This document shows, in pieces, positions 1 through 35,520 of a stretch of DNA of 35,520 nt. The first letter of the stretch is position 1. Each line of letters starts with the position of its first letter. Position numbers and translations under genes: made by a program. The notes beneath the pieces were generated by a model. The model saw nothing but the letters and a program-made list of their open reading frames with translations. It searched no databases and was not told the origin of the DNA. Origin of the DNA: an uncultured Monoglobus sp. (lineage in GTDB: Bacteria; Bacillota; Clostridia; Monoglobales; Monoglobaceae); contig CANRHV010000027.1 of the NCBI GenBank assembly GCA_947630505.1, positions 1-35,520 on the forward strand, in the 5' to 3' direction.

Positions 1-1340
1 GCGGGGATCCTTCCTCCTCTGTTGATAAAGTCCTCCGCGCTGTGGTGATGCACCCGCATGACCGGGGCCTCTCCCAGAAGGCCGCCGAACTCCAGCTTGT
101 CGCCCACCTTCTTGCCCGCGGCGGGGATTATTCTCACTGCGGTCGTTTTCTGGTTTATAACTCCGATTGCCATTTCGTCGGCAATTATAGCCGATATGGT
201 CGAGGCCGGCGTATCACCGGGAATGGCTATCATATCAAGTCCGACCGAGCACACGCAGGTCATTGCCTCGAGCTTGTCGAGTGTGAGCGCTCCGCTCCTT
301 GCCGCACTTATCATGCCCGCGTCCTCGCTGACCGGGATAAATGCTCCGCTCAGGCCACCGACGTAGCTCGACGCCATAACGCCGCCTTTTTTTACCGCGT
401 CGTTAAGCAGCGCGAGAGCCGCCGTAGTGCCGTGACAGCCGCATTTTTCAAGACCCATTTCTTCCAATATATATGCCACGCTGTCGCCTATCTCAGGCGT
501 GGGCGCAAGGGACAGATCGACGATACCATAGGGAACGCCAAGCATCTTTGACGCCTCTTTCGCAACCAGCTGGCCCATTCGGGTGATCTTGAACGCGGTG
601 TTTTTTATCGTCTCGGCCACGGCGCCGAAGTCCTCGCCGCGCACCTGTTCGAGCGCGCGTTTCACAACGCCCGGGCCGCTAACGCCAACGTTTATGACCG
701 AGCTGCCCTCGCCCACTCCGTGGAACGCACCCGCCATGAATGGGTTGTCCTCGACCGGGTTGGCGAACACCACAAATTTGGCGCAGCCCAGCGAGTCGTT
801 GTCCTTTGACATGTCGGACATCTTTTTGATTATCTCGCCCATCTCTTTGACCGCGTCCATATTTATGCCTGCCTTGGTGGTGGCGACGCCGACCGACGAG
901 CAGACGTAGTCGGTGGTCGACAGCGCCTCGGGGATAGAGGCGATCAGCTTTCTGTCCGACTCGGTATAGCCCTTGTATACCAGCGCCGAATATCCGCCGA
1001 TAAAGTTGATGCCCAGCGTTTTCGCGGCTCTGTCAAGGGTTTTTGCGAAGGGTATGTAGTCGTCGGTTCTGCTCGCCGCGGTCACAAGGGATACGGGCGT
1101 TACCGAGATCCTCTTGTTTATGATCGGGATACCGTACCGTCTGCCGATCTCCTCTCCGACGGGAACCAGGTTCTCGGCGGTCTTTGTGATCTTGTCGTAT
1201 ATCTTTCGGCAGGCCGCCTCGGGATTTTCGTCCGCGCAGTCAAGCAGGGATATTCCCATGGTTATGGTCCTGATATCCAGATGCTGGTCGCGGATCATTT
1301 TTATGGTCTCGGTAATTTCTTTTGTGTTTATATTAATCAT
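1..1340 (-). CDS. PFL family protein (UPF0210/DUF711), C-terminus cut by window edge
   Basis: The frame is open from an ATG at 1340 to the window edge, 446 codons. The family is normally about 450 residues, so only the last few are missing. The translation begins [20 protein letters not shown] and near the end reads [18 protein letters not shown] followed by [10 protein letters not shown], both characteristic of UPF0210. A glycine-rich middle section ([20 protein letters not shown]) is also conserved. The start is supported by AAAGGAAA eight bases upstream. The family is thought to be cytoplasmic and has some resemblance to pyruvate-formate-lyase-like folds, but I know of no firmly established reaction. 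It lies 26 bp after the ACT-domain gene, a pairing common in Firmicutes, so the two are probably co-transcribed and perhaps functionally linked. Confidence 0.93.
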
Positions 1341-1366
1341 AACTGTTTCCTTTCGAAATACGCAAA

Positions 1367-1636
1367 TTAAATTCTGTGCATCGACTTAAAAATATCCTCG
1401 TGCTGTATTCTGATCTCGACGCCAACCTCGTCGCCCATTTTGTTGAGCCTGTCGGCGATCTCTCCGAACTCCAGCTTTGATGCGCTCAGGTCGACCATCA
1501 TTACCATGGTGAAAATATTCCGAACGATCGTCTGGTTGATATCCAGAATATTTATATCGTTCTCGTACAGAAAACCGCTGACCTTGGCGATTATTCCTTT
1601 TTGGTCTATTCCCATAACCGAGAGTATTGCATTCAT
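1367..1636 (-). CDS. ACT domain-containing protein (UPF0237 family)
   Basis: This 89-residue protein is a single ACT domain. It starts [20 protein letters not shown], where the D-x-K-G-I-I-A loop is the usual ligand-binding turn between the first strand and helix, and continues with the [11 protein letters not shown] strand. ACT domains bind small effectors, often amino acids, as dimers. The length matches UPF0237 proteins of about 90 residues. AAAGGAG precedes the ATG. It sits directly upstream of the PFL/UPF0210 gene and 44 bp after tspO, so it probably belongs to the same transcript. The ligand is unknown. A regulatory or sensor role for the PFL partner is an inference from conserved adjacency. 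Confidence 0.92.
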
Positions 1637-1680
1637 AGTTTTCTCCTTTGTGTTTTTATATTAATTTGTATATTTATCTC

Positions 1681-2157
1681 TTAATTCAGGATCGCGATTC
1701 CCGCCGTGAGATACAGCGCGAACAAGCTCCATAGCAGGTATGGCACCAGCAGATACGCCGCCGGCTTTGATATTTTAAAGAACACGAATATATTCGCCGC
1801 GATGAGCGCGATCAGCATTATCAGCCACACGACCGCGAAATTAAACGCGCGGAAGTCGAAAAATATTATAGTCCACGCAAAGTTAAACGCGAGCTGCAGA
1901 CCGAAGATCATATAACCCAGCGACTTCAGCTGCTGCGGCGCGCTCGACATTCTCACGAGATACAGCGAAACGCCCATCAAAAAGTACAGCACGCTCCACA
2001 CGATGCCGAAAAGATACGACGGCGGCGACAGCGGCGGATTTTTGATCTCCGAGTATATATCCATTTGGTTCTTTGTCAGCAGCCACGAAAGAAACGCGGC
2101 TCCGAACGGTATCAGCAGACATACAAGGAATTTCTTTAAGTTAAACGTTTTGAACAT
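1681..2157 (-). CDS. tspO: TspO/MBR family membrane protein
   Basis: The 158-residue protein has five predicted hydrophobic helices and the TspO/MBR signature: LSPPSYLFGIVWSVLYFLMG (about residues 43-62), NFAWTIIFF in the fourth helix, and AAYLLVPYLLWSLFALYLT near the end. TspO proteins bind tetrapyrroles and sterol-like ligands in the membrane, and their bacterial role is still debated. An in-frame GTG at 2166 gives three more residues, but AGGTG lies six bases before the ATG at 2157 and overlaps the region of the GTG start, so the ATG is preferred. The gene follows the HAD phosphatase by 56 bp and precedes the ACT gene by 44 bp on the same strand, consistent with an operon. Confidence 0.93.
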   Translation of the reverse strand: MFKTFNLKKFLVCLLIPFGAAFLSWLLTKNQMDIYSEIKNPPLSPPSYLFGIVWSVLYFLMGVSLYLVRMSSAPQQLKSLGYMIFGLQLAFNFAWTIIFFDFRAFNFAVVWLIMLIALIAANIFVFFKISKPAAYLLVPYLLWSLFALYLTAGIAILN

Positions 2158-2213
2158 ACATATCACCTCAAAATAATATTTGTATTATTGTATGTTTAAA
2201 ACAGTTATTTATA

Positions 2214-3011
2214 CTAAATCAAGCCGAAATGCTCAAGTCCGCGGGTCACGCCCTCGTGCACCACCGACTCGGTAACATATCCGCCGATCTTGTCAAGCCT
2301 TTTGGCGTGGCGCTCCATTATCACCGGATTGCCGACCGCCGTCAGCATGTCGTAATCATTTTCGCCGTCTCCGAACGCGTAGGTGTCGCGGATATCTAGG
2401 CCGTACGCCTTTATAACGGCGTTGATACCGTACGCCTTTGTGATGTATTTTTTCACCAGGTCGCCGGAGGGATTCGAGCGGTGGCGGGTTATGTTATATT
2501 TATCGCCGAATTTTTCGAGCAGCTTTTTATAGCTCTCATCACCCTCGTATGTAAACATCAGCTTGTTGGCCGACACTATCTCTGGGTCGTCGGGGAACTC
2601 GTAAAAGCAGCTCATGTCCAGGTTGAAGTTGTTCATCATTCTGATGAAGCCCTCGTTGTGCCTTAACCCGAAATAGCATTTCTCGTCATTCTCGGTCACA
2701 AAGCCGTATCCGTTCTCATCGAAATAGTCTTTAAGCTCCAGCAGATCGGCGGTCGATATCTTGTCGTCTATAACAAACTCATTATCGACCACGGCGCAGG
2801 CTCCGTTTGACGTCACATAGCAGTCGAAGTCAAAGCTGATCTTCGGCACGTAGCACCTGGCTCTGCCCGTGGCGAGGCAGGTCATGTATCCGTTCTGTTT
2901 CAGACGCTCGATCGAATTTTTTGTGGCGTCGGTCGGCTCGAAAAGATCCTCCCTCTCGTCGACCAGCGTACCGTCAAAATCAAAGAACACCGCGCCCTTA
3001 TACTTCCTCAT
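2214..3011 (-). CDS. HAD-superfamily Cof-type phosphatase
   Basis: The 265-residue protein belongs to the Cof/IIB branch of the HAD hydrolases. Motif I is FFDFDGTLVD, with nucleophile Asp11 and acid/base Asp13. A cap domain follows, a conserved Lys lies in VKKYITKAYG, and motif IV is GDGENDYDML at about residues 214-223. The length of about 265 is normal. Such enzymes dephosphorylate sugar phosphates, nucleotides or flavin precursors in the cytoplasm, and the sequence does not reveal the substrate. AAAGGAG lies seven bases before the ATG at 3011. An in-frame GTG at 3017 would almost touch the ribosome binding site and was rejected. It is the first gene behind the promoter at 3036-3064. Confidence 0.92.
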   Translation of the reverse strand: MRKYKGAVFFDFDGTLVDEREDLFEPTDATKNSIERLKQNGYMTCLATGRARCYVPKISFDFDCYVTSNGACAVVDNEFVIDDKISTADLLELKDYFDENGYGFVTENDEKCYFGLRHNEGFIRMMNNFNLDMSCFYEFPDDPEIVSANKLMFTYEGDESYKKLLEKFGDKYNITRHRSNPSGDLVKKYITKAYGINAVIKAYGLDIRDTYAFGDGENDYDMLTAVGNPVIMERHAKRLDKIGGYVTESVVHEGVTRGLEHFGLI

Positions 3012-3035
3012 AGTCACACTCCTTTAGCACATACA

Positions 3036-3064
3036 ATAATACACCAACCGCCGCGGTTTTTCAA
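3036..3064 (-). promoter_or_regulatory. Sigma-A promoter of the HAD-tspO-ACT-PFL operon, with a palindrome in the spacer
   Basis: On the minus strand TTGAAA (3059-3064) and TATTAT (3036-3041) are separated by exactly 17 bp. The spacer contains the perfect palindrome AACCGC-G-GCGGTT (3046-3058), a plausible repressor site. The leader to the HAD start is about 20 bases. Confidence 0.7.
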
Positions 3065-3093
3065 CATGTTTTATAAATTTTGTTTATTTTTCC

Positions 3094-3124
3094 CAAAAGA
3101 AAATAGGGCGGATATTATCCGCCC
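3094..3124 (-). terminator. Rho-independent terminator of the large secreted-protein gene
   Basis: The inverted repeat gggcggat / atccgccc (3106-3113 and 3117-3124, loop of 3) is followed on the minus strand by TATTTTCTTTT. It lies about 200 bp past the stop of the 1845-residue gene and just upstream of the HAD promoter, insulating the two units. Confidence 0.8.
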
Positions 3125-3130
3125 ATTTTG

Positions 3131-3315
3131 CCTCGCCCCTTGGGGAGAGGTGGATTTCCGCCAACGGCGGAAAGACGGAGAGGGGTTAACAATGTGATTT
3201 GGAAAACAAACCCCTCTCAGTCTGCGGACAAGCCGCAGACAGCTCTCCCCAAGAGGCGAGCCTTATATCATCCGCCTGCCCTAATCGCTATTCACTAATC
3301 GCTAATCACTACGTT
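3131..3315. repeat. Dispersed palindromic repeat, composite copy
   Basis: Two hairpin-forming modules face each other. Module A (3132-3187) has outer arms ctcgccccttggggagag and gagagggg around the hairpin tttccgcc-aac-ggcggaaa. Module B (3209-3260) carries cccctctcagtctgcgg, acaag, then ccgcagacagctctcccc. The ends of A and B are themselves inverted copies, so the whole can fold as one long palindrome. A tail of near-repeats of gcgattagt, read on the minus strand, follows at 3281-3313. Module B and the tail recur in opposite orientation at 30101-30231. Similar light palindromes are common non-coding repeats in Oscillospiraceae-type genomes. No transposase is present. Confidence 0.8.
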
Positions 3316-3322
3316 GTTTTTT

Positions 3323-6300
3323 CTATAACTCCTTCTCCGCGGGGTCGGACACCGGCATTATATTTTTCGTTGAGTTCCAGATCATGACTTTTACTTTTTT
3401 CGGTTTCGCGCCATTTATCGGCAAATACGCCTCACTTATCGCGCCCTCGGGCGTTGTTCCGTCCTCGGTCGGCGCGGCTCCGGTGACATCAAGCGTCGTA
3501 AATCCCGCCAGAGTTCCGTCCTCGCCGTAGGCCGCGATCATCAGCGTCTCGGTCTCGCCCTCGGACAGGCAGCCCGATGTGTCAACGCTGACTCTCAGCT
3601 CTCCGCTGTTTCCGCCATACTGCGTATACTCCGCGTTTGTGATGGTCGGCGCCGAGCTCTCGCGCACATATACGCGCACCTTTGCCGACATAGCCGCTCC
3701 GGGCGTCATGTATGTGATCACCGCCTCGCCGTAATTTTTCGCGGTTATCGTTCCGTCGTCCGAGACCGAGGCGACGTCCTCATTATCGGATGAAGCGTAA
3801 ATCGGGAACTCGGTCACGCTCTCGGGATACGCCGTTATATTCGGCTTGAATGACGCGCCGGGCTTGAGCGCCAAACTTTTGGTCTCACTTCTCAGAATCT
3901 GCGCGGTCTGCGGCTTTATCACGCAGCCGCCGCTGTTGTCGTTTTGCGTCTTTTCGGCCGTGCCGCAGCTTACCTCCGCCTTGATAACCGAGCTTCCCTT
4001 TCCGTCAACGAATGTGTAATACTTCGGGTCTAAGTTTATCGTTATCTTTTTGGTCTCGCCGCCCGCTATCTCGCCTATCTCCTCGTCAATTATTATCTCT
4101 CCGTTTTCTCCGGTCACGGTTATTTTGGCTCCGCCCGCGCTCTCGCAGCCCTCGTTTGTCACATACGCCTCCGCTGTTCCGTCGCTGAACACCCTATAAT
4201 CCTTTATCTCAACCGTCAGGTTCGCCGCGCCGAACTCGTTTGACGCCGCGTTGTTCGCCGTGTTTTTCTCGCTGAGACCTTCGCCCGTGACCGCCGCGGT
4301 TATGTTCTGCTTTTCAAACCCCTCGGGCAGCCTTACCGAGACGCTCGCCTCGCCGCTTTCGCCCGCGGGAATATTCACGCTCTGCGCGCCCTCGAAGATA
4401 ACTCCCGACTTCTCGCCCTCAAGCCTTATGTTGAGGCTGCTCAGGTCGGTCTTGGTGTTGTTTGTTATGTCAAGGTTAAATCTCGCGCTCTTTCCGGGCG
4501 TTACCGCGCCGTTGGCATATATCGCGTTTACCGCTATGTCCTCCTCGGGCTCGGTGTGAGTGTATACAAGTCTCGCGCTTGTGGTCGAGCCGTTCTCGTC
4601 GGTGTCAGCCAGTACCGCAGCTGTCTGTATCTCGCCGTTTTGATCGAGCCTCGCGTCCCACGAGCGTATCTTCGCGCTATAGTCGGTTATCTTGACCGGA
4701 TTTGTCCAATTGCCGTTTTCATAATATGACGCGTACAGATTTGAGTTAAATCCGTCCTGCGCCTCGAACACCGCCGCGTTGCCCAGATACATCACCGAAC
4801 CCTCGGCCTTTGTGTCGGTTATATCGGTTATTGAATCGCTTATCCTTTTCAGCTTTCCGTTTTCGGTGAATGCGAGACCGCCGCTTGCTTTGTGCAGGCC
4901 GCTCAGTTCGGTGTTGTTGTCATACAAAGCTTCACCATTGCGGTACAGTATGTTTTCAGAAGTCGTCATATCGCCGTCCTTGTCGGCGATAATATACGCG
5001 TTTCCGTTATACACTGCGCTGTCGCACACCAACGGCAGGTTTTCGAGTACCGCGTTCGTTTCGCCTATCTCTCCGTAATAAACGCTTGTCAGATACACGC
5101 TCTCGCTTGTCTCGTCGGCTCCGGGCATCGGGCTGTCCTTATCGTTTTCGGTGTAGCATATATATGCGGAAGAGTAGTCCGCCTCTATCCTCGGGCTGTA
5201 TTCGTATTTATCTCCGCTTGTGATGCTTTTCGGCTCGCTCCACGCTGTTCCGTCAAACTCGGCGTATTTTATATCGACCGTTTTGGCGATTTGGTAAACA
5301 TCCTCGCTTTCGCTGAGTTTCCGATTCGCGCTCTGCCATACTATCGCCGCGCCGTTTGACGCAGCCTCTATGTCAAACTCAAAGTCGGCAGTTCCGTCAT
5401 TGTCGATTATTTTCGGCTCGCTCCATGTTCCGTTTTCAAGAATACTGTAATACAGCGCGGTCTTGTCGGCGAGCGCCCTTGAGGTGTCGTCGTCGAGCCA
5501 TACCATCATTGTCCGTCCGTCGCTTAAATCAACAAGTCTCACCTGGCTGTAGGGATAGAGATTGCTCTTGACCGTGTCCGGCCCCGCGGCCGCGTCCGCT
5601 GTTTCAAGATAGTCTCTTTGGACGGTCGTCATATTCTCGGGCTCGATATCTACAGTCGCGGCCTCGGCAGCCTCAAAATACGGATATATCTGCGCTCCGG
5701 TCAGCTTCTGCGACTGTCTGAACTCTTTGCCGAGCAGCGTGTACAGCGCGTAAAACCTCGCGGTCAGCGTGACCGTCAGACATTCCTCCAGCTTGGTGAT
5801 CGGGGCCTTGAGGCTCGCCGCTCCCTCGCCCTCTATGCCTACCTCAAGCGACAGCAGCTTTCTTACTCCCAGTCCCACGCCGACCGACGGCGTTATGCTG
5901 AGATCTACCTGTCCGCTCATATTGAATTCGGGCTTTATCGGCGATTCTCTCATAATTTCCCACTTGAGCCCCGATTGCAAAGAGCCCGATACTCCGTATG
6001 AGATATACACCGCGGGCACGGGCGGCAGCGGATAGCTGTTTGACACGCTTCCGTCCAGTATCACCGTGATACCGCCGCTGAGCACCCTCATGCTTTCGTC
6101 GTCGAGCGAGATCTCCATAAATCCGCACACGCTCACCGAGCCCTCAACGCCCAGCTTGCCCGGTGTTTTGGGCCCGTTCTTCTGCTTGAAAAACGCGTCT
6201 CCCTCCTTGCCGGCCGCCAGCTCCGCAAACACTTCTCTGTACGCTTCAAAGGTGTCTTGCCACTCCTCGCTGTCGGCGTCCTCGGGTACGTTTCCGAGAT

Positions 6301-8860
6301 CGCCGCTGCCGCCGATAAGCACCTGAAACGTCCTGTCCTCGGCGTTGTACGCCGTCTTTACAACGTTAAACAAATTCAAATCAAAGTTAAACGGCACGTC
6401 GAGCATGTACACCGGCTTGTTGTTTATTTTAACCGCGGGGCCTTGCAGTCTCGTGTCCTCGCTGTTTCCCGCGAAAAGGTCCTCGGGGTCAACGTCAAAC
6501 GCCTTGACCTTTATCTCGCTCATTTGATTTGGCATAAGGAAAAATCCCGCGTCGGTATATATCGGCGCGCCGCCGTAGTCAATCCTGATGCCGGCCGTCC
6601 TGTTCGAGTTTTTGAACTGCACCACTCCGCTGTCGTCGGTTTCGTAGGAAGCGCCGTCTATATATACCGTGGCGCCGCTTACCGGGTCGCCGCTGACCTC
6701 GTCCGTCACACGAAGCGAGTACGCCGAAGGCTCCCTAGTGGCCTGTGGCTCCGGAGTCGGAACCGGAGGTATGGTAGCGTCCGGGTCGGAGCCTCCGCCT
6801 CCGCCCTCAAGCGGGTATATGTAATATACGTCATTTTCACACCAATATGAACCGCGCACATAAGGCGTGTTGTCGCTGTAATATCCATAGCAATGGGTCC
6901 GGCCGCTTATATCCTTGGTTGAGATCATGCTTGAGCTGTCATAGCTGCACTTAAAATATCCCATAAACGGCGAAGACGCGCTTGCGGTCAATGTTGGTGT
7001 GCCGTCGCCGGGGTTTTCCTGCACTATTCCGCTTATGTAACAGTTGGTACCGTACTCTATTCCGTAAGCATTTCCGTTTGTGGCTGTTACGCTGCCTTGA
7101 ATATTGCAGTTGGCGCTGTCGTCTATTCCGTAAGCATTTCCGTTTGTGGCAGTTATATCGCCGTATACCGCACAATCTGTGCAATTGCTGCTTATTCCAC
7201 CTGCTCCCTTTCCTATTATATTACCATCAATATAGCAATCTGTGCAATTGTAGCTTATTCCACCTGCTACGTTTCCTGTTATATCACCATATATTGCGCT
7301 TCCTGTACAAACGTGGGATATTCCATTAGCACTACCGTTTGTGGCGGTTACGCTGCCTTGAATATTGCAGTTGCTGCCGCTTTCTATTCCTGTTGCACTA
7401 ACTCCGGTTATATTGCCATAAATACAATGTTCGCTGCCGTTCCATATTCCATAAGCCGTGCCGTTTTTGGATGTTATATTGCCCTCAATATAGTTGTCGA
7501 TACCACCGTATATTCCGAAAGTAGAGACTTTGCTGTTTTTAGATGTTATGTCGCCCTTCATATAATTGCCGCTGCCGCCGGATATCCCTTCAACATGATC
7601 ATTTTCGGATGTTATATTACCCTCAATATAATTGTTGTTGCCGTAACGTATTCCGGTTGCTTGGCCGTTTTCGGATATTATATCGCCGTAAGCTATACAG
7701 CTTTCACACCCATCCCCAATTCCAACAGTATAGTTTCTGCCTGTTACATCTCCATAAATTGTACAATCAGAACACTCATACATTGCATCTACACCGCAGC
7801 CGTTTATTCCCGTAAAGCTGACACAATTTGAACAATCAAGCATAATATTTTCGAAGCAATAATCGGTTATTTGTTCAGAAGACTGAGCTGCCGTAAAGGT
7901 TATATTACCGTAATTAGTGCAATTAACACAATTCTGAAATACATAAACTCCTGCATTTATAGAATTAAAAACAACTCCGTCATGCATATTTATGTCAATA
8001 CTGTTTTCACAATTATATCCGTTTGTGATACATCTAAGAGTAGAAGAGTTATATAAACTTTCCTGTGATAAATCCACAAAGTTTATCGCGCCGCTTGTTT
8101 TGCATGAATCCGCAAAAGATTCATATCCTCCCAGGCCTAAAATCTCAAGCATACCATCGTGAGTTTTTGTTAAATTAATATTGATATTCGTCAGATTCAG
8201 ATCCATATAATAATTATTTAACAGCTTACCTGTTTCAAATTCATGTTGCGGATCAAATGAGGTAAATAGGCCAATAGATGCAACTTTTGAAGAGCTAAAA
8301 GGATCAATACAATACTCCGGCTCTTTGGTTATGGTCAGGCCGTTTATCGCGTGATTATTTCCGTTAAATGTGGCGTTGTAGAGCGTCAGAGGCTTCCACT
8401 CAATGCCGGTTATATCTATGTCGTTTTGAAGCTCGTAGTAGCCGCCGTCGTGGCCGTCTATCGCCATAAGCTCCTCGGGGGTCGATATGTAGACCACCTC
8501 GCTGTAGCCCGAATCGGCCGCGGTGACTTCGCCCTCGCCCGGGATCGGAGGTCGGGTGGGCAGATTGTCGGGGTCGAGTTTTTCGTCCGGATCAATCCCC
8601 ATCGCGCGCAGTCTCTCGTCCCTGCGGTTCTTCTCTTCCTCGCGCCGCTTCTCATCCTCGGCGCGGAGCTGCTCCTCTTCCGCTCTGCGCTGCTCAACTT
8701 CGGCCATGCGAGCCTCTTCCTCGGCGCGGAGCTGTTCCTCCTCGGCCTCGCGCGCCGTAAGCTCGTCCGCCGCGGGCAGTTCTCGCGCGAAAACGGTTAT
8801 CCCCGAAAACATCGAGACCGCCAAAGCAAGCGACAAAATCAAACTCAACAATCTTTTCAT
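3323..8860 (-). CDS. Giant secreted multidomain surface protein with beta-helix-like repeats
   Basis: This 1845-residue protein starts at an ATG eight bases after GGAGGT. Residues 1-25 are a signal peptide (MKRLLSLILSLALAVSMFSG...). Residues 32-90 are a highly charged Glu/Arg coiled coil. Residues 120-185 resemble the strand pattern before GLUG-type repeats (YYELQNDIDITGIEWKPL). About 380-617 hold 11 units of 20-24 residues, probably a right-handed beta helix. About 715-760 look like a CNA-B/carboxypeptidase-regulatory fold (SGDPVSGATVYIDG). About 1105-1420 contain sialidase-like propeller repeats (WSEPKIID, WSEPKSIT). Two CARDB-like domains cover about 1440-1630, a Big_2-like domain 1660-1728, and a terminal domain 1735-1845. 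There is no LPxTG or SLH anchor, so it may be released or non-covalently held. The role is unknown; adhesion or glycan binding is a guess from the architecture. A second copy of the terminal-domain type ends the partial gene at 34987. Confidence 0.88.
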   Translation of the reverse strand: MKRLLSLILSLALAVSMFSGITVFARELPAADELTAREAEEEQLRAEEEARMAEVEQRRAEEEQLRAEDEKRREEEKNRRDERLRAMGIDPDEKLDPDNLPTRPPIPGEGEVTAADSGYSEVVYISTPEELMAIDGHDGGYYELQNDIDITGIEWKPLTLYNATFNGNNHAINGLTITKEPEYCIDPFSSSKVASIGLFTSFDPQHEFETGKLLNNYYMDLNLTNININLTKTHDGMLEILGLGGYESFADSCKTSGAINFVDLSQESLYNSSTLRCITNGYNCENSIDINMHDGVVFNSINAGVYVFQNCVNCTNYGNITFTAAQSSEQITDYCFENIMLDCSNCVSFTGINGCGVDAMYECSDCTIYGDVTGRNYTVGIGDGCESCIAYGDIISENGQATGIRYGNNNYIEGNITSENDHVEGISGGSGNYMKGDITSKNSKVSTFGIYGGIDNYIEGNITSKNGTAYGIWNGSEHCIYGNITGVSATGIESGSNCNIQGSVTATNGSANGISHVCTGSAIYGDITGNVAGGISYNCTDCYIDGNIIGKGAGGISSNCTDCAVYGDITATNGNAYGIDDSANCNIQGSVTATNGNAYGIEYGTNCYISGIVQENPGDGTPTLTASASSPFMGYFKCSYDSSSMISTKDISGRTHCYGYYSDNTPYVRGSYWCENDVYYIYPLEGGGGGSDPDATIPPVPTPEPQATREPSAYSLRVTDEVSGDPVSGATVYIDGASYETDDSGVVQFKNSNRTAGIRIDYGGAPIYTDAGFFLMPNQMSEIKVKAFDVDPEDLFAGNSEDTRLQGPAVKINNKPVYMLDVPFNFDLNLFNVVKTAYNAEDRTFQVLIGGSGDLGNVPEDADSEEWQDTFEAYREVFAELAAGKEGDAFFKQKNGPKTPGKLGVEGSVSVCGFMEISLDDESMRVLSGGITVILDGSVSNSYPLPPVPAVYISYGVSGSLQSGLKWEIMRESPIKPEFNMSGQVDLSITPSVGVGLGVRKLLSLEVGIEGEGAASLKAPITKLEECLTVTLTARFYALYTLLGKEFRQSQKLTGAQIYPYFEAAEAATVDIEPENMTTVQRDYLETADAAAGPDTVKSNLYPYSQVRLVDLSDGRTMMVWLDDDTSRALADKTALYYSILENGTWSEPKIIDNDGTADFEFDIEAASNGAAIVWQSANRKLSESEDVYQIAKTVDIKYAEFDGTAWSEPKSITSGDKYEYSPRIEADYSSAYICYTENDKDSPMPGADETSESVYLTSVYYGEIGETNAVLENLPLVCDSAVYNGNAYIIADKDGDMTTSENILYRNGEALYDNNTELSGLHKASGGLAFTENGKLKRISDSITDITDTKAEGSVMYLGNAAVFEAQDGFNSNLYASYYENGNWTNPVKITDYSAKIRSWDARLDQNGEIQTAAVLADTDENGSTTSARLVYTHTEPEEDIAVNAIYANGAVTPGKSARFNLDITNNTKTDLSSLNIRLEGEKSGVIFEGAQSVNIPAGESGEASVSVRLPEGFEKQNITAAVTGEGLSEKNTANNAASNEFGAANLTVEIKDYRVFSDGTAEAYVTNEGCESAGGAKITVTGENGEIIIDEEIGEIAGGETKKITINLDPKYYTFVDGKGSSVIKAEVSCGTAEKTQNDNSGGCVIKPQTAQILRSETKSLALKPGASFKPNITAYPESVTEFPIYASSDNEDVASVSDDGTITAKNYGEAVITYMTPGAAMSAKVRVYVRESSAPTITNAEYTQYGGNSGELRVSVDTSGCLSEGETETLMIAAYGEDGTLAGFTTLDVTGAAPTEDGTTPEGAISEAYLPINGAKPKKVKVMIWNSTKNIMPVSDPAEKEL
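7010..7725 (-). repeat. Eleven in-frame 20-24-residue repeats (beta-helix coils)
   Basis: Each unit begins GI, carries an N/C-rich turn, then an I-x-G-[ND]-[IV]-[TI] strand and often NG-x-A. Examples are GIYGGIDNYIEGNITSKNG and GISYNCTDCYIDGNIIG. Several units, and coils just before them, carry CxxC at the same position (CESC, CTDC twice, CSDC, CSNC, CVNC). The DNA shows long near-identical blocks encoding the NIQGSVTATNG units, pointing to recent internal duplication. A stacked right-handed beta helix with a cysteine ladder is the inferred fold. Confidence 0.8.
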
Positions 8861-9056
8861 AATAATTTACCTCCGGAATATATTTTATAAAAATGCGCGG
8901 CCGCAAATCACGACCGCGCATAAAAAACGCAGCCTTGATTTTATGCTGCCACGCATTCACGTCATGTTTATTTTACAACAGTTATGACAACCAAAGCGTG
9001 CGCTTTTTTCGAAAGCGCAAACCGTTGCAAAAATAAACATATGAAATTACGTGGCA
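8861..9056 (-). promoter_or_regulatory. Structured 5' leader with alternative pairings, candidate riboswitch or attenuator
   Basis: Read on the minus strand, TGCCACG (9050-9056) pairs with CGTGGCA (8947-8953), and ATGTTTATTTT (9030-9040) pairs with AAAATAAACAT (8964-8974). They enclose a hairpin TGCGCTTT/AAAGCGCA (8999-9019). Next, GCATAAAA can pair with TTTTATGC, which shares bases with the 5' arm of a terminator-like hairpin ATGCGCGG/CCGCGCAT (8893-8921) followed by TTTTT. The GGAGGT site comes about 15 bases later. The pairings are seen directly. A switch function is inferred, and I could not match it to a known riboswitch class. Confidence 0.55.
8884..8921 (-). terminator. Terminator-like hairpin inside the leader of the giant protein gene
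   Basis: An 8-bp GC-rich stem ATGCGCGG/CCGCGCAT (8914-8921 with 8893-8900) is followed on the minus strand by TTTTTATAAAA. Because it lies between the promoter and the ribosome binding site, it would act as an attenuator rather than an end-of-gene terminator. Confidence 0.55.
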
Positions 9057-9061
9057 AATTA

Positions 9062-9090
9062 AATATAACATATATTTCAATAAAATACAA
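9062..9090 (-). promoter_or_regulatory. Probable sigma-A promoter of the giant secreted-protein gene
   Basis: TTGTAT (9085-9090), a 17-bp spacer and TATATT (9062-9067) with an upstream TGT, an extended -10. Transcription would start near 9055, giving a leader of about 195 bases that begins where the long-range pairing begins. Confidence 0.6.
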
Positions 9091-9134
9091 GCAATATTTT
9101 GAAATTTTACAAAAAAAATCGTATGGCGGGCATA

Positions 9135-9163
9135 CAAAAAGGCGCGCAGGGTTGCTGCGCGCC
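9135..9163 (-). terminator. Rho-independent terminator of rpsB-tsf
   Basis: On the minus strand a perfect 9-bp stem GGCGCGCAG / CTGCGCGCC with a 5-base loop is followed by TTTTTGT. It begins 16 bp after the tsf stop. Confidence 0.9.
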
Positions 9164-9179
9164 GTTTGTTCGGTTTTGA

Positions 9180-10097
9180 TTATTTTATCATTGAGGCAAC
9201 TTCCGCCGCGAAGTCATCCTGCTTTTTCTCGATGCCCTCGCCGGTCTCAAAGCGTACAAACTTTGTAATCTTGACGTCGGCTCCGATCTCCTTGCCGACC
9301 TGCTTTACGTAATCGGCAACGCTCTCCTTGTTCACAGCCTTAACATAAGGCTGCTCGAGCAGGCAGACCTCTTTGAGCTCCTTGGCAAGACGGCCCGTTA
9401 TCATCTTCTCTATGATGTTCTCGGGCTTGTTCGCGTTCTTGGGGTCGTTCTTGGCCTGAGCTATAAGGATTTCTTTCTCGTGCTCCTTGTAGTCCTCGGG
9501 AACGTCGTCGCTCGACAGATACTTGGGGCTGAGCGCCGCGATCTGCATAGCCACGTTTTTGAGACACTCGGTAACCTGCTCGCAGGCGGGAGCCTGAGCC
9601 TCAACCATAACGCCGATCTTTCCGCCCGCGTGGATATAGTCAACAACCACGCCGTCGGTCGAAATTCTCTCAAAGCGTCTGATGTTCATGTTCTCGCCGA
9701 TCTTGGCGATCTTTTCTGTCAGAGCGTCGCCAACATTCTGACTGCCGCCCGCGATCGTCTTGGTCTTTAAATCCTCAACATCCGCGGGATCCTCGGCCGC
9801 GATCGTCTTCGCGACGTCCAGTACAAAGCTTCTGAAATCATCGTTCTTGGCAACGAAGTCGGTCTCGGAGTTTACTTCAACAACAACGCCGACGCCGCCG
9901 TCGATGTGCGACAGAACGATACCCTCGGCGGCTATTCTGCCCGCCTTCTTAGCGGCCTTTGAGAGGCCCTTTTCTCTCAGATACTCAACTGCAGCGTCCT
10001 TGTCGCCGTCGGTCTCGACCAGCGCCTTTTTGCAGTCCATCATGCCGCAGCCGGTCATCTCTCTGAGCTCTTTTACGTCTTTTGCAGTAAATGCCAT
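9180..10097 (-). CDS. tsf: Translation elongation factor Ts
   Basis: The 305-residue protein is EF-Ts, the nucleotide exchange factor that releases GDP from EF-Tu. The N-terminal UBA-like TS-N domain is clear (VKELREMTGCGMMDCKKAL), and the conserved contact loop SETDFVAKNDDFRSF follows at about residues 77-91. Two core repeats fill the rest, including the second conserved block near YIHAGGKIGVMVE. The length is normal for Firmicutes. AAAGGA lies upstream of the ATG. It follows rpsB by 45 bp, the usual bacterial order, and ends at a strong terminator. Confidence 0.98.
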   Translation of the reverse strand: MAFTAKDVKELREMTGCGMMDCKKALVETDGDKDAAVEYLREKGLSKAAKKAGRIAAEGIVLSHIDGGVGVVVEVNSETDFVAKNDDFRSFVLDVAKTIAAEDPADVEDLKTKTIAGGSQNVGDALTEKIAKIGENMNIRRFERISTDGVVVDYIHAGGKIGVMVEAQAPACEQVTECLKNVAMQIAALSPKYLSSDDVPEDYKEHEKEILIAQAKNDPKNANKPENIIEKMITGRLAKELKEVCLLEQPYVKAVNKESVADYVKQVGKEIGADVKITKFVRFETGEGIEKKQDDFAAEVASMIK

Positions 10098-10142
10098 TTT
10101 ATATATCTTCCTTTCGTGTTTTGTGTTAAAATATCATTTATA

Positions 10143-10889
10143 TTACTCGTCGAGCATGTCGAGGTTTACGTCGTCCTCTTTTTTCTCGGAATTGTCCTCA
10201 AGCTGCTCGCCCTGCTTGCCCTCTAAGATCGCGTTTCCGATCGTGGTTACGATGAGCTTTACCGCGCGGATAGCGTCGTCGTTTCCGGGGATGGGATAAT
10301 CGGCCTCCTCGGGGTCGCAGTTTGTGTCAACGATCGCGATAACGGGGATACCCAGCTTGTGGGCCTCGGCGATGGCGTTCTTCTCTTTCCTGGGGTCAAC
10401 AACGAACAGCGCCGACGGAAGAGCCTTCATCTCCTTGATGCCGCCCATGAACTTCTCAAGTCTCTCTTTTTCAAGATTGAGCTTGATGACCTCTTTCTTG
10501 GGCAGAAGGTCCATTGTGCCGTCCTCTGTCATCTTCTCGAGCTGATACAGTCTGCCGATCCTCTGCTTGATGGTCTTGAAGTTTGTGAGCATTCCGCCCA
10601 GCCATCTGGCGTTAACGTAGAACATGCCCGTTCTCTCGGCCTCTTCCTTTATCGCTTCCTGAGCCTGCTTCTTGGTTCCCACAAACAGAACCGTGCCGCC
10701 CTCGGCCGCGACGTCGCGCGTAAAGTAATACGCTTCCTCAATTTTCTTTACAGTTTTCTGAAGGTCAATGATATAGATGCCGTTTCTCTCCGTGAAAATG
10801 TACTCAGCCATTTTGGGGTTCCAGCGGCGGGTCTGGTGTCCGAAGTGAACGCCTGCCTCCAGTAACTGCTTCATCTGAACTACTCCCAT
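10143..10889 (-). CDS. rpsB: 30S ribosomal protein S2
   Basis: The 248-residue protein is ribosomal protein S2. It begins [20 protein letters not shown] and contains [49 protein letters not shown] and the late block [20 protein letters not shown], all hallmarks of bacterial S2. The tail is acidic ([16 protein letters not shown]). The frame is open about 20 codons upstream, but the ATG at 10889 follows GGAGGT with correct spacing and gives the standard N-terminus. It heads the rpsB-tsf operon behind the promoter at 11023-11051 and a hairpin-containing leader. Confidence 0.98.
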
Positions 10890-10919
10890 GATTTTACACC
10901 TCCGTAAAGTTATACCTCC

Positions 10920-11016
10920 GCCCCGATCGGCTTTTTTCGGAACCGACATGGGAACGCGGCACTACCGAAAAAATCACAGGGCGTGTGTATTTAAATTTTT
11001 GTGCGGTTTCGCACAG
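10920..11016 (-). promoter_or_regulatory. rpsB leader with hairpins, possible S2 autoregulatory element
   Basis: The transcript from the rpsB promoter has a leader of about 125 bases. It contains the small hairpin GTGCG-aaac-CGCAC (11001-11014) and a longer stem TTTTTTCGG / CCGAAAAAA enclosing about 25 bases (10930-10973). Ribosomal-protein leaders often bind their own product, and that role here is only inferred. Confidence 0.35.
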
Positions 11017-11022
11017 ACTAAG

Positions 11023-11051
11023 ATTATATCACATCAATTTCACGATTGCAA
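11023..11051 (-). promoter_or_regulatory. Sigma-A promoter of rpsB-tsf
   Basis: TTGCAA (11046-11051), an exact 17-bp spacer, and a perfect TATAAT (11023-11028) on the minus strand. It lies 41 bp past the MATE stop codon. Confidence 0.85.
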
Positions 11052-11091
11052 GAGAAATTTTGAAATTTTTTGAAAAATTTTTAAAATATTT

Positions 11092-12855
11092 CTATAATCG
11101 GATCTCCACAATGGTGTTGTTCATATTCAGGACCCTTGTGTATTCCATTTTGTCCGCCATGCGTTTTATGAGCTCAATTCCGCCCAAGTTATATTTATCG
11201 GCCTCATCGCGCTTGTATTCGAGAGGATCAAAAGGAATTCCGTCGTCGCGCAGACGCAGGATCAGCAAATCCTCGTCTTTTACCAAACATATATCTATAT
11301 AACTTCTTTTTATATTTTTATAGCCGTATTTTCCGATATTGACGGTCAGCTCCTCGGCCGCGATACCCACGGTGTTGGCCTTGTTCTTGTCTATCCCTTG
11401 GCTCAAGCAATATTCAATAAGCTTTTCGGATATTCCGACCGCGTCATCAGCCGTGCCCGTGACGGTAACGTCATAGAAAACATCGCCTCCCTTGTCGGGT
11501 ATGGCGGCAAAACCTCTCTGCGGCACTTTGCCCTTTTTCTGCAAAACTGATCTTGTGACCGTAACGATAAGTATAGCCGCGATCTCGCTGACTATCATTG
11601 AGGCGAATATTCCTCTTACGCCGAACAGTATCATCGCGCCCAGCGCGAGCGGTATTTTTATAACGAACATTTCAAGCAGGGTATCAAGCGTCGCGATACC
11701 CGCCCGGCCTATTGTTCTGTAATAGTTTTGGATAATCGAGTTTACAGCGTAAAACGCGAAACTCAGGCTGAATATCCGCAGGCACTGCAGATACAGCGGC
11801 TCAAGCTCGGGTATGCTGAAGCCGTACAATTCGGAAATGAGCTGAGGAGCGGCAAGGAACACGCCAATAAGCACCGCGAAAACACCGCCTGTCACTTTTA
11901 ATATGCGCAGCAGCAGCCGCCTTATGCCGTAATAATCCTTCTCGCCGTACAGCACGCCCGCGATAGTCGGTATCACCTCAACAATGCCGTTGAGACACAG
12001 CTGAACGATAAAATTCGTGTCGTTTGTTATCGAGTAAACCGTCATCATATCCTGGCCGAGTATGTAAAGCGTGCTTGTGTTCATTATGACAAGGCTTGCC
12101 GCCGTCAGCGCGAACATTGCCATATTCGGCAGTCCGTTTTTGGCCGATTCAAGAAAAAGCGCCGATTTTTTTAGTATGCTTATTTTTTTGAATTTAAGCA
12201 TTCTTCTTTTTGATCTCAGGTATATCGGGACAAATATCGCGCCGCTTATAATATAGCCTATTATTGTAGAGGCTGTCGACGCGCCCACGCCGTAGGGCGT
12301 GTATTTGACAAGAATATAGTCGAGCGTAAGGTTTATAACATTCGCGGTTATATGAAGCGCCGCCGATATGTTCGGATTATTATCCACATTCATAAAATAT
12401 GATATTGCCAAAACCGCGCAAACGGGCCACAGGCCTATGCCGTTTACGTACAGCACGGTCTTTACCATATTATACATGTCGCCGCCTTGAGCCGCCGTGA
12501 GCTTGGCGGCGAAAAAGGGCGCGGAAGCAAGCTCGGCCACAGAGAATATCAGCGTTAGAATTATCGTCGCCAACATCGAAACCGATAGCACATCCGAAGC
12601 CGAGTCCGTGTCTCTTTTGCCGAGATAAACCGCGGCGGTCACGGAGCCGCCCATTCCCAGCAATATAGCCGGCAGCTGCAGGAACAGAAGCAGGGGCATG
12701 GCTATATTAAGCGCAGACACGGCGTAGCTTCCCATGAGGTTGCCCACTATTATCGAATCCACGAGGGAGCCGAGCTGCAGAGCCGCCGTTACCATAACGC
12801 TCGGGAGCAGATAACTGTACAGCTTTTTTCTTATAAGATAATCATTTCTTTGCAA
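11092..12855 (-). CDS. MATE-family exporter fused to an RsbW-like ATPase domain
   Basis: Of 587 residues, about 1-450 form a 12-helix MATE transporter (LVDSIIVGNLMGSYAVSALN, the FMNVDNNPNISAALH region, a second half-repeat from about 240). Residues about 455-587 are a GHKL ATPase of the anti-sigma/RsbW type: N-box EELTVNIGKYGY, G1-like RDDGIPFDP, G2-like LGGIELIKRMADKMEY. MATE proteins are cation-driven antiporters and need no ATPase, so the tail is probably regulatory. The start is TTG at 12855 after GGGGTG; the next in-frame ATG would remove most of the first helix. It lies 12 bp after the NRPS stop and is translationally close to it, so export of the NRPS product or self-protection is the likely job. 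No terminator separates it from rpsB. Confidence 0.88.
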   Translation of the reverse strand: MQRNDYLIRKKLYSYLLPSVMVTAALQLGSLVDSIIVGNLMGSYAVSALNIAMPLLLFLQLPAILLGMGGSVTAAVYLGKRDTDSASDVLSVSMLATIILTLIFSVAELASAPFFAAKLTAAQGGDMYNMVKTVLYVNGIGLWPVCAVLAISYFMNVDNNPNISAALHITANVINLTLDYILVKYTPYGVGASTASTIIGYIISGAIFVPIYLRSKRRMLKFKKISILKKSALFLESAKNGLPNMAMFALTAASLVIMNTSTLYILGQDMMTVYSITNDTNFIVQLCLNGIVEVIPTIAGVLYGEKDYYGIRRLLLRILKVTGGVFAVLIGVFLAAPQLISELYGFSIPELEPLYLQCLRIFSLSFAFYAVNSIIQNYYRTIGRAGIATLDTLLEMFVIKIPLALGAMILFGVRGIFASMIVSEIAAILIVTVTRSVLQKKGKVPQRGFAAIPDKGGDVFYDVTVTGTADDAVGISEKLIEYCLSQGIDKNKANTVGIAAEELTVNIGKYGYKNIKRSYIDICLVKDEDLLILRLRDDGIPFDPLEYKRDEADKYNLGGIELIKRMADKMEYTRVLNMNNTIVEIRL

Positions 12856-12867
12856 AGTAACACCCCA

Positions 12868-15800
12868 TTATTTTATGTCGGCCGCATTGTCAAAAAAGCC
12901 GAGGGTAACAAGAGCGTTTATCGCTCTGCTTATGTAGTTCTCGTTTATGAGCGGCCACGAGAATCCCAGCTTGTACAGCGCCTTTACGGTAAACCTGTTG
13001 ACGCTTTCAATCATTCTGTGTTCCGCGTCGTTTTCCTTGTATGATATAAGCGCCGAAACCTCCATGCTTTTTTCGTCGCTTGACAACATCTCGTTAAACC
13101 GCTTTTCGAATTCCTCGTCCGACACGTTTTTAATAATTATGCTGTTTTCGCGCATTCCCTCAATAACGTTGTCCATATGTACAAAATGCGAGTTATACGC
13201 GTGGAACACCGTAAACTTATCCGGTGTGCCGGCCAGCTTTAATATAGCCGCCGCCACACAATCTATCGGCGAAAATTCAACTTCCGTATCGAGCTCCGAT
13301 ATCGGGAAACAGCCGAGCGCCGCGTAAGCGCGCAGCGTGTTCATAAAGTTGTTGGTCCTGAAATTGGCCTGGAACTCCCCGTCATTTTCGCGGCTCATCA
13401 AATTGCCGACGCGTATTACCTTTCCTTTGAGCCCTTTGTCCCCGACCGCAGTAAGCACCGCCTTTTCGGCTCTGTGCTTGGTGTTTATATACTTGTTGTC
13501 AAGATTCTGCCCGAATTCAAGCATGCTTTCAGAAAGTTTCACATACTCGGGAATACTGCCGTTTATGCTCTCGCCGCCCACGCTTACCGTCGATATCTGA
13601 ACTAGGCTCTTGTCAAGCTCGAGGCAGGCCGATATGAGATTTTCGACACCCTCAACATTGACTTTTTCGAGTATGTCACTGTTTGTGAAATGCTTTACGC
13701 AGGCGGCGCAGTTTATCACGGTGTCAAAATCGTATCCGCGCAGCTTGTCCGTGAGATCGCTTGATGTAATGTCGCTGTCTATAACGGTGATGCCGCTTTC
13801 GAACAACTCGTCGTAGGTGTCGTCGAAATAAAACATAAGCATCATTTTAACGCGTTCCTCGGCTGTCAGCTTGCCGTTGTTGCGCGCGAGGCAGAATATC
13901 TTTTTTGCGCCGCTGTCGATAAGCTGTTTAAGCACGTGCGCGCCCAAAAATCCCGTGACGCCCGTCACCAGAACGTTTCCTATGTCCGTGTAATTAATTT
14001 CTCCGACGTGCCGCGCCGTGTTGTATTTCAGTACGTCATAAAGCGGCTCTTGTTCCTCGTTTGTATTTATTTCGGCCGCGGTTTTTGTCTCCGCGACAGG
14101 TGTTTCCGAAGCGTTCACAAACGCCGCCAGCTTCTCTGGCGTTGTGTTGTCGAAAATATCCTTATAGACGACGGGAATATTCTGCGTCATGCAGCGCACG
14201 GCTATCTTTGAGGCAAGCAGCGAAGTGCCTCCGAGTTCAAAGAAATCGTCGTCGGCATATACCGTGTCAAGGCCGAGCACAGCAGCGAACATATCGCAGA
14301 ATATCTGTTCCGTGTCGTTTGCGGCTTTTCTTCCGGCCGATCTCTGCTGCGCCGCTTCGGGTTCGGGCAGCGCCTTTTTGTCTATCTTTCCGTTTTTTGT
14401 CATCGGCAGCTTATCAAGCTGTATAAGCACCGACGGCACCATATAATGCGCGAGGGATTTTTTGAGGTGCTCGGTAAGCGCCTGCTTTTCTATCTGTTTT
14501 GAGGCGGTGAAATATCCGCACAGATATTGCTGCTGACCCTCGCCCTTTACGATAACAACGGCGTTTGTAACATCGGGATAGCCGCACATAACGTTCATTA
14601 TTTCGTCAAGCTCAACGCGGAGCCCTCTCAGCTTTACCTGATTATCCGCTCTTCCGAAAAATTCTATCTCTCCGTTTGACAGGTATCTCGCTATGTCGCC
14701 GCTGCGGTACACGCGTCCGTTTTCAAGCCGGATGAACGCCTCGGCGGTCTTTTTCTCAAGACCGACATATCCTCTCCCTACGCCGAGACCGCCTATTGCC
14801 AGCTCGCCTTTCGCGCCCGCGGGCAGGATATGTCTGTGTTTGTCGATAATATAGGCTTTGACGTTCGCCGCCGGGTTGCCTATGGTAATGTTTTCTCCGG
14901 AGGTCATCACCTTTGCTATGCAGCTGACAGTGGTTTCGGTGGGGCCGTAGCCGTTGACTATCACGGCGTCGGGACTCGCTTTGCGCAGTAATCCGTAAAG
15001 CGAGGGCGTGAACGCTTCCGCTCCGAGATCATACATCTTTATGCGCGACAAGGCCTTTGCCGCCTGAGGTATTTCCGCGATATTAGTCATGAAAGACGGC
15101 GTGCCGCACATCACTTCCACATTGTTTTCCTCTATAATTTTCGCGAGAGCGAGCGGATCGTGTATCTCCTCGTCCGTGGCTATGCACACCGTCATGCCGT
15201 TGCAAAGCGAAATGTGGATTTCCATTACGGAAAAATCAAACGATACCGCCGCAACAGAGAGCGCGGTTTTTCCGCCGTTTACATATTCAAACGTCTCTTT
15301 GTTTTTCGGGTTCGCGTTCACAAAATTACAGAGGCTGCCGTGCTCTATCATAACGCCCTTGGGTGTTCCCGTTGAGCCCGAGGTGTATATGCAGTAGGCG
15401 AGTGAGTTTTCGGGGATATCTGTTTCGGGATCAGAAGCGTTTTCATTTTGCAAAAGCTCGCTCAAGGCAAGCGCGGCGTAGGGCTTGCCGCCGAAAAGCT
15501 CCGCCCTCTCCTGTTTCAGCTCGTCCGTTGTTATGACAAAACGCGCGTGAGAATCTCTGAGACAGAAATCCACTCTGTCGTCGGGATAATCGGGCAGCAT
15601 GGGCAGGAAAGCGCCGCCGGCTTTCATTATTCCGTACTCCGCGGCGGGAATGTTGACGTCTCTCGGCAGCAGCATGCCCACGGGCTCGTCGAGCCGCACT
15701 CCCTTTTCAATAAGCGTGTGGGCTATCCTGTTGGCACGCGCGTTTAACTCGCCGTATGTCAGGCTCTCGCCGCCCGAAATAACAGCGATTCGCTCGGGAT

Positions 15801-18800
15801 GCGCCGCCGCCTGCGATTCAAACAACCTGTTCACGCTCACAAGCTCGATCGGATAATCGGTGTCGTTAAAGCTTTTAATTGCCTCGGCGTCCTCGCTTGA
15901 CAGCATTGACACCTCGCCGATATATGTGCTTGCGATAAACGAAGCCGCCGCGGCGTCCATTGAGCTCATAAAGGTCTTTATAAATCCGTCGCTGTAGAGA
16001 TTGGCGTAATATTCGGCCGCGTATTCATATGCGCCGTCTTTGATGGTTATATCCACCGAGAGCTTTGATTTCGCGGCGTCAAGGCTCAGGGTCGTTACAG
16101 CGCATTTTTCACCGCCGATAACATGCTCGGAAATGCCGCTGTCCTGATACGCGACCATTATGTCCGCGCTGACGCCGTATTCTCTTGAAATTTCCGCGAA
16201 GGAATAAACGTCATTTTCCATGCTGTCAAGCAGCTGCGAGCCTGTTTCCTTAACAAGCTCCAAAACGGTCCTTTGGCCGTCGATATCGCAGTATACGGGC
16301 AGCGTCTTTACAAACATTCCCAGAGAATTTTCCGTTCGGGAATCGCTCCTGCCGTTGTATATCGTTGTGAATACCGCGTCGTCGGCGTTATTATATCTTC
16401 CGAGAACAAAGCCGAACACCGCGTTGAAAAAGCCGTTCGGAGTAACTTTGTGCTTTTGGCAGTACGCCTCTACCTCTTTCGGCGAAAGCGAGGAACGCAA
16501 GGTCATAAAGCCCGCTTTGGTTTCGCTCTCGTTTTTGTCGGGCTTTGGCAGACAGTCGGCGTCGCAGCCGCCGAGCAGCGAGGCGTAATAGTCCTTCGCT
16601 TTTACATACTCCTCGGAGGCTCTCGCCTTTTCCTCCGAAAGCGCGGCTTCGAAGCTCGAATATGATTCCGCGGCGAGCCCCTCGCCGTCATAAGCCCTCG
16701 AGATATCTCTCAGAATAATGCTTAGAGAGGCGCCGTCGCTTATGATATGGTGCGTTTCGAGGAACAAATACAAGCCGTCAGCCTTTATCAGTTTCGCGCT
16801 GAACAATCTTCCACCGAGCAGATTATAAGGCTTGGCGAGCCGCGGTTTTATGCTTTCTATATCATCGGCGGCAACGGTTTCTATCGAGCTCTCGTCAAAT
16901 GAAAGGTCGCCGTCTGATCTGCGCTGTCTGATATTGCCGTCGTCGTCCATAAACAATCTCGTTTTAATATACGGGTGCGCGTTGATCGCCCGGATAACGG
17001 CGGTTTTAAGTCTGTCTTCGTCAATGCCGCCGCCGAGCTTGAGCAGCACGGGAATATTATATATGGTGGTTTCGGGGTGAGCTATCGCCTCGACGAAAAT
17101 TCCCTCCTGCGTTTTTGTGAGCGGATAGTCGGATTGTATCTCAAAAACTTCGGACTTTTCGGCATTGGCAAAAAACCGTTCGAGTTTTTGAACGGTGTTG
17201 TTTTCTTTGAGGTCGGAGGTCTTTACGGGCGCGTCGAAGGCTTTTGAAAGCAGCACATTCAGTCTTACGGCGCCGATTGATGAAAGACCCGCGTCATAAA
17301 TATCGGTAGTGATGCCGAAATCGGCATAGCCGAGCGCCTCCGCTGTAAGATCGAATATTTTTTGCTGCGTTTCGTTTTGCGGCGGTATAATTTCATTCTG
17401 TTTTCTCACGGGTTTCGGCAGCTCACGCTTATTGACCTTTTGGTTCTGGTTCAGAGGGATCGACGGTATCTGCATGGTTACGGACGGGACCATATATGAC
17501 GGCTTGCGCTCTCTTATAAAATCATTCAGAGCCGAAATATTAATTTCGCCGTCGCCGACAATATATGCCGCGATATATTTTTCGCCCGTTTCCTCGTCCT
17601 CAAAAGCCTGAACGGTGGCGTCCGTCACGCCGTCAAATTCTCGTATAACTCCCTCGACCTCGGTCAATTCGATGCGGAAACCGCGCACCTTGACCTGTCC
17701 GTCGTTTCTTCCGATAAAATCTATTTCTCCGTTTGGCAAAAGTCGAACCACGTCTCCGGAGCGATACGCTCTTTTGTAGTCCTCGTCGTCGCTGAACGGG
17801 TTGCGAATAAAGGCTTTTTCGGTCAGGTCGTCTCTGTTCAGATAGCCTCTCGCGACGCCGCGGCCCGCGATAAGCAGCTCGCCCGGAACAAGAGGCGGCA
17901 GTCTGCGGAGATTCTCATCCACAACATAGCATTTATAATTCGCGATAGCCTTGCCGATAGGCACTCTTTCATAAAGCCGCTTAACCGGCATGACCGTGGT
18001 AAATATTGTGCACTCCGTCGGGCCGTAGCAGTTATAGAAACGCGTGTCCGTGTCCTTCGGACGGACGGGCACAAGCTTTTCTCCGCCGACCGAGAGATAT
18101 TTCAGCTTTTCGGGAGAGGCCATGGAATAGAACTGCCGTCCTATCTGCGTCGTCATAAATGAATGGGTTATACCGAGCCTGTCAAACCATTTTTCAAGCT
18201 CTATAAGATCAAGTCTTATTTCCTCTTCAACAATGCAGACGCAGGCGCCCGCTGTCAGCGCGGGATACATATCCATCATATTCGCGTCAAACCCATAGCT
18301 GGCGTAAGCCGCGGCGCGGGAATGCTCGTCCATTTTATAGAAGTCTCTGTACCAGCGGCAGAAATTGGCGATATTGCCGTGCTCAAGCATTACGCCCTTG
18401 GGCACGCCCGTTGATCCCGACGTGTAAAGCAGAGTGAACAGATCGTTCGGCTCGGGGTCTTTTTCTATTCTGCCGAGGTCGGGAAGATCGGGTATATCCT
18501 TTGTGAGCAATATCGCGCCTTTGTATTCGGGCGCTTTTGAAAGCAGCTCCTCGTCGGCTATAAGCAGCTTCGCGTCCGCGTCCGACATCATAAACTCCAG
18601 GCGGTCGGCGGGATGCGCGGGATCGAGCGGCTGATAAGCGGCGCCCGATTTAAGCGCACCCAAAGAGGCTGTTACCATATAGGCGCATCTCGGTATAAGT
18701 ATCGAAACAACGTCGCCGCCGCCGATGCCGAGCGAGCGTATTTTGTTCGCTATGCGCTCCGAAATATCATCGACCTGCGAATAGGTAAGTATTTCATCTT

Positions 18801-21800
18801 TAAAGCGCACCGCGCGTCTGTCGGGATATTTTGCCGCCTGCTCCCTGAACATTGACACGATATTAGCAGCGGGATAATCCGTTTCCGTTTGGTTAAAGCG
18901 CTCAATTTCGGCGATATTTTCATCGGTTACAAGGCGGATATCTTTGAGCTTACCGCCGCCGCAAAGGCCCGCCGCTATCATTGTGTATACTTCCGCCATG
19001 CGCTTTACGGTCTCAGCCGACAGCTTTTCGGCGGCGTATTCAAATCTGAGCCGATAGTCTCCGCTGTTCTGCTTGAGCACATGAAGCGTGAGCGACGTCA
19101 TCACATCCTCCGAAACGTGCATTTCCATAGGGATGTACCTGCCGTCCACATTCACGCCGGAGAGCATATCGCCCTGATATACAAAGAAACAGTCGGGGCG
19201 TATGCCGTACTCGCCGCAAAGCTGCGGGATATCCGCGCCGTCATGGGCGACAAGCTCATGGAAGGATCTTTGCATATCCGCCATAAAATCCGCGCAGTCC
19301 GCGTTTTCGTCAATATGCGCGAGCACAGGCAGATTGTGCACCATCATGCCGACGGTGTTCTGCAAAACGGGGTCGTGTCTGCCGTTTTCGCCTGTGAAGA
19401 AAATCACGTTTTGCTGATTACAGAAAAGTTTCAGCATATACGCGTAAGCGCTCATAAACAGCGTGCTTTCGGTAAGCTGATGTTCGCTTAAAGACGCGAT
19501 AAGCCTGCCCGACAGCTCCTGTCTTTGGGTAAAAAGCGTGGTGTTATACACGCCGAGTTTGCCCGTAAATTCGACAAGCTCGGGATCGTCGTCGTTGTAA
19601 AGCTCGGTGTCGCCCTCGATATTATCGAGCATTTTTCTGTATACTTCGTTGTCGACTTGAGTAATTTCGGGATGCGCCGCCTCGTACTGCGCGAGGGTCA
19701 GGTTGCTCATTTCCTCTTTGGCGGGCGGTTCGCCGCCGAATACCGCGGCAATATTGCCTATTATGATCGAGGCCGAGGTACCGTCGCAGATAATATGGTG
19801 CATAACAAGCACAAGACACAGTCCCGCGGGCGTTTTGAAAATAACCGCGCGCGTGAGAAGGTCGTTTTCCAGATCAAAAGGCAGATCGACGCTTTTGGCA
19901 AGCGTGTTTTTGTCGGTGACCTCAGTCTGTTTTATTTCCGCCGTTATTTTCCTGCCCGAGGGCGCGAGCGACGGAACGCCGTCTATTATTTTAACCGACG
20001 CGCCGAGTATCGGATAATCGCTCAGCACCGTTTCAACGGCGTTTTTAAGACGCGTTTCGTCCGCCATATCGCTCGGCAGCAAAAGCGAGAACACGTTGTT
20101 GTACGCGGTTCCCTTTTCGTCCTGACAATCAAGGTAAATGCTCATCTGCGCCCTTGTGAGCGGATACGAATCGGCCTCCTCGCCTTTATATGACGATAAC
20201 TCCGAGCCGTCTCCGACGGTCTCCGAAAGCAGCTTCGGGGTCTGCGAAGTGAAAACCGAGCTCGCGGATATTTCTATTCCTTTTTCTCTCAACGCCTTTT
20301 GAAGCATTAGCACTTTTATTGAATCGCCGCCGAGCGCGAAAAACTCGTCGTTAATTCCTATATTTTCAATGCCGAGAATTTCCTCAAACGCCTGCGCGAT
20401 AAGCCTTTGCCTGTCGTTTTCGGGAGCTTTGTATTCGGCGCGCCTTAAATCGATCTCGGGTTTGGGCAGTGCCATGCGGTCAAGCTTGCCGTTCGCGTTC
20501 ACGGGCAGCTTTTCAAGGCGCACAAAAAACTCCGGCACCATATATTGGGGCAGCTTAGATGAAAGGGCTTTTTTCATCTCTTTTTCGTCCTTTTCGCCGC
20601 TTGATATGTAATACGCCGCGAGGAATATCTGCCCGGTCGCGTCCATAAAATCCTTTACCGCCGTGTCGCTTATGCCGTCTATCTCGCGTATGGCGGATTC
20701 TATCTCGCCCGGCTCAACGCGCTGGCCGTTTATTTTCAGCATCCAGTCCTTGCGGTTGAGATACAGAATGTTTCCGTCGGGCAGGCGTTTGCCGAGATCG
20801 CCCGTGTGAATAAGCACGTCGTGGCCGTCGATGTTTTTAAACGGATTCGGAGTAAAGGCTCTGGCGGTCTCTTCGGGGCGGTGCAAATATCCTTTTGCCA
20901 TATGACCCGCGATGCAGATCTCGCCCTCGTCGGCAAGATTCCCGTTTTCGTCAAGCACATAAGCGCTCACATTGCCGCTCGGCTTTCCTATGGGAGTGTT
21001 GTCATAGGCTTTGTCCACAACGAATGTGAGGCACTCTCCCGTGAGCTCCGTCATGCCGTAGCAGTTCAAAAGCCGATAGCCGTCCGGCGCTATCTGCGAC
21101 AAACGCTCGCCGCAGCTCACAACGGTGCGCAGGCTGTCGCCCTTTCGGGTGAAGTAGCGCAATACCTTCGGCATTATAACGGCTGAGGTTATTTTGTGCT
21201 CGTCGATAAAATCGGCAAGGCTTTCGGGGTCGCCTTTTAATTCATCGGGAATTATTATTTCGGTAATGCCGTTCGCGAGGCCCGTGAAAATATCACCCAC
21301 CGATAGAATAAAATAGAACGCGACATTGATTCCGTATATATCATCATCTTTAAGCTCCAAAATGCCGCTGTAAAGCATGACCTCGTTTTTTATCGACTCA
21401 TGATCGTGGATAACTCCTTTGGGTTTTCCGGTTGAGCCCGAGGTATAAATTATAAGCGCGGTATCATCGGGCTTTACGCCGCATATTTCCGATACGGGCT
21501 CAAAGCGGTACGCATCGTTTATAAAATCGTCGTCGATGACGATCTTCGCGCCGCAGTCACTTTGTATGTACGCCTTGCGGTCCGCTGGATAATGGTCGGA
21601 AAGCGGCACATAGGCGCCTCCCGCCATAAGTATGCCGAACATGGCCTCTATAAATCCGATGCCCCTAGCGGCGGTTATCATCACGGCGTCGCCGCGCCGA
21701 ATACCCTGCTCTTTAAGCTTAGCAGTAATGCGGCGCGCGTTTTCGTCAAGCTGCCCGTAGGTGTCCGTCCTGCCCGTTGACGGTTCCGACAAGGCGATCC

Positions 21801-21843
21801 TGTCGCCGTGCTTCATGGCTTGTTCTCTGAATAAATTCAACAT
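12868..21843 (-). CDS. Trimodular non-ribosomal peptide synthetase with terminal reductase
   Basis: The 2991-residue cytoplasmic synthetase reads A1(1-460)-T1(Ser508 in LGGDSI)-C2(555-975; HHIICDG at 682-688)-A2(990-1478)-T2(Ser1522 in AGLSSI)-C3(1570-1985; HHIISDG at 1698-1704)-A3(2003-2495)-T3(Ser2541 in LGGTSL)-reductase(2615-2991; TGVTGFLG at 2627-2634, Tyr2785/Lys2789 of YxxxK). There is no epimerase, methylase or thioesterase. Each A domain has the YTSGSTG loop and an A10 lysine. Three carrier domains imply three building blocks, and the Lys2/CAR-type reductase should release the chain as an aldehyde or alcohol; related gut clostridial enzymes give peptide aldehydes and pyrazinones. A1 lacks the Asp that holds the alpha-amino group. 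The product is unknown. No phosphopantetheinyl transferase is in the window. It is the first gene of the operon with the MATE exporter, from the promoter at 21962-21990. Confidence 0.95.
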   Translation of the reverse strand: MLNLFREQAMKHGDRIALSEPSTGRTDTYGQLDENARRITAKLKEQGIRRGDAVMITAARGIGFIEAMFGILMAGGAYVPLSDHYPADRKAYIQSDCGAKIVIDDDFINDAYRFEPVSEICGVKPDDTALIIYTSGSTGKPKGVIHDHESIKNEVMLYSGILELKDDDIYGINVAFYFILSVGDIFTGLANGITEIIIPDELKGDPESLADFIDEHKITSAVIMPKVLRYFTRKGDSLRTVVSCGERLSQIAPDGYRLLNCYGMTELTGECLTFVVDKAYDNTPIGKPSGNVSAYVLDENGNLADEGEICIAGHMAKGYLHRPEETARAFTPNPFKNIDGHDVLIHTGDLGKRLPDGNILYLNRKDWMLKINGQRVEPGEIESAIREIDGISDTAVKDFMDATGQIFLAAYYISSGEKDEKEMKKALSSKLPQYMVPEFFVRLEKLPVNANGKLDRMALPKPEIDLRRAEYKAPENDRQRLIAQAFEEILGIENIGINDEFFALGGDSIKVLMLQKALREKGIEISASSVFTSQTPKLLSETVGDGSELSSYKGEEADSYPLTRAQMSIYLDCQDEKGTAYNNVFSLLLPSDMADETRLKNAVETVLSDYPILGASVKIIDGVPSLAPSGRKITAEIKQTEVTDKNTLAKSVDLPFDLENDLLTRAVIFKTPAGLCLVLVMHHIICDGTSASIIIGNIAAVFGGEPPAKEEMSNLTLAQYEAAHPEITQVDNEVYRKMLDNIEGDTELYNDDDPELVEFTGKLGVYNTTLFTQRQELSGRLIASLSEHQLTESTLFMSAYAYMLKLFCNQQNVIFFTGENGRHDPVLQNTVGMMVHNLPVLAHIDENADCADFMADMQRSFHELVAHDGADIPQLCGEYGIRPDCFFVYQGDMLSGVNVDGRYIPMEMHVSEDVMTSLTLHVLKQNSGDYRLRFEYAAEKLSAETVKRMAEVYTMIAAGLCGGGKLKDIRLVTDENIAEIERFNQTETDYPAANIVSMFREQAAKYPDRRAVRFKDEILTYSQVDDISERIANKIRSLGIGGGDVVSILIPRCAYMVTASLGALKSGAAYQPLDPAHPADRLEFMMSDADAKLLIADEELLSKAPEYKGAILLTKDIPDLPDLGRIEKDPEPNDLFTLLYTSGSTGVPKGVMLEHGNIANFCRWYRDFYKMDEHSRAAAYASYGFDANMMDMYPALTAGACVCIVEEEIRLDLIELEKWFDRLGITHSFMTTQIGRQFYSMASPEKLKYLSVGGEKLVPVRPKDTDTRFYNCYGPTECTIFTTVMPVKRLYERVPIGKAIANYKCYVVDENLRRLPPLVPGELLIAGRGVARGYLNRDDLTEKAFIRNPFSDDEDYKRAYRSGDVVRLLPNGEIDFIGRNDGQVKVRGFRIELTEVEGVIREFDGVTDATVQAFEDEETGEKYIAAYIVGDGEINISALNDFIRERKPSYMVPSVTMQIPSIPLNQNQKVNKRELPKPVRKQNEIIPPQNETQQKIFDLTAEALGYADFGITTDIYDAGLSSIGAVRLNVLLSKAFDAPVKTSDLKENNTVQKLERFFANAEKSEVFEIQSDYPLTKTQEGIFVEAIAHPETTIYNIPVLLKLGGGIDEDRLKTAVIRAINAHPYIKTRLFMDDDGNIRQRRSDGDLSFDESSIETVAADDIESIKPRLAKPYNLLGGRLFSAKLIKADGLYLFLETHHIISDGASLSIILRDISRAYDGEGLAAESYSSFEAALSEEKARASEEYVKAKDYYASLLGGCDADCLPKPDKNESETKAGFMTLRSSLSPKEVEAYCQKHKVTPNGFFNAVFGFVLGRYNNADDAVFTTIYNGRSDSRTENSLGMFVKTLPVYCDIDGQRTVLELVKETGSQLLDSMENDVYSFAEISREYGVSADIMVAYQDSGISEHVIGGEKCAVTTLSLDAAKSKLSVDITIKDGAYEYAAEYYANLYSDGFIKTFMSSMDAAAASFIASTYIGEVSMLSSEDAEAIKSFNDTDYPIELVSVNRLFESQAAAHPERIAVISGGESLTYGELNARANRIAHTLIEKGVRLDEPVGMLLPRDVNIPAAEYGIMKAGGAFLPMLPDYPDDRVDFCLRDSHARFVITTDELKQERAELFGGKPYAALALSELLQNENASDPETDIPENSLAYCIYTSGSTGTPKGVMIEHGSLCNFVNANPKNKETFEYVNGGKTALSVAAVSFDFSVMEIHISLCNGMTVCIATDEEIHDPLALAKIIEENNVEVMCGTPSFMTNIAEIPQAAKALSRIKMYDLGAEAFTPSLYGLLRKASPDAVIVNGYGPTETTVSCIAKVMTSGENITIGNPAANVKAYIIDKHRHILPAGAKGELAIGGLGVGRGYVGLEKKTAEAFIRLENGRVYRSGDIARYLSNGEIEFFGRADNQVKLRGLRVELDEIMNVMCGYPDVTNAVVIVKGEGQQQYLCGYFTASKQIEKQALTEHLKKSLAHYMVPSVLIQLDKLPMTKNGKIDKKALPEPEAAQQRSAGRKAANDTEQIFCDMFAAVLGLDTVYADDDFFELGGTSLLASKIAVRCMTQNIPVVYKDIFDNTTPEKLAAFVNASETPVAETKTAAEINTNEEQEPLYDVLKYNTARHVGEINYTDIGNVLVTGVTGFLGAHVLKQLIDSGAKKIFCLARNNGKLTAEERVKMMLMFYFDDTYDELFESGITVIDSDITSSDLTDKLRGYDFDTVINCAACVKHFTNSDILEKVNVEGVENLISACLELDKSLVQISTVSVGGESINGSIPEYVKLSESMLEFGQNLDNKYINTKHRAEKAVLTAVGDKGLKGKVIRVGNLMSRENDGEFQANFRTNNFMNTLRAYAALGCFPISELDTEVEFSPIDCVAAAILKLAGTPDKFTVFHAYNSHFVHMDNVIEGMRENSIIIKNVSDEEFEKRFNEMLSSDEKSMEVSALISYKENDAEHRMIESVNRFTVKALYKLGFSWPLINENYISRAINALVTLGFFDNAADIK

Positions 21844-21961
21844 TTCATATTCATCTCCTTCGTTTTGGATTTATACGGTTACGCTTTTAATATCACATCT
21901 TCGAAAAGCGCTGCCGCCCATGCACCGGCGGACAAACCGTTCCGAAATTTTATTTACTTTA

Positions 21962-21990
21962 ATCGTATCACAAAAATTGTGATATTTCAA
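21962..21990 (-). promoter_or_regulatory. NRPS promoter with operator-like palindrome between -35 and -10
   Basis: On the minus strand TTGAAA (21985-21990), 17 bp, then TACGAT (21962-21967). The palindrome TATCACA-ATTTT-TGTGATA (21966-21984) fills the spacer and takes the first two bases of the -10. A protein bound there would exclude RNA polymerase. The leader is about 110 bases. Confidence 0.65.
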
Positions 21991-22008
21991 CAATAAATTG
22001 CCGATTTG

Positions 22009-22041
22009 AAACTTATTTTATAGCATATATAAAATAAGTTT
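22009..22041. promoter_or_regulatory. Perfect 14-bp inverted repeat upstream of the NRPS promoter
   Basis: Arms aaacttattttata and tataaaataagttt flank the 5-base spacer gcata. It is centred about 70 bp upstream of the inferred NRPS start site and about 175 bp from the kinase promoter. It is probably a protein-binding site. It is AT-rich and could also melt or form a cruciform. The rest of 22042-22170 shows nothing I can assign. Confidence 0.5.
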
Positions 22042-22174
22042 AACATTTTTTGCTCTTAAATTCAACGCTTTGACATAAAAGTCATCTATAGCGGCGTGAA
22101 CGGCATTCTATTCGGGGGCTTGGCGGACAAAGCCGGTTAACAGATAGTGCCACTCGGCTGTCATTTTCGGGGTA

Positions 22175-22203
22175 TTGATTTGTTTTCGCGCTTATGATAT
22201 AAT
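22175..22203 (+). promoter_or_regulatory. Sigma-A promoter of the sensor kinase gene
   Basis: TTGATT (22175-22180), exact 17-bp spacer, TATAAT (22198-22203). It is nearly identical to the Fic promoter at 23627-23655, spacer included. Confidence 0.85.
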
Positions 22204-22295
22204 ATTTTAAAATTATATAGCCGCGATGAAAAATTCCGATAAGCCTAAAAAATCATAACCGAATTTACAAATTTTACCGAAAAGGAACCTTATGT

Positions 22296-23588
22296 ATGAA
22301 CATATATTATTTTGCCGATATATTGACCGTAATATTTGAGGCTTTTATGATATTTATTTTTTTGGAAACATTATTCGAGGAACGAAGTATTTTTCCGAAA
22401 TGGGTATATGTCATAGGAGTCGGAATTTTGTCGGGGTTGCTGCTGCTGAGCAATGCCGTTTTCAGCTTTAATTTGCTTAACGCGTTCGCGATGGCGCTTT
22501 CGGTATTTATCGTATCTCTGATGTATAAAGGTTCCGCGGCGCTGAAGCTTATCGCGTCGATCACCAGTATTCTGTTTATCGGCGTGATCGAAATAATTGT
22601 AATGTTTTTTATCACATGGATCTTTAACATAACGGCCGAGGAAGCTGTCCAAATACCCGAATACCGCGTTTTGGGAATAATGGTTTCAAAGCTTGCCGCG
22701 CTGGCCGGATTTACTATATTGAGGGTAAAACTGAAAGGGCATGAATTTGATATAGGAACTTCTTACTGGCCGCTGTTTTTCTGCTTGTTTGCCAATTCGA
22801 TAGTCGCGGTGTTTTTGCTTTTTAAAATGTCGTATGAGCTAAAAGACACTCCCATGAATAATCTTGCGATAATCTGTTCGTTCGGGCTCCTGTTCAGCAC
22901 GATATTCGCCCTGTATTTATATGAGCATCTGGCAAAGCAAAGCTATGAAATATCAAAAAATAAAATGCTTGAGGTGCAGCTAAAAGAGCAGTTAAAGCAT
23001 TATGACAATATAATGATGACGCAGGGCCAGGTAAAGAAAATCCGGCACGACCTTGATAATCACCTGCACGCGATAAAGGCGTATATTGAAAAAGACGAAA
23101 ACGAAAACTGCCTGAAATATATCGAGAGGCTTATCGGCGGCATTTCAAAAAGCGACTCATATATTGACACGGGGAACACGGTCCTTGACGCGATACTGAC
23201 GTTAAAGAAAACCGCGGCCAAAGAAAAAAATATTGAATTTAACCTAAAAATATGTATTCCGAAAGATCTGCCTATGTCCCACGAGGACGAGTGTATTATA
23301 TTCGGAAACGCCTTGGATAACGCTATAGAGGCCTGCGATAAAGTAAAAGAAAACAGATATATTAACGTTTATATGCAATATGACAGAGACAAATTAATAT
23401 GCAAAATTACAAATTCATGCGCAAATGAAAGCGATAAGCCCAAAGTCACGACCAAAAAAGATGAGAAAAACCACGGCATCGGCACAGATAACATCATGAA
23501 AGCCCTTGATAATTATAAAAGCGTTTCAAAGGTTACGCGCTCCGATAATGAATACGAGTTGTTTTTTATAATAATGGATCTGATATAA
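22296..23588 (+). CDS. AgrC-like GHKL sensor histidine kinase, no adjacent response regulator
   Basis: The 430-residue protein has six or seven hydrophobic helices in residues 1-215, a short linker helix, and a SpoB/AgrC-type phosphoacceptor IRHDLDNHLHAIKAY with His251. A GHKL ATPase domain follows, with N-box GNALDNAIEAC and G2-like GIGTDNIMKAL. The architecture is that of quorum-sensing peptide receptors (AgrC, ComD, DUF/GHKL group), membrane-bound and signalling by phosphotransfer to a LytTR regulator. No such regulator, AgrB or pro-peptide gene is seen nearby. AAGGA lies nine bases before the ATG at 22296; an ATG at 22292 is out of frame. It is divergent from the NRPS, which suggests, but does not show, control of that operon. 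Confidence 0.9.
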   Translation: MNIYYFADILTVIFEAFMIFIFLETLFEERSIFPKWVYVIGVGILSGLLLLSNAVFSFNLLNAFAMALSVFIVSLMYKGSAALKLIASITSILFIGVIEIIVMFFITWIFNITAEEAVQIPEYRVLGIMVSKLAALAGFTILRVKLKGHEFDIGTSYWPLFFCLFANSIVAVFLLFKMSYELKDTPMNNLAIICSFGLLFSTIFALYLYEHLAKQSYEISKNKMLEVQLKEQLKHYDNIMMTQGQVKKIRHDLDNHLHAIKAYIEKDENENCLKYIERLIGGISKSDSYIDTGNTVLDAILTLKKTAAKEKNIEFNLKICIPKDLPMSHEDECIIFGNALDNAIEACDKVKENRYINVYMQYDRDKLICKITNSCANESDKPKVTTKKDEKNHGIGTDNIMKALDNYKSVSKVTRSDNEYELFFIIMDLI

Positions 23589-23626
23589 AACTTAGGCGCA
23601 AAACACAGCGTTATTTCCCTTGAGTA

Positions 23627-23655
23627 TTGATTTATTTTTGCTCTTATGATATAAT
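23627..23655 (+). promoter_or_regulatory. Sigma-A promoter of the Fic gene
   Basis: TTGATT (23627-23632), 17 bp, TATAAT (23650-23655). The spacer differs from that of the kinase promoter at only three positions. It begins about 40 bp past the kinase stop. Confidence 0.85.
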
Positions 23656-23689
23656 ATTATTAGGCAAATCAATATTTAAGGAGCGAGAA

Positions 23690-24667
23690 ATGGAATACAA
23701 ACCTCCGTTCACCATTAATGAAAATATAATAAATATGCTTGCCGAGATCAGCGAGTTAGTCGGCCAGATAGGCGTTACGAGCAAAGACAATATCAGCCCG
23801 AGACTGCGCCGCGACAACAGAATAAAAACGATCCACTCGTCATTGGCTATAGAGCACAACACGCTGTCGCTTGATCAGGTCACCGCCGTGATAAACGGCA
23901 AGCGTGTTCTTGGCGAGCCTCGGGAGATCCGCGAGGTTCAAAACGCCTATGACGCTTATGAAGTAATACGCGAATTTGATCCTTTCAAAATCGAGGATCT
24001 GCTCAGGGCGCACGGCATAATGATGAACGGGCTTGTGAGCGAAAGCGGCTGTTTCCGAACAGGCGACGTGGGAATATTTGACGGCGACAAGCTTGTTCAC
24101 GCCGCGCCTCCCGCGGACCTTGTGCCGCAGCTGATTTCGAACCTTTTTAGGTGGTACGCGGAGACCGAGATACACATACTGATAAAAAGCTGTATATTCC
24201 ATTATGAATTTGAGTTCATACATCCGTTTTCCGACGGCAACGGCCGAATTGGCAGGATGTGGCACACTCTGCTGCTCAGCCGATGGAACAAGATATTTGA
24301 GTGGCTCCCGATCGAGGAGCTTATCAAGGAGCGCCAAAAGGATTACTACAACGCTTTGGCGGCCTCGGACAAGAGCGCCGATTGCGCCGACTTTGTTGAA
24401 ATGATGATGAAAGTCATCCGTGACGCTTTACTAAGTCTTAACAAAACCGACCAAGATACCGACCAAGTAAGCGACCAAGTTAAAGCGCTGCTTGACTGCT
24501 TGGGAAACAAAGAACTGTCCGCGGTTCAGCTGATGGAACGCCTTAACCTCTCCCACCGCCCCACATTCAGAAAAAACTATCTGCGCCCCGCCCTTGAATC
24601 CGGTCTGATAGAAATGACTATCCCGAATAAGCCAAACAGCCGAAATCAAAAATACAGAAAAAAGTAA
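23690..24667 (+). CDS. Fic family protein with C-terminal winged helix
   Basis: The 325-residue protein has a Fic_N region, the Fic core and a DNA-binding-like tail. The catalytic motif HPFSDGNGRIGR is complete at residues 178-189, so AMP transfer to a target hydroxyl is expected. The N-terminal helix SSLAIEHNTLS (about residues 47-57) matches the class II autoinhibitory motif [S/T]xxxE[G/N] loosely, with His after the Glu. The tail from about residue 245 (DQDTDQVSDQVKALL, then ELSAVQLMERLNLSHRPTF) is a winged helix seen in many Fic proteins. AAGGAG lies six bases before the ATG at 23690; the frame is open further upstream through the promoter and was not used. The target is unknown. No small antitoxin gene precedes it. 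Confidence 0.93.
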   Translation: MEYKPPFTINENIINMLAEISELVGQIGVTSKDNISPRLRRDNRIKTIHSSLAIEHNTLSLDQVTAVINGKRVLGEPREIREVQNAYDAYEVIREFDPFKIEDLLRAHGIMMNGLVSESGCFRTGDVGIFDGDKLVHAAPPADLVPQLISNLFRWYAETEIHILIKSCIFHYEFEFIHPFSDGNGRIGRMWHTLLLSRWNKIFEWLPIEELIKERQKDYYNALAASDKSADCADFVEMMMKVIRDALLSLNKTDQDTDQVSDQVKALLDCLGNKELSAVQLMERLNLSHRPTFRKNYLRPALESGLIEMTIPNKPNSRNQKYRKK

Positions 24668-24720
24668 TTCATAATTGATCATTAAATAACGACCAAATAA
24701 CGACCAAAACGGATTTTCGG

Positions 24721-24764
24721 AAAAAGCAAAACCCCCGAAACGCCGCAAAATCGGGCATTTCGGG
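24721..24764 (-). terminator. Rho-independent terminator of the tRNA gene
   Basis: On the minus strand CCCGAAA...TTTCGGG (24734-24740 with 24758-24764), with inner GCC/GGC pairs, is followed by GGTTTTGCTTTTT. It lies about 10 bp after the CCA end. It may also serve the convergent Fic gene poorly from the other side. Confidence 0.75.
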
Positions 24765-24774
24765 AGCTTTAGAC

Positions 24775-24851
24775 TGGTGGACCTTCAGGGACTCGAACCC
24801 CGGGCCGACCGGTTATGAGCCGGTTGCTCTAACCAACTGAGCTAAAGGTCC
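24775..24851 (-). tRNA. tRNA with CAU anticodon (elongator Met or lysidine Ile2)
   Basis: A 77-base gene with encoded CCA. Acceptor GGACCTT pairs with AAGGTCC, the D arm is AGCTCAGTTGGTTAGAGC, the anticodon stem is ACCGG-CTCATAA-CCGGT giving anticodon CAT, and the T arm is CCGGG-GTTCGAG-TCCCTG with an imperfect pair. The GGACCUUUAG 5' end resembles Firmicute tRNA-Ile2, where the C is converted to lysidine by TilS, more than tRNA-fMet. Elongator Met cannot be excluded from sequence alone. Confidence 0.95.
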
Positions 24852-24883
24852 ATAAGTTAATTGCTCCGCGCAGGAACTTTTAT

Positions 24884-24912
24884 ATTATAGTATATTATTA
24901 TTGATTTGTCAA
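24884..24912 (-). promoter_or_regulatory. Consensus sigma-A promoter of the tRNA gene
   Basis: Perfect TTGACA (24907-24912), 17-bp spacer, perfect TATAAT (24884-24889), about 25 bp upstream of the mature tRNA 5' end. Confidence 0.92.
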
Positions 24913-24989
24913 GGGTTAATTTTGAAAAACTGAATAAAATTTTTTTGGATTTTATTATTAAATTTTGCTCTATTATGGGGTAAAATTAT

Positions 24990-25018
24990 TTGACTTATGG
25001 TTTTAAATGGTGTACAAT
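24990..25018 (+). promoter_or_regulatory. Sigma-A promoter of the GH3-ABC operon
   Basis: TTGACT (24990-24995), 17 bp, TACAAT (25013-25018). The start of the secreted hexosaminidase is about 43 bp after the -10. Confidence 0.8.
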
Positions 25019-25061
25019 AAAATATGATACTGAAATTTTGCCTGTGGAAAGAGGTTTTTAT

Positions 25062-26546
25062 ATGAAGAAATTTTTGATCGGACTTTTGATATTTTGCGCG
25101 GCATTTACCGCGCCCGCTCTCTCGGCTTACGCGGAGGACAACAACAAAGTGACGGTGTATGTCAACGACCAAAAGCTCGCTTTTGACGCCGAGCCTATCG
25201 TGCTCGGGGGCAGGATCATGGTTCCGATGCGCGCTATTTTTGAAGCTTTGGGAGCCAATGTCAGCTGGGATTCGGGCACAAGAACAGCTATAGGCGTTAA
25301 GGACGGCGTTTCGGTCAGCCTGACTATCGGCAGCGGAACGATGTATGTTAATAACAAAAGCGTCGCTTTGGACGCGGCTCCCGTGCTCAGCGCGAGCGGC
25401 GACAGAACTTTGATCCCTCTGCGCGCCGTGTCCGAGGCGTACAGCTATGACGTCGAGTGGGAAAATTCCACAAAATCGGCGTATATCGGCACGCACGCGC
25501 GGCTTGATAACCTCAAAAACAGAGTTTCGGCAATGACGCTTGACGAAAAAATATATCAAATGATGATCGTGACTCCCGAGAGCATAACCGGCGTCGAGCG
25601 TGCCACATCCGCGGGCGACGCTACCAAAAGCGCCCTTGAGACCTATCCTGTGGGCGGCCTGATCTATTTCGCGCAAAATATTGAGGGCGCGGATCAGATA
25701 AAGCAGATGATAGCGAATACTCAGAGCTTCGCCAAAACGCCGCTGTTTATCTGCGTTGACGAGGAGGGCGGAAGCGTTTCGCGTCTGGGAAAGGCAAATA
25801 TCGGATTCCCCGCGATATCCTCGATGCGCGATATCGGAAACACCGGAGACACCGCCGCCGCGGCTGAAGTTGGAAACATTCTCGGCGCGAATCTTAAGGA
25901 TTTCGGCTTTAACGTGGACTTTGCCCCGGTGGCGGATGTGAACATAATCAGCAACTCCGCGCTGGGCAGCCGCTCGTTCGGCTCAGATCCGAATCTCGTG
26001 GCCTCGATGGTCGCGAGCGAGATAACCGCTATGCAGGACGCGGGAACAAGCGCCTGCGTTAAGCACTTCCCCGGCATGGGCTCGTCAAGCGCCGATACTC
26101 ACAACGGATTTGTAAAGACAAACAGAACGCTTGAGCAGTTCAGTTCCGCCGAGTTTATGCCCTTTGCGGCAGCGGCGCGGGCCGATGTTGACTTTGCCAT
26201 GGTCGGACATATCTCGGTTCCCGGAATAACCGGAAACGATATTCCGGCGTCTCTCTCGTCGATGATGATCTCAATACTGAGAAACGATATCGGATTCAGC
26301 GGAGTTGTTACCACGGACGCGCTGAACATGGGCGCGATAAACAATATATACACCACCACCGACGCCTGCGTGTCGGCGGTCCAAGCCGGAGTTGACATTC
26401 TGCTCATGCCGTCTGATATAAACGAGGCGCACTACGCTATCGGCACGGCGGTGCAAAACGGCGCGATCTCGGTTGAGAGGATCGACGAGAGCGTTATGAG
26501 AATACTTGACGCGAAGATGACAAGAGGATTGATTCCGGAGAATTAA
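25062..26546 (+). CDS. Secreted GH3 beta-N-acetylhexosaminidase with copper-amine-oxidase-N-like domain
   Basis: The 494-residue protein has a signal peptide (MKKFLIGLLIFCAAF..., cleavage near AYAE). Residues about 30-147 form a copper-amine-oxidase-N-like domain, two copies of a strand-turn unit (GGRIMVPMRAIFEALGANVS and RTLIPLRAVSEAYSYDVEW). Residues about 155-490 are a GH3 NagZ-like barrel. The NagZ signature KHFPG (334-338) is followed by DTH (345-347), whose His is the expected acid/base, and TDALNMG places the nucleophile at Asp419. NagZ-type enzymes remove N-acetylglucosamine from muropeptides or glycans; here export suggests action in the wall or on outside glycans. AGAGG precedes the ATG, and the open frame upstream contains the promoter. 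The ABC exporter genes follow after 28 bp. Confidence 0.92.
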   Translation: MKKFLIGLLIFCAAFTAPALSAYAEDNNKVTVYVNDQKLAFDAEPIVLGGRIMVPMRAIFEALGANVSWDSGTRTAIGVKDGVSVSLTIGSGTMYVNNKSVALDAAPVLSASGDRTLIPLRAVSEAYSYDVEWENSTKSAYIGTHARLDNLKNRVSAMTLDEKIYQMMIVTPESITGVERATSAGDATKSALETYPVGGLIYFAQNIEGADQIKQMIANTQSFAKTPLFICVDEEGGSVSRLGKANIGFPAISSMRDIGNTGDTAAAAEVGNILGANLKDFGFNVDFAPVADVNIISNSALGSRSFGSDPNLVASMVASEITAMQDAGTSACVKHFPGMGSSSADTHNGFVKTNRTLEQFSSAEFMPFAAAARADVDFAMVGHISVPGITGNDIPASLSSMMISILRNDIGFSGVVTTDALNMGAINNIYTTTDACVSAVQAGVDILLMPSDINEAHYAIGTAVQNGAISVERIDESVMRILDAKMTRGLIPEN

Positions 26547-26574
26547 AAGAACTCCTGAGATTGGAGGCGCTTGT

Positions 26575-28281
26575 TTGAAGCTGTACGCGCACTATTTCGG
26601 AAAGTATAAATGGGGATTTTTCGCCGCGGTCATATGCGTGGCGCTTGAGGCCCTTTGCGACCTTATGGGTCCGACGCTGATGTCGCACATTATCAACGAG
26701 GGCATAGGCGGCGGTTCGGTTTCGGCGGTATACTTCTGGGGTTTGCGCATGATTTTGATAACGGCGCTTGGCGCTGTTTTCGCCGCGTCCAGAAACATTT
26801 TGGCAAGCCGCACATCTCAGAGCTTCGGCGCCGAGCTGCGCTATGACCTTTTTAAAAAAATATTGAGTTTAAGACAGGAGAGCTGCGACCGTTTGGAAAG
26901 CGGCTCTCTTATTATCCGCATGACGGGCGACGTGACGCAGCTGACGCAGTTCGCCAACGGCACCATGCGGATATTTTTCAAAGCGCCCCTGACCTGCCTG
27001 GGCAGCATAGTCCTCGCCTCGATGCTGAATCTCCGCATGAGTGTGATCGTCTATTCGCTGGTGGCGGTCGTGGGCGTTTTGCTGTTTATAAGCATGAGAC
27101 TGTCGCATCCCGCGTTCCGAAAGCTGCAAAAATCAATGGACGCGCTGAACACCGCGGCCGAGGAATATCTGATGGGCGTTCGGCTGGTTAAGGCCTTCGG
27201 CACATACGATGAGGAGACCGAGCGTTTTGAAATCAAAAATACCGACCTATACAAAAAAGGCGTGCGCGCCCAAATCGTTATAACGCTTATATCGCCTATC
27301 CTGACTCTGGCGGTAGGCTTCGCCACGGGAGCGGCGCTGCTGCTGGGCAGCAGACTGTTCGGCCTCGGACTGACGCAGCCCGGCCAGATCTCGGCGTTTA
27401 TCGTGTATATGACGCAGATATTGTCATCCCTTATGATGATAACAAACATATTCAACACGTTTGTCAGAACGCGCGCCTCGTTCGAGAGGGTCAGCGAGGT
27501 GCTGAGCAGCGCCGATGATTTTGAGGATATAGGCACGTCGCCAAAAATCAAGGGCGGAGTCGAGTTTAAAAACGTGACGTTTTCGTATCCCGGTTCCAGC
27601 GGTTTGCCGTCGCTGAAAAATTTGTCGTTTAAGGTCGAGCCGGGCGAGAGGATCGCAATAATCGGCCCCACCGGCTCGGGTAAATCAACGATCGCATGGC
27701 TTTTGATGCGGCTTTATGACGTGACGGACGGCGAAATTCTGGTTGACGGCATCGACATCAGGGACATAAAAATTTCCGATCTGCGCGGCGCTATCGCGCC
27801 GGTGCCGCAAAAGGCGACTCTTTTTTCGGGCACAGTGCGCGACAACGTGAACTGGGCCGACCCGAGCGCGTCCGACGAGCGCACAACCGCCGCCCTGAAA
27901 GCCGCGGAGGCGAACTTTGTGTTTAACATGAAAAAAGGCGCCGACAGTCTTTTGGGCAGCGGCGGCGTCAATGTCTCGGGCGGGCAAAAACAGCGGATCT
28001 CGATCGCCCGCGCGCTGATGAAAGACGCGCCGATACTTATATTGGACGACGCCACAAGCGCGCTTGACCCGATAACCGAAAAAAAGGTCAAGCAAAACAT
28101 ATCCGGCGGCGAACGCACTGTTATGCTTATCACGCAGCGATGCTCGGCCGCTATGGACGCCGATAAAATTCTGGTGCTCAACGAGGGCGCCCTCGCGGGT
28201 CTTGGCAAGCACGAAGACCTGCTTGAAACATGCCCGATATATCGGGACATATACGATTCTCAGACGGTGGAGGTGGTGTAG
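26575..28281 (+). CDS. ABC exporter half-transporter, degenerate Walker B subunit
   Basis: The 568-residue protein has six transmembrane helices (about 1-320) and a nucleotide-binding domain (about 335-568). Walker A is GPTGSGKST with Lys370, the signature VSGGQ is at 467-471, and Walker B is LILDDATSALD. The residue after Asp491 is Asp492 instead of the catalytic Glu, as in the non-hydrolysing half of heterodimeric exporters such as TM287/288 or LmrCD. The start is TTG, seven bases after GGAGG; no good ATG is near. The partner gene begins one base after its stop. The substrate is not evident; a drug, peptide or lipid is possible. It follows the hexosaminidase gene closely, so the three are likely one transcript. 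Confidence 0.93.
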   Translation: MKLYAHYFGKYKWGFFAAVICVALEALCDLMGPTLMSHIINEGIGGGSVSAVYFWGLRMILITALGAVFAASRNILASRTSQSFGAELRYDLFKKILSLRQESCDRLESGSLIIRMTGDVTQLTQFANGTMRIFFKAPLTCLGSIVLASMLNLRMSVIVYSLVAVVGVLLFISMRLSHPAFRKLQKSMDALNTAAEEYLMGVRLVKAFGTYDEETERFEIKNTDLYKKGVRAQIVITLISPILTLAVGFATGAALLLGSRLFGLGLTQPGQISAFIVYMTQILSSLMMITNIFNTFVRTRASFERVSEVLSSADDFEDIGTSPKIKGGVEFKNVTFSYPGSSGLPSLKNLSFKVEPGERIAIIGPTGSGKSTIAWLLMRLYDVTDGEILVDGIDIRDIKISDLRGAIAPVPQKATLFSGTVRDNVNWADPSASDERTTAALKAAEANFVFNMKKGADSLLGSGGVNVSGGQKQRISIARALMKDAPILILDDATSALDPITEKKVKQNISGGERTVMLITQRCSAAMDADKILVLNEGALAGLGKHEDLLETCPIYRDIYDSQTVEVV

Positions 28282-28282
28282 C

Positions 28283-30112
28283 ATGGCCGACGCGAATCAA
28301 CGCAAACGGGCGGAAATGCCGCGCATGGGCGGCCCGAAGGTGGGCGGTGTGGCGCGTTTCTCGAACAACGAGCGCGCCAAGAACCAAAAAGGAACGCTGA
28401 TCCGTCTTATGTCCGTTTATATGAAATTCAAAAAGTCGGTTATCGCGGCGGTAGTTCTCACGCTGATGTCGTCGGGCATATCGGTGCTGATCCCGCTGTA
28501 TGTGGGCAAAGCCTTCAACGCGTTTGTGCCCGAGCTCATGCGGGTTGATCTTGGTATGCTCTACACCATGACCGCGATAATCGTCGGTCTTTACATAACG
28601 AACTGGGTCATAAACACAATAAGCTCTGTTACTATCCTCAAGGTTTCGCAGAAACTGGTCTCGGCGCTGCGCTCCGAGCTGTTTGCCAAGCTCCAGAAAC
28701 TGCCGCTCGGATTTTTTGACACGACCCAGAGGGGCGACACCATGAGCCGTCTCACCAACGACACCGACACGATAAGCGGCACGATCGCCCAGTCCGCCAC
28801 ACAGCTGGCGTCGGCGGCTCTGACGCTCATCGGCTCGCTTGTTGTTATGCTGTCGCTCAGCGTCACGCTGACGCTGACGGTGCTTGTGTGCGTGCCGATG
28901 GTATTTCTGCTGACAAAAGTCATAGCCTCAAGGAGCCGCAGCAATTTTTACAGGCAGCAGCGCGCTTTGGGCGAGCTGGGCGGAGTTATAGAGGAAAGCA
29001 TATACGGCCTTAAAATGATAAAGACCTTCTCAAAAGAGGATGCCAAGCTTGAGGAATTCAAGGAGATAAACGAGGAGCTCAGGGCGAGCGGCACCGCGGC
29101 GCAGACCTGGGCGGGATATATGATGCCGCTGATGAACATAATCAACAATCTGACCTTCGCTATCACAGCCACTGTGGGCGGTATCCTGTGCGCCAAGCAC
29201 GGGCTGCTTATCGGTACGGCGGTCAGCTTTATGACATACTCAAAGCAGTTCGCCACGCCTCTCAATTCGATCGCGGGTCTGTTTAACAACATCCAATCGG
29301 CTCTGGCGGGCGCGGAGCGCGTTTTCGAGATTCTTGACGAGAACGAGGAAACGCCCGACAGCGAAAATGCCGTGAGCATGGACGACATGAGGGGCGAGAT
29401 CGAATTTAAAAACGTGTGCTTTTCGTATATTCCCGGAAGACCGGTACTTAAAAACATCTCATTCAAGGTTAGGCCCGGAGAGAACGCGGCGCTTGTGGGC
29501 GAGACGGGCTCGGGCAAGACCACTATCATAAATCTGCTGACGCGATTTTACGACGCGGACAGCGGGGAGATACTGCTCGACGGCGTGAATATCCGCGACA
29601 TCAAGCGCGAGAGCCTGGAAAAATGCTTCTCGGTGGTCCTGCAGGACACCTGCCTGTTTACCGGGACGATACTCGACAATATCAAATATTCCCGCCCCGA
29701 AGCCTCGCGCGAGCAGGTGATAGAGGCCGCGCGTCTGGCGAGAGCCGACGGATTCATCCGCCGTCTGCCAAACGGTTATGACACTATGGTCTCGGGCAGC
29801 CGCGACAGTCTGAGCATGGGTCAGCGGCAGCTGATCGCGATCGCCCGCGCTCTGCTTCACAGCAGCCCGGTACTGGTGCTTGACGAGGCGACCGGCTCGG
29901 TAGACACCAAGACCGAGAAGGACATTCAGCGGGCGCTGCTCAACCTTATGGAAAACCGCACGGGCATCACCATAGCTCACCGCCTGTCCACGATCCGCGA
30001 CGCGGACAATATAATCGTAATACACAACGGCGAGATCTGCGAAAGCGGCACCCACGCCGAGCTTATGGCGCTCAAAGGCAGATACTACGCGGCCAACATA
30101 GCGATTAGCTAA
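28283..30112 (+). CDS. ABC exporter half-transporter, catalytic subunit
   Basis: The 609-residue protein opens with a charged, glycine-rich cytoplasmic extension (RKRAEMPRMGGPKVGGV), then six helices (about 45-350) and a nucleotide-binding domain. Walker A is GETGSGKTT (406-414, Lys412), the signature is LSMGQRQ (510-516) and Walker B LVLDEATGSVD has Asp534 and catalytic Glu535. The non-standard LSMGQ signature pairs with the degenerate site of the partner, while this Walker B pairs with the partner's intact VSGGQ, giving one active and one dead ATP site. The ATG overlaps the partner's stop region and has GGAGG nine bases upstream. The last codons (GCG ATT AGC TAA) merge with the dispersed repeat that follows, so the repeat appears to supply the C-terminus. 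Confidence 0.95.
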   Translation: MADANQRKRAEMPRMGGPKVGGVARFSNNERAKNQKGTLIRLMSVYMKFKKSVIAAVVLTLMSSGISVLIPLYVGKAFNAFVPELMRVDLGMLYTMTAIIVGLYITNWVINTISSVTILKVSQKLVSALRSELFAKLQKLPLGFFDTTQRGDTMSRLTNDTDTISGTIAQSATQLASAALTLIGSLVVMLSLSVTLTLTVLVCVPMVFLLTKVIASRSRSNFYRQQRALGELGGVIEESIYGLKMIKTFSKEDAKLEEFKEINEELRASGTAAQTWAGYMMPLMNIINNLTFAITATVGGILCAKHGLLIGTAVSFMTYSKQFATPLNSIAGLFNNIQSALAGAERVFEILDENEETPDSENAVSMDDMRGEIEFKNVCFSYIPGRPVLKNISFKVRPGENAALVGETGSGKTTIINLLTRFYDADSGEILLDGVNIRDIKRESLEKCFSVVLQDTCLFTGTILDNIKYSRPEASREQVIEAARLARADGFIRRLPNGYDTMVSGSRDSLSMGQRQLIAIARALLHSSPVLVLDEATGSVDTKTEKDIQRALLNLMENRTGITIAHRLSTIRDADNIIVIHNGEICESGTHAELMALKGRYYAANIAIS

Positions 30113-30231
30113 CGTAGCGATTAGTGATTAGCGAATAGCGATTAGGGCGGGCGATTTATATTAGGCTCGCCCCTTGGGGAGAGCTGGCTGCGGCTTGTCC
30201 GCAGACTGAGAGGGGTCAACGTAGCGATAAG
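30101..30231. repeat. Dispersed palindromic repeat, second copy, overlapping the ABC gene end
   Basis: The tail with near-repeats of gcgattagt (30101-30145) and module B (30164-30215: ctcgccccttggggagagct, ctgcgg-cttgt-ccgcag, actgagagggg) match the reverse complement of 3209-3313 with few differences. It starts inside the last codons of the ABC gene. Module A of the first copy is absent here. No clear T-run follows the hairpin, so it is not an obvious terminator. Confidence 0.82.
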
Positions 30232-30304
30232 TAATTTGTTATACCACATACCACAGAACAAAAGTAATATATGCTATATCTTATATAACGATAAATAAAA
30301 GTCT

Positions 30305-30470
30305 ACAATGTCCACACAAAATCCACACTGATTTTGATAAAGTGTGGACACCGCAAAGCCCGTGAAAACGTTGGTTTTGAAAAAAAGTCCACACTTCCAC
30401 ACTTTTTTTCAAATATATATATATAAGAAAAAAACAAAAATTTATAACAGTATTGTTTTCACTGTGGATG
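30305..30470. other. Non-coding AT-rich region with six TCCACA/TGTGGA motifs
   Basis: TCCACA occurs at 30311, 30322, 30388 and 30396, and TGTGGA at 30343 and 30463, followed or flanked by an AT-rich run with alternating TA (30401-30450). The motifs match the TCCACA core of DnaA boxes but not the full TTATCCACA. The region contains no gene that I can support. Confidence 0.45.
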
Positions 30471-30483
30471 TGTAGACATAGCG

Positions 30484-30513
30484 AATAGAAAACCCCTCCC
30501 GCGGGCGGGAGGG
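30484..30513 (-). terminator. Rho-independent terminator of the DUF975-GH26-PAS operon
   Basis: The inverted repeat ccctcccgc / gcgggaggg (30494-30513) is followed on the minus strand by GTTTTCTATT. It begins 6 bp after the PAS gene stop. Confidence 0.8.
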
Positions 30514-30519
30514 ATTTAT

Positions 30520-30900
30520 TTATGCCATGTCATAGGGCTCGGCGGTTTCGGGAGTTCGGTACTCGTGTTTTTCGTAGTATCCGATAAGCTCTCCCGAATC
30601 ATCGTGCAGGGCTACCATGTAAACGTCCTTGTTTTCTTTTGTGTTGTGAAACGTGAATACAATGTTGTTATCTTTGCTTTTTTTGAACCACGCGACGACC
30701 TTTTCGATCGACTCCCGCGACTTCGGGCTGTGGCAGTCCATCAGGCTTTGCCCGACAAGCGCCGATCCTCCGCGCTTTGAGTACCGCTCGCATGCGGCGG
30801 GGTTCATATAAATTATCGTGTGGCTCAGGTCGCAGATAACCACCGCGCACTTGTCCGCATCGATCACGCTTTTAAAGTATTGCGATAAATTAATGTCCAT
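30520..30900 (-). CDS. Stand-alone PAS domain protein
   Basis: The 126-residue protein is essentially a single PAS fold: CAVVICDLSHTIIYMNPAAC, then RYSKRGGSALVGQSLMDCHS, then NNIVFTFHN and DVYMVALHDDSGELIGYYEK, the last being the PAC-like strand pair. There is no kinase, GGDEF or DNA-binding output domain, so it may be a small ligand or redox sensor acting through partner proteins. AAAGGA lies upstream of the ATG at 30900; an in-frame ATG at 30927 lacks a ribosome binding site. It is the last gene of the minus-strand operon, 31 bp after the GH26-like gene. The ligand is unknown. Confidence 0.88.
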   Translation of the reverse strand: MDINLSQYFKSVIDADKCAVVICDLSHTIIYMNPAACERYSKRGGSALVGQSLMDCHSPKSRESIEKVVAWFKKSKDNNIVFTFHNTKENKDVYMVALHDDSGELIGYYEKHEYRTPETAEPYDMA

Positions 30901-30931
30901 AATGATGTCCTTTCTAAATCTCTTCATCCTC

Positions 30932-32779
30932 TTACTCTATCGTCACCGTTCCGGTCGCTTCGTCCCACGATACCGCGCGGTCGAGAGCTTCCGAAACCGC
31001 GCGCAGCGGCACGAATGTCACATCGTCGATCAACTTTGCCGGAGCGTCCAGAATTATTTCTTTTCCATTTTTTGTCATAACGTCGCTGCCTATCTCAAGG
31101 GTCACCGAATCGCCGCTCTTTAGAGCCGTGACCGTTTTATCGGCGTCATCCCACAGCACATCGCAGCCCAGCGCCTCAAATATGGCGCGCATCGGGACCA
31201 GCGTGCGGTCGTTTTCGATAACGGGCGGTTTTTCGAATTCCATTTCCTCGCCGTCCAAAACGACCCTGACGGTTTGCGCGTATGTCACGTCAAACTCCTT
31301 GCTGTCAAGCACGACGCCGCCCGACAGCTTCTGCGCCGTCAGCTTGTGCTTTCCGCGGCTTAAATTCTCGCCGCTCAACGTGAACGAGTAGGGCGGATAA
31401 CAGCTCTCGAAAACATTTTCGCCGTCGATCAGGTAACGCGTCATCAGATACAGCGCCTTCGGCTCGTAGGCGTACGCCGAGATATTCAGCGATTCGCCGC
31501 CCGCTATGTCAATTTCGCGCTCGCCGCTGATATCGACATACTCGATCGGGGAGTATGACGGATACTCAAGCAGGAACGGCGGCTTGCTCACCGCCTGCTT
31601 CACGGCCTGTGACAGCTCAAGCACATTCACGAGACGATATTTATAGTAGTCGCTGTCCACATTGCGGTTGAAGTTAATATATATCTTTATCTCGGGGAAC
31701 ACGCGCGGCAGCTCGTAATAATATCTCTTGAGCTGCTGCTGCGCCCAGTCGACAAACTCTTTGCCGTCTTTGTATTCGGGCCTGCCCGGAGTCTCGCCGA
31801 AGCCCACGCTGCCCTCGGTTATGACGTACGGCTTTTTCACGCCGTATCCGTCCATATAATCGATCAGCGCCTTGGCGCCTATCACCGCGTTGCTGTAGTC
31901 GCCCGCAACAAAAGACACGCTGTTTGCGTAATTCGTCTGCAGCGGATCGCCCTGAAAATACGGCATAACATAGAGGCTCATACCTATCCAGTCAACGTAC
32001 TCGTCACCGGGATAGTAGTCGATCAGTTTGATGTTGACCGAGCCCACGTTGTTGGGCGGCCACACGACCGCGATATTGTCCTTGGTGTGGGCGTAGTCCG
32101 CCACATAGCGGAACAGCTCTTTAAAATTCTCGGGATGCGTGAAGTTGTCGTTGATATTAAACTCCTTGGCGAACACGAGCAGAACGTCGTCGCCCGATAT
32201 CGACATGTTGTCGATCGTGTTCATTATGTAATTCGAGTAATCCTCGGGGTCCATTTCCTTATCTTTAAAGGCGCAGTTCCAGTTGTAAAGGTGCAGTTTT
32301 CCTGTGCGCTCGCTATACGGCGCTATATCCGCCCGCTCGTATCCCGAGGCGTTTGTCAGACTTTGGTCGAACCAAATATACTCGGTGTCGAGCGCGTTGC
32401 TAAAACTGTCATAGGGCACGTCAAACGGCGTGCCGTGATATATGCCGCTGCCCGGCTCGAACTTGCCGCCTCTGAAATAACGGTTTTCGGCGGGCGCCTC
32501 GCGGTACAGCCTGAAATCCGGAGCGTTACATATTTTTTCCATGCGGCTCATATTTTCGCCTATCGTATCGGTCGAGGCGTCCTTGGTTGTGTCCGCCGAG
32601 GGCCTCGATGTCACATCCGCCGAAGGCTGCGGCGACACATCCGGCGTTACCTCCGCCGACACGGACGGTGACGGCTGCGGCGTCACATCCGCCGAAACGG
32701 CGGCAAAATTCAGCGCGGCCGCGGCACATATGGCGGCAGCGCTGATCCTTCTCAAAATCTTTGATAAGCTTGCTTTCAT
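30932..32779 (-). CDS. Secreted GH26-like glycoside hydrolase with copper-amine-oxidase-N-like domain
   Basis: The 615-residue protein has a signal peptide (about 1-30), a Pro/Ser/Thr-rich linker (about 31-75), a TIM-barrel region (about 85-440) and a C-terminal copper-amine-oxidase-N-like domain (about 505-615; RTLVPMRAIFEALGCDV, TFVPLRAVSEALDRAV). Barrel motifs resemble GH26 mannanases: FAKEFN with candidate acid/base Glu206, YYPGDEYVDWIGMSLYV, and VITEGSVG with candidate nucleophile Glu322. A beta-rich segment (about 445-500) links the two. GH26 assignment is moderate; the target may be beta-mannan or a similar glycan. The start at 32779 (MKASLSKI) gives a clean signal peptide but only a weak ribosome binding site, and an ATG at 32797 is possible. 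The longer upstream frame overlaps the DUF975 gene and was rejected. Confidence 0.8.
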   Translation of the reverse strand: MKASLSKILRRISAAAICAAAALNFAAVSADVTPQPSPSVSAEVTPDVSPQPSADVTSRPSADTTKDASTDTIGENMSRMEKICNAPDFRLYREAPAENRYFRGGKFEPGSGIYHGTPFDVPYDSFSNALDTEYIWFDQSLTNASGYERADIAPYSERTGKLHLYNWNCAFKDKEMDPEDYSNYIMNTIDNMSISGDDVLLVFAKEFNINDNFTHPENFKELFRYVADYAHTKDNIAVVWPPNNVGSVNIKLIDYYPGDEYVDWIGMSLYVMPYFQGDPLQTNYANSVSFVAGDYSNAVIGAKALIDYMDGYGVKKPYVITEGSVGFGETPGRPEYKDGKEFVDWAQQQLKRYYYELPRVFPEIKIYINFNRNVDSDYYKYRLVNVLELSQAVKQAVSKPPFLLEYPSYSPIEYVDISGEREIDIAGGESLNISAYAYEPKALYLMTRYLIDGENVFESCYPPYSFTLSGENLSRGKHKLTAQKLSGGVVLDSKEFDVTYAQTVRVVLDGEEMEFEKPPVIENDRTLVPMRAIFEALGCDVLWDDADKTVTALKSGDSVTLEIGSDVMTKNGKEIILDAPAKLIDDVTFVPLRAVSEALDRAVSWDEATGTVTIE

Positions 32780-32802
32780 AATAATCCCGGTGATCATTTT
32801 GT

Positions 32803-33546
32803 TTAAAATGTTTGCTGCGGGCTTATGTACTCGGCTCCCGCCGAGCGTATTCCTCGCAAATACTCGTAAAAGTTTGCCTGAGCGGTGCTCATGTACGGGC
32901 TCAGGAAAATGAAGCCGATACCGCCGGTGATTATGCATAAAAGTATCCATCCGATAAAGCTCAGATGCAGCTTAAAGAGCTCCCATTTATGTCCGCGCAT
33001 CATTTCCTTGCTGGCGTTCAGCGCGTCAAGAGCCGAAATATTGTCGTTATCGGCCAGGATATAAAAAGCCATTGAATATCTGTAGCCCGCGATTATTCCC
33101 GGAATAATAAAGAGCAGCGACCACAAGGCCGTGAAGATCGAGATAAGCAGCTGCAGCAGCACCGCGCGGCCGAATTTTTCCGCGCCGCTCGTGAAACCGC
33201 CGAAGATCTCACCTATCACCGGCTGCGCGCCGCGGACGAATTTAAGCAGGTAGCGTGAAACTCCGTACAGCAGAGCCGCGGATAACACAAAAACCGCTAT
33301 CTCGCCCAGAAACGCGGGGATCGAGAGAAGCGTCGGAACGGTCGACGACATGTGATAATACGCTCCGTAGGAGTCGCTGTAGAATTGCGAAGAGCGCGTA
33401 AATATGCTGTAAATTTGAAGCGGAAGATTGGTGAGAAGCGACAGAGCCGCCACCGCCAGAGACGGCACGATCAGAGCGGCGATAACCGCGCCCCAGTGCC
33501 CTCTGAGCTGATTCAGAGCCAGCGTTTTAAAATTTTTGCTTTTCAT
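32803..33546 (-). CDS. DUF975 family integral membrane protein
   Basis: The 247-residue protein has five or six hydrophobic helices and the DUF975 pattern: MKSKNFKTLALNQLRGHWGA at the start, LLFIIPGIIAGYRYSMAFYI in the middle, and SFIGWILLCIITGGIGFIFL before the final PYMSTAQANFYEYL. The segment ALNASKEMMRGHKWELF is also typical. The family is common in Firmicutes and its function is not known. AAAGGAG lies seven bases before the ATG. It is the first gene of the operon with the GH26-like and PAS genes, so it may help in envelope or export functions, but this is context only. Confidence 0.93.
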   Translation of the reverse strand: MKSKNFKTLALNQLRGHWGAVIAALIVPSLAVAALSLLTNLPLQIYSIFTRSSQFYSDSYGAYYHMSSTVPTLLSIPAFLGEIAVFVLSAALLYGVSRYLLKFVRGAQPVIGEIFGGFTSGAEKFGRAVLLQLLISIFTALWSLLFIIPGIIAGYRYSMAFYILADNDNISALDALNASKEMMRGHKWELFKLHLSFIGWILLCIITGGIGFIFLSPYMSTAQANFYEYLRGIRSAGAEYISPQQTF

Positions 33547-33579
33547 TGTAAAACTCCTTTCAAGCAAATAATCAAAGAA

Positions 33580-33608
33580 ATTATAACACATAAGCTTTTG
33601 ATTGTCAA
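33580..33608 (-). promoter_or_regulatory. Consensus sigma-A promoter of the DUF975 operon
   Basis: Perfect TTGACA (33603-33608), 17-bp spacer, perfect TATAAT (33580-33585) on the minus strand, about 33 bp upstream of the DUF975 start. Confidence 0.92.
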
Positions 33609-33693
33609 ATACGCGCAAGAAATTTCTTTGGGCATAATCCAAATTTTGCGCGAATATATTTTATTGACACAATCTATTCGCGGAGGAGAAAAA

Positions 33694-34932
33694 ATGCTCG
33701 AGAAAAACCATAGACAAAAAAAACGGCGTTACCGCGCCGTTATCATTGACGGCAAAAAAATTATGAAAGCGCTTTTGTTTATTTCGGCGGCGGGTATAAT
33801 AACCGGAATAATTATTTCGGCCTTTTGGAACGGCGGCAAATCCGAGGTCTCGCTCGAGACGCCGCCCGCCCCTTCCTCTTCCGCCGAGCCCGCAGCAGCG
33901 GTCGAGAGCGGAACCGACAACAACGATGGGGACAAAACAGATACAGGCAAAAGAAACGCCGCGGAAAGTCTCAAAAAAATCGCGGGTTATATTCTGGGAT
34001 TTGACCCGTTCACACCATCGGGAGCAGTCGCGGCCGAGGTCCGCGGCGCCGAGATAGTGAACAGCTACGGCATAATAACGCGCGGCGAGGAGCTTTTGCC
34101 GACCACGCCGCCCACCGACACGCCCGCGCCCGATCCGCCGCCCGACGAGGGCGAGCGCTCGGACATAACCGAGATAAACGCGGCGCAGAACGCGAGATAC
34201 GACGACTATCAAATCAGGATCGGCAACGAGACCTCATACGCGGTTGACATAAACGGTCTGCTTGAGGAACCCCTGAGCTTTGACATGAGCGGCGAGGGGC
34301 CGAAGGTGCTGATCGTGCACACCCACGCCACCGAGGCCTACGCCGCGGAGGGCGCGGTCGAGTACGCCCGGGACGAGAGCGACCGCAGCATGAACACCTC
34401 GGAAAACGTTGTGGCCGTGGGCGACGAGGCGACGAGAGTTTTAAACGAGCGCGGTATCGAGACCCTGCACGACACAGCGCTGCACGACTATCCATCCTTC
34501 AACGGCTCATACGCCGACGCCCTCGAGAGCACCGAGAATTATCTGGCCGAATACCCGAGCATCCGCGTTGTGCTGGACATTCACCGCGACTCGATCGTGC
34601 GCGGCAATGAGATGGCGAAGGTCGTCACCGAGATAAACGGCAAAAAGGCGGCGCAGCTGATGTTTGTGGTCGGAACCGACGAGAACGGTCTATATAATCC
34701 CGACTGGCGCGAGAACCTGAAATTCGCCCTGAAACTTCAGAATAAGATAGACGAAAAATATCCCGATCTGATGCGATATGTGAATCTTCGCAAAAACCGA
34801 TTCAACGGCCACACCACAAAGGGCAGCCTGATAATCGAGACGGGCTCGAGCGGCAACAGCCTGAGCGAGGCCAAATACTCGATAACCCTCGCCGCCGAGT
34901 GCATAGCCGAATTTTTAAACGGATTAAAATAA
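33694..34932 (+). CDS. spoIIP: Stage II sporulation protein P
   Basis: The 412-residue protein has one N-terminal membrane helix (about 25-45), a Pro/Ala/Glu-rich linker, and the SpoIIP amidase/endopeptidase domain (about 200-412). Diagnostic motifs are VLIVHTHATEAY, VVLDIHRDSI, MFVVGTDENGLYNPDW, NRFNGHTTKGSLIIETGSSG and NSLSEAKYS. SpoIIP acts with SpoIID and SpoIIM to degrade septal peptidoglycan during engulfment, on the outer side of the mother-cell membrane. GGAGGAG precedes the ATG. It is divergent from the DUF975 operon. A sigma-E promoter would be expected; I could not recognise a convincing one. Its presence argues that the organism sporulates. Confidence 0.96.
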   Translation: MLEKNHRQKKRRYRAVIIDGKKIMKALLFISAAGIITGIIISAFWNGGKSEVSLETPPAPSSSAEPAAAVESGTDNNDGDKTDTGKRNAAESLKKIAGYILGFDPFTPSGAVAAEVRGAEIVNSYGIITRGEELLPTTPPTDTPAPDPPPDEGERSDITEINAAQNARYDDYQIRIGNETSYAVDINGLLEEPLSFDMSGEGPKVLIVHTHATEAYAAEGAVEYARDESDRSMNTSENVVAVGDEATRVLNERGIETLHDTALHDYPSFNGSYADALESTENYLAEYPSIRVVLDIHRDSIVRGNEMAKVVTEINGKKAAQLMFVVGTDENGLYNPDWRENLKFALKLQNKIDEKYPDLMRYVNLRKNRFNGHTTKGSLIIETGSSGNSLSEAKYSITLAAECIAEFLNGLK

Positions 34933-34946
34933 AAATAACAACACAA

Positions 34947-34976
34947 AACCCCTCCCGAATTAGGTCGGGAGGGGTT
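34947..34976. terminator. Bidirectional Rho-independent terminator
   Basis: A perfect 12-bp stem aacccctcccga / tcgggaggggtt with a 6-base loop lies between the convergent spoIIP and the partial surface-protein gene. T-rich runs follow on both strands (TTTTGTGTTG on minus, AAATTTTATC on plus). Confidence 0.85.
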
Positions 34977-34986
34977 AAATTTTATC

Positions 34987-35520
34987 TTACTTTCCCGGTA
35001 TCGGGTCCGCGTACGGTTTCAGCGTTTTCGCGTCCCACAGATAGAACATCACGTCAACGCTGCTGTCGGCCGAGTAGTCGGCGTCAAACTTCGCGGTTAC
35101 GGGATTTGTTCCGACGGGAACTGTCACAACTTTAAAGTCGATCAGAACCTCGTCTCTGTAAGCCGCCGCTATGAACCATACCTCGCCGCCGGAGTTGTTT
35201 ACAACCGAAGCGCTGATGTTCTCTTTGTTGAGGACAGGCTTCTCGGCGTATCTTACCGGCGCGCCGGGCTCAAGCGTGGGAACAAGCGTTTCCAAAGGTT
35301 CGGATGACTGCTCGGGCTCGGTTGTCGTTCCCGGCGTTGCCGTGGGCCCTGTTGTCGTTCCGGGCGTTGCCGTGGGCCCTGTTGTCGTTCCGGGTGTAGC
35401 CGTGGGTTCCGCCGTCGTTCCGGGCGTCGCCGTGGGCTCCGTTGTCGTTCCGGGCGTCGCCGTGGGCTCCGTTGTCGTTCCGGGCGTCGCCGTGGGCTCC
35501 GTTGTCGTTCCGGGCGTCGC
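34987..35520 (-). CDS. Surface protein C-terminus with 10-residue tandem repeats, N-terminus beyond window
   Basis: The frame is open from the window edge to a stop at 34987, 177 residues. The first 65 or so are a tandem repeat of [EG]PTATPGTTT, a flexible Thr/Pro linker, then EQSSEPLETLVPTLEPG. The last 85 residues are a beta-rich domain ending SSVDVMFYLWDAKTLKPYAD, matching the type at the end of the giant protein (KVKVMIWNSTKNIMPVSDP). The domain appears at the C-terminus of many clostridial secreted proteins. An internal TTG at 35295 is not a real start, because the frame runs on upstream in the same repeats. The function of the missing part is unknown. Confidence 0.85.
   Translation of the reverse strand, partial: ATPGTTTEPTATPGTTTEPTATPGTTTEPTATPGTTAEPTATPGTTTGPTATPGTTTGPTATPGTTTEPEQSSEPLETLVPTLEPGAPVRYAEKPVLNKENISASVVNNSGGEVWFIAAAYRDEVLIDFKVVTVPVGTNPVTAKFDADYSADSSVDVMFYLWDAKTLKPYADPIPGK
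35321..35520 (-). repeat. 30-bp tandem repeat, six units and a partial seventh
   Basis: Units begin at 35321, 35351, 35381, 35411, 35441, 35471 and 35501. The last three are identical, while the first four carry scattered substitutions, so expansion is more recent toward the window edge. Each encodes 10 residues of the linker in the partial surface protein. The array continues past the window. Confidence 0.95.

What the first reader, a model, noticed from the sequence alone, without database searches (positions are those of the whole stretch)
12868..23588. NRPS-exporter operon with reductive release, facing an orphan sensor kinase
A three-module synthetase ending in a reductase, a MATE exporter with an ATPase tail and a divergent AgrC-like kinase form a compact locus. 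The layout predicts a small, reactive peptide aldehyde or its derivative that is exported and perhaps controlled by an external signal. Domain order and motifs are seen directly; product class follows from known reductase-terminated NRPSs; the kinase link is inferred from divergence.
Basis: partly seen in the sequence, partly recalled or inferred. Interest (0 to 1): 0.72.

Follow-up and report, generated by a model that had tools for sequence, protein, structure and literature searches.

The report
Gut bacterial peptide-aldehyde synthetase with regulated exporter
A rabbit-gut bacterium carries a two-gene unit that should make and export a small reactive peptide aldehyde; its first building block is probably not an amino acid, its exporter carries a protein-kinase-like regulator domain common to a wider gut family, and the neighbouring sensor kinase is probably a bystander.

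Summary
In detail: a 2991-aa A-T-C-A-T-C-A-T-R synthetase, a MATE exporter with an ATPase tail 12 bp downstream (outside the quoted range), and a divergent GHKL kinase. The interpretation needs three changes. (1) The synthetase is better read as a loading didomain plus a dipeptide-aldehyde line. A1 lacks the two residues typical of amino-acid activation (Asp235 to Ile; YGP to YGM). All 34 readable starter A domains of this type have Val/Ile, against Asp in 159 of 159 internal ones. The same pair of changes marks a structurally solved alpha-keto-acid domain. The following C domain groups with starter C domains. (2) The MATE tail is an RsbW/SpoIIAB-type domain, by motifs and by a confident model. 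In a survey chosen without regard to neighbours, MATEs with this tail lie beside SpoIIE phosphatase or STAS genes in 14 of 17 places, tail-less MATEs in 0 of 18. This genome holds both partners elsewhere. It suggests partner-switching control of export or expression. (3) The kinase is not a conserved part: absent beside the NRPS in four of four close relatives with full flanks, on the other side in a fifth. A new variant of the known gut dipeptide-aldehyde family; the product was not determined.

The parts
12868..21843 (-). NRPS, 2991 aa, A-T-C-A-T-C-A-T-R
20449..21843 (-). A1 loading adenylation domain without Asp235 (Ile179 in FILSVGD; Met264 in YGMTE)
20218..20403 (-). T1 carrier domain
18889..20181 (-). 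C2 condensation domain, groups with starter-type C domains; sister to the N-terminal C of L035
17404..18876 (-). A2 adenylation domain, code DAMQSG-C-I-F, Asp235 present
15880..17136 (-). C3 condensation domain
14344..15846 (-). A3 adenylation domain, code DFMSDG-G-V-S, Asp235 present
12889..13986 (-). Terminal reductase domain (Rossmann motif, YxxxK present)
11092..12855 (-). MATE exporter with C-terminal HATPase_c_2, 587 aa, TTG start, 12 bp after the NRPS
11095..11493 (-). RsbW/SpoIIAB-like ATPase tail (N-box Glu and Asn506, G1 Asp-x-Gly near 537-539 and G2 glycines near 558 kept)
21844..22107 (-). Upstream region of the NRPS operon, conserved with G003 and G009 to 22107; holds the putative promoter (not tested)
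22296..23588 (+). GHKL (AgrC-like) sensor kinase, judged a neighbour and not part of the system; conserved cassette 22250-23590

Best explanation
A two-gene operon makes and exports an N-capped dipeptide aldehyde. A1-T1 loads a carboxylic acid without an alpha-amino group, most specifically an alpha-keto acid; a starter-type C domain joins it to the amino acid of module 2; module 3 adds a second amino acid; the R domain releases the chain as an aldehyde. The MATE protein exports it. Its cytosolic RsbW-like tail binds, and probably phosphorylates, a STAS protein set by a SpoIIE-type phosphatase; in this genome these would be the pair on contig C3. Partner switching thereby ties export, or transcription, to a signal. 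Shown: domain order, residue changes, tail fold (model), linkage statistics, presence of the partners in the genome. Inferred: acid type, product, export substrate, the STAS interaction and its output. The sensor kinase is a recombined neighbour.
For: Starter A domains: Val/Ile at position 235 in 34 (window and six near-copies included), Asp in 159/159 internal ones; YGP proline lost in 32/32 readable starters of this type, kept in 158/158 internal. The solved alpha-keto-acid domain StsA has both changes, Ile and Met (PMC11253843). 29 of 30 such starters form one clade, SH-aLRT 100. C2 falls in a clade of C domains after such starters plus starter Cs (98), sister to the N-terminal C of L035, whose line is 79% identical in its best segment but lacks A-T. 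R domain. Tail: HATPase_c_2, model pLDDT 86, top Foldseek hits SpoIIAB and RsbW. Fusions beside SpoIIE/STAS 14/17, tail-less MATE 0/18, p=3e-7. Own genome: SpoIIE-HATPase 945 aa beside STAS 100 aa on C3; Sfp-like PPTase on C40; STAS Ser 32/32.
Against: McyG has Val at 235 and is listed as Phe-activating, so the change does not exclude an amino acid. No KR domain follows A1, unlike known keto-acid modules of depsipeptide lines (own knowledge). The window's A1 code (ILGKVCCGE) is unlike that of most relatives. STAS and SpoIIE are not beside this operon. No tail-STAS contact was modelled. Loci are not independent, and trees are quick ones with some long branches.
Confidence: 0.5

Rival explanations
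1. A1 activates an ordinary hydrophobic amino acid despite the missing Asp; the product is a tripeptide aldehyde with a free amine that may cyclise.
For: Three A and three T domains; McyG precedent of Val at 235 in a domain listed as Phe-activating; closest solved relatives of A1 are amino-acid domains of LgrA.
Against: Loss of Asp235 and of the YGP proline together in a whole starter clade, never in internal domains; C2 groups with starter C domains.
Confidence: 0.2
2. A1 loads a simple carboxylic acid (short, branched or arylalkyl) instead of an alpha-keto acid; the product is an acyl dipeptide aldehyde, like ruminopeptin but with A-T loading instead of a starter C at the N-terminus.
For: Known gut relatives are N-acylated dipeptide aldehydes (PMC8518294, PMC12327764); sister synthetases with a starter C; a hydrophobic residue at 235 does not itself require a keto group.
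Against: The specific Ile + Met pair matches StsA.
Confidence: 0.35
3. The RsbW-like tail is not a partner-switching kinase but a degenerate or purely structural regulatory domain of the MATE.
For: In the genus's second NRPS locus the tail has lost the N-box Asn and the G1 Asp; residues vary among fusions.
Against: Window tail keeps all motifs; fusions lie beside SpoIIE/STAS in 14/17 against 0/18.
Confidence: 0.3
4. The divergent kinase controls the NRPS operon.
For: Adjacent here and, on the other side of the operon, in G009; AgrC-like kinases lie within 6 kb of 9 of 78 NRPS loci, mostly Lachnospiraceae.
Against: Absent beside the operon in G004, G006, G011 and L037; orthologues at 90-91% in G004, G010 and G002 sit away from any such operon, beside or near LytTR regulators, and G010 and G002 lack this NRPS; Lachnospiraceae kinases are no closer to it than paralogues elsewhere in this genome.
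Confidence: 0.12

Closest known systems
Gut dipeptide aldehyde synthetases (ruminopeptin of Ruminococcus bromii; N-octanoyl-Met-Phe-H from MIBiG BGC0001686)
   Same: Gut anaerobes, reductase-terminated line, two Asp235-containing modules before R, expected N-capped dipeptide aldehyde
   Different: Those products are N-acylated (PMC8518294), by my own knowledge through a starter C; here an A-T loading didomain without Asp235 precedes the starter-type C
Aureusimine synthetase AusA (A-T-C-A-T-R)
   Same: Best NCBIfam match (1668 bits, below its 2500 cut-off); related R domain
   Different: AusA has two amino-acid modules and no loading didomain (own knowledge); its family cut-off is not met
StsA, alpha-keto-acid adenylation domain of a depsipeptide synthetase
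   Same: Ile in place of Asp235 and Met in place of the YGP proline (PMC11253843)
   Different: A1 here has no KR partner and belongs to a reductase-terminated line
RsbW/SpoIIAB partner-switching kinases and anti-sigma factors
   Same: Fold of the MATE tail, ATP-site motifs, gene linkage to STAS and SpoIIE-type phosphatases
   Different: Here fused to a MATE exporter; no sigma factor identified

Membership tests
Gut dipeptide-aldehyde NRPS family | Terminal R domain with intact Rossmann and YxxxK motifs | tested here: met
Gut dipeptide-aldehyde NRPS family | Two amino-acid-activating modules before R | tested here: met
   A2 and A3 keep Asp235
Gut dipeptide-aldehyde NRPS family | N-terminal starter C domain for acylation (subgroup of ruminopeptin type) | tested here: not met
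   Line begins with A-T; the starter-type C comes after it. Not filed in this subgroup
Gut dipeptide-aldehyde NRPS family | Dipeptide aldehyde product | not testable with these tools
   needs culture or expression
Aureusimine synthetase (NF047350) | Score above curated cut-off | tested here: not met
   1667.6 against 2500 bits
Alpha-keto-acid A domains (StsA type) | Hydrophobic residue at 235 and loss of the YGP proline | tested here: met
Alpha-keto-acid A domains (StsA type) | KR domain in the module | tested here: not met
   No KR in module 1; A1 is about 465 aa. It may work like StsA but is not filed as a member
Alpha-keto-acid A domains (StsA type) | Activation of alpha-keto acids | not testable with these tools
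   needs enzyme assay
Partner-switching kinases (RsbW/SpoIIAB) | Fold and N-box, G1, G2 residues | tested here: met
Partner-switching kinases (RsbW/SpoIIAB) | STAS partner with phosphorylatable Ser and PP2C-type phosphatase in the genome | tested here: met
   C3 of G000, Ser53
Partner-switching kinases (RsbW/SpoIIAB) | Binding and phosphorylation of the STAS protein | not testable with these tools
   needs purified proteins
AgrC-type two-component system | Adjacent LytTR response regulator | tested here: not met
   None in window; present beside the orthologues in G004 and G010, and next to the G002 orthologue on its other side

The most novel reading that the evidence does not exclude
A widespread gut system in which a small-molecule exporter itself carries the partner-switching kinase, so that a STAS protein and a sensor phosphatase gate export of an alpha-ketoacyl dipeptide aldehyde, a compound with two electrophilic groups.
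Probability: 0.22. Interest if true: 0.78.

Novelty: new variant of a known kind. Interest (0 to 1): 0.55.

Why it matters
Peptide aldehydes from gut bacteria inhibit host and bacterial proteases, yet how they are capped, exported and controlled is poorly known. The findings give a testable starter-unit rule for a large synthetase group with members in Bacillota, Bacteroidota and Actinomycetota records, and name an exporter family with a built-in partner-switching domain, with or without an NRPS beside it. I found no paper describing that fusion in the library searched.

Tried and rejected
Kinase as a conserved part: rejected by synteny. Tripeptide product: disfavoured by A1 and C2 evidence. 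Tail as a histidine kinase: the best Foldseek hits are SpoIIAB/RsbW, histidine kinases come later and weaker; a sequence search of solved structures gave nothing for the tail. Exact amino acids of A2 and A3: codes read, but no reference table on hand, so no substrate claimed. Paper searches for MATE with anti-sigma or SpoIIE/STAS, or in NRPS loci, found nothing relevant; a subscription paper could have been missed, and the published ruminopeptin locus was not checked for a tailed MATE. L051, L058 and L059 read as A-T-C-A-T-R with Asp starters; their ORFs are long enough to hide an unrecognised N-terminal domain. L096 is a frame-split fragment. L060 and L079 are real exceptions (Asp starter, internal-type A domain).

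Full report
What is there. The window is contig C27 of a 2.7-Mb assembly; its close relatives are Monoglobus MAGs named Lapin, that is rabbit. On the minus strand an NRPS of 2991 aa is followed after 12 bp by a 587-aa MATE protein with an ATPase tail; a GHKL kinase stands divergent upstream. Ribosomal protein S2 and EF-Ts lie beyond the MATE, a Fic gene beyond the kinase.

Synthetase. Domain order is A-T-C-A-T-C-A-T-R. I extracted A-domain pocket residues from 78 related loci plus the window. Of 41 N-terminal A domains, 34 have Val or Ile where Asp235 contacts the amino group, six have Asp, one is a fragment; all 159 internal A domains have Asp. Seven of the 34 are Monoglobus copies of one enzyme, the window's included. 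The proline of YGPTE is absent in all 32 readable starters of this type and present in all 158 readable internal ones. A review reports that StsA, the solved alpha-keto-acid domain, has Ile at 235 and Met at the proline, and that the latter was shown by mutation to matter (PMC11253843); the window has Ile179 and Met264. The same review lists McyG with Val at 235 as Phe-activating, so the reading is strong but not proof.

Phylogeny. 29 of 30 such starters form one supported clade with members from Bacillota, Bacteroidota and Actinomycetota records plus one record labelled Euryarchaeota; one (L097) arose apart. The C domain after the loading didomain groups, in the window and most Bacillota, with some starter C domains and not with internal ones (support 98); its sister is the N-terminal C of L035, a C-A-T-C-A-T-R synthetase 79% identical in its best segment that has no loading didomain. 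Nine of the 29 C domains after such starters fall elsewhere, so this holds for the window's group, not for all. I conclude that module 1 supplies a cap. Known relatives make N-acylated dipeptide aldehydes (PMC8518294, PMC12327764).

Exporter. Of 43 loci with at least 5 kb on both sides, 30 have a MATE within 6 kb, 23 with a detected ATPase tail, 26 a STAS gene, 23 a SpoIIE-type phosphatase, 15 a PPTase, six an AgrC-like kinase. These loci are not independent of each other. Pfam confirms STAS, SpoIIE with a Cache-type sensor, HATPase_c_2 and PPTase in representatives. To escape the NRPS-based choice I searched 291 genomes of the class with the MATE and fetched 17 tailed and 18 tail-less hits, chosen without regard to neighbours: SpoIIE or STAS genes lie near 14 and 0 (Fisher p=3e-7). 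Most of these tailed MATEs have no NRPS beside them; two have GH3-type adenylating enzymes. So the fusion belongs first to partner switching and secondly to small-molecule synthesis.

Tail. AlphaFold2 on 50 aligned tails gave pLDDT 86, pTM 0.82; the ten best Foldseek hits in the PDB are SpoIIAB, RsbW and UsfX. The window tail keeps the N-box Glu and Asn and the G1 and G2 residues. The genome has a SpoIIE-HATPase protein of 945 aa beside a 100-aa STAS protein on contig C3, apart from the likely sporulation set, and an Sfp-like PPTase on C40. The phosphorylatable serine is invariant in 32 aligned STAS proteins. What the switch controls, transport or a sigma factor, is unknown.

Kinase. Orthologues at 90-95% exist in G009, G010, G002 and G004. 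In G004 and G010 the kinase follows a LytTR regulator; in G002 a LytTR regulator lies next to it on the other side; none of these three is near an NRPS. In G009 the kinase follows the MATE on the same strand. G004, G006, G011 and L037 have NRPS-MATE without it. DNA comparison shows sharp borders: rpsB-upstream homology ends near 11082 and MATE homology starts at 11092; kinase homology runs from about 22250 to 23590; the Fic block from 23611 matches G006, where Fic follows the MATE. A 35-bp near-repeat (91%) lies on both sides of the kinase (22172-22206, 23624-23658). The kinase therefore looks like a separately moving gene. A chimeric contig cannot be excluded without reads.

Verdict. Ordinary in class, unusual in two parts: a loading didomain, probably for a non-amino acid, shared by a large gut group, and a MATE exporter carrying a partner-switching domain. 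Product, export substrate and regulation are predictions.

Noticed in passing
window 11082-11092, 22172-22206, 22250-23590, 23611-25077: Sharp gene-precise homology borders against other Monoglobus genomes and a 35-bp near-repeat around the kinase suggest shuffling of single genes or operons in this genus.
   Followed up: partly
L157 (G000:C6:1-16000), 4033-5709: A second NRPS in the same genome has a MATE of 558 aa whose tail has lost N-box and G1 residues, a natural degenerate version.
   Followed up: partly
L121:7077-8681, L134:4283-5845, cluster c6 in Lachnospiraceae loci: GH3-type acyl-adenylating enzymes accompany tailed MATE and SpoIIE genes without an NRPS (L121, L134); a similar-looking 567-aa protein, not scanned, recurs beside the NRPS in Lachnospiraceae.
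   Followed up: partly
L087: A record titled Euryarchaeota archaeon MAG carries a synthetase of this kind with STAS and SpoIIE genes; transfer or a mis-binned contig.
   Followed up: no
window 3323-8860 (-): 1845-aa protein with a signal-like N-terminus and many short repeated Asn/Cys-rich segments; weak Big_2 match only.
   Followed up: no
window 24775-24851 (-): tRNA-Met (CAT) gene beside the Fic gene.
   Followed up: no
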